Source: Dechloromonas sp. A34
GTDB taxonomy: Bacteria > Pseudomonadota > Gammaproteobacteria > Burkholderiales > Rhodocyclaceae
Length of the DNA stretch: 64,000 nt
NCBI RefSeq assembly: GCF_026261605.1
Contig: NZ_CP102486.1
Span: 2,542,001-2,606,000, forward strand
Direction: 5' to 3'
Under the pieces are notes generated by a model that was given only the letters and a program-made list of their open reading frames with translations, ran no database searches and was not told the origin of the DNA. Below are positions 1 to 64,000 of this stretch, in pieces; position 1 is the stretch's first letter; every line of letters starts with the position of its first letter. The translations under genes and the position numbers were made by a program.

Positions 1-1095
1 ATCCAGCCGCGGACCAAGAGCGTTATCGTGCGCTACCGCATCGACGGTGTGCTTGCCGACAAAATCCACATTCCGCATCACCTACACCAGTCGCTTGTTT
101 CGCGCCTGAAAATCATGTCCGAGCTCGACATCTCCGAGCGCCGCCGGCCTCAGGATGGACGGATTACCGTCAAGACACCGATGCGGATGGTCGACCTGCG
201 CATTTCGACGCTGCCGACTATCAACGGCGAAAAAGTGGTGATGCGCATCCTGGATCGCAATTCTACGGTGCACAGCCTGGATAATCTTGGCTTCCCGGCC
301 GGCGACCTGGGGCGGATTCGCGACATGGTGGCCAAGCCGCAAGGGATCATCCTTGCTACCGGACCGACCGGCAGCGGCAAGACGACGACCCTGTACTCGC
401 TGCTCCAGCACGACGCGACACCGGACAAGAACTACGTCACCATCGAAGATCCGGTCGAGTACTACCTCGACATGGCCGGCCAGGTGCTGGTCCGCGAAAA
501 GATCGGCCTGACCTTTCCAGCGATCCTGCGTGCCTTGCTGCGTCAGGATCCGGACGTCATTCTGCTCGGCGAGATCCGCGATTTCGAGACCGCCGAGGTC
601 GCCTTCCACGCAGCGCTGACCGGCCATCTGGTCTACTCGACGCTGCACACCAACTCCGCGGTGGCCACCATCGCCCGCCTGTTCGATCTCGGCCTCAAGC
701 CCTTTGTTGTCGCCACTGCCCTCGAAGGGATCATCGCCCAGCGCCTGGTTCGTCGGATTTGCCCGGCCTGCCGGGAGACGGTCGCGGCATCCCCGGATAT
801 GTGCCGTCGACTGGGGCCGCAGTTCGATTCATCGCTTGCCGTCTTTCGCGGCAAGGGCTGCCCGGAATGCCATGGCAGCGGCTACAAGGGGCGGGTCGGG
901 GTCTATGAAGTGCTGACTTTCGACGACGAGTTGCGCGACCGCATCGGCAGCGGGGACAGTGTTCTCGAAATTCGTCGGCTGGTCGCCGCCAAGGGGATCG
1001 GCGGCATTGCCAGTCACGCGGCAGAACTGGTTGCCGCCGGGCAGACCACCCTGGAAGAAATATTGCGGGTTCTCGGGCCGCAGTCAGGGGCGTAG
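1..1095 (+). CDS. GspE/PilB-family secretion ATPase, C-terminal part
   Basis: The reading frame is open from base 1, so the gene begins before the window; the GTG at 28 is internal because the family motif VRYRIDG spans it. The visible 364 codons carry a Walker A motif (GPTGSGKTT, bases 361-387), a Walker B region (DPDVILLGEIRD, about 547-582) and two CxxC pairs (CPAC at 760-771, CPEC at 859-870) typical of the zinc-binding element of GspE/PilB ATPases. Such proteins power type II secretion or type IV pilus extension from the cytoplasmic face of the inner membrane. No pilus or secretion partner is visible downstream, so the exact system is undecided. Confidence 0.93.
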   Translation: MQPRTKSVIVRYRIDGVLADKIHIPHHLHQSLVSRLKIMSELDISERRRPQDGRITVKTPMRMVDLRISTLPTINGEKVVMRILDRNSTVHSLDNLGFPAGDLGRIRDMVAKPQGIILATGPTGSGKTTTLYSLLQHDATPDKNYVTIEDPVEYYLDMAGQVLVREKIGLTFPAILRALLRQDPDVILLGEIRDFETAEVAFHAALTGHLVYSTLHTNSAVATIARLFDLGLKPFVVATALEGIIAQRLVRRICPACRETVAASPDMCRRLGPQFDSSLAVFRGKGCPECHGSGYKGRVGVYEVLTFDDELRDRIGSGDSVLEIRRLVAAKGIGGIASHAAELVAAGQTTLEEILRVLGPQSGA

Positions 1096-1241
1096 TCAGG
1101 AAGGCTGTTGTGGTTACCCGTGAGACGCGAGGAGCAGTCCAGCCTTCGCAGCCCGCCGCCCCTAGGGTATAACCCGGTTCCCTAGTTAGCCCCCTGGTCT
1201 TAAGCTAAAGACAAGGTAAAAACAATAATCAGGGTTGGCTT

Positions 1242-1649
1242 ATGGATCGGAAAGACAAAGTTCAAGCGGGGGGCACGAGTTGCAACCTTGATTATCTTCT
1301 GATCAATTTGGGCCGTAATGAGGAAGCGGCGAAGCGTCTGGTTCATCTGTTCCTCGACAACTATCCGAATCTGATCGGGCGGCTCGACGAGTCGCTCGCC
1401 AACCGCGATATACCGACACTGCAACGTGTCGTGCATGACATCCGGGGAAGTTGCGTCCTGTTTTCAGCCCGTGATTGCCTCGACCAGACGCACCGAATCG
1501 AGAACATGTTGCGCGATGCCTTGGTCCTTAAAGAGGAGGGCGGTAAGGGCATCGACTGGGAAAACGAGTTGGTCGCTCTGCGCGAATCGCTGGCTCGGAT
1601 GGTGAATGAACTCAAACACTATCTGGGCGACGGCACCGCATCCGCCTGA
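1242..1649 (+). CDS. Hpt (histidine phosphotransfer) domain protein
   Basis: A 135-residue, mostly helical protein with the Hpt motif HDIRGSC around His65, the expected phospho-accepting histidine. Hpt proteins shuttle phosphate between hybrid histidine kinases and response regulators. The length fits a stand-alone Hpt domain. It converges on a response-regulator gene whose stop lies 22 bases away, so the two may work in one phosphorelay, but that pairing is inference. No kinase is encoded nearby. Confidence 0.8.
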   Translation: MDRKDKVQAGGTSCNLDYLLINLGRNEEAAKRLVHLFLDNYPNLIGRLDESLANRDIPTLQRVVHDIRGSCVLFSARDCLDQTHRIENMLRDALVLKEEGGKGIDWENELVALRESLARMVNELKHYLGDGTASA

Positions 1650-1670
1650 ATACCTGAGGCAAAGTGGGTG

Positions 1671-2306
1671 TCAGGTCACAACGCCCGACTGGATGGCATA
1701 GCGGGTCAAGGCAGTCACATCGTGCACCGCCAGTCTTTCCATCAGCCTGGCCCGATGAAATTCCACAGTTTTCGGGCTGATCCCCAGGTCTCGGGCAATT
1801 TCCTTGGTAGTCATTCCGGAAGCGACGAGCCGCAGAATCTGGGTTTGCCGGGCGGTCAACCCGGCGGTATTGCCGGACCTGCCGTCGAGGTTGCGTTGAG
1901 CCCGCAGTTCCTGAATTTTCGGTGAAAGAAATATTTGGCCCGCCAGGACAGCATCAAGTGCATGGCGCAAATCATCGAGCACGAAGTCCTTGAGCAGGTA
2001 GCCGTCGACGCCGGCCGCCAGTGCCTGGTCGATAACCTCCTGACGGTCGATACTGGAGAGGATCAGGATCCTGATCTGTCGGTCGACTTGACGGATGGCC
2101 TGGCTGACCTCGATGCCATTCAGGCCGGGCATGGCGATATCGAGGAGGGCGATGTCCGGCTTCAGGCGACGGATTTCGACAACGGCTTGCAGACCATCGG
2201 CGCACTCGGCATCAATCTGATAGTCGGGCAGGGCTTCCAACAGGGCGCGAATGCCAGCTCGGACCAGCAACTGGTCATCGGCGAGAACAATGCGTGTTTT
2301 TTTCAT
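1671..2306 (-). CDS. NarL/LuxR-family response regulator
   Basis: An N-terminal receiver domain starts MKKTRIVLADDQ; the acidic pair is D10/D11, the likely phospho-acceptor is D56 (LLDIAMPG) and the conserved lysine lies in YLLKDF. A C-terminal LuxR-type helix-turn-helix follows (LTARQTQILRLVASGMTTKE). The start at 2306 places the receiver fold at residue 1; an in-frame ATG at 2321 and a longer frame to 2366 exist. It is a cytoplasmic transcription factor of unknown targets, with no adjacent sensor kinase. It converges on the Hpt gene. Confidence 0.88.
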   Translation of the reverse strand: MKKTRIVLADDQLLVRAGIRALLEALPDYQIDAECADGLQAVVEIRRLKPDIALLDIAMPGLNGIEVSQAIRQVDRQIRILILSSIDRQEVIDQALAAGVDGYLLKDFVLDDLRHALDAVLAGQIFLSPKIQELRAQRNLDGRSGNTAGLTARQTQILRLVASGMTTKEIARDLGISPKTVEFHRARLMERLAVHDVTALTRYAIQSGVVT

Positions 2307-2402
2307 ACCAGTTGAAAGCATATGCCTGGCTGATTCAATTGTCTCGATCTGATTTGGCCTTGTCATGAATTTATGCTGTCGATATCGCCAAAGGTCCGAT
2401 CA

Positions 2403-3485
2403 TCACTCGGCGCGGAGTTGTCGCGTTTCGCCTTGCTTCAACATCCAGACCCGGTCTCTGGCCAGTTGCCGTTGTTGCAGCGCGACCGCCAGATCTCGTG
2501 GGGCCTGATCGAAACTGTCCTGTGCCAGCTCAAATGTCCCCCAGTGGACACCCAGTGCCTGGCCGGCTTCGAGATCGAGAACAATCTTGACCGCGTCGTC
2601 CGGATCGATGTGCTGGGGGGACATAAAATCACGGGGCAGGTAAGCGCCGACCGGTAGGGCGAGAAAATCAATTGCCCCCAGACGCTGCCGGATTTCCTTG
2701 AAATCGGCCGAATAACCGGTGTCGCCGGTGTACAGGAAGCGCCAGCTGGGCTGGGTCTGTCGCTCGATGGCAAACCCCCCCCACAGCGTGGCGTTGGTGT
2801 CGAAGGGGGAGCGCTTGCTCCAGTGCTGGGCCGGTGTGAAATGAATTTTCAGCTTGCCTGCGATCCGGTTGTCCCACCAGTCCATTTCGCTGACATTGGT
2901 GATGCCCAGATCGTCGAACCAGGCTTTGACACCCAGCGGTACGAGAAAGTGTGGTTTTTGTCCGGCCGCAATCAGCGCTTTAATTGTGTAGCGATCGAGA
3001 TGGTCGTAGTGGTTGTGGGAGATCAGCACGAGATCGATCGGTGGTAGCTGTTCGGGAAGGATCGGCGCGGGGGTGCGGCGCTTCGCAGATAGCCAGGGGT
3101 GCGGACCAGCGAAGTCGGAAAATTGCGGATCTATCAGGATGTTTTGCCCATCTACCTGCAGGAGCAGTGACGCATGACCTAGCCAGGTGATTCGTGGTGA
3201 GGCCGCGGGTATCGAAAGCAGGGCGTGGTCGATGGGCGTTGTCCAGTCGGCAATGAATCTTTCGTATCCGTCAGTCGGTGGCCGGGCCGGGCGGAAATCG
3301 CCGCGCAGGTTCCGCATCATGATTTCGTACCAGGGCAAAGTACCTATCTGGAGCGATGCGTCGCTATTGGCGAAGCCGGTAGCTCGATGGTGTGCGCGGC
3401 TTGGGTTGTAATGGGGATTGGCCGTCGTGCAGGCGGTGATCGCCAGCATGAAGAGGATGCCGATAAGGTTTCTGCTATGTTTCAT
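2403..3485 (-). CDS. Metallo-beta-lactamase-fold lipoprotein (NAPE-PLD/UlaG-like)
   Basis: This 360-residue protein begins with a lipoprotein signal (lipobox ITAC, Cys19). The fold signature is the HNHYDHLD metal-binding motif (His157, His159, Asp161, His162), preceded by TWLGHAS. These features match the broad MBL-fold family that includes NAPE-PLD-like and UlaG-like hydrolases; the substrate cannot be told from sequence. Its ATG overlaps the TGA of the upstream DsbA-like gene (ATGA at 3482-3485), suggesting translational coupling. An 8-base C run at 2775-2782 sits inside the gene without breaking the frame. Confidence 0.88.
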   Translation of the reverse strand: MKHSRNLIGILFMLAITACTTANPHYNPSRAHHRATGFANSDASLQIGTLPWYEIMMRNLRGDFRPARPPTDGYERFIADWTTPIDHALLSIPAASPRITWLGHASLLLQVDGQNILIDPQFSDFAGPHPWLSAKRRTPAPILPEQLPPIDLVLISHNHYDHLDRYTIKALIAAGQKPHFLVPLGVKAWFDDLGITNVSEMDWWDNRIAGKLKIHFTPAQHWSKRSPFDTNATLWGGFAIERQTQPSWRFLYTGDTGYSADFKEIRQRLGAIDFLALPVGAYLPRDFMSPQHIDPDDAVKIVLDLEAGQALGVHWGTFELAQDSFDQAPRDLAVALQQRQLARDRVWMLKQGETRQLRAE

Positions 3486-4129
3486 TTCCGAAAGCCCGGC
3501 ATCTGCCGAATGGCAGTCGCCAGAGTGGCCGGATCCTCGGCCCCGACGATGACCCGATGCTCATCAAGGATAAAGGTCGGAACCTGGCGGATACCGGTGG
3601 CGCGTATGTTGCGTTCATCCTCACGGACAGTATCGGTGTCCGTTTCGGAGGCCAGGTAAGCCGCGACCTCGTCTGTCGCGTAACCGCACTCGGCGGCAAG
3701 GCGAGTCAGGGTGGCTGGTTCGCCAATTGCCTCGCCACGCTGGAACTGGGCGACAAACAGGCGCTCGACCAGGGCATCGGCATTGCCGCGCTGTTGCGCC
3801 CAGTGGATCAGACGGTGGGCTTGCAGCGTGTTGGCCCGCAGGCGGATTTTCTCGAAGGCGTAGTCGATGCCATAGGCCCGGCCAGCTTCGCGAACGCGCT
3901 CGAACAAGGCATCGACTGCCGCCCGGCTGCCGAATTTGTGCTCAAGAAACGGCATGTAGGGCTCTCCCTCGGGCGGGGTGTGCGGATTAAGGAAAAAGGG
4001 CCGCCAGCGCGTTTCATGGCGGAAATCCGGGTTTTCCCGTAGCACCATGGCGATTGCCGTTTCAAGGCGGCGTTTGCCGATGAAACACCAAGGACAGACG
4101 ATGTCGGCAACAATATCGATTTTGAGCAT
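3482..4129 (-). CDS. DsbA-family (FrnE-like) thiol oxidoreductase
   Basis: A 215-residue protein beginning MLKIDIVADIVCPWC, with the thioredoxin-like active site C12-P-W-C15 near the N-terminus, as in the cytoplasmic FrnE/2-hydroxychromene-2-carboxylate-isomerase-like branch of the DsbA superfamily. No signal peptide is seen with this start. The frame extends upstream to 4312, but those 61 residues are low-complexity and not family-like, so the ATG at 4129 is preferred. It is coupled to the downstream lipoprotein gene. Role: probably disulfide exchange or stress protection; the substrate is unknown. Confidence 0.87.
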   Translation of the reverse strand: MLKIDIVADIVCPWCFIGKRRLETAIAMVLRENPDFRHETRWRPFFLNPHTPPEGEPYMPFLEHKFGSRAAVDALFERVREAGRAYGIDYAFEKIRLRANTLQAHRLIHWAQQRGNADALVERLFVAQFQRGEAIGEPATLTRLAAECGYATDEVAAYLASETDTDTVREDERNIRATGIRQVPTFILDEHRVIVGAEDPATLATAIRQMPGFRK

Positions 4130-4193
4130 GGGGTCGGTCAAAACGTGGGAACCTTGAGCAGACAAGCTTTCTGCGGGAATGGTTCCAGCGGCG

Positions 4194-4814
4194 TCAGATG
4201 CTGCGTTGCTGTCCGAAGGCGGGCAGCGTGATGTGGTAGCGCATGGCAAGCAGGCGGAGAACAAGCACGATGGCCATCGCCAGCCAACTAGCCAGAACGG
4301 AGGAGACGCCAACTTCCTGGAGGCCGATCATGGCCAGGGCGCCGACCCATGCTGCGGTGGCATAGAGTTCGCCCTTGAGGAAAACCAGCGGTACGTCGTT
4401 GCACAGAATATCGCGCAAGACTCCGCCGACGATGCCTGTAATGACCCCCATCAGGCTGGCGACCAGCCAGGGGGCATGCCATTGCAGTGAGACCTGGGTG
4501 CCGACGATGGTGAAGAGCGCCAGCCCGATGGCGTCGGGAATCAGGAACAAACGCGGCGGCAGGGGCAGTGCACGGGCGATGAAGAAAGTGACGAGCCCGG
4601 TGCCGAGGGCGGCGATCAGGTAGGTCTGATCGACTACCCAGAATACATTGCGATCGAGCAGCAGGTCGCGAATGGTGCCGCCGCCGAGCGCGGTGGCGAT
4701 GCCGACGAGCAAGGCTCCGATCAGGTCCATCTGCTTGCGGCCGGAATCCAGTACACCGGTCAGCGCACTGACCGCGACGGCAGCCATGCCAACCCAGTAG
4801 AGCAGGGCGTCCAT
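4194..4814 (-). CDS. TRIC-family channel / YadS-YicG (UPF0126) membrane protein
   Basis: A 206-residue hydrophobic protein with about six or seven membrane segments and the duplicated glycine-rich motif of this family: GGGTIRDLLL in the first half and GGVLRDIL in the second. Bacterial members form trimeric cation channels related to animal TRIC proteins; the older name is UPF0126. The two internal repeats and overall length match the family. It lies just downstream of smpB on the same strand, 7 bases from the smpB stop. Confidence 0.88.
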   Translation of the reverse strand: MDALLYWVGMAAVAVSALTGVLDSGRKQMDLIGALLVGIATALGGGTIRDLLLDRNVFWVVDQTYLIAALGTGLVTFFIARALPLPPRLFLIPDAIGLALFTIVGTQVSLQWHAPWLVASLMGVITGIVGGVLRDILCNDVPLVFLKGELYATAAWVGALAMIGLQEVGVSSVLASWLAMAIVLVLRLLAMRYHITLPAFGQQRSI

Positions 4815-4821
4815 GCCCGCC

Positions 4822-5271
4822 CTAGCGCTGACGTTCCTTCATCGCGCGTTGGGCTTCGCGTTTGGAATCCTTTTCCAGCTGGTCGTCACGCTTGTCATGC
4901 TGTTTCTTGCCCTTGGCCAGGCCGATTTCGAGCTTGATCCGGCCGCGGGTGAAATGCAGGTCGATCGGCACCAAGGCGTAACCGGCGCGTTCCACCTTGC
5001 CGATTAGCTTCATGATCTCCCGGCTGTGCAGCAGCAGCTTGCGGGTCCGGGTTGGGTCGTGCTTGTTGTGCGTCGAGGCGGTGGTTAGCGGCGAAATGTG
5101 CATGCCGATCAGGTAGATCTCGCCGCTCTTGATGATGACGTAGGATTCCTTGATGTTCATCCGGCCGGCACGAATGGCCTTGACTTCCCAACCTTCGAGC
5201 GCGATGCCGGCCTCGAACTTCTCTTCGACGAAGTAGTCGTGAAAGGCTTTTTTGTTGACCGTGATGCTCAT
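4822..5271 (-). CDS. smpB: SsrA-binding protein SmpB
   Basis: A 149-residue basic protein with the SmpB core: an N-terminal NKKAFHDYF segment, the central motif [13 protein letters not shown] and a lysine/arginine-rich C-terminal tail (KGKKQHDKR...AMKERQR). SmpB binds tmRNA and delivers it to stalled ribosomes for trans-translation. The tmRNA gene itself is not seen in the window. It diverges from ratA, which matches the common smpB-ratA order in proteobacteria. Confidence 0.97.
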
Positions 5272-5328
5272 GCCGCGACTGATCCATTAAAATTGTCATT
5301 TTACAGGATACCGGAACGTTGCCGACGC

Positions 5329-5772
5329 ATGGCCCAGGTTGAAAAAACAGTACTGATCGAGCAATCCGCCGAGCGCATGTTCGATCTGGTTGACCGTTGC
5401 GAGGACTACCCGGCTTTTTTGCCCTGGTGTAGCCATACCGAGGTGAAGTTCCGCGATGCCGCCAAGACCGTGGCGACGCTGCATATCAATTACCATTCCG
5501 TCAAATCCGGGTTTACCACCGAGAACGACAAGGAACATCCGAAGCTGATGAAGATCCGTCTGATTGACGGCCCTTTTCGGCATCTGGAAGGCTCTTGGCA
5601 TTTCAAGGCGCTGGCGCCGAATGCCTGCAAGATCGAGTTCAAGTTGCACTACGAGTTTTCCAGCAAATTGTTCGAAAAAGTTATCGGCCCGGTGTTCAGC
5701 CATATTGCGAATACCTTCGTCGATGCCTTTGTACGGCGTGCGGCGCAAGTTTATGGAGTCAGCAATGACTGA
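5329..5772 (+). CDS. ratA: RatA-family START/polyketide-cyclase-like protein
   Basis: A 147-residue START-like (SRPBCC) protein. The start at 5329 gives MAQVEKTVLIEQSAERMF; the frame continues upstream to 5098 but that part overlaps smpB on the other strand. Family hallmarks are VDRCEDYPAFLPWC near the N-terminus and the C-terminal GPVFSHIANTFVDAFVRRA helix. Members (RatA/Coq10-like) are linked to ubiquinone binding or respiration, and in E. coli to ribosome association. The last 8 bases overlap the next gene. Confidence 0.93.
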   Translation: MAQVEKTVLIEQSAERMFDLVDRCEDYPAFLPWCSHTEVKFRDAAKTVATLHINYHSVKSGFTTENDKEHPKLMKIRLIDGPFRHLEGSWHFKALAPNACKIEFKLHYEFSSKLFEKVIGPVFSHIANTFVDAFVRRAAQVYGVSND

Positions 5773-6091
5773 AACGATTAAGGTCGAAGTGTGTTACGCG
5801 CTGCCAGCCAAGCAGGAACTGGTCAGCGTCAAGCTGCCCGCGGGCGCGACGCTGGCGCAGGCGCTGGAAGCTTCCGGGTTGCTTTTGAAATACCCGGAAA
5901 TCGACCTCAAGAAGAACAAGTTCGGGGTCTACGCCAAGCTCTCTAAGCCGGATGCCGTATTGCGGGACCGCGACCGTGTCGAGATCTATCGGCCGCTGAT
6001 CGCCGATCCGAAGGAGGTCCGCAAGCAACGAGCCGCCGAAGGCAAGATCATGAAAAAAGGCGCCGGTGATACCGACGCCTCAGAGGGCTGA
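5765..6091 (+). CDS. RnfH-family (UPF0125, RatB-like) small protein
   Basis: A 108-residue beta-grasp protein (MTETIKVEVCYALP...VEIYRPL) matching the RnfH/UPF0125 family, usually encoded immediately after ratA. The predicted start overlaps the ratA stop by 8 bases, which supports co-translation. The biochemical function of the family is not established; the ubiquitin-like fold and toxin-antitoxin-like pairing with RatA have been proposed. The C-terminus is charged (KVRKQRAAEGK-like). Confidence 0.9.
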   Translation: MTETIKVEVCYALPAKQELVSVKLPAGATLAQALEASGLLLKYPEIDLKKNKFGVYAKLSKPDAVLRDRDRVEIYRPLIADPKEVRKQRAAEGKIMKKGAGDTDASEG

Positions 6092-6107
6092 TTCGCAACC
6101 ATTCTGC

Positions 6108-6590
6108 TTATTTGCAGGATTCGGTCATGATCTGGCGGGTGCGTTCGAGTTCCTGTTGGCGCTGACTGTTGTCCATGACTTTGCGCTCGCCTTTTTCGTC
6201 GAGCCTAGCCATTGGCTGGTTGGATTCAAGGGCGGCGAGATTGCGCCGGGCGCGCTCACAGTTGTCCTGCTTGTCGGCCGCGGCTTTTTGCTCCTTGGCG
6301 TCTTTTTCCGACTTCTCCCGGGCTTCCAGCTGCCGCTTCTTGAATTCCAGATCTTTTTCGGCCGTCGTTTTCGGAGCCTCGGCTGTCTTGTCGGCCGGTT
6401 TCTCTGTGATGACCGATGGCATCGGCCCGCCGATTACTCGCGCAGCCTTGCCGGCTCCCTGTTGCGGGGTGTCCGAAATGACGGTCTGTCCGTTACTGTC
6501 CTTCCACTGATAGGTTTGGGCATGGACCGGGGTGAGGGCTGTGGCGGCGGCTATTCCGAGGGCAAAGATGAGAGCGGATTTCATGGTCAT
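6108..6590 (-). CDS. DUF4124-domain periplasmic protein
   Basis: After a signal peptide (cleavage near PVHA|QTYQW) the protein has the DUF4124 core: TYQWKDSNGQTVISDTPPQ-like, a short motif common in betaproteobacteria. A long, charged, probably coiled-coil segment rich in K, E and A follows, and the end carries two cysteines (NCERARRN, TESCK). The start at 6590 has GGAAA upstream; 6584 is an alternative. The function of the family is unknown. It diverges from guaB, and both share a 56-base promoter region. Confidence 0.82.
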   Translation of the reverse strand: MTMKSALIFALGIAAATALTPVHAQTYQWKDSNGQTVISDTPQQGAGKAARVIGGPMPSVITEKPADKTAEAPKTTAEKDLEFKKRQLEAREKSEKDAKEQKAAADKQDNCERARRNLAALESNQPMARLDEKGERKVMDNSQRQQELERTRQIMTESCK

Positions 6591-6612
6591 CGGGGTTTCC
6601 GTAGGTTTTCTG

Positions 6613-6618
6613 TATAAT
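6613..6618 (+). promoter_or_regulatory. Likely -10 box of the guaBA promoter
   Basis: A perfect TATAAT hexamer 28 bases before the guaB ATG, in the short gap between the divergent DUF4124 gene and guaB. No clear -35 hexamer is visible at 17 bases, so the promoter strength cannot be judged. Confidence 0.5.
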
Positions 6619-6646
6619 ACGATTTTGTGACCTTGGATCAAAGGCC

Positions 6647-8110
6647 ATGCGACTTTTGCAAAAAGCCCTTACCTTCGACGACGTTCTGCTCGTCCCCGCT
6701 CATTCCCAGATTTTGCCCCGCGACGTTAGCCTGGCTACCCGGCTGACCCGCAACATAACCCTGAACCTGCCGCTGCTTTCCGCCGCCATGGATACCGTGA
6801 CGGAAGGCCGTCTCGCCATTGCGCTGGCTCAAGAAGGCGGCATCGGTATCGTTCACAAGAACCTTTCCGCCAAGGCCCAGGCGGCCGAAGTGGCCAAGGT
6901 CAAGCGTTTCGAATCCGGCATCCTGCGCGATCCGATCACCGTGTCGCCCCTGATGACGGTACGCGACGTGATCGAAATTACCCGTCAGCACAAGATTTCC
7001 GGTCTGCCGGTGATCGACAAGGCTGGCAAGGTGGTCGGTATCGTCACCAACCGCGATCTGCGCTTCGAAACCAATCTCGACCAGCCGGTCAAGTTGATCA
7101 TGACGCCGCGCAAGCGTCTGGTTACCGTCAATGAACAGGCCAGTGTCGAGGATGCCAAGGAACTGATCCGCGAGCACCGTCTGGAGCGCGTGCTGGTCAT
7201 CGATGACGAGTATCACCTGCGTGGTCTGATTACCGTCAAGGACATTCTCAAGTCCACCGAACATCCGCTGGCCAACAAGGACCTTTCCGGTCGTCTGCGT
7301 GCCGGTGCTGCGGTCGGCGTTGGCGCCGGTACCGAGGAGCGCGTTGAGGCGCTGGCTGAGGCCGGTGTTGACGTGATCGTCGTCGATACGGCGCACGGTC
7401 ACTCGCAAGGTGTGCTCGACCGCGTCAAGTGGGTCAAGAAGAATTTCCCGCAGATCGAAGTGATCGGCGGCAATATCGCTACCGCCGATGCGGCGCGTGC
7501 GCTGGTTGACATGGGCGCTGATGGCGTCAAGGTCGGTATCGGTCCGGGTTCCATCTGCACGACGCGCATCGTCGCCGGTGTCGGCGTACCGCAGATCACC
7601 GCCATCCAGAACGTTTCGGAGGCTCTTAAGGGCACTGGGGTGCCGATGATCGCCGACGGCGGCATCCGCTACTCTGGCGACATCGCCAAGGCGATCGCCG
7701 CGGGTGCCGATACGGTCATGCTGGGCGGACTGTTCGCCGGCACCGAAGAGGCGCCGGGCGAAGTCGAGCTGTTCCAGGGCCGCTCCTACAAGTCCTACCG
7801 TGGCATGGGTTCGCTGGGGGCGATGCAGGCCGGTTCGTCCGACCGCTACTTCCAGGAAAATACCAATAACGTCGACAAATTCGTTCCCGAGGGGATCGAA
7901 GGCCGGGTTCCCTACAAGGGCTCAGTGCTCGCCGTGATCCACCAGCTGGTCGGTGGCCTGCGCTCGTCGATGGGCTACCTCGGCAGCCCGACGATTGCTC
8001 ACATGCACGACAACGCCTGTTTCGTCGAAATCACCTCGGCCGGCATCCGCGAGTCTCACGTCCACGACGTGCAGATCACCAAGGAAGCGCCGAACTACCA
8101 CCTCGACTGA
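6647..8110 (+). CDS. guaB: Inosine-5'-monophosphate dehydrogenase
   Basis: The 487-residue protein has all IMPDH parts in order: N-terminal [11 protein letters not shown], a pair of CBS domains (about residues 95-205, with KISGLPVID and [10 protein letters not shown]), then the TIM-barrel catalytic half with the active-site loop GPGSICTTR (catalytic Cys304) and the flap region [10 protein letters not shown]. It oxidises IMP to XMP with NAD+, the committed step to GMP. guaA follows after 60 bases, so the two form the guanine-nucleotide operon. Confidence 0.98.
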
Positions 8111-8126
8111 TAGTTCCAGTGTCCCA

Positions 8127-8151
8127 AAGGGCGGCTCCCGGAGCCGCCCTT
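8127..8151 (+). terminator. Strong hairpin between guaB and guaA
   Basis: A perfect 11-bp inverted repeat (AAGGGCGGCTC, loop CCG, GAGCCGCCCTT) lies in the 60-base guaB-guaA gap. The flank after the stem is ATTCATTCA rather than a T run, so it may be a partial terminator or an mRNA-stabilising stem that sets the guaB:guaA ratio. Confidence 0.6.
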
Positions 8152-8170
8152 ATTCATTCAAGGCTTTGAA

Positions 8171-9805
8171 ATGGCTCACCAGAAAATCCTCATCCTCGAC
8201 TTCGGTTCCCAGGTCACCCAGCTGATTGCGCGACGCATCCGCGAAGCCAAGGTCTTCTGCGAAATTCACCCCTACGACGTTTCCGACGACTTCATCCGCA
8301 ATTACGGCGCCCAGGGCATCATCCTGTCCGGCGGCCCGAGTTCGGTGACCGAAGGCGATACGCCGCGGGCACCCGCTGTTGTCTTTGAACTCGGTATTCC
8401 GGTGCTCGGTATCTGCTACGGCATGCAGACCATGGCGCAGCAACTGGGCGGCAAGGTGATGTCGGCGGAGCAGGCAGGCAAGCCGCGTGAATTCGGCTAT
8501 TCCGAAGTCCGGGCGCACGGCCACATGGCCTTGTTGAACGACATCGCCGACTTCTTCACCGATGAAGGTCACGGCATGCTGAAGGTCTGGATGAGCCATG
8601 GCGATTCCGTCATGGAACTGCCATCCGGCTTCAAGACCATGGCTTCGACGCCATCCTGCCCAATTGCTGGGATGGCCGACGAGAGCCGCAAGTTCTACGC
8701 CGTGCAGTTCCACCCGGAAGTCACCCATACGATGCAGGGCCGCGCCATTCTCGAGCGCTTCGTGCACGGCATCTGCGGTTGCGGCACCGACTGGGTGATG
8801 GGCGACTACATTGGCGAAGCGGTGCGCGCGATCCAGGAGCAGGTCGGCCAGGAAGAAGTCATTCTCGGCCTCTCCGGCGGCGTCGACTCCAGCGTCGCGG
8901 CGGCGCTGATCCATCGTGCAATCGGCGACCAGCTGACCTGCGTTTTCGTCGATCATGGCCTGTTGCGCCTCAACGAAGGCGATATGGTGATGGACATGTT
9001 CGCCCGCAACCTCGGCGTCAAGGTCATCCGCGTTGACGCGGTGGACGAATTCATGGGCAAGCTGGCCGGCGTCTCCGACCCGGAACAGAAGCGCAAGATC
9101 ATCGGCAAGGAGTTCGTCGAGGTCTTCCAGGCCGAATCGAAGAAGCTGTCCGCCGCCAAGTGGCTGGCCCAGGGCACCATCTACCCGGACGTGATCGAAT
9201 CGGCCGGCAAGGGCAAGAAGGGCGCCCACACCATCAAGAGCCATCACAACGTTGGCGGCCTGCCGGAAGACATGCACTTGAAGCTGTTGGAGCCGCTGCG
9301 CGAACTGTTCAAGGATGAAGTCCGCGAACTCGGCGTGGCGCTCGGCTTGCCGCGCGAGATGGTCTATCGCCATCCGTTCCCTGGTCCCGGCCTGGGCGTG
9401 CGCATTCTCGGCGAGGTCAAGCGCGAGTCGGCCAGCCTGCTGCAGCGCGCCGACGCCATCTTCATCGAGGAGTTGCGCGCCACGCATGCCACCGAGCGCG
9501 ATGTCGCGGCCGGTTCGTGCGCCGCCGCCGATCTTGGCAAGAGCTGGTACGACCTGACCAGCCAGGCCTTCGCCGTGTTCCTGCCGGTCAAGAGTGTCGG
9601 CGTCATGGGCGACGGTCGTACCTACGAAAACGTCGTCGCGCTGCGTGCCGTGGTGACCAGCGACTTCATGACGGCCCACTGGGCACACCTGCCCTACGAC
9701 CTGCTCGGCCGGGTGTCGAACCGCATCATCAACGAAGTGCGCGGCCTGAATCGGGTCGTGTATGACGTGTCGGGTAAGCCGCCGGCAACGATCGAGTGGG
9801 AATGA
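8171..9805 (+). CDS. guaA: GMP synthase (glutamine-hydrolysing)
   Basis: A 544-residue protein with an N-terminal class I glutamine amidotransferase domain (nucleophile Cys82 in GICYGMQTM; His/Glu in [11 protein letters not shown]) and a C-terminal ATP-pyrophosphatase domain with the P-loop [11 protein letters not shown] near residue 235. It converts XMP to GMP using glutamine. The dimerisation tail ends in the conserved PPATIEWE. The 3' end is intact and is the likely integration site of the element that follows. Confidence 0.98.
9770..9805 (+). other. Probable attachment site at the 3' end of guaA
   Basis: The DNA switches from conserved chromosome to an integrase gene immediately after the guaA stop. 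The 3' end of guaA is a known integration target for tyrosine-recombinase islands, and the reading frame here is restored intact, as expected when the att core lies within the last codons. No second copy of this sequence was found by eye in the window, so the exact core and the far boundary (attR) cannot be set. Confidence 0.4.
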
Positions 9806-9920
9806 ATTAGCTTCGTTTCAGGACATCCCAAGGCGTCCCAGTTTTGCTGGATAGCCTTGTCCTGACAACAGGTTAGCGTCTCACACAGTTTCACACTACC
9901 TCACTCAAGCCCGCCGATTT

Positions 9921-10010
9921 TGACGGTATGGGTGACGGTATCGGTGAACAGGTCCTTCAACTACCGCAGTTGATACCGTCAAATGGTCTGACGGTATCAA
10001 CTGACGGTAC
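9921..10010. repeat. Clustered TGACGGTAT repeats upstream of the integrase
   Basis: TGACGGTAT occurs at 9921-9929, 9933-9941 and 9989-9997, with a one-base variant at 10002-10010 (TGACGGTAC) and an inverted copy at 9973-9981. Two copies sit in a perfect 15-bp inverted repeat, CAGTTGATACCGTCA at 9967-9981 and its complement at 9989-10003, separated by 7 bases. The position between att site and integrase suits arm-type integrase binding sites or an integrase operator. Confidence 0.65.
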
Positions 10011-10027
10011 GAGTTTGGAGGAAAAAG

Positions 10028-11325
10028 ATGCTTACTGACAAGCAGTTAAGGACGCTGAAGGCAGCTGACAAGGTTTACAAGGTCGCCGACCAGCATGGGC
10101 TGTACGTAACGGTTCTGCGTACGGGGAACATTAGCTTTCGCTACGACTATCGATTGAACGGTCGTCGCGAAACCCTTGTGATCGGCCAGTACGATCCGGG
10201 GCTCGCGGCCAAGAATCCACGAGAGGTGTCGACCCTGGAGTACGGTATGTCGTTGTCGCTTGCCGAGGCGCGTCAGCTCCTGGCAAATGCGCGACGAGCC
10301 ATCGAACAGGGCGAGAGCCCGTCCCGCGCGAAGGTGGAAAAACGGATCGAAGCCAACGAGGGAATGACGTTCGGGAGCTGGGCTGAAAAGTACTTTGCCG
10401 AAGCTAAGCTGGCAGAGTCGACGCGTGCGATGCGGAAGGCCATCTACGATCGCAACCTGGCCACGGAGTTCGGTCGTCTAAAGCTGGAAGAAATTACGCC
10501 GCCGCGTTTGCTGGCGAGGTGCGAAAAAATTAAGGAACGTGGTGCGCCTGCACCGGCGGTTCAGTCGCGGGATATCGTGCTTCAGATTTTCCGCTTTATC
10601 CAGGCGAGAGGGTTGAAGATTGAGAACCCCGCAGAAGCGATTCGCCCAAGCGCCATTGCAACCTTCAAGGTCAGGGACCGGGCGCTTTCCCGGAAGAAAT
10701 CCACAAGTTCTTCAATGCGCTTGAGGATGTTTCATCGGCAGCCACGCTACGCCTCGCGGTCAAGTTCATGTTGTTGACGATGGTGAGAAAGAGTGAGTTC
10801 ACCCAAGCTAAGTGGGATGAGATCAATTTCGAAACAGGTGTGTGGACGATTCCCAAGGAGCGGATGAAAGCTGGTCGGCCGCACAATGTGTACCTCAGCC
10901 AGCAGGCCGTGGACATTCTGGTTGCCTTCAAGACCTGCTATGGCGCTAGCCCATACCTTCATCCCGGGCGCTACGAGTCGGATTTTCCGATGAGCAATGG
11001 GACTCTGAACCGTCTGGTTGTCGCCGGCACAGAGGTGATCATCGGTCGCGGCGAGGAGTTCGAACCATTTACAGTGCATGACCTTCGCCGAACTGCCAGC
11101 ACATTGTTGCATGAGGCTGGATACAACACTGACTGGATCGAGAAGTGCCTGGCTCACGAGCAACGGGGAGTGCGCGCTGTCTACAACAAGGCTGAGTACG
11201 GTGAGCAGCGAAGAGTGATGCTTCAAGCTTGGGCCGATATGGTCGACTCATGGATCGTGGACGGGCCCAGTCCTGTTCAGCCCATCAATCTGAGCTTTTC
11301 TTCAGAGATGCGTTTAGGGTTGTAG
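10028..11325 (+). pseudogene. P4-type tyrosine integrase, frame broken once
   Basis: Site-specific recombinase that would integrate or excise the element. The first frame (10028-10777) holds the N-terminal DUF4102-like arm-binding domain (LTDKQLRTLKAADKVYKV) and SAM-like core-binding domain; the second (ending 11325) holds the catalytic domain with R (LLTMVRKSEF), HDLRR, LAHE and the nucleophile in VYNKAEY. The two join if one C is added to the CCC at 10689-10691, which would restore RALSPEEIHKFF. All catalytic residues survive, so the break is either recent or a sequence error. A good ribosome site (GGAGGAAAAAG) precedes the ATG. Confidence 0.88.
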
Positions 11326-11602
11326 CACCAAGCGGTTTCTGTTCAACCTGTGTGAGAAAACACATCACTGGGCGGGCATTCCTGCTTGGGCGGGGTGGCC
11401 GCCCCATTGGTGGCAGAAGTGACTGTCGATGGAGCAGAACGTTAGCCGCTGCTTCGATCGCGAATGTGGCGCAAGCGCACGGCGGTGTTGTGAGCTGGGA
11501 AAAGCGAGGGCTCCTGATTTGTCGGATTGCTCACTTGAATTTATGTGTCCCAAGGGCTACAGTAATGGCAATTAAATGCTATTTTGACGCCTGGGGGCTA
11601 CA
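11326..11602. other. Intergenic stretch with hip promoter repeats
   Basis: No convincing gene is visible. The decamer GGGCTACAGT occurs at 11554-11563 and 11595-11604, the second copy overlapping the GTG start of hipB. Paired direct repeats at this position are candidate operator sites for autoregulation by HipB, which normally represses its own operon; this is inference. Confidence 0.35.
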
Positions 11603-11866
11603 GTGACAACACTTTCCGATGTTGCCGAGATGCTCAAGAGTGCTCGCCGCGAAGCACGACTGAGTCAGGATGAACTCGCACAGCGGGCGGGTGTTTCGCG
11701 CACAACCGTGGCGCGCATGGAAACCCTGGCCAAAGGCGACATGAGCGTGTCCGCGCTAGTACGCCTGCTCGAAGCCGCCGGCTACGACTTGAGGCTGGTC
11801 AAGCCTGGGCATGTGCGCACGGTCGAGGATATCCTGGCCGAGCAGCGCCAAGGTGACTTGCCATGA
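11603..11866 (+). CDS. hipB: HipB-like antitoxin (XRE-family HTH)
   Basis: An 87-residue protein with an XRE/Cro-type helix-turn-helix (LKSARREARLSQDELAQRAGVSR...), close to HipB antitoxins. It starts with GTG after a GGGGG tract. The stop overlaps the hipA start (ATGA at 11863-11866), a typical type II toxin-antitoxin arrangement in which HipB binds and neutralises HipA and represses the operon. On a mobile element such modules act in maintenance or persistence. Confidence 0.88.
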   Translation: MTTLSDVAEMLKSARREARLSQDELAQRAGVSRTTVARMETLAKGDMSVSALVRLLEAAGYDLRLVKPGHVRTVEDILAEQRQGDLP

Positions 11867-13212
11867 AGCTCGACGTCCAGGTCAGTGGCAAGACCGTTGC
11901 CCAACTCTACCGCGAACGCGACGAGTATGTACTCAAGTATTTACCGGGCTCTGATGCGGCCGATTTCATCAGCCTGACCATGCCGGTGCGCGACGAGCCC
12001 TGGCGCTGGCCGCGCGACCTGCATCCGTTCTTTCGCCAAAACCTGCCCGAAGGCTACCTGCTGAACATCATCCGCGAGGAATTCGGGCCTCTGCTCGATG
12101 GCACAGATTTGTCCTTGCTGGCGGTCGTAGGGGGCACCGGCATCGGCCGCGTCACGATCACGCCCGAAGGTGGCAAGCCCGGTATCGAGATGGAGCCCCT
12201 GCAGATCGACAAACTGCTGACGGCGGACAACACCACCGAGCACTTCACATCGCTGGTGCGCCGCTATGCCCGCGCATCCATTTCGGGCGTGGTCCCCAAG
12301 TTCCTCGCACCGGACGAAGCACCTGACGAGGCGCTGGGCCCGCTGGGCAAGCCCACGCTGCGTACCAGTCGCCACATCATCAAGGGCTCGGACGACAGCA
12401 CGCCCTACCTCGGCTTCAATGAGTTTTACAGCATGCGGGTGCTGGAGCGCCTGAATGTTGTGCCGGTGGCCCGGACCCGGATGTCCGACGATGGTCGGGT
12501 GCTGGTGGTCGAGCGTTTCGATGTGGACGAACAAGGTGCGCCAACGCACGGGCTCGAAGATGCCTGCGGGCTGCTCGGCCTACCCCCTCACGAAAAGTAC
12601 GCAACCACCACCGAGAAGGTGCTGAACGCCACGCGTGCCTACCTGCCGCCCGCGCACGTGCGCGTCCAGTTGGCGCAATTTGGCTGGCATGTGCTGGCCA
12701 ACTATGTGGTGCGCAATGCGGACTGTCACGCCAAGAACGTCGCGCTGTACTACACCCGGCTTGGCGATGTGGCCTTTACGCCGGTCTATGACATCGTGAC
12801 CACTCAGGCTTACCCGCGCTATGCGAACAACCCACCGGGCTTATCCATCGACGGTCGGCAGACCTGGGCGGCTGGTAAGGTACTGCAGCGCTTTTTCAAT
12901 GCACGGCTCGGCATTGCGCCAAGGGACTATGCTGACATGGTCGAGCGCTTGTGCGAATCGGCGGTTGAGGTCGGCGCAGAAGTGATCGAAGCGGCCAAGA
13001 ACGAGCCGCACTGGCGTCCAATTGCCAAGCAAATGGTGCATGCCTGGAATGAAGGCATGGCATCGCTACGCGACCCGAAAAAGTCCGTGGCGTTCCGAGG
13101 CCTGGATGGCGCGATTGCCGCGGCCGGTTTTTCCGAACCCGAGTCTCCCGAACAAACCCATGTGACGATCGGTCGCTCTGTATTGTTAGCCCCACAGCGG
13201 CGAAAACGGTAA
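11863..13212 (+). CDS. hipA: HipA-like serine/threonine kinase toxin
   Basis: 449 residues, the usual HipA length, with the N-terminal HipA subdomain and the kinase core. Key residues are visible: the autophosphorylation loop serine in SISGVVPK (Ser141), the catalytic loop NADCHAKN (Asp287, Lys291, Asn292) and the metal-binding Asp310 in VYDIV. HipA of E. coli phosphorylates glutamyl-tRNA synthetase and induces persistence; the target of this homologue is not known. Its stop codon coincides with the start of an integrase remnant, marking a likely cassette edge. Confidence 0.92.
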   Translation: MKLDVQVSGKTVAQLYRERDEYVLKYLPGSDAADFISLTMPVRDEPWRWPRDLHPFFRQNLPEGYLLNIIREEFGPLLDGTDLSLLAVVGGTGIGRVTITPEGGKPGIEMEPLQIDKLLTADNTTEHFTSLVRRYARASISGVVPKFLAPDEAPDEALGPLGKPTLRTSRHIIKGSDDSTPYLGFNEFYSMRVLERLNVVPVARTRMSDDGRVLVVERFDVDEQGAPTHGLEDACGLLGLPPHEKYATTTEKVLNATRAYLPPAHVRVQLAQFGWHVLANYVVRNADCHAKNVALYYTRLGDVAFTPVYDIVTTQAYPRYANNPPGLSIDGRQTWAAGKVLQRFFNARLGIAPRDYADMVERLCESAVEVGAEVIEAAKNEPHWRPIAKQMVHAWNEGMASLRDPKKSVAFRGLDGAIAAAGFSEPESPEQTHVTIGRSVLLAPQRRKR

Positions 13213-13352
13213 TTGAGCACCAGCTTGCTCACAAGGCTCAGGATGCTCTCGGTACAGCCTACAACCGCACCAAGTTCCTCAAGGAACGTAAAGCGATGAT
13301 GCAGACGCGGGCTGACTACTGGATCAGCAGAATGCTGGGGAAGGGCTCATAG
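13209..13352 (+). pseudogene. C-terminal fragment of a second tyrosine integrase
   Basis: A 47-codon open stretch reads VIEHQLAHKAQDALG, then TAYNRTKFLKERKAMMQ and RADYW. This is the family-typical C-terminal end of P4-like integrases, containing the last catalytic His (QLAHK) and the nucleophile Tyr in AYNRT. No start or upstream part is present: the homology begins exactly at the hipA stop. The fragment shows that hipBA replaced or was inserted into an older integrase gene. Confidence 0.8.
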
Positions 13353-13430
13353 AACTGCATTGTTCGGAGTGAGCCTTTATGATTTTTGCGTAGAATAAGT
13401 CGCGTAACCACAAACCACTCCTTGAACCAC

Positions 13431-14569
13431 ATGGCGGAACAAAAGAGCTATTTGATCAAACTAGCTACGAAGCTGGGCGAAGAAAATCCACGCCTCGATA
13501 TTGAACGGCTACGCAGCAACGCCGCCAATGGAATCCGTACAGCCGTTCAACTCGATGCAAATGTCTTTATCAACATCCTTGACCATCAACAGGATAGGGA
13601 CGGCGTACCGGGCTACGAAAAGTTAGTGCAATGGGGGCTCTTTGATTTTGTCGAGTTAATCTGGTTATGCAACAAGGAATCGATCCCACTGTCGATACAT
13701 CCAGGAATCGCGTTGACCGAAGTGCAGGGAGATCCCAACCTGGTCCGAAAAGACTATGATGATTTTCTGGCTGCATATCAACTCGAGTTAGAGGATGACC
13801 CCTCCAACCTTTCTTGGAACAGCGCGATCGCGTCGAAGCTCCCGGCACATCTCGACAACTGCGGCTTCTTTAAACTGACGCCGGACGAGCAGAAGTTTCG
13901 AGCGTGTTCATTCGTCAGTCTGCTTGCAATGCTAGTTGTAGATAGTGATCTCAACCTTGAAACCCCAATGTCGCGTATCCGGCGATATCTCGACCTGATG
14001 CTTGAATTTGTCGGTGTGTTCAGCGTCAAGGAAACCATGATCGCTTGCTTAGTACTGGGTGACCTCGTTGAGCGAGCAGCGGCAGGGGATACTCGGTCGG
14101 CAATGACGGAGAGGCGTTTTATGCTGCTGTGTTAAGGAATTTTGCGCGGCGACGACAAGGGCGCAAGCCGCTGGGCAGACGTCCGCGAACTTCTACGGAG
14201 GTCTTCCACCTCGCGTTTAATTCAGCCAACGACATCGCCCAAGTCAATGCGGGGATCGTCATGGAAGATCGTGGCCTCGATGGTGAGCGATGGGATCTTT
14301 GGTTTTGCACGATGGACGCGAAACTTGCACAGTTCCTTGGCGCAATGACGTACAAAAAATTGATTCCAGGACAGACGGGAATGTTCGCCGAGCTAGGACT
14401 ACCACGCGGGATTGCCATTCATCCCGATCTAATAACGCAAGAAGCCATTGTCTTTGCTCGGCAATTCTGCGGACCCGAGCGAAACATTCCACAGTTGAGC
14501 AGCGATATTTGGCTGGTGAAAGCTGAACAGATGGCAACGTTGGTGAGCAGAGCGTTTCCGTCATCGTAG
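13431..14569 (+). pseudogene. PIN-like domain protein, frame broken once
   Basis: The first frame (ATG 13431, after a weaker TTG at 13386) begins with a PIN-like strand, VQLDANVFINIL, followed by an acidic position in GIALTEVQ. The second frame, ending 14569, contains FCTMDAKLAQFLGAM, a third acidic site. D-E-D spacing suggests a PIN-fold nuclease, but this is only pattern-level evidence. The two frames join if one G is added to the GGGG at 14086-14089, giving about 379 residues with GYSVGNDGEAFYAAVLRNF at the junction. Its neighbour on the opposite strand is a HEPN protein. Confidence 0.55.
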
Positions 14570-14654
14570 AAAATTTCGGCTGGAATCCGCGTCCAGATCT
14601 CCTTGGTTCTGCCTCAATACGTCGGACGATGCCCCATTAGTGCTCAAGGTTACG

Positions 14655-16220
14655 TCAGTTTTCCCCGCGGATCCAGTCGTGGTCCGGCACATCTAGAGCC
14701 CAAGCGTTGTCCGCCGGAAACCGTCTTTCTCGGTCGGAAACAGTTTCCACAAAGTAAATTAGGGCTGCTCGGACAAGTTGAAGTGTTTCAATGAGGTGCC
14801 GACGAAATTCGTCCATGTCGTAGCGATCGACGATGTCGACGTCGGGTGCTGTGGCAAGTGATATATCGTGCAGGACAATGAAGCGATGAGTGGAGGCATT
14901 GCGCAACTGGCGTTTGGGTTGGAGATATCCTTGGTGTGAAACATCGGCTGCCATTTCGGCAAGGGCGAGAAGCCCACGATTGCCGCAGTCGATTTCTCCT
15001 CTGATACGTGCCTTCCACTGTTTGGGCACATCGCCGGGTTCGAAAAACGAATTGAGGAATGTAGCGTTTCGCTCAGGTTTGATCTGGCCCAAGTAATGGA
15101 GCATGGCGACCGTCAACTTGTCTAAAACATCGACGCAGGTGCGCTGGGCCAGGGTAAGGCTGGCGGTGTAGATGCCGTAGCAAGCATAGTCCAGCGTATC
15201 GGCGTAGCTGCCACTCTCCGGCGGCGGATCTTGTAGCGCTGTAAATGCCAAATGGCGTACCGCCAAATAGTCGGCCTTCAATACGTTGAAGGTCGCGAAG
15301 ACCGTGGGTATCCGATATAGGGTTCCCGCTGGTTCGAAAATTCCCGGCAGCCCGAGCGAGTCCCAGCGCTTGAGCGACAAGTCGAACCCCTCGATGGTCG
15401 GCGAGAGGGCGAGGCGATAATCTCGCACGAAACGCTGGTAGGGGGTCGCTTCCGAAAAATCAGGCCGGCGCAATTCCGGTAGAGGTTGCTGAAGGAGCGG
15501 TGTCAGCGCCTCAAGGGCGTGTTCGCCCGCCAGTTCCCGGAGGCGATGAGGATTTTGCCGGGCGTAGCGCAGATGCTCGTTGGCGGCTATCAGGAGCAAG
15601 TCCTGGTCACCAATGCCGGCGCTGGCATATGAGAGCAGGACTCGTGCAGCGCCGGTGGCGGCGATCGCGTTGCTCGGGTCGGACTCGAGAGCGCGGCAAT
15701 AGCAATCATAGGCCTCGACGAAGCGATAAGCCTTCAATAGCGCATTGCCGAGGTTGGTCTGGGCGCGCGCCCGCAGATCGCGTTCCGATGCAGCGTCGGC
15801 GCAGTGCTGATACAGGGTTTTGGCGCGCTGGCGCCACGATGATGTCTTCAAGTACCAGCCTCGATCATCGTAGGGTTCGATGTCAGCAATGGCAGTCAGC
15901 CCGTTGGCGAGGTTGTACTTGAAGTTTTCCTCGTCAGGATATTGCGTGATTAGGTGTTCGAAAATTTCGATACCGCGAGTAACCAAAGCGATGTCTTTGC
16001 ACAATGCCCCTGCGTCGATAAAAAAGCTCGCACGCATAGAGAGGAGTGTCGCCATGCCGAACTCAGCAGCGTCGAGCGCGTCAAGCCGCGCCAAGGCCGC
16101 TGCCGGGTCAGTGTCAAGCAGACCGTAGAGTTCCGCCTGCAGGCGGGCAAATCGCGCTTGAAAGTTGTCATCTTGCTCAGCCATATCTCCGCCCTGATTA
16201 CTCTCGATGCTTTTTTGCAT
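14655..16220 (-). CDS. TPR protein with C-terminal HEPN domain (LA2681-like)
   Basis: 521 residues. Residues about 20-240 are helical repeats of TPR type (for example RARAQTNLGNALLKAYRFVEA around 150-170). The C-terminal third carries R440-NAST-H445, an R-x4-H motif that is the catalytic signature of HEPN RNases, within a helical context resembling LA2681-like HEPN proteins. HEPN proteins often act as RNA-cleaving effectors in toxin-antitoxin or phage-defence systems, with TPRs as sensor or partner surface. It faces the PIN-like gene. Codon choice looks host-like. A start at 16184 (MAEQDDNF) is possible. Confidence 0.65.
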   Translation of the reverse strand: MQKSIESNQGGDMAEQDDNFQARFARLQAELYGLLDTDPAAALARLDALDAAEFGMATLLSMRASFFIDAGALCKDIALVTRGIEIFEHLITQYPDEENFKYNLANGLTAIADIEPYDDRGWYLKTSSWRQRAKTLYQHCADAASERDLRARAQTNLGNALLKAYRFVEAYDCYCRALESDPSNAIAATGAARVLLSYASAGIGDQDLLLIAANEHLRYARQNPHRLRELAGEHALEALTPLLQQPLPELRRPDFSEATPYQRFVRDYRLALSPTIEGFDLSLKRWDSLGLPGIFEPAGTLYRIPTVFATFNVLKADYLAVRHLAFTALQDPPPESGSYADTLDYACYGIYTASLTLAQRTCVDVLDKLTVAMLHYLGQIKPERNATFLNSFFEPGDVPKQWKARIRGEIDCGNRGLLALAEMAADVSHQGYLQPKRQLRNASTHRFIVLHDISLATAPDVDIVDRYDMDEFRRHLIETLQLVRAALIYFVETVSDRERRFPADNAWALDVPDHDWIRGEN

Positions 16221-16520
16221 GCTTGCCTGCGAAGTTCGCTTTCACCCCCCAAGCCCGGCAGGCTAGCGGCCTGAATCGCCTGTCTGAAATGTAAAGATCA
16301 ACTATCGTTTACCTGCCAAGACAGACCCTGTCCATGGCGATCACCGGAGAGACAAGGTGGCACAGGGAATATTTGATCCGTCCGTCTTGGAGCATCTGGC
16401 TGCCAGCCGCACTACGCGGAGTTGAACAGGGAGGCGGGGAAGTAGCTCAAACTCGATAGTGCTTGTTTTCCCCTTCTGAAGAAACAGACTCTCCCGAAGA
16501 GGGCGCGGGGCGAGAGCAGT
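16221..16520. other. 300-base gap without a supported gene
   Basis: Only a 22-codon open stretch (GTG at 16357, reading VAQGIFDPSVLEHLAASR) stands out. It has no ribosome site and could be a fragment of a lost gene. No strong hairpin or repeat was seen. Confidence 0.3.
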
Positions 16521-16820
16521 TTAATACGGGTAGCTAGGGCTAAGTTTGGAAAAATTTTCCACGACCCAGCCGGTTACGGTTTGCCGACTTGGCGCAGTAG
16601 ATTTGTAGTGCTCTTTAAGCATCCACTCGACGATGAGCCGTGTTTTCTTAGAAAGGTCCGCCTTATCTTTCCCCGTCAGAGAATTCAAGTACAAGAGCAT
16701 TTCATAGCCTTCGTTCCGACTGAGATGGTTCGCGTCATCAGAAATAAGTTTGGGGTTGTCCCCCGCGGTAACCGTCCAGCTATATTCATAATGAAGGTCT
16801 TCTTTCATCAGTTTCGGCAT
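16521..16820 (-). CDS. Hypothetical small protein
   Basis: 99 residues from the ATG at 16820, which is preceded by AGGGAGA at good spacing; a longer frame reaches 16859. The protein is soluble and mixed charge (MPKLMKEDLHYEYSWTV...), with no signal peptide or recognised motif. A cluster of aromatic residues lies at both ends. Function unknown. Its place between defence-like genes and the transfer operon suggests an accessory cargo gene. Confidence 0.6.
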   Translation of the reverse strand: MPKLMKEDLHYEYSWTVTAGDNPKLISDDANHLSRNEGYEMLLYLNSLTGKDKADLSKKTRLIVEWMLKEHYKSTAPSRQTVTGWVVENFSKLSPSYPY

Positions 16821-17154
16821 TTTTTTGATTCTCCCTAGGTTAGTTTGCCGGAATGGCAACCTGCTTTGGAAATGAGTCCATGCGGATAGATTTCAACCCC
16901 GCAATGCATAAATTTGTCAGAAACCCGCGAATCCGATGGATGCCGTGTCGAATTGGGAGTATGCCTTCAGGGAACTTTGGCCTAGAAAGCTTCCGAGCAG
17001 AAACCTCATCAAACTCTGATGATCCTGTTGTTGCTACAAAAGAAGCGACCTGTCTAACGATTTCTGCGGTGCTTGGGTGTGGCAATAGCGATTGATCGGA
17101 ATCACGGGCTTGCTGGCTGAAATCATGCGGTTAGCCTGAAGCCAGGAGGTCGAT

Positions 17155-17418
17155 ATGCGGAAATTTTTCTTCTTCGCGATCCTGGCGATTGGCGCAGGGA
17201 TCGGATTGCTGGTTACTATCGCAGCTAAAGGCGAATGGGGCGCAGGGGCTGTCATGGTGGGTGTTGGGCTACTCTTTGCCATTCCTATCGCTAGTGCGTT
17301 GACGGGCATTGGACGAGGCCGCAGGAGGTTGCGGCGGCGTTGGAATGGTGGCGGAGCAGGGGGCGCGTCCGGGTCTTTGTTCAAAGGCGATGTTCCCATT
17401 CGGCGCTGGGATCGGTAG
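17155..17418 (+). CDS. Small membrane protein, unknown
   Basis: 87 residues with a strong ribosome site (AGGAGGTCGAT). Two hydrophobic segments (about residues 4-24 and 31-50) are followed by a very basic, Gly/Arg-rich tail (GRGRRRLRRRW). The tail probably faces the cytoplasm. It converges on traG with a 3-base gap. No family is recognised; small membrane proteins at this edge of transfer operons can act in entry exclusion, but nothing in the sequence proves that. Confidence 0.65.
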   Translation: MRKFFFFAILAIGAGIGLLVTIAAKGEWGAGAVMVGVGLLFAIPIASALTGIGRGRRRLRRRWNGGGAGGASGSLFKGDVPIRRWDR

Positions 17419-17421
17419 CAG

Positions 17422-20205
17422 TTACTTCTTCGACTTGATCAGATCCTGCACGGCATCCTTTGCGTTACCTACCGTTGCCTCTCCATCTTTGTATACCTGC
17501 CTGGCTGATTGCCACATCAGCGACTTCTTCGATGCCAATGTCCCGTCGTCAGTCTTGATGATTTCAGCCTTGCCGTCGAATTCTTCGCGCTTCGCTGCGG
17601 CCTCGCCGTGAATCTGGACGGCGCGTCGCTGCACTTCCTCGCGCACGGGCGAAGGTGGTTCGGTTTTCTGTTCCAGCGGTCGACTTGGATTGCTGCTAAA
17701 GCGAGAGGTCTTGGTCACTTGAGCCTGGTGAGTTGCGTTGATATCCGGGGTGATGGCGACATCATGCAACTGCTCATTATGGAGGTCGCGGACGTCTCCA
17801 AAGGAGGTCGGGAGACTGCTCCCATCCGAAATAACCCGGTTCGGGCGCAATGACTGGCGGGCCAGTTCGGCCGACATCAAGGCGTGAGCGGCGGCGCTGT
17901 TGCCACCGTAGGTCTGGGCGTACCGGAGGAACATCTTCATATTGTGCGGGTCTTGGGCGATGTCGATGGAGATGGATTCGCCCTTGTCGTAGGCGGACGA
18001 TACACGTTCCGCAAAACTGGTACGGTCGGCAAGAGTGGCATCCGCCCGCTCGGAACGGGCCCGCGTCGAACCGAGGCGGGACGACATCTCGCGGGCCTCG
18101 CTCGCGTCGTTCGAGAGCGCCTGCAGATAGCTGGCGTCCCTCGATACCCGGTCACCGAATTGTTTGAAGGCTACCAACTGCTCCCCACTTAGGCTGGACA
18201 ACGCTTTCTGTTCCTGGGCGGAAAGGCTCGACTGGTAGGATTTGTCGGCGCTGGTGTGAAGTTCAGCACCGGCGACTTTTGCATTCACGCCGACATGGGC
18301 GGCCGCACCGAAAGCGATGCGCGCAACCTGCGCTTGGCTGAGACCGGTGCTCTGGGCAAGGCTTTGCGTGATCTGATCTAGCTGGTTCAGCGTGTCGCCC
18401 ATTTGCTCGAAGCTACTGGTGCTGGAACCGCTGCTGTTGCGCGTGGAGCGAAGCTTTTTGAGCCCGCGAGAAAACACTTCAGATAGTGCTGCCGATTGCT
18501 CCGTGGTCGCTGACACGGCTTCACCACGCGCCGCGTCGACCTGCCGGCTGGCTTGCTGCACATCCTGTTCGGATACACGCATCGAGACTACTCGCGAAGC
18601 GAATCCCTGATTGCGCAACAGGCTGACAGCAGTTCGGCTGGTGAGCGCGTTCGATGAGAACGTATTTCCAGAGAGGTCGTTTTGCCAGCTGCTCATGAAC
18701 GCCGATGTACGGTTGGGTGCCAGTTGCATCTGGTCCATACCGACATTCCCCATTGAGACGTTACCAACGGTGGCGGCCGAGGTGCCGCCCGAGATCATCC
18801 CTTGTAGCCCCGACAAGCCACCGACCAGCGCTGTTCCAAAGTTTTCCATGCGCTTCAGGGCGGCCCAGGCAATGAATGGAATACTGATGGCGAGGTAACC
18901 GACAACGGCCTCTCCCGAGATTGCCCGCGAATAGATCGTCGAAGCCGTCTGCAATGCCAGCGATTTGCCCCCCGTTCCGAGGTCGGCAGCGGCGGCGAGG
19001 TCGTAAGCCGCGTAGATCGAAGCCATGTAGTTCAGGATGGCGTAGAGCGGCGGCCACAACTGAATCCAGATCAGCACCGCTGCATAGCCCTTGAAGGCGA
19101 GCATTGTCTCGCGGCCGCTAGTGAGCAGGAGCAGCAGGACCATGAGGGGGAACATCGCGTAGGTCACCGCCTCGACCACGTTGCGGAACACGGGCAGTGC
19201 CTGTTCGGCCACCTTGCCGTAATTGAGCCAAGAAGCATTCTGCTGGGCCACTGCCTGGGCGCGGCCGACCGCCAGAACCATCGCCGCCGGATCATTGACC
19301 TTCTGGCCGACGATCTTGCTGGTGTCCTCGATGGCATTGAGCATGGCGTTCTGCCGGATGAGATCAGCTGCCGTCGCTGCTGCGGTGGCAATACTGTTCT
19401 TGATATAGGCCTGCTGGATTTGTCCGGCGATGGCCGCTGCAGCAGCGGCACCGGGCAAGGTTGGGTTGAGTTGGAAGGCCAGGCGCCCCTGGATGCGGCT
19501 GATCTGGGCCGGCAATCGGCCATTGAGGCTCAGGTACACATTGGGGCAGGTATCGACGCCGACACTGGCGCCGGCACTGGTCAGCGTACTGAAGCGCGCC
19601 GGATTGGGTGAGGCCATCAGCGGCCAGACATCATCCGATGCAGAAAAGACAGCCGGATCGAGCGTGCCGTCGATCAGATCATAAGTCGTGCAGTTATGGA
19701 TAAAGTTGATCAGGTCGGTGCGGAAGGCCGGATCCTGAAATACCACATTGCCGGTTTCGCGGATCAGACGGTTTCCGAACATCAGTCCGTTCTGCTGATA
19801 ACTCAGTTCGACCGGCAGGGCGCCGACGCCCGGGATGACCTGGAAGGCGGTCTCGAACAGACTGGTCAGCGTGTTGCCGATCGTACTGGTGATGCCGCCC
19901 AACGCGGCCACCCCGAACGGCACGTTGCTAACAACTTTGACGGCCGAACCGCCGACCTTGTCCACGATGCCTACCGTAACCTTGGGCACAATCAGCACCG
20001 AAAAGACCAGCACGACCGTGCCCAGCCACTTCCAGCCCTGTAATTTCTCGGGGGCGAAAGCGTAGGCAATCAGGGCCGCCACAAAACCGCAGAAGGCCAC
20101 GGCCGCCAGGGCAGCGGCATAATCGCCTGAAGCGTGGATCGCGGCGGCGGCATTGAAGACGCCGAACAGACTGTCGGCATTCTGGTAGGCGTAGATTTCC
20201 CACAT
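17422..20205 (-). CDS. traG: TraG, F-type mating-pair stabilisation protein
   Basis: 927 residues, the length of F-type TraG. The N-terminal half is polytopic: hydrophobic helices near residues 30-75, 95-125 and 345-460. It is followed by a long, soluble, Ser/Gln/Ala-rich C-terminal region that reaches the periplasm or, in F, contributes to mating-pair stabilisation and entry-exclusion recognition. It is the last gene of the operon; AGGAGA precedes the ATG. Together with TraH and TraN it would stabilise donor-recipient contact. Confidence 0.92.
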   Translation of the reverse strand: MWEIYAYQNADSLFGVFNAAAAIHASGDYAAALAAVAFCGFVAALIAYAFAPEKLQGWKWLGTVVLVFSVLIVPKVTVGIVDKVGGSAVKVVSNVPFGVAALGGITSTIGNTLTSLFETAFQVIPGVGALPVELSYQQNGLMFGNRLIRETGNVVFQDPAFRTDLINFIHNCTTYDLIDGTLDPAVFSASDDVWPLMASPNPARFSTLTSAGASVGVDTCPNVYLSLNGRLPAQISRIQGRLAFQLNPTLPGAAAAAAIAGQIQQAYIKNSIATAAATAADLIRQNAMLNAIEDTSKIVGQKVNDPAAMVLAVGRAQAVAQQNASWLNYGKVAEQALPVFRNVVEAVTYAMFPLMVLLLLLTSGRETMLAFKGYAAVLIWIQLWPPLYAILNYMASIYAAYDLAAAADLGTGGKSLALQTASTIYSRAISGEAVVGYLAISIPFIAWAALKRMENFGTALVGGLSGLQGMISGGTSAATVGNVSMGNVGMDQMQLAPNRTSAFMSSWQNDLSGNTFSSNALTSRTAVSLLRNQGFASRVVSMRVSEQDVQQASRQVDAARGEAVSATTEQSAALSEVFSRGLKKLRSTRNSSGSSTSSFEQMGDTLNQLDQITQSLAQSTGLSQAQVARIAFGAAAHVGVNAKVAGAELHTSADKSYQSSLSAQEQKALSSLSGEQLVAFKQFGDRVSRDASYLQALSNDASEAREMSSRLGSTRARSERADATLADRTSFAERVSSAYDKGESISIDIAQDPHNMKMFLRYAQTYGGNSAAAHALMSAELARQSLRPNRVISDGSSLPTSFGDVRDLHNEQLHDVAITPDINATHQAQVTKTSRFSSNPSRPLEQKTEPPSPVREEVQRRAVQIHGEAAAKREEFDGKAEIIKTDDGTLASKKSLMWQSARQVYKDGEATVGNAKDAVQDLIKSKK

Positions 20206-20238
20206 GCTGCGTTCTCCTGTCGCGCTATTGCTTCGTCT

Positions 20239-21687
20239 CTATTGCGACAGGTAAGCTGCCTGCTGACCGAGCATGTCCATCACGTGTTGCGGCATGCTGG
20301 AGCGCAGTTGGCGTTCGAGTTGCTCCAGGTGGTTTGATACCGCCCGGAAGGAGCCGACCTTCTGGTAGAGCAGATTCTTTTCCTGGGAGAGTTGCATAAG
20401 CATGGCCTGCGCGCGCTGGCGAACCTGGTTGGCCTGCTCCCGTTGTGACTGCTGCAAGGTGTAGTTCTTATCCAGCGCAGCCATGCCCAGACGTAGATTA
20501 CGTTCAAGAAAAACATAGGCGTAGTCGGCGGCAATCACGTCGCGGTACTGGGCGATCAAGCTGTCGGCTAAGCCCGATCCCGGGATGCTGGTACCGATGG
20601 ACAACATCTTGTAGACCGGCTCGCTGGTCTGGTTGACGAAACCGACCTCGGCCGAGTTATTGGGAATGGCGGTGCGCGTCGTGATCTTCTCGGCAATGGA
20701 GCGCATGATCGCCTCGACCTTGGCGGTAAAGGGCGTGTGGGTGTACGCGGTGTTCAAGGTGACGACATCGCAATTGCTGTAGTCATTGCACTTCAAGACA
20801 TGCTGCACGACATCGGTGCCAGCGGCTGCGCCCTGGCCGTAGAGCAACTGGCTGATCGAGGTCAGCGTCGGGGCAATCGGCTCGGGGTCGCGTGCCGACT
20901 CTTCCGGGTAATAGATGATGGTGCCGACCAGACTCATGATCAGTTCGCGCTCTTGATCATCCAGATAGGCACCGGTGTACTGCAAGGCTTTCCAGGTCAG
21001 GTTGCCGACGAAGGGCGCCTTGTTTTTCACCTTGGGGTCGCCCGAGGAACGTGCCGAGGAGAGAATGCTGGGCCGATCTGTCGCGCAACGCCGACGGGCT
21101 GCATCGCGGTCGCTTTCCATGCCCATCTCGATGGCCAGATCAGCGCAGGTCTCCTGAGAGCTGTAGCCAATCGACTCAGCCGCCGTGCTAACAATGGCCT
21201 TGGCAGTTTCGCAGGAATTGATACGGGCGTTGTTGATCCAGGTCTCGAGTCCCTTGGCCCACTTGGTCAGCCCGCCCAGCAGCGGCGAGACCGCCTCCAA
21301 GGCGAGTTGAAAAGCGATCCCCGGCAGGGCGGCCGTGATGTTCCTCAGCATGTTCTTGAATTCGGTTGCCGAAATGTGCGAGAAGGAACCGCCAAAGACG
21401 TCGATGCCGCCGCAGCCGGCTTTGGCGCTGGGGAACTGGATAGCGGCCAGCTGATAAACCTTGTTCGGCGAACGCATCATCAGGCTGCCGCCGGTGTAGG
21501 TATTGAAGGTCTGGCCACGGAAGGCACCCGGTGCCGTGTAGTTACCGATGGCGCCCAGATTGTTGAACATGTTGTTGACCTCGCTGTTGAGGTCGCCGGC
21601 CTGCAGTTGAACGGATGGGGTCGCCAGCAGCAACGCCAGGATGGCGGCAGCGCTACGTCGAAAATGGGTATGGTCGTAATGTGTCAT
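20239..21687 (-). CDS. traH: TraH, conjugative pilus assembly protein
   Basis: 482 residues starting at the ATG at 21687, which has GGAGGTG upstream and overlaps the traF stop (ATGA 21684-21687); the frame is open further upstream but that part is antisense noise. A signal peptide (LLLATPSVQLQA|GDLN) and the family opening LNSEVNNMFNNLGAIGNYT identify TraH. The C-terminal 150 residues are rich in Q/E and form likely coiled coils, as in F TraH. It acts in the periplasm/outer membrane for pilus extension. Confidence 0.93.
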   Translation of the reverse strand: MTHYDHTHFRRSAAAILALLLATPSVQLQAGDLNSEVNNMFNNLGAIGNYTAPGAFRGQTFNTYTGGSLMMRSPNKVYQLAAIQFPSAKAGCGGIDVFGGSFSHISATEFKNMLRNITAALPGIAFQLALEAVSPLLGGLTKWAKGLETWINNARINSCETAKAIVSTAAESIGYSSQETCADLAIEMGMESDRDAARRRCATDRPSILSSARSSGDPKVKNKAPFVGNLTWKALQYTGAYLDDQERELIMSLVGTIIYYPEESARDPEPIAPTLTSISQLLYGQGAAAGTDVVQHVLKCNDYSNCDVVTLNTAYTHTPFTAKVEAIMRSIAEKITTRTAIPNNSAEVGFVNQTSEPVYKMLSIGTSIPGSGLADSLIAQYRDVIAADYAYVFLERNLRLGMAALDKNYTLQQSQREQANQVRQRAQAMLMQLSQEKNLLYQKVGSFRAVSNHLEQLERQLRSSMPQHVMDMLGQQAAYLSQ

Positions 21688-22547
21688 GGCACCTCCGGGG
21701 GTAGGGCGAGACCTTGTGTGGTGGTGGGCAGCATGGTTTCGGCTTGAGGGCCGGTCACAGTGGCGATCCGCTCGAGTAACTGAGACTCCGAGAGCACGCC
21801 GAAGCCGATCGGGGTGATCTTTCCGGTGAAGGGCTGGGCCAGAAAAACGGCGGGCACTTGGCTGACTTTCAGGGCGGTGGCAATGCCGTTGTCCGGGCGG
21901 GCATTGGGAAAATTCGGGAGCGGGCCACCGTCCACGCTGATGGCGACGACCTGGATACCGTGACGGGCCTGGAAGGCTGCCAACGTCGGCGCGAAGGCAT
22001 GGCAATACGGGCAATCCGAGCGGTAGAAGAAGAACAGGATGTGATCCTTGCCCAAGTCGGCGATGGCGCGCGAGCGATCCACCAACTCGGCCTGGTCGAA
22101 GACTTCCAAGGCCTTGGCATTGACCGGGCGGCCCTGCAGGGTGGGGTCCAGTTGCGGTGTAGCCCAGGCCACGCGCTGCGCGACGTCGGCGAAATAGGAA
22201 GCGCGGGCGACGACCTGGGACTCCAGTACCATGTAGCGCCGGACATTGGCTTCGCTCGGTCGCATGATGGCGATGTTGCGCGTCTCTTCCAGGGTTTTCT
22301 GGAGACGTTCGAATTCGACCAGTTCCGGTGCGCGCGAGGGGTGAGCCGGTGGTGCAGTTGCTGTGGACTTGCCCGGTGGTAATGGATGTTCAAGCTCCTC
22401 GGGCATCGGCTCTTCATAAAAATGCCAGCCGCGCCAGCTGTCGCCCCAGTAACGGGAAGCAGCATCCTGGGCTACTGCACCATGGCTGCCGAGCATTACG
22501 GCAAAGGTCAGCAGCAGGAGGCGGGCGGGGCGGTTGTGGATCGTCAT
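21684..22547 (-). CDS. traF: TraF, thioredoxin-like pilus assembly protein
   Basis: 287 residues with a signal peptide (GSHGAVA|QDAA) and a C-terminal thioredoxin fold carrying an active CPYC site (Cys179, Cys182). F-plasmid TraF lacks the CXXC, while TraF homologues in other F-type systems, as here, keep it. This suggests real disulfide activity that could serve Cys-rich TraN, TraU and TraH. Coupled to traH by an ATGA overlap. Confidence 0.92.
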   Translation of the reverse strand: MTIHNRPARLLLLTFAVMLGSHGAVAQDAASRYWGDSWRGWHFYEEPMPEELEHPLPPGKSTATAPPAHPSRAPELVEFERLQKTLEETRNIAIMRPSEANVRRYMVLESQVVARASYFADVAQRVAWATPQLDPTLQGRPVNAKALEVFDQAELVDRSRAIADLGKDHILFFFYRSDCPYCHAFAPTLAAFQARHGIQVVAISVDGGPLPNFPNARPDNGIATALKVSQVPAVFLAQPFTGKITPIGFGVLSESQLLERIATVTGPQAETMLPTTTQGLALPPEVP

Positions 22548-22555
22548 GCGTGGCT

Positions 22556-22930
22556 CTACTTCAGGGATTGCGGTGTCCGGCCATCGAGGCAGTAATTAAT
22601 GCCGAAATCCATGGTCTGGCGGCGTGGGCTCGAGGCACCGGGCAGCAAAACCCCGTCCTGCCACAACCTGACGTTCAAGCGGGCACACCCAGCCTGGGCG
22701 TAACGCTTCTCGGTCGTGACATCGATATAAATCGGCGAAGTGGCAGAAAATCGCAGGGTGAGCGCATCGGCAATTTCGCCGCTGAGGATGCCGTGGGCCT
22801 CGCCATTGACTGATTGGAGGGCAGCCAACATGACCGGCCGCGGATCCAATACCGGGGCTCTGGGCATTTCGTCGGCAAGGACGAGCGATGCGAGTCCGGC
22901 GAGCAATGCAGCGGCGTAGGCGATCTTCAT
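22556..22930 (-). CDS. Unknown periplasmic protein of the transfer operon
   Basis: 124 residues from the ATG at 22930, which overlaps the traN stop (ATGA) and has GGAAG upstream. A signal peptide (AGLASLVLA|DEMP) indicates export. Two cysteines (AGCARLN, NYCLDG) may pair. The mid-section SATSPIYIDVTTEKRY is beta-rich. No F-plasmid homologue is recognised; the position between traN and traF, with overlap on one side, supports a role in the transfer apparatus. Confidence 0.7.
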   Translation of the reverse strand: MKIAYAAALLAGLASLVLADEMPRAPVLDPRPVMLAALQSVNGEAHGILSGEIADALTLRFSATSPIYIDVTTEKRYAQAGCARLNVRLWQDGVLLPGASSPRRQTMDFGINYCLDGRTPQSLK

Positions 22931-25046
22931 TGGCACTTCCCTTGTCCGTAGTAGCAAGTCGTCAGGCGCGCGGCATTGCTGCCCTGCAGCGCGCCGGTAT
23001 TGGGCAGCGTCGGGACGATGGAGGCGTAGAACTCGGTGAGGTCCATCGCCGCAAAATTGAGGCTCTGGAGTTGCGCGATGGTGAAGCCCGAGCAGTCTGG
23101 ACTTTCGCCCGAACCCCAGCCCTTGCCGACCTGCACGCGGCCCTGCTCATTGACGATGCGGGCCAGTTTGCTGTTGAAGCAACACTTGCCGGTGCTGTGT
23201 TCGAGGCAGGAGACGCATTTGCCGAAGAGACGGAAGCAGGAGGAGCACCAGGTGCCGACGGTATGGCACAGGCCGGCCCCTTCCTTCATGGCGAGTTTGC
23301 CTTCTTCCTCGTTGCAGGACGACATCGACATGATGATGTAGATGACGATCGCGATGACCAGAGACCAGGGGTCGAAGGCGACGACCAGGCTCTCACCGGA
23401 ATAGAGCACGGCCGAGCTGGCCGGCAGGGCCGTACCGTTGACCGCGACGGTGATGCCATAAGTGGTGAAGCTACCGCTGAAACCGCCGCCCAGCAGCAAG
23501 GCTTGCATGCCCTGGTAGAGGAACTCGCGGTTCTGGGAATTCATCAGCACGTCGTAGACCAAACTTGAACCGGTGCCGAACAGGCTCTGATTGGTCATGC
23601 CGGCGCCAGCCGAATCCGAACTGCAACAGTTCTTCAGCAGGCGATGGCGGCAGCGATTGCCTTCCCCCTTGAAGACCTGCATTTTGCTGGTGTCGAGATA
23701 CACGCCGGCTTCGCGTCCGGCTTCCATCAGCGACATCGAACGGGCAAAGTCGGCATCGTTGGTGTAACTGGTGTTGAAGCAGTTCGTACCCAGGCAATAG
23801 ACGTTGGTCGGGCAGTTCGAGGCGGTGGTTGCGGTTTGCGCGGCGACGGGGCAGGTAAAGGTGTCCTGGGTTATCTCGCACAGCCCGCTGCCGACATTCA
23901 TTTGCTTGCAGGTGCTGCTGAGTGGCGAGCAGCCGCTGCTAGCCAGCGCTGCGCACTCGTCGACCGGGGCACCCGAAGTGCAGGTCAGGGTGCGCTCATA
24001 GGACCAGCAGGCACGGGCCACGGGACGGCCTTCGATAGCCTTGGTCGCCGGGCCGTCGACACAGGTGTCGGCAGTGGTGATGGCGCAGCGCCCACCGGCG
24101 TTCAGCACGGCGCTCTTGTCGACCCAGACATCGGTTTCGTGTTGCACCATGGCCGGCTGAACGAACGACAGTGGCAAGTTCCACTTCACGAGCCCGGCAA
24201 AGCCGCTGAACTGGAAGGTGTAATTGCACATCCCGGCCGTGCAGCCTGAACCCGGCATCATGTTGACTGTGAACGGCCTCCAGCAACTGCCCTCCCAATG
24301 CGGGGAAAGGTTGGTGACATAGGTGGCCTGGCTGGCCGGTGTGGTCGGCAGGTCTACGGTCTGCCAGCCGATGCAGGCACCCCGGCCACCGGCCGCATAG
24401 AAGCGAAAACGCTGCAGCCCATCGCTGCGCAGTTGGCATTGCGCTTCCGCCACCATGTAGTCGGCGCCGTTGCGGTTGACTTGGCCGTGGGCGACCCAGG
24501 TTCCTTCAACGCAACTGGGCTGGAGGTCTATCTCAACTGTCAAATCGCGCCGCGTCGTGTAGTTGCCGACACCACTGTAGCGGTTGCAGATCTTGGTCGT
24601 TGTGCCCGCCGCGGTGCTGACCTCGGCGGTGGTGCAGCCCGAATAATAGTCGGCCAGGCTACCCAAGGCGCTCGACGGATGGCGGGCGATGTCGCGGGCC
24701 GCAGTGACCGCCGGATCGTAGGCGGAGATCGCCGGGCGGGGGGTGTTGGCCGAACTCAGTGCGCCATCCTGGGCCTGGCAGACCGGATCGTTGGCGCTGG
24801 CCGCGCAGGTGCTCAGGCGGACATTGGCTGCACCCGACAGGTTGGGCTGGCCGTAATAAGCCGTTTCGGGGGCGTCGTTGTGTACTCGGGCACGGCGCTC
24901 GAGGCGCTGGGCATATTAACCGTGCCGCGAATGACCGGGTTGGCTACCTGGCCGGCGGCGGTGCCTTCTTCAAACGGCCCGGCGATAGCGGCGCTCTGCG
25001 TCGTGACGAAGCAGAACAGCGTGATCCAGATGATCAGGCGGCGCAT
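22927..25046 (-). pseudogene. traN: TraN, Cys-rich mating-pair adhesin, frame broken once
   Basis: Outer-membrane protein that contacts the recipient. The main frame (22927-24666 and upstream) is extremely cysteine-rich (over 40 Cys) with the TraN C-terminal pattern (RLLKNCC...GKCCFNSKLARIVNEQGR). The signal peptide and first residues (MRRLIIWITLFCFVTTQSA) lie in another frame starting at 25046. The frames join if one base is added to the five-G run at 24868-24872 (C on the coding strand), giving TPPETAYYGQPNLSGAANV. As given, TraN would be truncated early. SD AGGTGA precedes the start. Confidence 0.9.
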
Positions 25047-25055
25047 GGCGATCAC

Positions 25056-25814
25056 CTATCCTTTGATGCGTTTCAGGAAGAGTTCGACGGCGGGGCTGAA
25101 GGCAGGCGCCGAGCGCTGCATGTGTTCCAGGGCGTAATCCAGGCTGACGTCACCGGTCGAGCGCAGGAAACTGTCGGCGGGCGCGCAACTGCCACTGGCA
25201 CAGGCAACGGGACGTGTGCCGTCGCGCACCAAGACGAAGCTGGGTACCTTCGTGATGGCGAAGCGGTCGAAGGCCAGCGGATCGATCTGGATTGCTACCT
25301 GCCGTTTGCCGATCAATCCCTGGACCTGAGCAACCGTATCGCGCAGCAAACCGTTGGCAAAGCCGCGGATGACGATAGTGGCCTTGGCGCGAGCCGCCTG
25401 GTCGACCAGACGTTGCAGCGTGGCGCGGGGCATGGTCAGGCTGACGAAGATGAAAAGTCCTGGCCCGGCAGTAAGCCCCTGCGCCTGAGTCATCGCGTCG
25501 GATTGCCCGGCATAGCCGCGGGCCAGCGCTTCCAGGTCGACCGGTATTTGGGTCGCTGGTTGGGGTAGCGTCTCAAGGTTTGGACTGGTCAACGGAGTGG
25601 ATCGCTGTCCAGCGTCGTCAGGCAGGGCGAACTTCTGCCGCGCCAACTCGATATCTTGCTCGGTGACGGTGGGGGTCTCGCGCCGGGCGCGTTCGATGTC
25701 CGCCTCCGTGACGATCGGCATTGTCTGCGCCAGAGCCGAACTGCCGGCAGCGAGCGCGGCGCTTAGACCGAGGATCAGGGTGGCGAAGGGATGATGGAAG
25801 TCAGTAGCCGACAC
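25056..25814 (-). CDS. trbC: TrbC, F-type pilin assembly protein
   Basis: 252 residues with a signal peptide and the TrbC core (LFIFVSLTMPRATLQRLVDQA, then VPSFVLV), a thioredoxin-like fold without CXXC. The start is GTG at 25814 with AAGGA six bases upstream, overlapping the traU stop by 14 bases. In F, TrbC acts in the periplasm together with TraW in pilus assembly; here traW lies just upstream, separated by traU. Confidence 0.9.
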   Translation of the reverse strand: MSATDFHHPFATLILGLSAALAAGSSALAQTMPIVTEADIERARRETPTVTEQDIELARQKFALPDDAGQRSTPLTSPNLETLPQPATQIPVDLEALARGYAGQSDAMTQAQGLTAGPGLFIFVSLTMPRATLQRLVDQAARAKATIVIRGFANGLLRDTVAQVQGLIGKRQVAIQIDPLAFDRFAITKVPSFVLVRDGTRPVACASGSCAPADSFLRSTGDVSLDYALEHMQRSAPAFSPAVELFLKRIKG

Positions 25815-26829
25815 AGCAATTCCTTTTACGAAACAACATGAAGGCGAAGTCCTCGCCGCGTACCGGGTATTCCTTGCCGGCCCCCCAGAGCACGGTGGTC
25901 CGCCCGAAGGGCTGGCAACAACGGCCGCCTTCCTTGTCGGTGTTGGGAATGGGATAGGTGAGTTGGGTTTTGTAGGCAGTCTTGTCCATCACTGGCTCGA
26001 AGTACGGCCCGCACAGGCCGTCTTTGCCATGCCAGCCCCAGGCCACCAACTCACGGTGCATCTTGGCGCTCAAGCGCTGGGCCATCAGCGCGGCAGTCCG
26101 CACGCCACCCAGGTGGTAGGGAACGTGCCCATTGAGCGGATAGATGCCGCCTTGGCAACCAGCGCACCAGAACATCTCGCGTATGCCGAAGCCAACCGAG
26201 GCTGCGACGCAATCGGCGGCGCATGCGGCAATGGCGGCCGGATTGGCGAACAGCACGGCATCGGGATTGAGGATCAAGGTGAGTTCGTCGTCGGCCCACA
26301 AGGGATCGACCTCGGTCATGTAGGCCAGGTCGAAGGAGCTCTTTTCCAGGCAGGGAAAGTCGGTGACGACTTCCAGCCAGTACATCACCGGGTTCAGGTA
26401 GTAATGCGCCTGATAGAACCCGCCACCGTCGCCATCGCCTTCCGGCCGGGTAAAGCGAGCCGCCTCGGGGGCCGGGATGCCCGGATCAAGGTCGACCCCG
26501 CCGAGCGAGACGAGGCAGAAGGGTTTGCGCACCACTTCGACATGGCGCGCCGGCTCCCAGAAACCGATGGACAGACCGACGATCGGATTGACCAGACAAC
26601 TGCAGACGGGATTGGGCGGATTGTCGGTATCTTCCTGGTCGCCGAAATTGGCGATGCGCGCACTACCAATGCTGATCGGCAGGATGCAGGACCAGCAGAT
26701 ATCGGTGATCGGATTCGGAAACTTGCCGGTGCAGGTGGCGGTACCGGCGGCCAGGGCTGGCAGGGAGGAGAAGCCGAGGAGGAACGCCAGAAGGAAAGGG
26801 AGACTGTTCACGAAGTAGCGTTGGCTCAT
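25801..26829 (-). CDS. traU: TraU, DNA-transfer/pilus assembly protein
   Basis: 342 residues from the ATG at 26829 (GGAGGTCG upstream; ATGA overlap with traW). A signal peptide (SSLPALA|AGTATC) and the TraU hallmarks are visible: early TCTGKFPNPITDICWSCI, conserved cysteines throughout (CSCLVNP, CAGCQGG), and a C-terminal RCCQPFGRTT. TraU is periplasmic and needed mainly for DNA transfer rather than pilus formation in F. Confidence 0.94.
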   Translation of the reverse strand: MSQRYFVNSLPFLLAFLLGFSSLPALAAGTATCTGKFPNPITDICWSCILPISIGSARIANFGDQEDTDNPPNPVCSCLVNPIVGLSIGFWEPARHVEVVRKPFCLVSLGGVDLDPGIPAPEAARFTRPEGDGDGGGFYQAHYYLNPVMYWLEVVTDFPCLEKSSFDLAYMTEVDPLWADDELTLILNPDAVLFANPAAIAACAADCVAASVGFGIREMFWCAGCQGGIYPLNGHVPYHLGGVRTAALMAQRLSAKMHRELVAWGWHGKDGLCGPYFEPVMDKTAYKTQLTYPIPNTDKEGGRCCQPFGRTTVLWGAGKEYPVRGEDFAFMLFRKRNCCVGY

Positions 26830-27461
26830 GGCGCGACCTCCAGTTCGTCGATGCGCAGGCGCAGCCCTTCCTGCGATACGAGGGCCGGAACCTGGGTGAT
26901 GCCCAGGCGGCGGGTGAGCAGACCCTGCTGATCGAAATAGACCGGCATGCGCCATGACTTCATCAGGTCGAGATAGGAACCGCCGACCAGGATCGGTTTG
27001 ACTCGCCCCTGGTAGAAGGCGATCAACTGCCGGGCACGGCCGACCTGGCGCGCGTCGCGCCCATCGAAAAAGAGCAGATGCCGGGATAGCGAGACCACTT
27101 CCAGCGGGTTCTTGCGGGTACCGGCGGCAAACAGCAACTCGCCCTGGGGGCCGAGAATATTGCGATCGAGTGCGAAGCTCGGGTCGAAGTAGAAGGTCCT
27201 GGCTGTCTCGGTCGAATGCAGGCCTGCGACCGGTGGCGGGTTTTTGACGGTTGCGATACCGCGTTCCCGGGCCTGTTCTTCGAGGCGCTTGAGTTCGCCG
27301 CTGCGCTCCTTGTCGCGCAATCGTTGCTTGATCATTTGCAGCAGATGCGGTTCGCTGATCTCATAGGTCGGCCCGATGACGCCCAGATCAAGGGCCGGCG
27401 CGCCCGGTGCGACCAGCAGCAGTGCGAAGAGCAGGGGAATGGTGGCGATCAGGCGTTTCAT
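26826..27461 (-). CDS. traW: TraW, pilus assembly protein
   Basis: 211 residues, signal peptide ending near APA|LDLG, then the typical LGVIGPTYEISEPHLLQMI opening of TraW and a C-terminal KPILVGGSYLDLMKSWRMPVYFDQ-like region (quoted in parts) of thioredoxin-like character. TraW acts in the periplasm with TrbC and TraU. Overlaps traU and the upstream unknown gene by 4 bases each. Confidence 0.92.
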   Translation of the reverse strand: MKRLIATIPLLFALLLVAPGAPALDLGVIGPTYEISEPHLLQMIKQRLRDKERSGELKRLEEQARERGIATVKNPPPVAGLHSTETARTFYFDPSFALDRNILGPQGELLFAAGTRKNPLEVVSLSRHLLFFDGRDARQVGRARQLIAFYQGRVKPILVGGSYLDLMKSWRMPVYFDQQGLLTRRLGITQVPALVSQEGLRLRIDELEVAP

Positions 27462-27856
27462 CGCGCCGCCTTGCCCGGACAGCGGATCTGTCCGACGAGT
27501 TGTTCGCGCCCGGCGGTATCGCCCAGGTGGTTCGCGCGGATCAATGCCACCAGTGCCGGATCGCCGTCACCGTCGGCCATGGCCCGGCGCAATTCGGCTG
27601 GGGTCAGGGGGCGGCCGCAGCGCCGCGCGAAAGCGGCGAGGTAATCCCGCGCACCGGCTTCGGCGGCTGGGGCGATTTGCCTGAGCAGGGCGAGGTAGTC
27701 GGCCAGTGGCACGTGGTCGGAGGGCTGAGTTCCTTGCGCAGCTGGCGGCTTGGCTTGGTGGCCTGGCAATGGGGCGCCGGCCAGAGGGCTCTGGGCCCAC
27801 GTAGTGGAAGAGGCCAGAAGACCGAACAAGGTGAGGGTAAGGAGGGGGAGGGGCAT
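27458..27856 (-). CDS. Unknown exported protein of the transfer operon
   Basis: 132 residues with a signal peptide (LLASSTTWA|QSPL), a proline-rich linker, then a helical domain (DYLALLRQIAPAAEAG...TPAELRRAMADGDGDPALVALIRANHL). Two cysteines flank it (RRCGR, IRCPG). It overlaps traW by an ATGA. No match to a named F-plasmid Tra protein is recognised. Operon position argues for a periplasmic accessory of pilus assembly. Confidence 0.65.
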   Translation of the reverse strand: MPLPLLTLTLFGLLASSTTWAQSPLAGAPLPGHQAKPPAAQGTQPSDHVPLADYLALLRQIAPAAEAGARDYLAAFARRCGRPLTPAELRRAMADGDGDPALVALIRANHLGDTAGREQLVGQIRCPGKAAR

Positions 27857-27866
27857 GGCTGGCGTC

Positions 27867-28463
27867 TCAGAGCAGTGGGACCACGACGCCGATCACCTGC
27901 TCCTCCCGGACCAAGCCACTTTCCTGGTAGCGTGAGTCGAAGGAGTCGGAACTGGTGCCTTGCACGTAGTAGTAGCGAGGCGGGATGACAGTCGGCGCAA
28001 TCGGCGCGAGTGGCCTGCGGTCGTAGGCCTTTGTCTTGGCCGCACCGACGTCCTCGCCGTTGATGGCCACCTGTCGGCCGCTGACGGTTACGGTATCGCC
28101 CGGCAAACCGCGCACGATCTTGAAGAAAGGCTGACCGCGCAATCCCGGATAACGCTGTTGCGCCTCGCCGGCAAAGGAGAAGACGATGAAGTCGCCCCGC
28201 TGCAACTGATGAGGGCCATGATGTAGCCAGGCAACGCGATAAGGCAGGCTCGGTGTCCAGTTGAAAAGGACCGGTACTCGCGGTGTCGCATCGACGAAAA
28301 GGCGGACATAGGCCAGAGTCCAGATGGCGATGATCGGCAGATATAGGTACCAGCGCTGGCGGGCGTGGCGCAGGAAGTCGCCAACACTCTCGAGGATTCG
28401 CTGCCTGTGTTTGGGTCTCGCAGCAGGATGGGCAACCGCAAGTTGAAGAGGATCACTGTTCAT
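27867..28463 (-). CDS. S26-family signal peptidase of the transfer system (TraF/TrhF-like)
   Basis: 198 residues with one N-terminal membrane anchor (YLYLPIIAIWTLAYVRLF) and the S26 Ser/Lys dyad: Ser72 in NWTPSLPYR and Lys115 in FFKIVRGLPGD, followed by a C-terminal DSFDSRYQESGLV box. Such peptidases mature, and in RP4 and IncHI systems cyclise, the pilin subunit. F itself lacks this enzyme, so this operon resembles IncA/C, SXT and IncHI types. The ATG overlaps the trbI stop. Confidence 0.9.
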   Translation of the reverse strand: MNSDPLQLAVAHPAARPKHRQRILESVGDFLRHARQRWYLYLPIIAIWTLAYVRLFVDATPRVPVLFNWTPSLPYRVAWLHHGPHQLQRGDFIVFSFAGEAQQRYPGLRGQPFFKIVRGLPGDTVTVSGRQVAINGEDVGAAKTKAYDRRPLAPIAPTVIPPRYYYVQGTSSDSFDSRYQESGLVREEQVIGVVVPLL

Positions 28464-28827
28464 GGCGTACTCACCTTTCTGCGCAATACGGCCGTCAGGT
28501 CGATCGTATTCGGGGTCGGTCCAGCCACCGCCGCCTTGAGGACAACCAGGCAGCCGCAGTCGCGCGGTAATTCCTCGAGGGCGACCGGCAGACGCTGGGC
28601 AAAGGTTCGCGCCATGAACAGGGCTTTTTGCCGGTCATCCTCGGAACTGGCCTTGGTCAGAATCTGGGTGAATTCGGCTTCCTTGGCGCGGTACACATCG
28701 ACCACGTCGACCACACCGATGACCAGCGCGGGCGCAGGACGAGTCGGTCGTAGGCGGTCAGGGCGGCACTCACCACGAGGAGCGTCAGCAAGCCCTGGCG
28801 CAATAACTGAGAGGTGCTCGGTTTCAT
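28460..28827 (-). pseudogene. trbI: TrbI-type protein, frame broken once
   Basis: The start at 28827 overlaps the traC stop (ATGA) and gives a membrane anchor (LLRQGLLTLLVVSAALTAYDR). The rest, in another frame, reads ALVIGVVDVVDVYRAKEAEF...FAQRLPVALEELPRDCGCLVV, the type-F TrbI pattern. Adding one base to the GGG at 28730-28732 (C on the coding strand) joins them as RLVLRPALVIG. F TrbI influences pilus length and is not essential, so loss could be tolerated. Confidence 0.82.
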
Positions 28828-31391
28828 ACTGTATGCCCCCGATGGCGCAGCAGTTCGCTGATCGCCTCGTCAATGGACAGACCCTGGGCGCGCAATTCGT
28901 CGATCGGGGCGTTGTCTTCCAGCTTGTTGGAGAACAACAGATGGGTGGCCGGATCGAGGATGTTGCGGGCGACGCCTTCGCCGACCGGCGACGAAATATA
29001 CAACTCTGAGAAAACGCCGGCCTCGGTGCGCAGGGAATTGAGCAGGCGCTTCTTCGGTTCGTCCATGGTCAGCCTGCCCTTGCGGTCGAGCATTTCGATG
29101 GACTCCGGTTTCTGACGCAGCAGGAAGACCCAGTCCGAGCAGTTGAAGGCCGCTTCCATCTGGGTCGAGCCGTAGAAATCGTCGGCACTCTGGGTCGCCG
29201 TCCCGAGCGCACCGCCGTACTTGCGGGCGCGCCGCGCCGCTTCCTCGATGACGGCGGCCTTGACCGGATCGTCGGCGCCGATGTCGCCCAGTTGCTGTTT
29301 CAGCTCGTCGACGAACAGCACTTTGCGCCGGTTGCGGGTGAGGTACATCTCGCCAGTGATCCGATGCAGCAACAGAATATTGACGACGGCGTGCAGGTCG
29401 GGCCGGCGTTTCAGTTCCTCGTTCTCGATGACGATGAAGTCATTGGAAAGGTCGATGTTGTTGCGGCCTTCGAAAAAGCGTTCGTATTGCCCGCCGCGCG
29501 AGTAGGGATTGAGCATGATGGCGAGGTCCTTGATGCGCTGGTCGCCGACCACACCCAGTTCTTCGATGCTCCCGCTCTTGAAGGCGTCGCGTAGCCCGGT
29601 GATGCGCAGCTCATTGCCGTATTCGCGCCAGAGCTTGAGGACCATGGCCGAGATGGCCTTGTACTGAACCTCTTCCAGGGTGTGCTGCATCGAGCACATC
29701 TTGGCGATGCCGGGTACCAGCATGTCGATGTCTTCATTGATATCGACGATGTGGGTAAACGGATCCAGGCAGATGTTCACGTCAGGCCGGAACTCGATAT
29801 AGGTGCCTTTGGCCTTGCGGCACAGCTTCTCGAAACTGCGACCGAGATCGAGCATCCAGACCTTGGCGCCGATGGCCCGGTAGGACCAGGCCATTTCGTT
29901 CATCAGTACCGATTTGCCCGAACCGGGGGCACCGATGATGGCGAAGTTGTAGTTGCCGAGATCGTTGTCGAAGATATCGAGGGTCATCAACTGGCCACGC
30001 CGTCCCCCAAAAACCAGGGCCGGCGTGCGCGTGCCGCGCCACTCGGCAATCAGTGGCGCCATGTGGATGGCATTGGCCATGGTCTTGCGCGTGACGCGGC
30101 GCATTTTGACGAGATCCTTGTGGAATTTCTCAGTCAGTGTCATCGGCAGGCTGGCAAGTAATGCCTGGCGGTGCATATAGGCATCAGCATTGAGCTGGAA
30201 ACCGCGGCCGCGCCAGATCGCATTGGCGGCTTCGTGGGCGGCGACCGATTTGTTGGGTGCGGTGAATATCGCCAGTTGGTGGTACAGGCTGACCAGGTTG
30301 CCACCGGTGTCGATGGCATCGGCTGCGGCCGTCCAGTCCAGCAGTTTTTTGTTCACGTCCGGCATGACGTCGGCCATCTTCGATTTGGCGTTCTGCGTCG
30401 CTCGCACATGGTTGGCGGTGACCACGGACTTGGTGAGGTTGGGATCGAGGACCTGGACGCCGAGGGTGAGCAGGAAGGGCGCGCTGTACTGCAAGGCCGG
30501 CTGCATCAGGTCGCCGATCAGCGACCCCATCTGCCACAACGCGAAGCGTTCCGGAAAACTCTTGATCGAGTAGAAGCGCGCCTCCAGTACATCGGGACTG
30601 GCTTCCTTCCACAAGGTCAGGCCACTCGGATGCGGGTCCTGGATGGTGTCGAAGTCGACGATCTGGTCGCGTAGTTCTCGGCCGTCGTCGTAATTGAGGT
30701 CTGGCGCATCGGTCTGCGAGATGCGGTCGGGATTGGTGAATAGCGCGCACCAGTTGATCAGGTCGGCGGCATCGCAGACGCGATTGGGCAGCGAGGCCGA
30801 GCGCAGGCTGGACGACATCGAGTCGCGCAAGGCGAGCAGTTCGTCGCGCTTGTTGAGGTCTTCCGGGTCGCCCGGAAATGCGACGCTCAGCATCAGCCGA
30901 AAATCCCGGATCGTGTAGTGGAAACCGGCGGTCAGCGACTTCTGTGCCCCCTGCAGCAGGTGCTCGACGCGCTGGCGAGCCAGTTTGCGGAACAGATTGC
31001 CGTTGCGCGCCGGACGGCCCCATTGTTTGGCCTGCTCGGCCTGATCCTCATCCTCGACCCGCAGATTGGCGTACTGGCGCAACTGGCTGCGCACTTGCGG
31101 CGAGGCGAACAGATGGAACTGGATGCCGGTGCCGGGCGGGCAATTGGCGTAGAGCGAGATCAGCACTTCCGCCATCCGCTCGTCGGCCCCCGACTGCGGC
31201 ATCAGTTCGAGCATGACGCCCATGCTGTCGCGGTTCACGAAAATCTTCTCGGCAGCGAGATAGCCAGAGTAGGGCAACCAGTTGGCGAACTGTTCGGCCG
31301 GCGTGTCCGCCGGTTCGCCGAAGGGAAAGCGCGGCGCATGGGGGTGGTTGTGCGGGCGGGTGAAATGGGGATCGCTGTGGGCGGTGTTCAT
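28824..31391 (-). CDS. traC: TraC, conjugation ATPase (VirB4-like)
   Basis: 855 residues, the usual length. Walker A is GAPGSGKS (around base 29930) with Walker B in KVLFVDELKQ; the N-terminal TraC domain includes FANWLPYSGYL. It is the cytoplasmic ATPase driving pilin extraction and pilus assembly. The start at 31391 has GAGGT upstream and lies 7 bases after the traV stop; the open frame continues to 31469 without family similarity. Confidence 0.96.
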   Translation of the reverse strand: MNTAHSDPHFTRPHNHPHAPRFPFGEPADTPAEQFANWLPYSGYLAAEKIFVNRDSMGVMLELMPQSGADERMAEVLISLYANCPPGTGIQFHLFASPQVRSQLRQYANLRVEDEDQAEQAKQWGRPARNGNLFRKLARQRVEHLLQGAQKSLTAGFHYTIRDFRLMLSVAFPGDPEDLNKRDELLALRDSMSSSLRSASLPNRVCDAADLINWCALFTNPDRISQTDAPDLNYDDGRELRDQIVDFDTIQDPHPSGLTLWKEASPDVLEARFYSIKSFPERFALWQMGSLIGDLMQPALQYSAPFLLTLGVQVLDPNLTKSVVTANHVRATQNAKSKMADVMPDVNKKLLDWTAAADAIDTGGNLVSLYHQLAIFTAPNKSVAAHEAANAIWRGRGFQLNADAYMHRQALLASLPMTLTEKFHKDLVKMRRVTRKTMANAIHMAPLIAEWRGTRTPALVFGGRRGQLMTLDIFDNDLGNYNFAIIGAPGSGKSVLMNEMAWSYRAIGAKVWMLDLGRSFEKLCRKAKGTYIEFRPDVNICLDPFTHIVDINEDIDMLVPGIAKMCSMQHTLEEVQYKAISAMVLKLWREYGNELRITGLRDAFKSGSIEELGVVGDQRIKDLAIMLNPYSRGGQYERFFEGRNNIDLSNDFIVIENEELKRRPDLHAVVNILLLHRITGEMYLTRNRRKVLFVDELKQQLGDIGADDPVKAAVIEEAARRARKYGGALGTATQSADDFYGSTQMEAAFNCSDWVFLLRQKPESIEMLDRKGRLTMDEPKKRLLNSLRTEAGVFSELYISSPVGEGVARNILDPATHLLFSNKLEDNAPIDELRAQGLSIDEAISELLRHRGHTV

Positions 31392-31398
31392 GTTGACC

Positions 31399-31980
31399 TC
31401 ACTGCGCAGGGTTGGCGCCGGCCCCGGAGGGCGGCGGGCGTTGCAGCATCGGTAGGGGCGACGGTGCACTGGCGCCGGGTTCGGTTGCTGCCTCAGTGGC
31501 TGGCTTGGGTGGCAGCTTCAGCGGAGCATAGACATCACGGATCTGGCGTTGCACGTGGTCGATCTGCCACTGGCCGTTGTCCACCTGGACATAGACGTAG
31601 CCCTGATCGTAGAGATCACCGTCGGCATCTTCCCAGGGTTTGATCCACAGCCGCAGGATGCGGGCCTGGGTTCGCAGGGTGCCGGGCGCCACGGCGATAC
31701 CGGAAGCGTCGGTTGTTGCCGGGAATGTAGCACGCCCTTTTGTGCGGGGAAGGCTGTCTTCGGATGCCTCCTTCTGCCGGCGAGCCGATCGTTGCGCCTG
31801 CTGGCTGGGCAGATTGTTATGAAGGGCGTTGGCGTAGGTGCCGGACACCGAGTCGCAGGCGACGCCATCGGGCGCCTTGCAGGCGTACTTCGAGTCGCCG
31901 CCCAGGCCAGACATGTTCATGCAGGCGGCCAAGGGGAGAAGCAGGCAGACAGCACCCATTCGCAGGACGAGCGTCTTCAT
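31399..31980 (-). CDS. traV: TraV, outer-membrane lipoprotein of the F-type core complex
   Basis: 193 residues with a lipobox (PLAAC, Cys20) and the TraV signature [18 protein letters not shown] just after it. The C-terminal part has a beta-rich [16 protein letters not shown] segment and a Pro/Ala-rich tail. TraV anchors the TraK/TraB channel complex in the outer membrane (VirB7-like role). Overlaps dsbC by an ATGA. Confidence 0.92.
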
Positions 31981-32795
31981 GGCTGCTTCTCCGGTGCAAC
32001 TTGTGTAGCGGTCGCGGCGAGTCGTGATTCGATCACGGTCTGTCCAACGAACCCTTCGCTACGGGTGCCATCCGCCCAGATCAGTGTGGGCGTGCCTTGT
32101 ATGCCGAGTTGGCGGGCCAGCGCCAGGTTGCGATCGATCGGGTGGTCGCAGGAAGTGGCGGTGTCGAGCAGGCTGTCGTCGCCATCGAGCATGAGGCGCC
32201 GCCAGGCCGCCGCACGATCCATCGCACACCAGACGGCGATCGGTTTCGTCTCGCCCAGGAAAGGCAGCAGGAAGGTGTAGATGGTGATGTTGTCGAGGTT
32301 GGCCAGCTCCGCTTCCAACTGTTTGCAGTACGGGCAGTTCGGGTCGCTGAAAACGGCCACCCGGCGCTGGCCAGAGCCGCGCACCGTCTTGATCGCATCG
32401 CTCAGTGGCAATTGCTCGAAGCGGATCGGGGTTGCCGTGGTTGGCTGGTATTTCTGGGGCGCTTCATCGGGGCTTTTTGCCTTGCCGGCCTGCGCCAGTT
32501 TCGGGCCGGTCAGGTCGCTCATGCTCTTGGTGTCGAACAGATGACCAAAGAGAAAGTAGCGCGGCTGCCTGGCCGACACGTAGGCCACGTTGCCGTTCAT
32601 CCAGACCTCGTAGAGGCCGGTGACTGGCGTGCGGGCGATGCTGGAGAAGGGCGTTCCCGGATGGGCTTTCTGCAAGCTCGCCAACAACTGAGTCTCGTCA
32701 GGCGTGGCTGCCTTGACGGCGAAGCAGGTGCCCAAAAGGATCGTGCTCAAGGCGGCGACGAGCGCGCGCCGACGCATGGGTTTAGTAATTGCCAT
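31977..32795 (-). CDS. dsbC: DsbC-like disulfide isomerase of the transfer operon
   Basis: 272 residues with a signal peptide, an N-terminal dimerisation-like domain (residues about 30-100) and a thioredoxin domain with CPYC (Cys154, Cys157), as in DsbC/DsbG. Placement inside the T4SS operon, as in SXT/R391 and IncA/C-type systems, suggests that it folds the many-cysteine components TraN, TraU and TraH. The gene overlaps traB by 14 bases and traV by 4. Confidence 0.92.
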
Positions 32796-34155
32796 CGTCT
32801 GAGGTCTCCAGATAACGGGTTTCAGGGGAATTGGCGAAGCGGGCGGAAGATGGGTTGCCTGTCGTCATCGGCACATCGATGCGCACGCCCTTGGTGATCA
32901 CCACATCGACTTCGCGTCCGGCGTCCACTTCGATGACCGGGAAGGTGTTTTCGGCGAGCTTGATGTAATACTGGGCCAGCCGGTCGAGGGCCTTGCCGAC
33001 ACCGGAGCCGAGGCCGGCGCGGTAGGCTTCGGATCCGGTGGCACTGGCGACCGTGCCAAGGGCCGAGGTGCTGTACTCGGTCGACGAGGTGGCCAGGCCC
33101 TGGCCGATGCCGCTGACTACACCGGCCAGCAGGGCGTTGGCGAGCATCTGGCCCTGCTTGGTGACGAGACGCCCGCGCATGCCGACCTTGCCATCCTCAC
33201 CGTAGATCGAGCCCTGGATCTTGACTTCCAGCGTCGCGCCATCAGTCCGCACACAAGACAGACTCTCGGTCCGCAGGTAGGCACGCTCAGAACTGATATC
33301 GCCATAGCCGGCGGCCACCACGAAGCACTCCCGGTATTCGGCGCGGAAGCGGTTGGGCAGGAAGGCGTTGTCTGAAAGCCGGATCAGGACCGGGTGCGGA
33401 TTGGATTGCGATTGACCGCCGGTAGGCGCATCCAGGCCGCCCAGTAGCGTGCCGCGGGTAAAGCTGACGGGCAGGAAGGTGGATACGGTCCTGGCAGATG
33501 CTTGCGGTCCCGCTCCTGATGCACGCTCAGATTTCTCGCCGGTGTTGGCGAGAAGGGCGCGCTCGGCCACCGTGATACGGGTAATCGCTGGCGTTGGCAC
33601 CATCAGTTGGCTCGGCGCCAACAGGTCGCCGGGCGTGCCGCTCGGCATTGCTCCGGTGGATAAGCCCTTGGAAGGCGGCGGTGCGGGGGGCAGGCTCGCC
33701 GCCGGCGGCATGGCTGGGATTGGCATGGGAAGTTGGGGCGTCACAGCGGCCTGCTGGGTCGAAGTCAGTCGCTGTTCCAGTTCGGCAAAGCGCTGCATCG
33801 TTTTTGCTTCGAAGGTCTGGCGATCTTTGTTCAGTCGCCCCTGTTCTTCGCGTTCGTTCTCGTACTGGGCAAGCTTGCGCCCGGCAGTGCCGACCCACTG
33901 ATCGACCGGATTGACCTGAGCACCTGGCGACATCACACCTATGTTGGTGACCGAACTGGCTGGCCCGGCGGCGGGTTGCGCAGTGCTTGCTGGTGGACTG
34001 CTTGCCGTGAATGCGAAAATCGACCAGAGCAGCCCGACGCCGCCGGCCAGCAGGGCGCCGAGCATGGCGTACTGGCGCTGCCGCGGGGACAAGCGCTGCA
34101 GCAATTGCTGCGGTAAGCCCCGCAGCGTTTGCATCCACTGACGCGGCGAAATCAT
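32782..34155 (-). CDS. traB: TraB, inner-membrane/periplasm-spanning T4SS protein (VirB10-like)
   Basis: 457 residues from the ATG at 34155 (ATGA overlap with traK). One membrane anchor ([21 protein letters not shown]), a coiled-coil stretch ([16 protein letters not shown]), a Pro-rich spacer ([18 protein letters not shown]) and the C-terminal TrbI/VirB10-like beta-barrel domain ([18 protein letters not shown]). TraB links the inner-membrane platform to TraK/TraV. Longer upstream frame is antisense to traK and not TraB-like. Confidence 0.94.
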
Positions 34156-35033
34156 GGTGTCTCTCCGCGGCGGATGACATAGACGCTGGTGCTCTCGCCG
34201 GGACGAAGGTTGTGGTGCTCGACGGCAATACCCACCACATTGCCTTGCGCGCGGTCGAATTCCTGTTCGGCCATCACCATGAGTGCATCGCTGATGTTCT
34301 GCAGCAGGTATTTCTCGCCGACCAGGCCGCGTCCCTCGTACTGACGCACCCGGGAAAACCGCACCTCGTTCCACAACGGGAGCGTGCCGTGGATTTCCTC
34401 GACTCGGATATCCGGCGGTACCCGATCTGACGCCATGGCCACCAACAGCGCCTTCATGGCCCGTACCTGGTTGGGCGACGGGCTGGCCGGAATCTGAGCC
34501 GATAACGCATGCTTCAATGCCTTCGGCGTCTTGTCGCGGATGACGATCGTGTCGGCCGGGGTATCCGAACGGCGTAGCAGCAAGGTGTAGGTGGCGTTGG
34601 CCGATGCGACGAAGAGGTTGATCGGCTTGGCGGAATCGCCGGTCGGACGAACATAGATTTCGCCCTTCTCGCGATCGCAGGTCAGCGCGATCTCACCGGC
34701 CGGATTGATCGGCGATGAGCCGGCTCCGGCGGGTGTAATGCCCGGGCTGGCGGGAAGGGCTGCCGCCATGCCGCATTGGCTCGAATGAATGTTGCCGAAG
34801 ACGTCGGTGATCGACGCCCCTTCGATGCGGATGCGGGTCGGTTCTCGGATCGACAGGATGGCTTCGACCGCCGCACCATCGCTGGCCTCCACGAGTTGCA
34901 GTGCCCTGGCGGGCAGGGCCGTCATGGCGGCGATACAGGCGACGGCCAGTACAGCGCCCATCGTCCATCCGCGCCAAGGTGTTGACTGGGGAGCAAGACG
35001 GGATATGGCCTGCTTGGTATCAGTTGCCGACAT
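34152..35033 (-). CDS. traK: TraK, secretin-like T4SS protein (VirB9-like)
   Basis: 293 residues with an exported N-terminus (AAMTALPARA|LQLVEA) and TraK features: EPTRIRIEGASITDVFGN and a C-terminal beta domain ending ESTSVYVIRRG. TraK forms the outer-membrane ring with TraV and TraB. Slightly longer than F TraK (about 240 residues). Overlaps traE by 14 bases and traB by 4. Confidence 0.92.
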   Translation of the reverse strand: MSATDTKQAISRLAPQSTPWRGWTMGAVLAVACIAAMTALPARALQLVEASDGAAVEAILSIREPTRIRIEGASITDVFGNIHSSQCGMAAALPASPGITPAGAGSSPINPAGEIALTCDREKGEIYVRPTGDSAKPINLFVASANATYTLLLRRSDTPADTIVIRDKTPKALKHALSAQIPASPSPNQVRAMKALLVAMASDRVPPDIRVEEIHGTLPLWNEVRFSRVRQYEGRGLVGEKYLLQNISDALMVMAEQEFDRAQGNVVGIAVEHHNLRPGESTSVYVIRRGETP

Positions 35034-35586
35034 TGGCTACCTCCTTGAAACTTTTCAAATGCATGCGTGCACCGGCGTAGCTGAACTCGACCCGATAGGC
35101 CTTGAGGTCGTTGGCGGTCTCGAAGCCATTGACCAGGGTGCGCAGGCGTCCGCGGATGACGACGCTCTGGCTCTCTTCGCTGGGCACCAGTTGCTGGGGC
35201 GCGAACACGGTGGCGGCATTGATGCGCTTCAAGCGCTCGGCCTCCACTTCTTGCCGCGTCTTGAGCGGGCCGTACTGGTCGGGTTCGACGTAGCCGAGCA
35301 GGATGTCCTTCTTCCAGTCGATCGAGGCCGGCGTCACGTCGAGCACCAGCCAGGCGATGAAACTGCCCATCTGCTCGAGGTATTCGTTGCTGGCCTGGTC
35401 GCGGGTGACCCAGAAGGTCTTGTTGAGCGAGGGCGGCACGACCACGGTGCGCACCGTCCCGAGCAGGTTGAGGATCACCACCAGGGCGAGGATCTGGCCG
35501 GCAGCGAGCACGCCGACTGCCAGGCCCAGCCCGCGATTCCGGCGCCGCATCTCCTTGATGTCGCCGTTGAGCCGTTCGAAGTCCAT
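35020..35586 (-). CDS. traE: TraE, inner-membrane T4SS protein (VirB5/VirB8-like position)
   Basis: 188 residues, one N-terminal membrane segment (GLAVGVLAAGQILALVVILNLLG) then the periplasmic TraE domain (WVTRDQASNEYLEQMGSFIAW, VTPASIDWKKDILLGYV). Length matches F TraE. It forms part of the envelope-spanning complex. Lies 15 bases after the traL stop. Confidence 0.93.
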   Translation of the reverse strand: MDFERLNGDIKEMRRRNRGLGLAVGVLAAGQILALVVILNLLGTVRTVVVPPSLNKTFWVTRDQASNEYLEQMGSFIAWLVLDVTPASIDWKKDILLGYVEPDQYGPLKTRQEVEAERLKRINAATVFAPQQLVPSEESQSVVIRGRLRTLVNGFETANDLKAYRVEFSYAGARMHLKSFKEVANVGN

Positions 35587-35601
35587 GGGCTTTCTCCTGG
35601 C

Positions 35602-35901
35602 TCAGCCGACCATGCGGCGGATGTGCGACGGTGGCGTCGCGCGCATCGCGGTCATTGGACTGGCGGGTAGATGCCAGTACAGCCAGTGGATGGCGAAGGC
35701 CGGGTGCTTGTCCGCCTTGAGGCGCGAAATCCAGCGCGAGACGAAGATGCCCATCGCCATGCAGACGGCGAAGGACAACTTGCTGCCGGATAGATAGCCG
35801 ACGAAGAACATGAACAGGATCGGCGCGGCGACATCGACATCCCAGAAGCCGATCTTCCATTGGTCATCGAGACGCCGCGGGATATAGGTGTCCGCTTGCA
35901 T
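35602..35901 (-). CDS. traL: TraL, small inner-membrane T4SS protein (VirB3-like)
   Basis: 99 residues starting MQADTYIPRRLDDQWKI, the typical TraL opening, followed by two close membrane helices (AAPILFMFFVGYLSG, LSFAVCMAMGIFVSRW). TraL works with TraA and TraC at the inner membrane. Located directly after traA. Confidence 0.92.
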   Translation of the reverse strand: MQADTYIPRRLDDQWKIGFWDVDVAAPILFMFFVGYLSGSKLSFAVCMAMGIFVSRWISRLKADKHPAFAIHWLYWHLPASPMTAMRATPPSHIRRMVG

Positions 35902-35929
35902 GTCGGTCTCCCGGGTGTCGATGCTGGCG

Positions 35930-36280
35930 TCAGATGACCGCGCCCATGATCGCGCCGGCGATCACGAGACCCACGGCGGCGAAGATGGCGAGGCCGACGT
36001 AGAAGAGGACCGGGCCGAAGTTGCGTAGCGCGGAAAGCGAGATGAGCGCGACCACGAAACCGACGAATCCGACCAGGGCCTTGATCCCCGGGCCAAGTGC
36101 GGCGATCTGGGTCAGGGCCGAGGTGAGCGGTCCGGTGATGCCGGTGAAGGCGACCAGGTCCAGGGCGTAGCCGGGAAGAGCGGTGCCGAGGCCGACGACG
36201 ATCATCGCCAGCAGCATCGCGACGGTCATCGGTTTGCGGGTGGCGACGCGGGGGGAAGAAACAAGGACTGCAGTGTTCAT
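35930..36280 (-). CDS. traA: TraA-type propilin
   Basis: 116 residues from the ATG at 36280 (GGAGGTTTTC upstream). A long leader with a hydrophobic core (AMLLAMIVVGLGTALPGYA) precedes a mature part of about 70 residues made of two hydrophobic helices (PLTSALTQIAALGPGIKALVGFVGFVVALIS; quoted only as start PLTSALTQIAALGPGI) split by a short loop, the build of F-type and IncHI pilins. It polymerises into the conjugative pilus. An S26 peptidase in the operon is the likely maturation enzyme. Confidence 0.85.
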   Translation of the reverse strand: MNTAVLVSSPRVATRKPMTVAMLLAMIVVGLGTALPGYALDLVAFTGITGPLTSALTQIAALGPGIKALVGFVGFVVALISLSALRNFGPVLFYVGLAIFAAVGLVIAGAIMGAVI

Positions 36281-36420
36281 GAAAACCTCCGGGCATGGTT
36301 GAAGCGTTGAAAGTCGGATAGGGGTGGAAAGGCGGGTGTGCGTACGGACGCGCCTGCGGGTGGGAGCGCGAGCGCTCGTCGGGTGAAAGACTTGGATGTG
36401 AGTGGGCGACCGGCGCGGGG
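36281..36420. other. Leader region of traA
   Basis: 140 bases between the OmpA-like gene and traA with a low-complexity GTG/CG-rich composition. Apart from the traA ribosome site nothing certain is visible; a separate pilin promoter here is possible. Confidence 0.3.
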
Positions 36421-37098
36421 TCATGGCCGATCCTCGTCGCTCATCTGAAAGATCACCTCGGCCCGCCGGTTCTGCGTGCGGCCGGCCACGGTGTCGTTGG
36501 CGGCGATGAAGCAGCACGCCCCTCGAGCCTGCAGTGTCAACGTGGCGGCCAGCGTCGGATGCATCTTGCGTAGGTGGTCGCGAACCGCGAGGGCGCGGGC
36601 AAGGGCCAGCGATTCATTGAAGGCCAACGGCCCGGTGCTGTCGGTGCGGCCGACGATCTTGATGCGGCGCACGTGGAGCGGGTCGTCCATGGCCCCGTTC
36701 AGTTGGGAGCGCGCGGCGGGGCTCAGATTGGCGCTGCCCAGGCCGAACTGCACCGTGACCGTGCGCGCGATCTCCGGCTTGGTTGCCGGGGCTGGCGCCA
36801 CAGGGGCTGGGGCGACGGATTCGGCCGGGGTGAATGCGGCTTCGCGCCCGATCGGCTGGCTGGGCGTTTCCGGGGCGAGCGTCTTGGGCGTCCGGGTGGG
36901 GCATGCGGGGGGGATGCACTGCGCGAACATGGCTTGACGGCCGAAGTCGAATTGGGCCAACCGCGGAGGCGCCACCGCATGCGCGCCTGCGGGCTCGGCC
37001 GGCACCGACGTGCGAAACAGGCTGCACGACGATACGAGGGCTATACAACTGGCGACGAGACCGAGCGCAGTGACACGGCGCAGGAAGTGAGCTGTCAT
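36421..37098 (-). CDS. OmpA-family peptidoglycan-binding lipoprotein
   Basis: 225 residues from the ATG at 37098 (ATGA overlap with the transglycosylase). Lipobox ALVSSC then a Pro/Ala-rich linker and a C-terminal OmpA-like domain (VQFGLGSANLSPAARSQLNG; KIVGRTDSTGPLAFNESLALAR; QNRRAEVIF). It probably tethers the transfer channel or outer membrane to peptidoglycan. F lacks this gene; similar lipoproteins sit in other T4SS operons. Confidence 0.85.
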   Translation of the reverse strand: MTAHFLRRVTALGLVASCIALVSSCSLFRTSVPAEPAGAHAVAPPRLAQFDFGRQAMFAQCIPPACPTRTPKTLAPETPSQPIGREAAFTPAESVAPAPVAPAPATKPEIARTVTVQFGLGSANLSPAARSQLNGAMDDPLHVRRIKIVGRTDSTGPLAFNESLALARALAVRDHLRKMHPTLAATLTLQARGACCFIAANDTVAGRTQNRRAEVIFQMSDEDRP

Positions 37099-37634
37099 GG
37101 CGAGACCCTCACCGACATCAGGGCGGGAATCGTGGTCGCCGTCGCTACCAAGTGCTTGCCCAACTGCGCGTTGCGTTGTGCGGGTAAGTGGCGGTACACC
37201 CGCCAGGCGTATTGGGCGCGGGCCTCGATGCAGTCCTGCCCCTTGAGTTGCGAGCAGGCCGCGTTGTAGGCACCGACGGCATCCCACGTCGCCCCCCGTC
37301 GAGAAAAGCTGTCGGCCAGCAGCCAGGCGCCGACCCGGATGTTGGTGCAGGGATCAAAGAGATCGGCTTCCTTGAGGCCGTGACGGGACAGTGTCCGCAG
37401 GTGGCCGCTGTTGATCTGCATGAGGCCGATGTCGTAGGACCCGGTGCGCTGGAGGTGCGAGCGGTTGATGGCCTGGGGGTTCAGGTTCGATTCGACCCGG
37501 GCAACGGCATAGAGTAGGTCGGCCGAGATGCCGTAGCGCTGGGCGGCTTCCTCCCAGCAGGCCCATGCCCAGGTGGGCGCGGTCGCCAGGACGGCCAGGG
37601 CAGCCAGACCAGCAAAATACAGCGGCAGACGCAT
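37095..37634 (-). CDS. T4SS lytic transglycosylase (VirB1/X-like)
   Basis: 179 residues with a signal peptide (ATAPTWAWA|CWEEA) and an SLT domain: catalytic Glu48 in VARVESNLNPQAIN, then GSYDIGLMQIN and the AYNAAC motif. It opens peptidoglycan for assembly of the envelope channel. Good ribosome site (GGAGAGGTGACTC). First recognisable gene of the transfer operon. Confidence 0.92.
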   Translation of the reverse strand: MRLPLYFAGLAALAVLATAPTWAWACWEEAAQRYGISADLLYAVARVESNLNPQAINRSHLQRTGSYDIGLMQINSGHLRTLSRHGLKEADLFDPCTNIRVGAWLLADSFSRRGATWDAVGAYNAACSQLKGQDCIEARAQYAWRVYRHLPAQRNAQLGKHLVATATTIPALMSVRVSP

Positions 37635-37828
37635 GAGTCACCTCTCCAACGAAACCGGAACGACCCGCCGGGTAGGCGGGCAGCGAGGGTCTGGGCCGTC
37701 GGCGGTGCGCGGACGGTCAGGGTCGGGTTCGGGTGGGTCCGGCGTCTAGCCGGGCAGGGTGACGGTGAGCGAGCGGGTCAGAAGCGGGTGGATGCCAGTC
37801 AGGCGCACTAGTTAAGGCGTCGTAAGCC

Positions 37829-38326
37829 TCAGCCGGGCGGTGCATCGCGCCCGCGATGGGAACGTTCGGCCATGTTGCGGCGAGCTTGCCGCAGGATGCC
37901 GGCGCCCGAGCCATCTTCTGCCCGGCACAGGGCGACGCAGGCCGTGGTCAATTGGTCGAGTTGGAACTTGGGGTTGGGGTGCCGGTTGGCGGGTGAACGT
38001 TGCAGGTCCAACAACAACTGGTACTGGTGCCGCCACATCGATTCGCGGCGGCGTGGTGTCTCGGGCGGGCGGAGAACAAGTTCGGTCCCAAGAAACTGGA
38101 AGATGCGACAAGGGGCGTCCTGATGCGTGAAGACCAGCGAGACGCTGGCGCTGATGAGATCGGGAAAGCGGAAGGTCGGCGAAACGTTGTCTTCGCTACG
38201 CAGCAGGCGGTAGAGCCAGTCGTGCTCCTCGATCCACAGGCGAGTCTCGATGACATCGTGAGCTTTATTCACCTCCGAGGGAGGTGAGAGGTGATGCTGA
38301 CGCGTCGCTGATGTGGCGGTGAACAT
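37829..38326 (-). CDS. Unknown protein at the head of the transfer operon
   Basis: 165 residues from the ATG at 38326 (GGGGAAAG upstream); a longer frame reaches 38371. Soluble, Arg/His-rich, with no signal peptide. Segments such as IEEHDWLYRLLRSEDN, FRFPDLISASVSLVF and FQLDQLTTACVALCRAEDG suggest a compact alpha/beta or helical protein. The position equals that of traM/traJ/traY in F, so a DNA-binding or regulatory role is possible but unproven. Confidence 0.6.
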   Translation of the reverse strand: MFTATSATRQHHLSPPSEVNKAHDVIETRLWIEEHDWLYRLLRSEDNVSPTFRFPDLISASVSLVFTHQDAPCRIFQFLGTELVLRPPETPRRRESMWRHQYQLLLDLQRSPANRHPNPKFQLDQLTTACVALCRAEDGSGAGILRQARRNMAERSHRGRDAPPG

Positions 38327-38580
38327 GCGGCTTTCCCCAGTTCTGTGGCGGCGTATTGCCCTTACGAGCACATGACCGGAGGATAGGCAGCCGAGGTTGT
38401 GGTGTCTCGTGGGAATGGCGGACTTGAGAGGGGGATTTCGATATCAGGAAATAGGCCACTAGAAACATTCCCCGTTGCATGACATATAGGATCGGATTGG
38501 TTGACAGCCGCCATCACCGGGAGGACCTTTGACAAGGCGGGTCTGGCGACAGCACCCAGCCGAAGTGGCAGTTCGGGGAT

Positions 38581-38622
38581 CAGCGTCGGAGGGTCGGGTA
38601 ATTACCCGACAGCCGGACGCTG
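38581..38622. repeat. 42-bp nested dyad (candidate oriT or operator)
   Basis: The core 38593-38610 is a perfect 18-bp palindrome, GTCGGGTAATTACCCGAC. Outer arms CAGCGTC (38581-38587) and GACGCTG (38616-38622) are also inverted repeats, set symmetrically with 5 unpaired bases on each side, so all arms share one centre. Such symmetry suits a dimeric DNA-binding regulator or an accessory-protein site of oriT. Confidence 0.7.
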
Positions 38623-38689
38623 GCGGGCTGACAGCAGCGAATATGCGCCTTCAGTCACCCTTGACGCGGCGTAGGGGAGATCGATGGTG

Positions 38690-38730
38690 CATGGCAGTAA
38701 GTGCGGCAGTATCGCGCTTACTGCCATGCA
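38690..38730. repeat. 41-bp hairpin
   Basis: Arms GCATGGCAGTAAG (38690-38702) and CTTACTGCCATGC (38718-38730) are perfect complements; one G-T wobble and three more pairs extend the stem to 17, leaving a 7-base loop. No T run follows, so it is not a standard terminator on the + strand. It could be a nic-proximal hairpin or a minus-strand terminator for the small gene to the right. Confidence 0.6.
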
Positions 38731-39028
38731 GACAACGCCGCTTTGCCGCCAGATTTACGCGGATTTGCGCCGCCGGTAACAACTAGCAATGGCACCGCAG
38801 GGCGTTCCATGCTCGACCCGTGCCGTCGTCCGCAGTGCCGTGTTTGGGGCAAACCTCGTGCCTGCGGGCACGTGACCACCCCGCGTCGTAGCGCTTCTTT
38901 CCCACCGCCAATGCCGTTGATCGGGGTCGTATCCTGGCCTGACTGCCCCGAAGCACCGACCAATGCCGACGGCTCCCTGCCGGGGAACCGTCGGCTTGGC
39001 GCTCGGCGGGCCGACCCTGCATACCCTT

Positions 39029-39274
39029 CTATTGCACGTCCTTGGTCAGTAGCCGGAGGTTGTCGTACATGTCGCCCTCCCCATAGCCCACGAGCGGTTT
39101 GAGGGCGCGCTCACCGGGTCGACCCTGCGCGCCCCTCAATTGCGTGTCCGTGGTCAGGTTGTGGAGATTGTGGTACATGGCACCCTCGGAATAGTCTTCA
39201 TGGGCCAGGGCAGTCGTCGTGCCAGAAACACCCAGCAGGGCGACCAGCGTCAGGGTTGTAAGTTTGGTTTTCAT
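39029..39274 (-). CDS. Small exported protein with tandem repeats, in the copper-type regulon
   Basis: 81 residues from the ATG at 39274. A signal peptide (SGTTTALA|HEDY) is followed by two copies of a repeat: YSEGAMYHNLHNLTTDTQ and YGEGDMYDNLRLLTKDVQ, joined by LRGAQGRPGERALKPLVG. After the TAG stop the next 13 codons still match the linker (KGMQGRPAER), as if TTG had become TAG. The gene has its own copy of the conserved metal-regulon promoter (39340-39394). Likely periplasmic; function unknown. Confidence 0.75.
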   Translation of the reverse strand: MKTKLTTLTLVALLGVSGTTTALAHEDYSEGAMYHNLHNLTTDTQLRGAQGRPGERALKPLVGYGEGDMYDNLRLLTKDVQ

Positions 39275-39339
39275 GATGCGCTCCTTCATTGATCACGTTG
39301 ATCGATTCGGACAACCTTGTTTCGTCCTATCGTGATCTC

Positions 39340-39394
39340 ATCTTAGGACGCGTTTCCCAACAGGAGGCTGACCCGTTCATTACATTTCGGTCAG
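39340..39394 (-). promoter_or_regulatory. Metal-regulon promoter element, copy 4 (minus strand)
   Basis: On the minus strand: CTGAC (degenerate left half), 6 bp, GTAAT, 6 bp, GTCAG, 6 bp, GTTGG (39394 down to 39357), then the -10-like TAAGAT at 39345-39340, 16 bases after the start of GTTGG. All spacings equal those of the three + strand copies. It points at the small repeat-protein gene. Confidence 0.7.
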
Positions 39395-39404
39395 CCTCGT
39401 CTCA

Positions 39405-39625
39405 CGCTGGCGTCCCGACCCGCACTCCTTCACACGCGCCGCGCAGCGATCGCTGCGGCCGGTAGCGCATGATTGCGCACGGCGCCTGCACCCATCAGCC
39501 GGCCTGCGCCAGTTGTTCGCGCTTGGCGGCCATCACGCCCATCAGATCGTTCCACGACTTGGCAAACGCCAAAGGGGAGAGACATTTCCGATTTGGTCAA
39601 TTGCTCAGAAAACTAAATCATTGAG
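39405..39625. other. Scrambled junction region
   Basis: No intact gene. On the minus strand 39495-39570 reads LAFAKSWNDLMGVMAAKR and then EQLAQAG followed by a stop, which looks like the C-terminal end of a lost protein that I cannot name. The region probably reflects insertions or deletions between the conjugation and metal modules. Confidence 0.3.
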
Positions 39626-39629
39626 GTAA

Positions 39630-39965
<336 letters not shown>

Positions 39966-40355
39966 GAGGCTAACCGGAACAGCCCCGCCGAATAGGGCTG
40001 AGGCATATCCTTGCACAACTTATAGATTGAGTTCGTTACTAGTAACTAATTTATTCTGATGCTAAAACACTTGCCGTCGGAACCTTATAGCTTTACCCAA
40101 CTCCTTGTCGTCGGGGGGGGGCTTGGGGTATTTTACTAGTTTGTAAGCAGGATCCGGAAGAAAAAATCTCTGTCATACTCCAAGCACCTTGGCTAACAGT
40201 TGCGGAATCGAAAGGTGAAACATCGACCAGCCAAAGGACTTTGATTTTTCTTGTTTAAACACCGCACTGGTAGTCCCAGCATCTCTTGCAACTCGCAACG
40301 TTTTTCAGAATGACGTCGGTTGTGTCCATGCGCAATCTGGCTGACGTTGACACGA
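39966..40355. other. 390-base AT-richer gap
   Basis: No gene is seen. Contains the perfect 12-bp palindrome GTTACTAGTAAC (40035-40046) and a run of nine G (40113-40121). The composition is visibly more AT-rich than the neighbours, which suggests foreign or eroded DNA. Confidence 0.35.
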
Positions 40356-41756
40356 TTAGGTCTGCAGCGGCAAAGACAGGGTAAATTGCGTAACGCCTTC
40401 GGCCGAGTTCACGGTGACGTCGCCGCCATGTGCATTCAATATGGAGCGGGTGATTGCCAGTCCCAAACCTGAACCTTCGGTTGTCCGCTGACGTGAACTG
40501 TCGGCTCGATAAAAACGATCAAACAGGCGTGGGAGATGCTCGGCAGGGATACATGGCCCTGTATTTTCAACGACCAAGTGAACCCTCCCATCGTCGTGCC
40601 GCTCGATCCGGATTGTCACGCGCCCTCCGTCGGGGGTATGGCGAAGCGCGTTCGATAGCAGGTTGCTGATCGCCCGCCGCAGCATCAGACGGTCGCCGGA
40701 AACGGCGCCGCTTCCCGCGGCCGATAGCTGAATTTTCTTTTCCTCGGCCAGCACTGAGTAGAACTCCAACATATCTGCAACCTCGTCGGCCAGTTCGAGA
40801 CGCTCCTGGTTCGGGATAATCTGCTTGTTCTCTGCCTTGGCGAGGAAAAGCATGTCGGCAATCATCCGCGACAGGCGCTCGAACTCCTCCGCGTTGGACG
40901 CCAGAATGTCCCGATATTCGTCGGCCGATCTGGCTCGCGACAGCGTGACCTGGGTTTGGGTCAGCAAGTTGCTGACGGGCGTTCTCAGTTCATGGGCAAG
41001 GTCTGATGAAAAGTCCGACAGGCGCTGAAAGGACTCTTCCAGCCGAGACAGCATGTCGTTCAGGGTGCTCGCCAAGTCGCCCAGTTCAAGGGGAATAGCC
41101 TCAACCGGCAGACGGGTGTGCAGCCGGTTGGCGGTGATCTCGGCAGCCTGACGCTTGATCGTCTGCAGCGGAGCCAGTCCGCGCCGGACGACAAACCAGC
41201 CCAGCAGGCCCATAGCCAGCGTGGCCAGCAGCATGAAGACCCACAAGGTTTGCCGGAAAGCGCCCATGAAATGCTCGTGATGCGATATTTCGGTGGCCAC
41301 CACGACGGTATACGAGGAGCCCGCCTGGCCTCGGGTGGTCAGTGTGGCCGAGATACCTCGCCATGGGAGACCATCGTTGGCGACCCATTTGATAGGGCGT
41401 CCACTACCGGTTGCAAAACGCTCATTAAGTAAGTCAGGGGGCAGATCAAGCCCAACATGGGCATCCAAGCGTTGCCGGTTAGGCCCGACCACGGCTATGA
41501 CCAAACCGTGATGCCCGGTCAAAGCCTCATCCAACTGTTTTGCCAGCGTCTCGCCGCTTGGCGTGGCCAGCGCTTTTTCAAGAACATGCTTGGCCAGTTC
41601 CATTTTGCCGGCCAGCACCTCGATGTCCTGCTCTTCGAAGTGTTGTTCCACCGAGCGCCCGATCAGCAGCCCGAGCAGGAACAGCACGAATACTGACGCC
41701 AATGCAAACCATAAGGTCAGGTGAAGCGTCAGCGATCGACTCCGTATTTGACTCAA
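40356..41756 (-). CDS. cusS: Heavy-metal sensor histidine kinase, CusS/CopS-like
   Basis: 466 residues: membrane helix 13-33, periplasmic sensor domain to about 165, second helix 171-190, HAMP, DHp with phospho-accepting His255 ([13 protein letters not shown]) and a CA domain ([22 protein letters not shown]). The build is that of Cus/Cop/Pco sensor kinases that detect periplasmic Cu(I)/Ag(I). It overlaps the regulator gene (ATGA 41753-41756). Confidence 0.93.
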
Positions 41757-42430
41757 TCGGTAATCTCCAAAACGTAGCCCATGCCCCTGACCGTGCGCAC
41801 CAGCTTTGGTTCGAAGCCTTCATCAATTTTGACCCGCAGGCGTTTGATGGCGACTTCAATGACATTCGTGTCACTATCGAAATTCATGTCCCAAACCTGA
41901 GAGGCGATCAATGAACGGGGCAACACTTCACCCTGGCGGCGCAGCAATAATTCGAGCAAGGCGAACTCCTTGGCGGTCAGGTCGATGCGTTTCCCCGCAC
42001 GGGTCACCCGACGCCGCAGGAGATCAAGTTCCAGGTCGGCCGCCCGCAGAAACTCCGACTCTTTTGCTTTCCCACCCCGCCGCAACAAGGTCCGAACGCG
42101 AGCCAGCAATTCCGAAAAAGCAAACGGTTTGACCAGATAGTCGTCCGCACCCAGTTCCAAGCCTTTGACCCGATCTTCCACCTGATCCCGGGCGGTCAGG
42201 AACAGCACGGGCATCTCCTTGCCGGCCCGCCGGATGCCCTGCAGTACCTGCCAGCCGTCGATGCCCGGCAGCATAACGTCGAGGATGGCCAGATCGTGCG
42301 CCTCGGTCAACGCCAGATGTAAGCCATCCAGTCCGTTAGCCACCAGATCGACCACAAAGCCGGCCTCAACGAGGCCTTGTTTCAGGTATATCCCGGTCTT
42401 TGGTTCATCTTCTACAACCAATATTTTCAT
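41753..42430 (-). CDS. cusR: OmpR-family response regulator, CusR/CopR-like
   Basis: 225 residues from the ATG at 42430 (GGAGAGCGTC upstream). Receiver domain with phospho-acceptor Asp51 ([10 protein letters not shown]) and a winged-helix DNA-binding domain ([21 protein letters not shown], quoted to its first 19; [12 protein letters not shown]). With the adjacent kinase it should control metal resistance. The four promoter elements described here are its most likely targets. Confidence 0.94.
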
Positions 42431-42497
42431 GACGCTCTCCACCAACCGTTGGCTATCGTTGGTGCATTTTCCGTCGGATTCAGCATCGATCACCCTA

Positions 42498-42553
42498 GAT
42501 TACGCAAATGTAATCCGCAAGTCAGCCGATTGTTGGTTTCGCGAACGCATGAT
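42498..42553 (+). promoter_or_regulatory. Metal-regulon promoter element, copy 1
   Basis: GATTAC at 42498-42503, 6 bp, GTAATC at 42510-42515 (perfect inverted half-sites), GTCAG at 42521-42525, GTTGG at 42532-42536, and CATGAT as a -10-like hexamer at 42548-42553. It lies between divergent cusR and the small exported protein and is oriented toward the latter. Confidence 0.8.
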
Positions 42554-42607
42554 GTCCACCATGGGAACGATAGATTCCCGCGACTCCTCTTTCCCCACGG
42601 AGGCAGC

Positions 42608-42889
42608 ATGAAATACAGGGCATTGATCCTGGTCGTCGCCATGAGCTCGGTATGGGCCGATGATGACCACGCAGCGCCAACGGCAATGCCAACTGTCGGC
42701 TACCGTTCGGTGTTTGTCGACTACAAACCCATGCCGGACGAAACGGTTCGGGATTGGCGGCAAGCCAATGACGAGATGGGGCGCTTGCGAGGTCACATGG
42801 GACATCTCAATTCCGAAAATTCCCCACCTTCGAAAGCTGGGCACCATTCGGGAACAGCGCCCGAAGCCGCCCTGCGCGAGAAGAAATAA
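42608..42889 (+). CDS. Small exported His/Met-containing protein
   Basis: 93 residues with a signal peptide (VVAMSSVWA|DDDH) and potential metal ligands: an N-terminal DDDH and later GHMGHLN and GHHSG. No known family is recognised. First gene behind copy 1 of the regulon promoter and 3 bases before the outer-membrane factor gene. Ribosome site GGAGGCAGC. A periplasmic metal-binding helper is a reasonable guess. Confidence 0.72.
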   Translation: MKYRALILVVAMSSVWADDDHAAPTAMPTVGYRSVFVDYKPMPDETVRDWRQANDEMGRLRGHMGHLNSENSPPSKAGHHSGTAPEAALREKK

Positions 42890-42892
42890 GCC

Positions 42893-44331
42893 ATGTCTTC
42901 CCATCCTCCCAAAGGGCTGTACAACTGCGGCAAGCGTAGCCTGTTCGTGATCGCCCTGACGAGCCTCGCCGGCTGTGCCACTTTCTCCAATGACGGCGGC
43001 TTCGCCAGCGTCGAACAGACCACCCGCGAGCGCCTCGGCAAGGAAGTCCAATGGGCGCGCAGCGACGGCGAGCGGGTGACCATGCAGGCCCGCGCCGACG
43101 AACTGCTGGCCCAGCCCCTGACGGTCGACGCCGTAGTCCAGTTGGCGCTGTTCAACAACCGGGGATTGCAGGCCCGCTTTTTCGATCTCGGGATCAGTGA
43201 GGCCGATCTGGTGCAGGTCGGCCGGCTACCCAATCCGCACTTCTCGATGCTGCGCGCCAGTCGGGCGGAAAACGGCAGTCGCGAATACAAAATCGAACAG
43301 GCGCTGACCTTCAATATCTTCGCCTTGATCACCATGCCGCTGGCCGTCGAAGTCGAGCGGCGCAATTTCACACAAACCCAACGTCTGGCGAGCATCGAGG
43401 TGGCCCGTCTGGCCGCCGATACCCGGCAGGCCTATTTCACCGCCGTCGCGGCCGAAGAGTCGGTGCGCTACCTGCGCAAAGTCAAACAGGCGGCGGAGGC
43501 CGGGGCCGAACTGGCCCGCCGGATGGCGCGGGTGGGCAACTTCAGCAAGTTGCGCCAGGCTCGGGAACAGGCGTTTTACGCCGATGCGGCCCTGAATCTG
43601 GCACGGGCAGAGCAGGTGGCTACTTCGTCGCGGGAGCGCCTGGCCAGAGTTCTTGGCCTGGCGGACCGAACGTCCTTCCAACTCCCCGAGCGTTTGCCGG
43701 ACTTGCCGACGGCCGTCAATGAACTCCCCGTCCTGGAACAGGCGGCCCTCGACCAGCGCCTCGACCTGCAAGCCATACGTCTCGAAACCGAAGCCCTGGC
43801 CAGCAACCTGGGATTGAGCAAGGCGACCCGCTTGATCAACGTTCTGGAGGTGGGGCCGGCCGCGTGCTGGAAGGCGCCCGCAACAGCGGCTACAAGAAAG
43901 GTTATGAAATCAGCTTCGAACTGCCGATCTTCGACTGGGGCGGCGCCAAGGTGGCCAAGGCCGACGCCATCTATATGCAGGCGATCGAGCGGGCGGCTGA
44001 AGCGGCGACGAATGCGCGCTCGGAGGTTCGCGAAAGTTATCACGCCTATCGGACCCACTACGATATTGCCCGCCATTATCGCGACGAGATCGTGCCGCTC
44101 CACAAGCGGATTTCCGAAGAAAACGTGCTGCGCTACAACGGCATGCTGATTGGCGTGTTCGAACTGCTCGCCGACGCGCGAACGCAGATCGCGACGGTTA
44201 ACAGCTATATCGAGACGCTACGGGATTTCTGGATTGCCGAGGGCGATCTGCAGATGTCGATGATCGGCAAACCCGCTTTGAATATGGCCGGCCGCGCCAC
44301 CGTCACGGCGACAGGTCGGGCCGATCACTGA
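42893..44331 (+). pseudogene. CusC/TolC-family outer-membrane factor, frame broken once
   Basis: A lipoprotein OMF (lipobox LAGC, Cys28). The first frame runs through two TolC repeats to 43852; the rest (RVLEGARNSGYKKGYEISF...) continues in another frame to 44331. Adding one G to GGGG at 43852-43855 joins them as LEVGAGRVLEGA. A full protein would have about 479 residues. No RND partner is adjacent: a multicopper oxidase follows. Confidence 0.9.
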
Positions 44332-44348
44332 GCGCAAAGGATTCGACC

Positions 44349-45758
44349 ATGACTTCTCGTCGCGAATTTTTCAAGAACCTGGGGATGGCTGGTGGCGCCG
44401 TAGTCGCCGCTTCGGTCAGTTCCGTCGCCATGGCGGCGCTGCCCGAACTGGTGACGATGGACAAACCGGATACCATGCCGCCGCTCCAACCGCCCAACGG
44501 GCGCCCTTACCATCCGGTGGCGACCCTCAATGGCTGGACCTTGCCGTGGCGGATGAACAAGGGCGTCAAGGAATTCCATCTCGTCGCCGAACCGGTTGTC
44601 CGCGAAATCGCCCCGGGCATGAACGCCCATTTGTGGGGCTACAACGGACAAAGCCCTGGTCCGACGATCGAAGTGGTCGAAGGCGACCGCGTGCGTATCT
44701 TCGTGACCAATCGGCTGCCGGAACACACGACCATCCACTGGCATGGCCAGCGCTTGCCGAACGGAATGGATGGGGTCGGCGGCCTGACCCAGAAGCAGAT
44801 TCCCAGCGGCAAGACTTTTGTCTATGAGTTCGTCGCCCGCCGCCCCGGCACCTTCATGTATCACCCGCATGCCGACGAGATGACGCAGATGGCGATGGGC
44901 ATGATGGGTTTCTGGGTAACCCACCCGAAGAGCAAGCATCCGCTGATCGAGGAAGTCGACCGCGACTTCTGTTTCCTGCTGAACGCCTATGACATCGACC
45001 CGGGCAGCTATACGCCGCAGGTTAATACGATGCTCGAATTCAATCTGTGGACCTGGAACAGCCGGGCATTCCCCGGCATCGATTCGCTGAATGTCCGCAA
45101 GGGGGACAAAGTTCGCATCCGCATGGGCAACCTGACAATGACCAATCACCCGATGCATTTGCACGGGCACGAGTTTGTCGTCAGTGGCACCGATGGCGGC
45201 CCGACGCCAATCGCTTCCCGCTGGCCGGAGGTGACGGCCGATGTCGCAGTCGGCCAGATGCGTCAGCTCGAGTTCCGCGCCGATGAGGAAGGCGATTGGG
45301 CCTTCCATTGCCACAAGAGCCATCACACGATGAACGCCATGGGACACGACGTGCCAACGATGATTGGCGTCGATCACCGGGGTGTGGTCAAACAGATCAC
45401 CGACCTGATTCCCGACTATATGGTGATGGGCGAACGCGGCATGGCGGACATGGGGGAGATGGAAATGCCGATTCCCGACAACACGCTCCCCATGATGACC
45501 GGCCAAGGGCCCTATGGTGCGATCGAAATGGGCGGCATGTTTAGCGTGGTCAAAGTGCGCCGCGATCAGAAGCCGGGAGACTACCGGGACCCCGGCTGGT
45601 ACACGCAGCCCGCCGGCAGTCAGGCCTACGAATGGACGGGGCCCGTCGCCGAGGCCCAGCGATCGACAAGTCAGGGCGGCGTGTCGATGCCCGCGAACGG
45701 GAAGCCGGTGAATCAGGAACTGACCGTGCGCAAACCCGGCAAACATGCCGGCCACTAA
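44349..45758 (+). CDS. Tat-exported multicopper oxidase
   Basis: 469 residues. Twin-arginine signal (SRREFFKNLG). Copper ligands: HWHG (130-132), HPH (172-174), HPMHLHGHEF (267-274) and HCHKSHH (320-326), i.e. the type 2/3 and type 1 sites. A Met-rich stretch near residue 370 (MVMGERGMADMGEMEM) may bind Cu(I). Such enzymes oxidise toxic Cu(I) to Cu(II) in the periplasm. The arrangement differs from CopA/CueO in length, so the subfamily is open. Confidence 0.93.
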   Translation: MTSRREFFKNLGMAGGAVVAASVSSVAMAALPELVTMDKPDTMPPLQPPNGRPYHPVATLNGWTLPWRMNKGVKEFHLVAEPVVREIAPGMNAHLWGYNGQSPGPTIEVVEGDRVRIFVTNRLPEHTTIHWHGQRLPNGMDGVGGLTQKQIPSGKTFVYEFVARRPGTFMYHPHADEMTQMAMGMMGFWVTHPKSKHPLIEEVDRDFCFLLNAYDIDPGSYTPQVNTMLEFNLWTWNSRAFPGIDSLNVRKGDKVRIRMGNLTMTNHPMHLHGHEFVVSGTDGGPTPIASRWPEVTADVAVGQMRQLEFRADEEGDWAFHCHKSHHTMNAMGHDVPTMIGVDHRGVVKQITDLIPDYMVMGERGMADMGEMEMPIPDNTLPMMTGQGPYGAIEMGGMFSVVKVRRDQKPGDYRDPGWYTQPAGSQAYEWTGPVAEAQRSTSQGGVSMPANGKPVNQELTVRKPGKHAGH

Positions 45759-45785
45759 GCTGAATTTACTTGAAGAGGTGCCCCC

Positions 45786-46286
45786 ATGCGCAATCGTTGT
45801 GATCTTGCTCTGCTCGTTATGCTGGCCATGCCCGGTTTTGCCGCCTACGGCGATGAAAACCACACCGCGCCGACCAAACAAGCGGCGGGCAAGGCATCCA
45901 GTCAACATGCCGCCGACCTCGGCAGACCGGCTTCGATCAGCGCGGCCACCCGGACGGTCGAAGTGGCCATGGACGACGGCATGCGTTTCAAGCCTGAGCG
46001 TATCGAAGCCAGACGAGGAGAAACGATTCGCTTTGTCGTGCGTAACCAGGGGCAAGTCAAACACGAATTCGTGCTGGGTACGCTGGCGGAATTAAAGAAA
46101 CACGCCGCACTAATGGCGAAGTTCCCGCAGATGGAGCATGACGACCCGAATGCGGTGTCGGTAGAGCCGGGAAAGACCGCGGAATTCGCCTGGACGTTCG
46201 TGAAATCGGGGAGTTTCGATTTTGCCTGCCTCGTTCCGGGACATTTCGAAGCGGGGATGAAAGGCAAAATCATTGTGCACCGGTAG
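45786..46286 (+). CDS. Periplasmic cupredoxin-like protein
   Basis: 166 residues: signal peptide, a His-containing linker, then a plastocyanin/azurin-like fold with a complete type 1 copper set (His93 in KHEF, Cys148, His153, Met158 in ACLVPGHFEAGM). It may carry copper or electrons for the multicopper oxidase encoded 27 bases upstream. Ribosome site GAAGAGGTG. Confidence 0.9.
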   Translation: MRNRCDLALLVMLAMPGFAAYGDENHTAPTKQAAGKASSQHAADLGRPASISAATRTVEVAMDDGMRFKPERIEARRGETIRFVVRNQGQVKHEFVLGTLAELKKHAALMAKFPQMEHDDPNAVSVEPGKTAEFAWTFVKSGSFDFACLVPGHFEAGMKGKIIVHR

Positions 46287-46293
46287 GTCGCAA

Positions 46294-46349
46294 GATTACA
46301 TAAATGTAATTTATCGGTCAGCCTCCCGTTGGGCAACGCTCAGTACCAT
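46294..46349 (+). promoter_or_regulatory. Metal-regulon promoter element, copy 2
   Basis: GATTAC 46294-46299, 6 bp, GTAATT 46306-46311, GTCAG 46317-46321, GTTGG 46328-46332 and TACCAT 46344-46349 as a -10-like hexamer. Begins 8 bases after the cupredoxin stop and 93 bases before the next ATG, so it starts a second transcript. Confidence 0.8.
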
Positions 46350-46386
46350 CTGGGCCATCGAATCCAGATCTGGTGAATTTGCCCCA

Positions 46387-47610
46387 ATGAATTGCGCTCC
46401 GCCAACGCCCAGAATGCGTGCCGGGACCGGCTTCCTGCTGGTCTTGCTGGCCGCCCCTATCGGTTCCGCTCAGGCCGAAACCCTGCGCGATGTGTTTGAA
46501 AAAGCGTGGGCCAATTCCCCGCAGGGGAAAACGATAGTCGCGAAACAGGAAGAAGCGACCGCCAGCCGAACCGTTGCCGAATCCTTGTTTCCTGGTACAC
46601 CGAAAATCGGCTTGGCGCAGCGCACTGACCGCTGGAACGACAATCTCGGCAAGGAAGAGAGCGAAATCGGAATTTCCGTTCCGCTCTGGCTGCCCGGTCA
46701 GAAAGCAGCCCGGATCGCCGTTGCCGAGGCCGATGGCGACGAGAGTCAGCGGAGCATTGCCGCCACCCGGCTAGCGGTCGCCGGTGAATTGCGGACAGCC
46801 CTGTGGTCGCTCTCCTTGGCGCAAAGTGAAGCGGTGGTGGCCGTTGAACGTCTCGAGGCCGCGGCCAAACTGGAAGCCGATGTGGCCAGGCGGGTCAAGG
46901 TCGGTGAAATAGCCCGTTCCGATCTACTCCTCGTCAAGCAGGAAACGAGCAGCGCCCGGGCTGCTGCGGCCGAAGCAAAAGCACGCGTGGTACGCAGTAC
47001 GCAGCGCTATCGGGTGGTGACCGGCAGCGACAAGTTGCCAGACAATCCACAAGAGCCGGTCATGGCTGCCGCCATTGACGATATCCATCCCCGTCTTGCG
47101 GCCGGACAGGCCATTGCCGAGCGCGCCCGTGCCGGCATGAAACTGGCCCAAGAGTCGCGCCGCGATGCGCCCAGCATCGGCGTGCAATATCGCCGGGAGC
47201 GCGATGCTTCCGGCGCCATCCCACGCGACAGCGTTGGCTTCGCCATCACCATCCCCTTCGCTGGCGAGGTCCGCAACGCGCCCTTGATTGCCAGCGCCAA
47301 CACGGCACTGATCCAGGCCGATGCCCAGTATCAGCGGCTTGCCGCCGAAATCGAAGCCGAAGTCATGGAGGCCGAGGCGCAACTCGATTCGGCCCGCATC
47401 GGCGCAGGCTTGGCGGAAGAGCGCGAACTGGCCGCGGCGGAACGCCTGATGCTGATGCGCCGCGCCTTCGAACTGGGGGAAACGGCGCTCGTCGAATTGC
47501 TGCGTGCCCAGACCCAGGCGATCGAGGCCCGCATCGACCTGGGTCGCAGCCGCGCCCGCCTGTCGGCCGCCCAGGCCAATCTGAATCAAGCCCGAGGAAT
47601 TACACCGTGA
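46387..47610 (+). CDS. TolC-family outer-membrane factor (CzcC/CusC-like)
   Basis: 407 residues from the ATG at 46387 with a signal peptide (APIGSAQA|ETLRDVFEKA). Two outer-membrane-efflux repeats with long coiled coils (AVVAVERLEAAAKLEADVAR). It is the outer channel of the RND pump that follows. Its stop overlaps the next start (GTGA 47607-47610). Confidence 0.9.
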   Translation: MNCAPPTPRMRAGTGFLLVLLAAPIGSAQAETLRDVFEKAWANSPQGKTIVAKQEEATASRTVAESLFPGTPKIGLAQRTDRWNDNLGKEESEIGISVPLWLPGQKAARIAVAEADGDESQRSIAATRLAVAGELRTALWSLSLAQSEAVVAVERLEAAAKLEADVARRVKVGEIARSDLLLVKQETSSARAAAAEAKARVVRSTQRYRVVTGSDKLPDNPQEPVMAAAIDDIHPRLAAGQAIAERARAGMKLAQESRRDAPSIGVQYRRERDASGAIPRDSVGFAITIPFAGEVRNAPLIASANTALIQADAQYQRLAAEIEAEVMEAEAQLDSARIGAGLAEERELAAAERLMLMRRAFELGETALVELLRAQTQAIEARIDLGRSRARLSAAQANLNQARGITP

Positions 47611-48173
47611 TCGACATGCCTTTCATCCAGAGTTGGGCTGCCCCAAAAGCCTTTATTACAGCCATCCTGCTTGCGCTGTCCATGCCGCTCCTCGCCCATG
47701 AAGGCCATGACCATGAAGCCGCCACCAAACCAGCCGATGTTCGGTTGGCGCCTCGTTTCGAGCTGCGTAGCGAAGACTTTGAACTCGTCGGCGTGCTCGC
47801 CGGCAAGGAGCTGATCGTCTATCTCGACCGCGCCGCCGACAACGCACCGGTTCCCGGAGCGCAAATCGAAATCGAAGGACAGGGGATCAACGGGGTAGCC
47901 ACCGAGATGGCCAACGGCATCTACCAATTATCCGTTCCCCCTCTGACGCCGGCCGGCAAATACCCGCTGACCCTCACTATTCAGGCGGGCGAAATTGTCG
48001 ATCTGCTTTCGGCCAATCTGGAGATTGGCCACGTAGCGGCTGCCGTGACTGACGCCGGACACCCTGATCGCAACTGGTGGTTCTACGCCGGCACACCGCT
48101 GTTGCTGCTGGCCGGCGGCCTGATCGTGCGCCGCCTGCGTCGCCAACCGCAACCTGGGATTCATTCAGCATGA
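47607..48173 (+). CDS. Exported, membrane-anchored protein of the RND operon
   Basis: 188 residues: signal peptide, HEGHDHE metal-ligand-like stretch right after it, an Ig-like beta domain (FELVGVLAGKELIVYLDRAA...LTPAGKYPLTLTIQ) and a C-terminal membrane helix (WWFYAGTPLLLLAGGLIVRRL). Function unknown, but it is translationally coupled on both sides and may present metal to the pump. Confidence 0.75.
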   Translation: MIDMPFIQSWAAPKAFITAILLALSMPLLAHEGHDHEAATKPADVRLAPRFELRSEDFELVGVLAGKELIVYLDRAADNAPVPGAQIEIEGQGINGVATEMANGIYQLSVPPLTPAGKYPLTLTIQAGEIVDLLSANLEIGHVAAAVTDAGHPDRNWWFYAGTPLLLLAGGLIVRRLRRQPQPGIHSA

Positions 48174-49348
48174 CCGATATCCATAACCTTACGCGCTTCG
48201 CCCTGGCTCTGCTCGTGGGCAGTACCCTGGCTGTTCAGGTCTCCGCCCATGGCGGCGAGGACCATGGCGACAACCAGAAACCTCCTGCCGCACCGGCCCC
48301 GGTCGCCGCCGTCAATGCCCAAGGTCAGGTGACGTTTAACGAGCCGGCCTTGCGCCTGCCGGACGGCAGCGTCTTTGTCCCGAAATCGGCGCAGCGGCAG
48401 TTGAGCTTGCGCACCCGGGCCGCCGTCAAGGGAGAATTCCCCCGCACCGTCGAACTCAATGGCCGCATCGTTGCCGACCCCAATGCCGGCGGGCGGGTGC
48501 AGACTTTCCAGAGCGGACGGATCGAGGCCGGCCCGAACGGGCTGGCGGTACTCGGTCAACAGGTGAAGAAGGGCCAGATCCTGGCCTGGCTGCAGCCCGC
48601 CGCAACCGCCCTCGAACGCGGCGCGCAGCAATCGGCGCTGGTTGAACTGGCCGCCCAGGAAAGCGTTTTCGAACGCCGCCTGGCGCGTCTTAAACAACTG
48701 GAAGGCAGCGTCCCGCAGAAAGACATCGAGCAGGCGGAAATCGAGCTCGCCGCGTTCAAGAAACGCAAAAGCGCTGTCGGCGGCAGCCTCGGCCGCGAGG
48801 CCCTGGTCGCCCCGGTGACCGGCGTGGTCAGTGCGGCCAATGCCGCCGTCGGTCAGGTGGTCGAGGCGCGGGAAGTAGTCTTCGAGGTCATCGATCCGCA
48901 GCGGCTGGCGGTCGAGGCATTGGCCTATGATCCCCTGCTGCTCGATGGACTGAGCAAGGCCAGCGCGCCGATTGCCGGCGGCGTGCTCGACCTCGCCTTT
49001 GTCGGCCTGGGGCGCAGCTTGAAGGACCAGGCCATGCCGGTGCTGTTCCGCGTCGAAGCGCCGAAAAATGGCGCGGGCGAACTCCCCGCCGTGGCCGTCG
49101 GCCAGACCCTCAAGGTCATCGCCCAGACCCGGGCCAGGCAAGCCGGCGTGGCGATTCCCGCCGCCGCTGTGGTGCGCAACGCGGCCAATGAATCGGTGGT
49201 CTGGGTGCACGAAAGCGCCGAGCGCTTCGTCGCCCGCAAAGTCAAGACCGCGGCGCTGGACGGCCATACGGTGGCCGTCACCGACGGCCTGAGCGGCGGC
49301 GAGCGCGTCGTCATCCAGGGCGCCGCTGCCCTGGCGCAGATCCGCTAA
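48170..49348 (+). CDS. RND membrane-fusion protein (CzcB/CusB-like)
   Basis: 392 residues from the ATG at 48170 (ATGA overlap). After the signal peptide comes HGGEDHGD, then barrel-sandwich, alpha-hairpin (LERGAQQSALVELAAQESVF) and beta-barrel domains. It links the RND pump with the outer channel. No N-terminal heavy-metal-binding motif of the CusB type is present, unlike the second MFP in the window. Confidence 0.9.
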   Translation: MTDIHNLTRFALALLVGSTLAVQVSAHGGEDHGDNQKPPAAPAPVAAVNAQGQVTFNEPALRLPDGSVFVPKSAQRQLSLRTRAAVKGEFPRTVELNGRIVADPNAGGRVQTFQSGRIEAGPNGLAVLGQQVKKGQILAWLQPAATALERGAQQSALVELAAQESVFERRLARLKQLEGSVPQKDIEQAEIELAAFKKRKSAVGGSLGREALVAPVTGVVSAANAAVGQVVEAREVVFEVIDPQRLAVEALAYDPLLLDGLSKASAPIAGGVLDLAFVGLGRSLKDQAMPVLFRVEAPKNGAGELPAVAVGQTLKVIAQTRARQAGVAIPAAAVVRNAANESVVWVHESAERFVARKVKTAALDGHTVAVTDGLSGGERVVIQGAAALAQIR

Positions 49349-49357
49349 GGGGGCCGC

Positions 49358-52300
49358 GTGTTCGATTTCGTCATCAATGCGAGTCTCAAGCAGCGCCTGA
49401 TCGTGCTCGGTGTTTCACTGTTGCTGGTCATTTACGGGGCGCTGACCGTGCGCAACATGCCGGTGGACGTTTTCCCCGACCTCAACAAGCCCATGGTCAC
49501 GCTGATGACTGAAGCCGGCGGCATGGCGCCGGAAGAGGTCGAGCAATTGATCACGTTCCCCGTCGAATCGGCGATGAACGGCATGCCGGGCGTGACGCGG
49601 GTGCGCTCGGTGTCGGGCATCGGCCTGTCGGTGGTCTATGTCGAGTTCGAGTGGGGCAGCGAAGTCTACCGCAACCGCCAGCAGATCGCCGAGCGGCTCA
49701 ACCTGGTCCGCGAACAGTTGCCGCAGGGAATCGTGCCCCAGATGGGTCCGATTTCGTCGATCATGGGCGAAATCCTGCTCATCGCTTTGCCGGCCGATCC
49801 GGAAAAAGCCAGTCCGATGCAGGTGCGCGAATACGCCGACTGGGTCATGCGGCCGCGGCTGTTGACCATCCCCGGCGTCGCTCAGGTCATCCCGATCGGC
49901 GGCCAGGTCAAGCAGTACCGCGTCGAACCCGACCCGGCCCGCTTGCAGGCAGTCGGCGTCACGCTGGCCGAGTTGGAAGCGGCGCTGAAGAACTTCGGTG
50001 GCAACACGGCCGGCGGCTTCGTCGATGCCGCCGGTCGCGAATACCTGATCCGCAACATCGGCCGGACGACCCGGCTGGTCGATCTGCAGAACCAGCCGGT
50101 GGCGACACGCAATGGCCAGCCCATCCTGCTGCGCCAGGTGGCTGCCGTCACCTTCGCCGCCGGCGTCAAACGCGGCGACGCCAGTTTCAAGGGCAAACCC
50201 GCCGTCATTCTGTCGGTGCAGAAGCAGCCGACGGCCGATTCGGTGGCATTGACGCGGGCCGTCGAACAGGCCTTGGCCGAGATGGGCAAGAGCTTGCCGC
50301 AGGGTGTCGACACGCCGCAGTTCCTGTTCAAGCAGGCCAATTTCATCGAGGCCTCGGTCAATAACGTCGAAGAGGCGCTACGCGACGGCGCGATCATGGT
50401 CGCCGTCATCCTCTTCTTGTTCCTGGCCAATTTCCGCACCACCTTCATTTCGCTGACTGCCATTCCGGTCTCCCTGCTGGTCACGGCGCTGGTCTTCAGC
50501 TATTTCGGTCTGTCGATCAACACAATGACGCTGGGTGGCCTGGCCATCGCCATCGGTGAGCTGGTCGATGATGCCGTGGTCGACGTGGAGAACGTGTTGC
50601 GCCGCCTGCGCGAAAACCGGACCTTGCCCAACCCCCGGTCGGCGCTGGAAGTGATTGCCGCCGCCTCGAAGGAAGTCCGCTCCGGGGTCGTCTATGCGAC
50701 GCTGATCGTCGTGCTGGTGTTCATTCCGCTGTTCGCCCTGCCGGGAATCGAGGGCCGGCTGTTCACGCCGCTCGGCGTAGCCTACATCGTGTCCATCCTG
50801 GCCAGCATGGCGGTGGCGATGACCATCACCCCGGTGCTGTGCTACTACCTGTTGCCGAAGATGAAGCACATCGATCATGGCGACAGCGCGCTGGTCAAGA
50901 AACTCAAGGCCTGGGACGAACGCCTGCTCAACTGGTCGTTTGACCGTGCTCGCCCACTGCTGATCGGCGCCGTTGTCATCGTGGTCGTCGCGCTGGCCTC
51001 GATCCCCTTTTTCGCGAAATCTTTTTTGCCACCATTTAACGAAGGCACGCTGACCGTCAATGTCGTCCTCAACCCTGGCTCATCGCTGGCCGAATCGAAC
51101 CAGATCGGTACGCAGGCGGAAAACATCCTGCTCGCCGTGCCGGAAGTGACCGAGGTCGGCCGCCGCACCGGTCGCGCCGAACTGGACGAGCATGCCGAAG
51201 GCGTCCATTACAGCGAGATCGAGGTCGATCTGAAGGCTTCCGAGCGCGACCGGGAGGCGATCATCGCCGACATCCGCCAGCGCCTGGCCGTCCTGCCCGC
51301 CGTGGTCAACGTCGGGCAACCGATTTCGCACCGCCTCGACCATTTGCTGTCCGGCGTCCGGGCGCAGATCGCGCTGAAGATTTTCGGCGACGATCTGGAC
51401 ACCCTGCGCGGCCTGGCCGGCGACATCAAGGAACGCCTGGCCAAGATTCCCGGCATCACCGACTTGCAGATCGAAAAGCAGGTGCTGATTCCCCAGTACA
51501 AGATCCATCTCGATTACGACGCCGCCGCCCGCTACGGCGTGGCTTCCGGCGAAGTGCTGCAACGCCTGGAACAATTGCTGGCCGGCGAGCGGATCGGCCA
51601 GGTCATCGAAGGCAATCGCCGCTTCGACCTGACCCTGCGCTTGTCGGAAGAAGCCCGCGGCGAGCGCGGCCTGGAAAATCTGCTGATCGAGACCTCGACC
51701 GGCCGCGTGCCGCTGTCGCTACTCGCCCGTATCGAGGATGGCGAGGGGCCGAACCAGATCGGCCGCGAAAACACCCGGCGCCGCATCGTCGTCTCGGCCA
51801 ACACCGACGGTTCCGACATGAGCCGGATCATTGCCGACATCCGCGCCGAAATCGACAAGAAACCCATGCCGGCAGGCTATTTCCCGCTGCTCGAAGGGCA
51901 GTTCCAGGCGCAGGAACAGGCGGCCAAGCTGATCGCGCTGCTCGCTGTCGTTTCGTTGACGATGATTTACCTGGTGCTCTACAGCCGCTACCGTTCGGCG
52001 GTACTGACCGCCATCATCATGGGCAACGTGCCGCTTGCCCTGGTCGGCTCGGTCGTCGCGCTGTGGATTTCCGGCCAACCGCTGTCGGTCGCCGCTCTGG
52101 TCGGCTTCATCACGCTGACCGGCATCGCCACCCGCAACGGTATTCTGAAAATCAGCCATTACATCAACCTGTGCGCTTTCGAGGGCGAAGTGTTCGGCCG
52201 CAAGATGATCGTCCGCGGCTCGCTGGAACGCCTGACCCCGGTATTGATGACGGCGCTGGTCGCCGCCTTCGCGCTGACCCCGCTGCTCCTTTCCGCCGAC

Positions 52301-52462
52301 GCGCCGGGCAAGGAAATCCTGCATCCGGTCGCCGTCGTGATTTTCGGCGGCCTGATCAGTTCCACCTTGCTCGATACCTTGCTGACCCCGGTCATGTTCT
52401 GGCTGTTCGGCGAGAAGCCCCTGCAACGCCTGCTCGCCGAAAAGGCGCAAGAGTCTTTCTAA
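49358..52462 (+). CDS. Heavy-metal RND efflux pump (CzcA/CusA family)
   Basis: 1034 residues, twelve membrane helices expected. The fourth helix reads [14 protein letters not shown] near residue 400, not the Cu/Ag-type IDAAIVMIEN. This suggests a different HME subclass whose substrate cannot be named from sequence. GTG start after AAGGGGG. The inner-membrane motor of the tripartite pump. Confidence 0.93.
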
Positions 52463-52485
52463 CTCCACACGATGAGGAAATATCC

Positions 52486-52941
52486 GTGAAACTCCCCCTG
52501 ATTCCCAACCTGGTTTTATCTGCTGCATTGATCTTCGCCGGCAACGGTGCTTTCGCCCACGACGATGCCACGCTCGACAAAATGAAGGCCCCGAATGGCG
52601 GCCAGCTCCGCATGGCCGGGCCTTATCACTTCGAATTGCTGGTCGACAAAAACAATAAGGAAGCAAAAGACAGTCCGGTCACCGTCTATCTCACCGACCA
52701 CGGGGCGCAGAAGATCCCGGCAGCCGGTGCAAGCGGCACGGCAACGATTCTGGCTGGCAAAGCGAAAGTGACGGTGCCGCTGTCGCCAGCCGGCGACAAC
52801 AAACTGACCGGTGTCGGCAAGTATGTCTCCGATGCCCATATGAAGGTGGTTGTTTCTGTCGTGTTCCCCGACAAAAAGACCGAGCAGGCGCGATTTGCAC
52901 CGTTGGCGGCAGGCCATGCCGACGACCATATGCACCATTGA
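52486..52941 (+). CDS. Exported protein of the RND operon, unknown
   Basis: 151 residues from GTG at 52486 (AGGAAA upstream). Signal peptide (GNGAFA|HDDAT), then a beta-rich domain (GPYHFELLVDKNNKE...VTVYLTDHGAQKIPAAGAS) and an end with HADDHMHH metal ligands. It resembles small periplasmic proteins found beside metal RND pumps. A binding or metering role in the periplasm is inferred. Confidence 0.75.
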   Translation: MKLPLIPNLVLSAALIFAGNGAFAHDDATLDKMKAPNGGQLRMAGPYHFELLVDKNNKEAKDSPVTVYLTDHGAQKIPAAGASGTATILAGKAKVTVPLSPAGDNKLTGVGKYVSDAHMKVVVSVVFPDKKTEQARFAPLAAGHADDHMHH

Positions 52942-52996
52942 TCAACCCAGGGGCGCCTCAGAAAGCCGGAAAATAAAGCACGCTAAGCGCGGTTTG

Positions 52997-53324
52997 TTAT
53001 CCGCAATATCCGCGCTGCTGCTGGATTGGCTGGCACTTCACCGAGCCAAACGAGCAGAACACGCAACAGTCACCCGGACTGGGGCGCAGCAGCGCGTGGC
53101 AGTTGCTGCACTCATAGTAAAACTGGCACGCGGGTGGGCAGGGTTTCGTGTTTGGCGAAGCCCTGCATTCGTAGTCGCCTGAATCAGCGCCTCCGGCTGG
53201 GTCTTGTCCAAGGCGAAGGTAACGATGGCCGTTTTCTTGTCGAAATCGCGGCTGATCCCTATTGTTCGTCGCCTCTGTAGCCTCCAACGTTGACGCTGTC
53301 AATGGGAATGGTTATCATTTGCAT
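52997..53324 (-). pseudogene. Broken HMA/GDCCVFC-type metal-binding protein
   Basis: Pieces of one protein lie in three frames: a start MQMITIPID at 53324, then ISRDFDKKTAIVTFALDKTQ plus PEALIQATTNAG (end of an HMA-like ferredoxin fold), then YYECSNCHALLRPSPGDCCV followed by FCSFGSVKCQPIQQQ. The last break is repaired by one extra G in GGG (C on + at 53163-53165). The second break is not a simple one-base loss. The CXXC of the HMA part is missing, so the protein is not functional as given. Confidence 0.7.
53304..53322 (+). promoter_or_regulatory. Fur-box-like site before the TonB receptor
   Basis: GGGAATGGTTATCATTTGC on the + strand; its complement matches 14 of 19 positions of the Fur consensus, including 12 of 13 in the AATGATAATCATT core. 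It lies 107 bases before the receptor start. It also overlaps the first codons of the broken metal-binding gene, so part of the match may be coincidence. Confidence 0.5.
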
Positions 53325-53429
53325 GGTTTTACGTTTCCGGCGAAACGTTACGCTCGTTTAATCCATCCCCAGCCAGCCAGCCGCAACCCTAGCGTCAAGC
53401 CAGCCAAATAACTGACGCAAGGAGTTTCA

Positions 53430-55529
53430 ATGAACTGGCAGCCCCCCAGAAGACACGACAGCAAGAAATTCGGCAAGACCAAGTTGGCCTTGGCCATGGC
53501 CCTCGTGATGAATATCCCGGCCCAGCTTGTCGCCGCCGAAGTCGAACTGCCCGGCATCGACGTGGTCGGCAAAGGCGAGCAGGCGATCGCCAAGCTGCCC
53601 GGGGCAGTCGCCGTCATCAGCAAGGAAGATCTGGCGCTCCGCCAGCCGCTGTCGGTCCAGGATGCCCTCAAGGCGGTGCCGGGCATCGTGGTGCGGGAAG
53701 AGGAAGGTTACGGTTTCATTCCCAACATCGGCATGCGCGGCCTGGATCCCAACCGCAGCCAGAAACTGCTGGTGCTGGAAGACGGCGTGCCAGTCGCCCC
53801 CGGCCTGTTCCTGGCCAATGAATCCTATTACAGCCCGCGCATCGAGCGCATGGAGAGCATCGAAGTGCTCAAGGGGGCCGCCGGCCTTCGCTACGGCCCG
53901 ACCACGATCGGCGGCGTGATCAACTACAAGACCAAGAAGCCGGAGGATGGCGTCAAGGTGACCGCCAAGGCGGGCTCCCATGGTTACTGGCTGCTCGGCC
54001 TGGATGCCGGCGGCGCCGCACCTTCAGGCGAGGCGATCGGCGGCATCAGCCTGGTCACCTCACAGGGTGACGGCTTCCGCCGCAACGCCTTCGACATGAA
54101 CGACATCGTCGTCAAGGGCGGCATGGCGATCGGCGACAAGCAATGGGTTAGTCTCAAGTTCTCGCATTACGACAACGACATCAATACTTCCTATGTCGGC
54201 CTGCGGCCCAACGAATACCGCAACAATCCGACCAAGAATCCGGCGCCCGACGATTATTTCCTGAACCAGCGCAACGCGTTCGATTTCAATCATGAAATCG
54301 AGATAAACGAAGACGTCAAGCTTAAGACCCTCGTCTACTGGGCCCAACTAGACCGCGACTACTGGCGGCGCGACATCGCCGCGCGCAGCGCCGACGGCAC
54401 GACGTTTGTCGCGTGCACGGGTGTCGCCTATTGCATGTCCGGTCGCAACCGCTCGTTCGAGATGGCCGGCATCGACAGCCGGCTGTTTGTCAATTTCAAC
54501 GGCTTCGGCATCAAGAACGAGGCGGAGATCGGTATCCGTCTGCACAGCGACTTCCTGAGCAACCAGACCGTCCGCTCGAAAACCAATCCCAACGCCCGTT
54601 CCGGGGAACTGACCGGCGACGACTCGCAGGATGCCAAAGGCATTGCTTTCTACGGCCAGAACCGCTTCGTTATCAGCGAAACGCTGGCCACCACCGTCGG
54701 CTTGCGCATCGAATCGTATGACCAGAAGCGCAAGGACGAACTGAACGGCGTTTCCGGCAAGTCCAGCAATACCGAAGTGATGCCCGGGCTCGGGCTAACC
54801 TGGCAACTGATGCCGCAGGCGCAACTGTTCGCCGGGGTTTACAAGGGCTTCTCGCCGGCCATGGTGGCGACGGCGATCAGCGCCGGTGGCGTCGATCAGG
54901 AACTCGATGCAGAACGCTCGACCAATTTCGAAATCGGCGTGCGCGGCACGGCAAATCGCTGGAGCTACGAAGCGACCGCCTTCCGGATGGACTTTGCCAA
55001 CCAGATTGTGCCCCAATCCGAATCCGGAGGCGTCGGAGCCACCGTCACCAATGCCGGCGAAACCCTGCACCAGGGTCTCGAAGGCGCGCTCGGTTTCGAC
55101 ATCGGCGGTGGCTGGAGCGTGGCCGCCAACGCAACCTATGTGCCGACGGCGAAGTACAACAGCACCAAGGTTGTCGGCGGCATCGACCGCAACGGTAACC
55201 GTCTGCCGTATGCGCCCGAGCTGACCGGGAACCTGGCGCTGAACTACCAGGCCGGACCGCTGAAGACCGGCGTCAGCGCCTACCACGTGTCCAGCCAGTA
55301 CGTCGATCCGGAGAACACCGAGGCTGAAAGCAGTGATGGCCGGCGCGGCAAAATCCCGGCCTACACGACCGTCAACCTGAACGCCCAGTACAGTCTGAGC
55401 AAAAAGTGGAATGTGTTCGGCACGGTGCGCAATCTGTTCGACCGGAAATACATTGCCAGTCGCAACCCGGATGGGATCTTCCCCGGAGTGGAGCGCAATT
55501 TCGAAGTCGGTATGAGCTACAAGTTCTGA
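53430..55529 (+). CDS. TonB-dependent outer-membrane receptor (FecA-like)
   Basis: 699 residues. An extended signal region, then a TonB-box-like ELPGIDVVG, plug domain (SVQDALKAVPGIVVREEEG, RYGPTTIGGVINY) and a beta-barrel ending in the aromatic FEVGMSYKF. Plug features resemble FecA-type receptors for ferric chelates. No transporter for the imported ligand is nearby, so the substrate is unknown; a metal-chelate is likely. Good ribosome site (AAGGAGTTTCA). Confidence 0.92.
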   Translation: MNWQPPRRHDSKKFGKTKLALAMALVMNIPAQLVAAEVELPGIDVVGKGEQAIAKLPGAVAVISKEDLALRQPLSVQDALKAVPGIVVREEEGYGFIPNIGMRGLDPNRSQKLLVLEDGVPVAPGLFLANESYYSPRIERMESIEVLKGAAGLRYGPTTIGGVINYKTKKPEDGVKVTAKAGSHGYWLLGLDAGGAAPSGEAIGGISLVTSQGDGFRRNAFDMNDIVVKGGMAIGDKQWVSLKFSHYDNDINTSYVGLRPNEYRNNPTKNPAPDDYFLNQRNAFDFNHEIEINEDVKLKTLVYWAQLDRDYWRRDIAARSADGTTFVACTGVAYCMSGRNRSFEMAGIDSRLFVNFNGFGIKNEAEIGIRLHSDFLSNQTVRSKTNPNARSGELTGDDSQDAKGIAFYGQNRFVISETLATTVGLRIESYDQKRKDELNGVSGKSSNTEVMPGLGLTWQLMPQAQLFAGVYKGFSPAMVATAISAGGVDQELDAERSTNFEIGVRGTANRWSYEATAFRMDFANQIVPQSESGGVGATVTNAGETLHQGLEGALGFDIGGGWSVAANATYVPTAKYNSTKVVGGIDRNGNRLPYAPELTGNLALNYQAGPLKTGVSAYHVSSQYVDPENTEAESSDGRRGKIPAYTTVNLNAQYSLSKKWNVFGTVRNLFDRKYIASRNPDGIFPGVERNFEVGMSYKF

Positions 55530-55881
55530 GACCGAAGGCTCTCTCAGCCCGTGGTGAGTCGCTCCAACCTGAAGACCGGAGCGACTTACCGCCGGTGGTG
55601 CTGACCCCGGTGCGCTTTCACTGAGCCGCCTGCCGAGTGGCCAGAAAGGGAATGCTACGGTCGACCGGGAAAAATGGTCGAAAATGAAAAAATGGCGCGA
55701 ATTGAATTCACGCCTTTTTTTTCGACATCCGGTGGCAAGCGAATCTCGGCATCGAATTAATTCCGGGTTGATCAAACCGGGGTTGCTGTTAAAAATTACC
55801 GAAATGTAATCTTATGGTCAGTGTTTTGTTGGTCTTGCATGGCCATACTGCCCTCAATCAATTGAACGAGGAGTGATTTCC
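55530..55881. other. 352-base gap with the third regulon promoter
   Basis: No gene. After the receptor stop there is GAAGGCTCTCTCAGC... without a clear terminator; the region around 55680-55800 is AT-rich. The promoter element at 55794-55849 and the AGGAG ribosome site of the next gene are the only clear signals. Confidence 0.5.
55794..55849 (+). promoter_or_regulatory. Metal-regulon promoter element, copy 3
   Basis: AATTAC 55794-55799, 6 bp, GTAATC 55806-55811, GTCAG 55817-55821, GTTGG 55828-55832 and CATACT 55844-55849 as a -10-like hexamer. It drives the DUF411-CusF-CusCBA transcript starting 33 bases later. Confidence 0.8.
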
Positions 55882-56322
55882 ATGGTAAAGCCGATAACTG
55901 TTCTGCTGACACTGTTTGCCCTTGGCGCGGTGGTCAGTCTGCCGGCCGGCGCGGTTGATGCGGTCGACGTCTATAAAAGCCCCAATTGCGGATGCTGCGA
56001 GAAATGGGTCGAGCATTTGCGCCAGGCGGGTTTCGCGGTGCGCACCCACGACGTCAATGACGTGCCGGCGGCTCGCCAGCGCCTCGGCATGCCCGAGCGC
56101 CTCGGTTCCTGCCATACCGCCAAAGTAGGCGGCTATGTCGTCGAAGGGCACGTCCCTGCCGCCGACATTCAGCGTCTGCTCAAGGAAAAACCGAAAGCCA
56201 TCGGTCTGGCGGTGCCTTCGATGCCGCCCGGCTCTCCCGGGATGGAGAGCCCCAAGCCGGTTCCCTACAGCACGCTGTTGGTCCGAACCGGCGGCGAAAT
56301 CACGGTTTTTGCCAAACACTGA
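55882..56322 (+). CDS. DUF411 metal-binding protein
   Basis: 146 residues with a signal peptide (SLPAGAVDA) and the DUF411 pattern: YKSPNCGCCEKW (Cys36, 38, 39), then GSCHTAKVGGYVVEGHVPA and PGSPGME. Family members are periplasmic and associated with copper resistance. Start chosen at the ATG at 55882, which has GAGGAG upstream; a GTG at 55873 is in frame. First gene of the second efflux operon. Confidence 0.9.
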   Translation: MVKPITVLLTLFALGAVVSLPAGAVDAVDVYKSPNCGCCEKWVEHLRQAGFAVRTHDVNDVPAARQRLGMPERLGSCHTAKVGGYVVEGHVPAADIQRLLKEKPKAIGLAVPSMPPGSPGMESPKPVPYSTLLVRTGGEITVFAKH

Positions 56323-56349
56323 TCCCTGATCCACCTAAAGGAAAAACTC

Positions 56350-56694
56350 ATGAAAGCACTGATTACCTCGACCCTGATCCTCTTCGCTTCCCCGGGCGCT
56401 GTTGCCGCCCAGGCGGCTAGCGACCATGCCGGCCCCAGCATGGCGAGCCAGGCCGTGGCTGCGACCGAAATGCAAATGGTTGATGGCCAGGTCAAGAAAG
56501 TCGACAAGGCAGCCGGCAAGGTGACCTTGGCGCATGGTCCGCTGGTCAATCTGAGCATGCCGGCGATGACCATGGTTTTCCGGGTCAAGGATGCGAACTG
56601 GCTTGATCAGATGAAGGCAGGCGACAAGATTCGCTTCATGGCTGACAATGTCAATGGCGCGGTAACCATTGTGCATTTCGAACCGACCAAATAA
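56350..56694 (+). CDS. cusF: CusF-like periplasmic Cu(I)/Ag(I) chaperone
   Basis: 114 residues: signal peptide (SPGAVAAQA), then the CusF fold (VDGQVKKVDKAAGKVTLAHG; NLSMPAMTMVFRVKD), with the His and the two Met ligands and the aromatic partner replaced by Phe/Val in the usual order. CusF hands Cu(I) or Ag(I) to CusB. A second CusF domain is fused to the CusB encoded two genes downstream. Confidence 0.88.
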   Translation: MKALITSTLILFASPGAVAAQAASDHAGPSMASQAVAATEMQMVDGQVKKVDKAAGKVTLAHGPLVNLSMPAMTMVFRVKDANWLDQMKAGDKIRFMADNVNGAVTIVHFEPTK

Positions 56695-56774
56695 CAACGA
56701 GGGCGATGGCATTACGGGGTAAGCCACCCGGAGTGCCCATCGCTTTGTGAAGTCGCGTTTCACAGGGAGGTCGT

Positions 56775-58046
56775 ATGCGACGATTCAGGCTTGCCCCCAT
56801 TTTCGCCGTGCTAATGGCCATCGGCTTGGGCATGCCCGCACTGGCTCAGGAACCGGCTATCGGCGCTTCGGTCGATAGCCTGCTCGATTTCGCCAGGACG
56901 CGGAACCCCGAGTACGCGGCAATGCAGGCGGAAGCGGAGGCCTCCGGCCAACGCATTACATCGGCCGGGGCGCTGCCCGACCCCAAATTTCGGGCCGAGT
57001 TGCGGGACATTACCCGCATGGGCGAGCAGAACGCCACGCTGTCCCCAAGTCGCGTCGGCAGTACCAAATATCTGTTGATGCAGGATATTCCCTGGTTCGG
57101 CAAGCGCGACCTGAAGCGAGAAATTGCCGAGTTCGAGGCCGAAGGTGCCAAAGGGCGGGTTATGGGGACATGGGCCGACATCGCGGGCCGGATCAAGGTC
57201 AACCATGCCCAGTTGTACTACCTCTACGGCAGTGAACGGCTGACCCGCGAAATCCTCGACCTGATGATCCGTCTGGAAAAAATCGCCCAGGTCCGCTACG
57301 CCGGCGGCCTGGCCGCTCAGCAGGACGTCATTCGCGCCCAGGTTGAACAGACCACGATGCGCAATGAACTGATCGCGCTGGAAACCGAGCGTCATCACCT
57401 GCATGCCCGCCTGAACGCCTTGCTGGCCCGGCCGACTCGGGCGCCACTGGCCGAGCCAAGCCAACTGCGGCCACTGCCCGCACCAGCCAGACTCGACTAT
57501 GTCGCCCTCGAAGAGCGCGTCCGCGCCAGGAATCCCCTGCTATTCGCCGACGAGTCGCGGATCAAGGCTGCGGAAAAAACCCGCGATCTGACCTACAAGA
57601 ATCGCTATCCCGATGTAACGCTCGGCGTCTCGCCCATCCAGTACCGGAACGAGGTCAAGGAATGGGAGTTGATGCTGGAAATGAACATCCCGCTGCAGCA
57701 GTCCTCGCGCCGCGCCCAGGAACGGGAATCCGAATCCATGGTAAATGCGGCCAGGGCGCGCAAGGAAGCGACAGCAAACCAGGTGGTCAGTGACCTCGCG
57801 GAAAGTCTGGCCGGCATCGAAGCCGCCCGCCAGACCGAAAATCTGCTGAGCAACAGCCTGCTGCCGCAGGCCGAACTGACTTTCCAGGCCGCCATTGCCG
57901 GTTACGAAACCGGCAAGGTCGATTTCGCCACGCTGCTCGATGCCCAGCGGCAAATCCGCCAGGCCAGACAAAATCGGATCAAGGCACAGGCCGAGGCGCA
58001 AATGCGTCTGGCCGAAATCGAACGACTTTTAGGGGAAGACTTATGA
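56775..58046 (+). CDS. cusC: TolC-family outer-membrane factor (CusC-like)
   Basis: 423 residues with a signal peptide (MAIGLGMPALAQ). Two OEP repeats with long coiled coils; typical RRAQERESESMVNAARARKE. The preceding 80-base leader has an inverted repeat (GCGATGG 56703-56709, CCATCGC 56737-56743). Stop overlaps cusB (ATGA 58043-58046). Confidence 0.9.
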   Translation: MRRFRLAPIFAVLMAIGLGMPALAQEPAIGASVDSLLDFARTRNPEYAAMQAEAEASGQRITSAGALPDPKFRAELRDITRMGEQNATLSPSRVGSTKYLLMQDIPWFGKRDLKREIAEFEAEGAKGRVMGTWADIAGRIKVNHAQLYYLYGSERLTREILDLMIRLEKIAQVRYAGGLAAQQDVIRAQVEQTTMRNELIALETERHHLHARLNALLARPTRAPLAEPSQLRPLPAPARLDYVALEERVRARNPLLFADESRIKAAEKTRDLTYKNRYPDVTLGVSPIQYRNEVKEWELMLEMNIPLQQSSRRAQERESESMVNAARARKEATANQVVSDLAESLAGIEAARQTENLLSNSLLPQAELTFQAAIAGYETGKVDFATLLDAQRQIRQARQNRIKAQAEAQMRLAEIERLLGEDL

Positions 58047-59674
58047 ACAAGGGTGCAGGACTGACCATCGGCGTCATCGCGGTCGCCATAGCAGCCGGCG
58101 GCGGTTATTGGCTGGGCGGAAAAGGCGGCACCTCCCACGGTGAAACAGCAGCACCGGCGGCAGCCACTTCCCCAGAGCCGGCCAAGAAAGAAAAGAAGCT
58201 ACTCTTTTACCGCAATCCGATGGGGCTGCCCGACACCTCCCCGACGCCCAAGAAAGACCCGATGGGGATGGACTACATCGCCGTCTATGAAGGCGAAGCG
58301 GACGACGAACCGGCGACCGCAAATCAGATCAAGATCAGTACCGACAAGGTGCAGAAACTGGGTGTGCGGACCGAAGCCGCCCAACTCCGCGCCCTCGACA
58401 AGGTGGTGCGCGCATCCGGCCGAATCGAGCCGGACGAGCGCCGCCTTTACGCGATTTCGCCCAAGTTCGAGGGCTATGTCGAGCGCCTGCATGTCAATGT
58501 GACCGGCCAGCCGGTCGGCAAAGGCCAGCCGCTGTTCGAGGTCTATAGCCCGGAGCTTGTCTCCGCCCAGCGTGAATATGCGATTGCCGCCCAGGGTGTC
58601 GAATCGCTGAAAGAGGCCGGCGGCCCGGCGCGGGACGGCATGAAGCAACTGGCCGATTCCAGCCTGCTGCGCCTGAAGAACTGGGACATCTCGGAAGAAC
58701 AGGTCAAGGCCCTCGCCAAATCCGGCGAAACCAAGCGGACGATGACTTTCCGCTCGCCGGTGGCCGGCATCATCACCGAGAAGAAAGCCGTTCAGGGCAT
58801 GCGCTTCATGCCCGGCGAGGCGCTCTACCAGGTGGCGGACCTCTCCTCGGTGTGGGTTGTCGCCGACGTCTTCGAACAGGATATCGGCCTGGTCAAATCC
58901 GGCGCCAAGGCCAAGGTCATGATCAATGCCTATCCGGGCAAGACTTTCGAAGGCACGATCAGCTATGTCTATCCGACCTTGAACGCCCAGACCCGCACGG
59001 TGCCGGTTCGCGTCGAACTGGCCAATCCGGGGCTGCTGCTCAAGCCGGCCATGTTCGCCCAGGTCGAACTGCCGGTGGGCGCCAAAGGCCAGGTGGTCAC
59101 CGTGCCGACCTCCGCCGTCATCGACAGCGGCGCCCGCCAGATCGTGCTGATCCAGCAAGGCGAAGGCCGCTTCGAGCCGCGCGAGGTCAAACTCGGCGCC
59201 CGCAGCGACAACCATGTCGAAGTGCTGGAGGGGGTCAAGGATGGCGAGCAGGTGGTGGTCGCCGCCAACTTCCTGATCGATGCCGAGAGCAACCTCAAGG
59301 CTGCGGTCGGCGGTTTCGGCCACGCCGCCCACGGCGCCGCCCCAAAAGAAGGGCAAGCGGCGGCACCCGGACAGCCAGCCACCAAAGGAGCTAGCCACCA
59401 GGCCGAAGGCACGGTGGATGGCATCGACGCGACAGCCGGCACGATCAGTCTCAATCACGGCCCGGTCGCCAGCCTCAAGTGGCCGGCGATGACCATGGAG
59501 TTCACGGCCGCCAATGCATCGCTGCTGCAAGGGCTGAAACCCGGTGCCAGAGTCGCTTTCGAGTTCGTCGAACGGCAGCCCGGCGAATGGGTGATAACGG
59601 CCGTCAAACCGCTGCCGGCAAGCCAGGGAGCCGGAATGCCGGCCGCCGGTGCCAACCCGCACGCCGGTCACTGA
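58043..59674 (+). CDS. cusB: CusB-type membrane-fusion protein with fused CusF domain
   Basis: 543 residues. An N-terminal anchor, a heavy-metal-binding module (FYRNPMGLPDTS, KKDPMGMDY, about residues 53-78), the MFP core (barrel-sandwich, hairpin, beta-barrel; residues about 95-420), then a linker and a CusF-like domain at about 450-525 (GTVDGIDATAGTISLNHG; LKWPAMTMEF). CusB proteins usually have about 400 residues; the extra 120 are the fused chaperone. Couples the chaperone step to the pump. Confidence 0.93.
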   Translation: MNKGAGLTIGVIAVAIAAGGGYWLGGKGGTSHGETAAPAAATSPEPAKKEKKLLFYRNPMGLPDTSPTPKKDPMGMDYIAVYEGEADDEPATANQIKISTDKVQKLGVRTEAAQLRALDKVVRASGRIEPDERRLYAISPKFEGYVERLHVNVTGQPVGKGQPLFEVYSPELVSAQREYAIAAQGVESLKEAGGPARDGMKQLADSSLLRLKNWDISEEQVKALAKSGETKRTMTFRSPVAGIITEKKAVQGMRFMPGEALYQVADLSSVWVVADVFEQDIGLVKSGAKAKVMINAYPGKTFEGTISYVYPTLNAQTRTVPVRVELANPGLLLKPAMFAQVELPVGAKGQVVTVPTSAVIDSGARQIVLIQQGEGRFEPREVKLGARSDNHVEVLEGVKDGEQVVVAANFLIDAESNLKAAVGGFGHAAHGAAPKEGQAAAPGQPATKGASHQAEGTVDGIDATAGTISLNHGPVASLKWPAMTMEFTAANASLLQGLKPGARVAFEFVERQPGEWVITAVKPLPASQGAGMPAAGANPHAGH

Positions 59675-59698
59675 CCGAGAGCCACGGAGAGTCGCCCC

Positions 59699-62600
59699 AT
59701 GTTGGCCAACATTATCGAATGGTCGGGCCGGAACCGCTTCCTGGTTCTGCTCGCCACCCTGTTCATCACCATCGGCGGCATTTATGCCGTGTTGCGCACC
59801 CCGATCGATGCCTTGCCCGACCTCTCGGATGTCCAAGTCATCGTCTATACCGAGTATCCGGGGCAGGCGCCGCAGGTGGTCGAGGATCAGGTCACCTATC
59901 CGCTGACCACAGCCATGCTGTCGGTGCCGAAATCCAAGGTGGTGCGCGGCTTCTCGTTCTTCGGCGCCTCCTTCGTGTACATCATTTTCGAGGACGGTAC
60001 TGACATCTACTGGGCTCGCTCGCGTGTGCTGGAATACCTGAATTTTGCGTCCAGCCGCATGCCCAAGGGCGTCACCCCCTCGCTCGGACCGGATGCCACC
60101 GGCGTTGGCTGGGTCTACCAGTACGCGCTGCTCGCCAAGGACAAGACTCTGGCCGAACTGCGCACCATCCAGGACTGGTACGTCCGCTATCAGTTGACCA
60201 AGGCGCACGGCGTCGCCGAAGTCGCCTCGATCGGCGGCTTCGTGCAGACCTACCAAGTAACCGTCGACCCGGTGAAACTGCGTTCCTACGGCATTCCGCT
60301 GATGAAGGTGGCGCAGGTGATCCGCGACTCGAACCGCGATGTCGGCGGCCGTGTCGTCGAGATGGCTGAAACCGAGTACATGGTGCGCGGCAAGGGTTAC
60401 CTGCGCGGTAAGAGCGACCTCGAAACTCTGGTCGTCAAGAGCGAGCAGGGCACGCCGGTGCTGATCCGCGACATCGCCCGCGTCGAACTGGCGCCGGACG
60501 AACGGCGCGGCCTGACCGAACTCAACGGCGAGGGCGAAGTGGTCTCGGGCATCGCCATGGCGCGCTATGGTGCCAACGCGCTGGAGGTCATCCACAACCT
60601 GAAAGCCAAGATCGACGAAATCGGCGGCGGCTTGCCGGCCGGCGTCACGGTGCAAACGGTGTATGACCGTTCCGAACTGATCCATCGCGCCATCGATACG
60701 CTCAAGCGCACCTTGCTGGAAGAAGCGGTCATCGTCGCGCTGGTCTGCATCGTGTTCCTGATGCACGTGCGCAGCGCCTTGGTCGCCATCCTGATGCTGC
60801 CGGTCGGCGTGCTGATCGCTTTCATCGCCATGCGCTCGCTGGGCATGAACTCCAATCTGATGAGCCTGGGCGGCATCGCCATCGCCATCGGTGCGATGAT
60901 CGACGCCGCCATCGTCATGATCGAGAACGCCCACAAACACCTGGAGCGCCTGCCCGAGGAGCACACCAAAGCTGAGCGTGCCGACGCCATGCTCGCCGCC
61001 TGCAAGGAAGTCGGCCCGGCGCTGTTCTTCTCGCTGCTCATCATCACTGTTTCCTTCCTCCCAGTGTTTGCCCTGGAAGGCCAGGAGGGCCGGCTGTTCT
61101 CGCCGCTGGCCTTCACCAAGACCTTCTCGATGGCCGGCGCGGCGCTACTTTCGGTGACCCTGGTACCGGTCCTGATGATGCTGTTCATCCGCGGCAAGGT
61201 CATGCCGGAATCGAAGAATCCGGTGAATCGTTTTCTGATCTGGGCCTACCGGCCGATCATCGCCGGCGTCATGCGCTGGAAAAAGCTGACCATCGTGCTC
61301 GCCGTGCTGGCGCTGGGGGTCTCGGTCTACCCGGCATCGCAACTGGGTTCCGAGTTCATGCCGACGCTCAACGAGGGCACGCTGCTCTACATGCCGGCTT
61401 CGCTGCCCGGCATGTCGATCACCAAGGCCGCCGAGCTTATGCAGACCCAGAACAAGATCATCAAGAGCTTCCCCGAGGTCGCTTCGGTTTATGGCAAGGC
61501 CGGGCGCGCCAACACGGCGACCGATCCTGCGCCGACCGAGATGTTCGAGACGGTGATCAACCTGAAGCCGGAATCCGAATGGCGCGCCGGCTTGACCACC
61601 GACAAGCTGATCGCCGAACTCGACAAGGCGCTGCAATTCCCCGGCGTCGCCAATGCGTGGACGATGCCGATCAAGGCGCGCATCGACATGCTGTCTACCG
61701 GCATTCGCACGCCGATCGGCATCAAGGTCTTCGGCAAGGATCTGGGCGAGATGGAAAAAGTGGCCAAGGAAATCGAGGCCGTGGTCAAAGCTGTCCCCGG
61801 CACGACCAGTGCCTTCGCCGAGCGCATCACTGGCGGCTTTTATCTCAATATCGAACCGGACCGCGAGCAACTGGCCCGCTACGGCCTGGCCGTCGGCGAC
61901 TTGCAGGATGTGATCGGCACAGCGCTGGGCGGTGAGATGGTGACGACCACGGTCGAGGGGCGGGAACGTTTCGGTGTCACCATCCGCTATCCGCGCGAAC
62001 TGCGTTCCGATCCGCAGCAGATCGCCCGCGAGGTGCTGATCCCGACCATGGATGGGGCGATGATTCCGCTCGGCCAATTAGCCAAGGTCGTCGTCGCCAA
62101 AGGCGCGCCCAGCATCCGCACCGAAAACGCCTTGCTCTCTGCCTACATCTATGTCGACATCCGCGACCGCGACATCGGCAGCTACGTCGCTGACGCCAAG
62201 AAAGCGGTTGCCGAACAGGTCAAATTCCCGCCGGGTTACTACGTGACCTGGAGCGGCCAGTTCGAATACATGGAGCGGGCCATCGAGAAGATGAAAATCG
62301 TCATCCCGGTCACGTTGCTCTCGATCTTCCTGCTGCTCTATCTCAACTTCAAGCGCATTACCGAGACGCTGATCGTCATGCTTTCGGTTCCTTTCGCGCT
62401 GGTTGGCGGCATCTGGTTGATGTGGTGGCTCGGCTATAACCTGTCGGTCGCCGTGGCGGTTGGCTTCATCGCCTTGGCCGGGGTGGCGGCCGAAACCGGT
62501 GTCATCATGCTGATCTATCTCGATCATGCCTGGGAGGAACTGAAGGCCAAGCGGCGTGCCGAGGGCCAGGTGCCAAGCCTGACCGATCTTTACGAAGCGA

Positions 62601-62833
62601 TCATGGAAGGCGCCGTCGAGCGCGTCCGGCCGAAAATGATGACCGTGGTGGCGATCATGGCTGGCCTGCTGCCCATCATGTGGGGTACCGGTACCGGTTC
62701 GGAAGTAATGAGCCGGATCGCGGCGCCGATGGTCGGTGGCATGGTCTCGTCGACGGTGCTCACCCTCGCCGTGATTCCGGCGATCTATGCGCTGGTCAAA
62801 CAATGGCGCCTGCGCCGGGGTATCGAGGACTGA
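59699..62833 (+). CDS. cusA: CusA-type Cu(I)/Ag(I) RND efflux pump
   Basis: 1044 residues. The fourth helix motif AIGAMIDAAIVMIENAHKH near residue 400 is characteristic of the copper/silver (HME4) subclass. The periplasmic region is Met-rich, including TWTMPIKARIDMLSTG-like positions of the CusA methionine relay. It is the inner-membrane pump of the CusCBA complex and lies 24 bases after cusB. Confidence 0.96.
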   Translation: MLANIIEWSGRNRFLVLLATLFITIGGIYAVLRTPIDALPDLSDVQVIVYTEYPGQAPQVVEDQVTYPLTTAMLSVPKSKVVRGFSFFGASFVYIIFEDGTDIYWARSRVLEYLNFASSRMPKGVTPSLGPDATGVGWVYQYALLAKDKTLAELRTIQDWYVRYQLTKAHGVAEVASIGGFVQTYQVTVDPVKLRSYGIPLMKVAQVIRDSNRDVGGRVVEMAETEYMVRGKGYLRGKSDLETLVVKSEQGTPVLIRDIARVELAPDERRGLTELNGEGEVVSGIAMARYGANALEVIHNLKAKIDEIGGGLPAGVTVQTVYDRSELIHRAIDTLKRTLLEEAVIVALVCIVFLMHVRSALVAILMLPVGVLIAFIAMRSLGMNSNLMSLGGIAIAIGAMIDAAIVMIENAHKHLERLPEEHTKAERADAMLAACKEVGPALFFSLLIITVSFLPVFALEGQEGRLFSPLAFTKTFSMAGAALLSVTLVPVLMMLFIRGKVMPESKNPVNRFLIWAYRPIIAGVMRWKKLTIVLAVLALGVSVYPASQLGSEFMPTLNEGTLLYMPASLPGMSITKAAELMQTQNKIIKSFPEVASVYGKAGRANTATDPAPTEMFETVINLKPESEWRAGLTTDKLIAELDKALQFPGVANAWTMPIKARIDMLSTGIRTPIGIKVFGKDLGEMEKVAKEIEAVVKAVPGTTSAFAERITGGFYLNIEPDREQLARYGLAVGDLQDVIGTALGGEMVTTTVEGRERFGVTIRYPRELRSDPQQIAREVLIPTMDGAMIPLGQLAKVVVAKGAPSIRTENALLSAYIYVDIRDRDIGSYVADAKKAVAEQVKFPPGYYVTWSGQFEYMERAIEKMKIVIPVTLLSIFLLLYLNFKRITETLIVMLSVPFALVGGIWLMWWLGYNLSVAVAVGFIALAGVAAETGVIMLIYLDHAWEELKAKRRAEGQVPSLTDLYEAIMEGAVERVRPKMMTVVAIMAGLLPIMWGTGTGSEVMSRIAAPMVGGMVSSTVLTLAVIPAIYALVKQWRLRRGIED

Positions 62834-62980
62834 ATCGAGCAGTCCATGCGTCTGCTCTGTCCGCTGATCTGCTTCTGCGGCCAGGGCGGGCGTGGCCGAA
62901 ACGACGTTATGTTTGTTGCCGCACAGACGTCGATCTGTAGGTCAGCGCAAAGTAGCCTGAACTTGCGCGTGGAGAAGTTC

Positions 62981-63184
62981 ATGAAAAACTTGCTTGCGAT
63001 CACTGTTGGTATGACGTCTACGTTGCTCATCGACAGCGCGTTGGCGCAGAACGGCAACATGATGAACGGTGGTATGTCGGGCGCTGGCTGGATGGGTGGT
63101 TACGGTTGGGCATGGGGTCCGATCTCGCTTCTGATCGTTGTCATCGGCCTCGTTGTTTGGGTTCTCCAGCGAAAAGGCAAGTGA
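62981..63184 (+). CDS. Small exported/membrane protein, Gly/Met-rich
   Basis: 67 residues from the ATG at 62981 (GGAGAAGTTC upstream). A signal-like N-terminus, a short Met/Gly/Trp stretch (NMMNGGMSGAGWMGGYGW) and a C-terminal membrane helix (PISLLIVVIGLVVWVL). The Met cluster faces the periplasm and could touch copper. Small proteins of this type often follow cusA in betaproteobacteria; the function is not established. Confidence 0.72.
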   Translation: MKNLLAITVGMTSTLLIDSALAQNGNMMNGGMSGAGWMGGYGWAWGPISLLIVVIGLVVWVLQRKGK

Positions 63185-63273
63185 GTGAGATCGAAATATC
63201 TGATCACGCCTTGGCTGCCAGCAGTAGGCAGTACGGAAACATTGATTTACCCACCCTTAAAGGAAAAGCCACC

Positions 63274-63732
63274 ATGAAAATCTCAATACTGCTTGCCGCA
63301 ATCCTTAGTGTTGCCCTGTCTGCACCTATTGCCTCCGCACAGGAAACATCCACGCCCGCCAAGCCGGCGATGGGCATGGACATGGACATGGACAAACAGA
63401 TGCCGCAGATGCAGGGGAACATGAAGAAAATGCAGCAGCAGATGGAAAAAATCCGGGCGACCAGCGACCCGAAGGAGCGCCAGAAGCTGATGCAGGAGCA
63501 CATGCAGACCATGCAGGAAAACATGAAAACAATGCACGGCATGGGCGGCCCGATGATGATGGGCGGCGGTCAGCGTGGCGGAAAAATGATGGCGGACAAG
63601 AAAGGCGGCATGGCGGAAGGCGACATGATGAAGCGCCACGAAATGATGGAAAAACGCATGGACATGATGCAGATGATGATGGACCAAATGATGCAGCACA
63701 ATCAGGCCATCGAGTCGATGCCCGGCAAATGA
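63274..63732 (+). CDS. Methionine-rich periplasmic protein
   Basis: 152 residues with a signal peptide (APIASA|QETS). About one residue in four of the mature part is Met (MGMDMDMDKQMPQMQGNMKK and later MMQMMMDQMMQHNQ), with helical heptad-like spacing. Methionine-rich motifs bind Cu(I)/Ag(I). Role inferred: periplasmic copper/silver sponge for the Cus system. Good AGGAAAAGCC ribosome site. Confidence 0.82.
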   Translation: MKISILLAAILSVALSAPIASAQETSTPAKPAMGMDMDMDKQMPQMQGNMKKMQQQMEKIRATSDPKERQKLMQEHMQTMQENMKTMHGMGGPMMMGGGQRGGKMMADKKGGMAEGDMMKRHEMMEKRMDMMQMMMDQMMQHNQAIESMPGK

Positions 63733-63773
63733 CGTCGAATCCTCGGTCGGCGTTTTGAACAAGGAGTCAATTC

Positions 63774-64000
63774 ATGTACGGATTCAGTACTCAACTAAAG
63801 GTACCGTTCGATACCGCAATCGCGAAAGTCACCGAAGCCCTTAAAAAGGAGGGATTCGGCGTACTAACCGATATCGATGTCAAAGCGACGCTGAAAGCCA
63901 AGCTCGATATCGAACACCGGCCGTATCGCATACTTGGCGCATGCAACCCGCCGCTGGCACACCGCGCGATCGAGGCTGACCCCGACATTGGCTTGTTGCT
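63774..64000 (+). CDS. DUF302 protein, cut by window edge
   Basis: The frame starts [19 protein letters not shown] after AAGGAGTCAATTC and stays open to the last base. The sequence [19 protein letters not shown] and [20 protein letters not shown] matches DUF302, a small fold often encoded in metal or redox clusters. About 75 residues are visible of the usual 130. Function of the family is unknown. Confidence 0.88.

Follow-up and report, generated by a model that had tools for sequence, protein, structure and literature searches.

The window, a stretch of 64,000 nucleotides from Dechloromonas sp. A34, holds three copper-resistance operons that share one promoter layout, with four short words that a copper-responsive regulator probably binds at a fixed distance before the start signal. 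The element was first noticed from the letters of the DNA as a pair of CopR/CusR-type half-sites followed by two further words, GTCAG and GTTGG, and a -10-like hexamer. RATTAC-N6-GTAAT-N6-GTCAG-N6-GTTGG matches the window at 42498, 46294 and 55794 on the plus strand, as the sequence-only reading had it, and 100 dinucleotide shuffles contain no match at all. The hexamer lies exactly 16 bases past the start of GTTGG at all three sites, again as proposed, and begins with C rather than T in two of the three. The spacers of these sites vary; the blocks, numbered 1 to 4 here in the order above, and the -10 spacing are constant. The inverted repeat formed by blocks 1 and 2, written as ATKAC-N6-GTMAT or CTGAC-N6-GTAAT, is present at the window sites. 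A fourth site, on the minus strand, and others beyond the window are absent from the first description (Table 1).

Table 1. Sites and neighbouring genes, in window coordinates
Feature	Position	Strand	Remarks
Site 1, half-sites ATTAC, GTAAT, GTCAG, GTTGG	42499..42536 (42499-42503, 42510-42514, 42521-42525, 42532-42536)	+	
Site 1, -10-like hexamer CATGAT	42548..42553	+	16 bases from GTTGG start
Site 2, half-sites ATTAC, GTAAT, GTCAG, GTTGG	46295..46332 (46295-46299, 46306-46310, 46317-46321, 46328-46332)	+	
Site 2, -10-like hexamer TACCAT	46344..46349	+	16 bases from GTTGG start
Site 3, half-sites ATTAC, GTAAT, GTCAG, GTTGG	55795..55832 (55795-55799, 55806-55810, 55817-55821, 55828-55832)	+	
Site 3, -10-like hexamer CATACT	55844..55849	+	16 bases from GTTGG start
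Site 4, CTGAC-N6-GTAAT-N6-GTCAG-N6-GTTGG-N11-TAAGAT	39340..39394	-	From degenerate pattern scans
Regulator-ward -10-like hexamer GAAAAT	42466..42471	-	Site 1 operator read towards cusRS; 32 bases past last half-site start
Genes downstream of site 1			Small protein, outer-membrane efflux protein, multicopper oxidase-like protein, CopI-like protein
Genes downstream of site 2			TolC-like protein, RND efflux pump
Genes downstream of site 3			DUF411 protein, then CusF-, CusC-, CusB- and CusA-like proteins
Small protein downstream of site 4	39029-39274		81 aa
cusS/copS-type sensor kinase	40356..41756	-	TIGR01386, 513 bits, over cut-off
cusR/copR-type response regulator	41753..42430	-	225 aa; TIGR01387, 351 bits, over cut-off, scored on ORF 41753-42493 with the start codon set separately
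Multicopper oxidase-like protein	44349..45758	+	Partial CopA family match, under curated cut-off
CusA/CzcA-family RND pump, after site 2	49358..52462	+	TIGR00914, over cut-off
CusA/CzcA-family RND pump, after site 3	59699..62833	+	TIGR00914, over cut-off

Random occurrence throughout the genome would speak against such an element, and the scans do not find it. In the 4.76-Mb genome, ATTAC-N6-GTAAT-N6-GTCAG-N6-GTTGG occurs three times on the forward strand, never on the reverse strand and never in the reversed-pattern control; with up to three mismatches there are six matches against none in the control. When the blocks are made degenerate and the -10 is added, seven perfect sites and one with a single mismatch are recovered, against one control match at up to three mismatches, and all seven perfect sites fall within a single 49-kb copper region that includes cusRS. 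A scan without block 1, with block 4 reduced to G...G and three mismatches allowed, is uninformative (41 matches, 34 in the control). The empty shuffles and reversed-pattern controls, together with the genome scans, rule out a chance origin.

The three plus-strand sites stand before separate sets of metal genes, which agrees with the proposal that they serve three resistance transcripts, and the genes downstream of sites 1-3 are those of copper/silver resistance. The oxidase and CopI matches after site 1 fall under their curated cut-offs, and among the matches after site 3 the DUF411 protein and the pump alone exceed theirs. The profile search returned no family for the small protein encoded after site 1, nor for that after site 4. 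Site 1 occupies the gap between cusR and the adjoining operon, thus placing a TIGR01387-family regulator close by, and this protein is the likely activator of the window sites.

How general the layout is was examined in relatives, using the best 80 of 575 with cusR-like loci. An exact box is missing from 15 of the 80; the other 65 loci gave 92 box sites, or 85 after identity reduction, of which 77 (from 55 loci) have block 3 with at most one mismatch and eight lack it. A half-site word, accepted in either orientation at each gap, follows the box at gap 6 in 58 of the 85 (77 with up to one mismatch) and at gap 17 in five (42 with up to one mismatch), whereas the remaining gaps from 0 to 35 give 0-12 of 85 even with the mismatch allowed. 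Palindromic sites were oriented on block 3, with block 4 and the -10 playing no part in the choice. Across the 77 sites from these best 80 of 575 loci, a -10 of the form A....T lies exactly +16 from the start of block 4 in 69 (runner-up distance, 9); the hexamer is TAnnnT in 25 and opens with C in 41. Block 4 opens with G in 73 of the 77 and takes 29 forms, GTTGG being found in 13, and block 1 reads CTGAC in 25. Among 369 genomes of the class, blocks 1-3 are exact in eight besides the source; block 4 is there GACAG in five and GCTGG, GAAAG or GTAAG in the others, and in the rows inspected the -10 is at +16 in five, at +15 in two and missing from one. The second bases of blocks 3 and 4 show some co-variation over the sites (counts 5, 4, 15 and 53; Fisher p 0.046, kinship ignored), of which no use was made.

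Likeness between promoters may also come from descent. The site at window 39340 and another at genome position 2630491 resemble each other by eye beyond the blocks, as they would if promoters had recently been copied. It is nevertheless extremely improbable that the three plus-strand sites arose from one promoter by recent copying and are alike by descent and not by function: their spacers differ where blocks and -10 spacing are kept, and in the 77 non-redundant sites of the survey (best 80 of 575 loci) the columns that separate block 4 from the -10 carry 0.01-0.31 bit each. Recent copying as the sole cause was rejected on these two grounds.

The nature of blocks 3 and 4 was approached with a half-site model that had only the inverted repeat for training and was applied to 76 of the 77 sites, one being lost at a contig end. 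On the same strand outside the repeat, the top scores are at +11 (z 8.3) and +22 (z 4.5), the positions of blocks 3 and 4; the values elsewhere are 0.4 at +33, 0.8 at +44, 0.3 at -11 and 0.2 at -22, and two further peaks, z 3.9 at -5 and z 2.8 at -16, are at offsets that overlap the training region. An extra half-site in phase and in the same direction, 3' of the inverted repeat, marks an AgrR-type operator with direct repeats, and it is present here. GTCAG is, moreover, the reverse complement of CTGAC, the CopR half-site printed in the accessible part of PMC11195947. Given this sequence likeness, the preferred reading takes GTCAG and GTTGG for putative third and fourth CusR/CopR half-sites, arranged head to tail near the register used by PhoB and replacing a -35. 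The survey makes a composite element with CopR/CusR-type half-sites, as first proposed, the likeliest reading.

Two roles had been offered for the downstream blocks, a second contact for a regulator or a fixed, weak -35, and it is the former that is likeliest to hold. Both blocks do lie at fixed spacing between the box and the -10, as a weak -35 of a sigma-70 promoter with its box upstream would. The -35 position for a 17-bp spacer, however, falls between them, and the consensus there is GCTTxC, not TTGACA; block 3, for its part, is a half-site word, the same that appears as CTGAC in block 1. A weak -35 is thus very unlikely and was rejected on position and consensus.

The downstream blocks had been thought to lie outside published descriptions, which is not wholly so: the CTGAC half-site, the proximal repeat of AgrR (PMC7380067) and a 37-bp motif of Cupriavidus metallidurans (PMC7563307) put much of the element in print already, as far as the accessible texts go. 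The Pseudomonas aeruginosa CopR consensus CTGACAn5GTAAT and the E. coli CusR palindrome AAAATGACAAnnTTGTCATTTT, both cited in PMC11195947, have the layout of blocks 1 and 2, without blocks 3 and 4 or the -10 spacing. According to the accessible text on AgrR of C. metallidurans (PMC7380067), a promoter-proximal direct repeat contributes to activation, which was largely affected when a GT in the repeat was changed by mutation; the promoters have a -10 and no or a poor -35, and the core of the box is centred at -43.5 in AgrR's own promoter, slightly further upstream elsewhere and at -122.5 in one target. The sites described here resemble the AgrR box in their proximal, in-phase direct repeat and in a -10 without a good -35, and the AgrR repeat would correspond to block 3; neither a fourth block nor a fixed spacing appears in that text, figures aside. 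The 37-bp motif, found with MEME about 50 bp upstream of the listed cop starts except those of copG, copK and copO, compares with 38 bp for the four blocks here and is presumably the same element; it is given as a logo, and the accessible text neither splits it into half-sites nor ties it to a -10 (PMC7563307). For copA1, transcription is printed as starting at 191,243, which, provided that the coordinates refer to NC_007971.2, is 9 nt past the predicted -10 (PMC7563307); the base is a C, with eight bases between it and the -10.

Enterobacterial promoters show a related arrangement. E. coli cusC and three Citrobacter sil/pco plasmid promoters share [AG]TGAC-GTCAT-GTCAC-A[AT]CAG-N11-TA[AT]A[AGC]T, all four having been selected with the same 58-column model, so that their register is no independent count. 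The pcoA promoter on the same plasmid retains the inverted repeat; its best score with the model is 6.8, and block 3, block 4 and a -10 in register are all missing from it. In E. coli phoA, PhoB binds the half-sites and acts through sigma. The phoA DNA reads GTCAT-N6-GTCAC-N10-TATAGT, that is, two direct words like the half-sites here, 11 bp apart. A PhoB-type activation site would consist of two such words at an 11-bp step, 10 bp ahead of a -10 and with no -35; the sites here agree in the step and in lacking a -35, and not in the distance to the -10. The phoA DNA differs in that no head-to-head pair is seen upstream and in that the -10 follows the last half-site after 10 bp, not 11, the start of that half-site being 15 bases before the -10 and not 16 as in the window.

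The element is thus probably the output promoter of the neighbouring CusR/CopR-class regulator, with four half-sites 11 bp apart as its predicted binding sites. This reading draws on the sequence and spacing of the blocks, their recurrence, the absent -35 and the half-site likeness of blocks 3 and 4. Activated CusR of this genome would bind all four half-sites at their 11-bp spacing, anchored at the known box, which is the head-to-head pair ATTAC/GTAAT; phosphorylation would presumably be required, in contrast to AgrR, which acts unphosphorylated. The direct copies GTCAG and GTTGG would extend the regulator to about -24 to -26, and a tandem dimer on these two would keep sigma region 4 in position, doing the work of a -35, at promoters with a -10 alone, because they depart by no more than one base from the register of the direct half-sites of phoA. 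In this model block 4 would be contacted by the regulator, which in turn would contact sigma.

Blocks 1-3 may, alternatively, be the only regulator sites, with block 4, in the stretch from the -35 position to the -10, kept because its sequence is preferred by RNA polymerase, through sigma or through the alpha C-terminal domain, or by DNA bending. The AgrR footprints, which end at -40, -35 and -32 (accessible text of PMC7380067), are consistent with this. Block 4 is also the least conserved and a poor copy, exact in 5 of the 85 boxes from the best 80 of 575 loci, and its first base is A in the enterobacterial sites; both features count against four half-sites. So do the pcoA promoter, the AgrR target bound at -122.5, the half-site peaks at -5 and -16, the low share of TAnnnT hexamers, the copA1 start at a C eight bases from the -10, and the loci and boxes that lack an exact box or block 3. 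Against the alternative, block 4 is at exactly +22 bp the next-best half-site copy outside the training region, and in phoA a comparable word stands no more than one base away from that position. A further argument comes from Pseudomonas putida KT2440, where long regions protected by CopR1/CopR2 are ascribed to several TGACA-like half-sites (accessible text of PMC12428095, as for what follows). The copA1 footprint runs from -89 to -43 relative to the start codon and transcription starts 20 bp upstream of that codon, so that protection, recalculated from the printed coordinates, extends from about -69 to -23. The copR2 footprint ends near -35, and at copR1 and copA2 binding lies over 90 bp upstream; of the four promoters copA1 alone fits, and there is no common register. 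On balance the restriction to three half-sites is unlikely, though it deserves weight.

What emerges is a sharper picture of a known type of switch, not a new type. A description of block 4 as a conserved half-site, with a fixed -10 spacing, was not found in the passages covered, which are running text from freely accessible papers. As a rule, four half-sites 11 bp apart with a -10 after another 11 bp would find copper and silver promoters from sequence, and few false matches are expected because the degenerate scan of 4.76 Mb gave eight sites at up to one mismatch against one control match at up to three. It also offers a simple sigma-70 reading of the P. putida promoters, in which the authors saw no typical -10/-35 and for which they proposed unidentified sigma factors or mechanisms (PMC12428095). 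Blocks 3 and 4 are predicted to be able to set promoter strength inside a copper island, which would open to testing the report in PMC7563307 that cop genes whose motifs are alike are expressed to different degrees.

A wider reading is offered tentatively, at somewhat less than even confidence. A single 55-bp module without a -35, in which a head-to-head pair is followed by two half-sites in head-to-tail order and, exactly 11 bp further on, by a -10, may serve as the principal output promoter for the CusR/CopR/SilR class over a range running from enterobacteria to Rhodocyclaceae, uniting dyad binding with PhoB-like tandem binding; the odds are lowered because pcoA does not fit. The same operator would be read backwards to the regulator gene, where the -10 lies six bp nearer and further half-sites are lacking, and structural genes and regulator would then be activated by two different arrangements of the regulator on one site. 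In the regulator-ward register, A....T is found in 25 of 66 minus-oriented sites (runner-up register, 8).

The sequence-only reading had described, at three plus-strand sites of the metal region, the pattern ATTAC-N6-GTAAT-N6-GTCAG-N6-GTTGG (blocks 1 to 4, of which blocks 1 and 2 form an inverted repeat, the box) with a -10-like hexamer that begins 16 bases downstream of the first base of block 4. That reading was correct, and the promoter module it describes is real and of a known kind. The pattern has three exact matches in the window and none in 100 shuffles, and the proposed check for random recurrence elsewhere found only the same three in the 4.76-Mb genome and none to the reversed pattern. 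The present analysis adds that blocks 3 and 4 resemble half-sites, that the -10 keeps a fixed register, that the module is present in enterobacterial cus and sil promoters though not in that of pcoA, and that a second register seems to be used towards the regulator gene.

With up to three mismatches allowed, six matches were found in the genome (control, none); two of the three additional ones retain GTAAT, GTCAG and GTTGG and are altered only in block 1. Degenerate blocks combined with the -10 gave seven perfect sites genome-wide, plus a single one-mismatch site and four sites that differ at three positions (control, one). All seven perfect sites lie within a 49-kb region (genome 2,581,340 to 2,630,545), and in two of them block 3 reads GTCAT and block 4 GACAG. 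The one-mismatch copy lies 0.8 Mb from this island, ahead of the gene for a CusF-type protein; a copper gene not located in the island may thus be regulated together with it. Two weaker copies within the copper region (locus L130) carry three mismatches each and score 15.6 and 15.4, on a scale where the training median is 49.4 and the top score in five shuffled windows is 8.0.

Positions of module copies and neighbouring features
Feature	Position	Strand	Description
Site 1	window 42498	+	between cusR (minus strand, start 42430) and the operon on the other side (gene-family search): small protein, outer-membrane efflux protein, multicopper oxidase-like protein, CopI-like protein
Site 2	window 46294	+	upstream of genes for a TolC-like protein, an adaptor and a CusA/CzcA pump
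Site 3	window 55794	+	upstream of genes for a DUF411 protein and for CusF-, CusC-, CusB- and CusA-like proteins
Site 4	window 39340-39394	-	block 1 = CTGAC (≤3-mismatch genome scan, at 39394)
Additional match	genome 2630545	-	block 1 = ATGAC (≤3-mismatch genome scan)
One-mismatch copy (L006/L140)	genome 3439276-3439330	-	block 4 = GTCGA (≤3-mismatch genome scan, at 3439330)
Weaker copy	L130 1019-1073	+	
Weaker copy	L130 4974-5028	-	
Predicted -10 for cusRS	window 42471-42466	-	GAAAAT, 32-base register
Pump remnant	window 39702-39965	+	
CusB-like adaptor	window 58043-59674	+	
Transglycosylase and lipoprotein	window 36421-37634	-	

Several gene-family matches after sites 1 to 3 fall under curated cut-offs; those of both pumps and of the two-component pair exceed them. 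Outside the window, sites stand before genes for a CzcE-family protein (with CopK next), a DUF2933 protein with a P-type ATPase downstream of it, and a small protein which, like the one after site 4, had no match in the family search. The closest CusR proteins, among the best 80 of 575 relatives, are 95-96% identical and belong to records of Dechloromonas, Accumulibacter and Methyloversatilis.

Recurrence was followed in 80 loci encoding CusR relatives (the best 80 of 575), from which every exact ATTAC/ATGAC/CTGAC-N6-GTAAT box was taken, downstream sequence playing no part in the selection. This gave 92 boxes in 65 of the 80 loci, or 85 once near-copies were removed. At gap 6, where block 3 lies, 58 of the 85 have an exact half-site word (GTCAG, GTAAT or GTCAT) and 77 have one with at most one mismatch; at gap 17, where GTTGG lies, the counts are only 5 and 42, and at the remaining gaps from 0 to 35 at most 12 boxes have a word within one mismatch. 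Across the 77 sites with block 3 in these best 80 of 575 loci, block 4 is mostly G-T/A-C-G/A-G (GTTGG in 13, GACAG in 9, GTCGG in 8), and the A and T of the -10 lie exactly 16 bases past its start in 69 (next best distance, 9). The full TAnnnT is found in just 25, C being the most frequent first base. Between block 4 and the -10 the information content is 0.01 to 0.31 bit, and against this nearly saturated background the blocks and the -10 are distinct.

Blocks 3 and 4 had been proposed as either a second regulator contact or a weak -35 region. A half-site model of eight bases (GTAATCTT), trained on blocks 1 and 2 alone and moved stepwise across 76 of the 77 sites, scored highest outside its training place, in the same direction, at +11 (z 8.3) and +22 (z 4.5), with nothing at +33, +44, -11 and -22 (z 0.2 to 0.8). 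It also rose at -5 (z 3.9) and -16 (z 2.8), offsets at which it runs into the training region with the A/T-rich spacer. CTGAC, the reverse complement of GTCAG, is itself block 1 in 25 of the 77 sites (best 80 of 575 loci). On both counts, blocks 3 and 4 look, by sequence, like further regulator half-sites, with block 4 a poor copy. The -35 reading fell, since the hexamer would have to lie between blocks 3 and 4 and there is none there. We infer that the CusR of the window would bind and activate the module, with a putative role for block 4.

In the same best 80 of 575 loci, 44 of the 77 sites lie within 250 bp upstream of a regulator gene, and 40 of these are directed away from it. Towards the regulator, a -10-like A....T stands 32 bases past the last half-site start in 25 of 66 minus-oriented sites (next register, 8), six bases closer than on the opposite side; column counts of the 40 nearest sites showed no further half-sites there. 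The shared operator would seem to have a second register, used for the regulator gene, in which the -10 is six bp closer and direct repeats are absent. The core of the AgrR gene's own promoter is likewise reported nearer to the start (excerpts of PMC7380067).

These excerpts also describe AgrR operators as an inverted repeat, with in-phase direct repeats at some, footprints at -74 to -40, -65 to -35 and -63 to -32, and activation largely affected by a change in the proximal repeat, which would correspond to block 3. The module recurs in weaker form at C. metallidurans pMOL30 copA1. The transcription start of this gene is printed at 191,243 (PMC7563307, in part) and, if that numbering follows NC_007971.2, lies 9 nt past the predicted -10, with blocks 1 to 4 at -63, -52, -41 and -30; the same source places a 37-bp motif ~50 bp upstream of most CH34 cop starts. 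C. metallidurans copA2 and P. syringae pPT14-32 cop also fit, at scores (32.1 and 25.8) below the training median of 49.4. By arithmetic from footprints and starts published for P. putida KT2440 (PMC12428095, in part), protection covers ~-69 to -23 at copA1, reaches down to ~-35 at copR2 and is far upstream at copR1 and copA2. In the six Pseudomonas loci covered, of ten chosen, blocks 1 to 4 begin at -93 to -71 and end at -56 to -34 relative to a start codon picked by rule; the gene that follows, of ~175 codons, is too short for copA, so these positions are only loosely comparable with KT2440 copA1.

The E. coli K-12 cusC promoter has the sequence ATGAC-N6-GTCAT-N6-GTCAC-N6-ATCAG-N11-TAAAGT. 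Its layout is shared, with AACAG as block 4, by three promoters on a Citrobacter sil/pco plasmid (L149). All four were picked by the module model itself, and so extend the pattern without counting independently for the register. On the same plasmid, the promoter of pcoA (L149 8441-8674) has the inverted repeat ATTAC-N6-GTAAT and lacks blocks 3 and 4 and the -10 in register. The layout is therefore not universal in the class, and two promoter types may coexist in one sil/pco cluster. The phoA promoter, a PhoB target, reads GTCAT-N6-GTCAC-N10-TATAGT, one base tighter than the module.

Close to cusRS, an open reading frame matching only the last 74 positions of a CusA/CzcA-type RND pump model is a broken pump remnant. 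Residues 447-510, in the C-terminal part of the CusB-like adaptor, match CusF under the curated cut-off, possibly a fused metal chaperone. Near the copper genes lie a lytic transglycosylase similar to IagB/TrbN/VirB1 and, with it, an OmpA-type lipoprotein, every match being under its curated cut-off; an integrated conjugative element there would be a guess.
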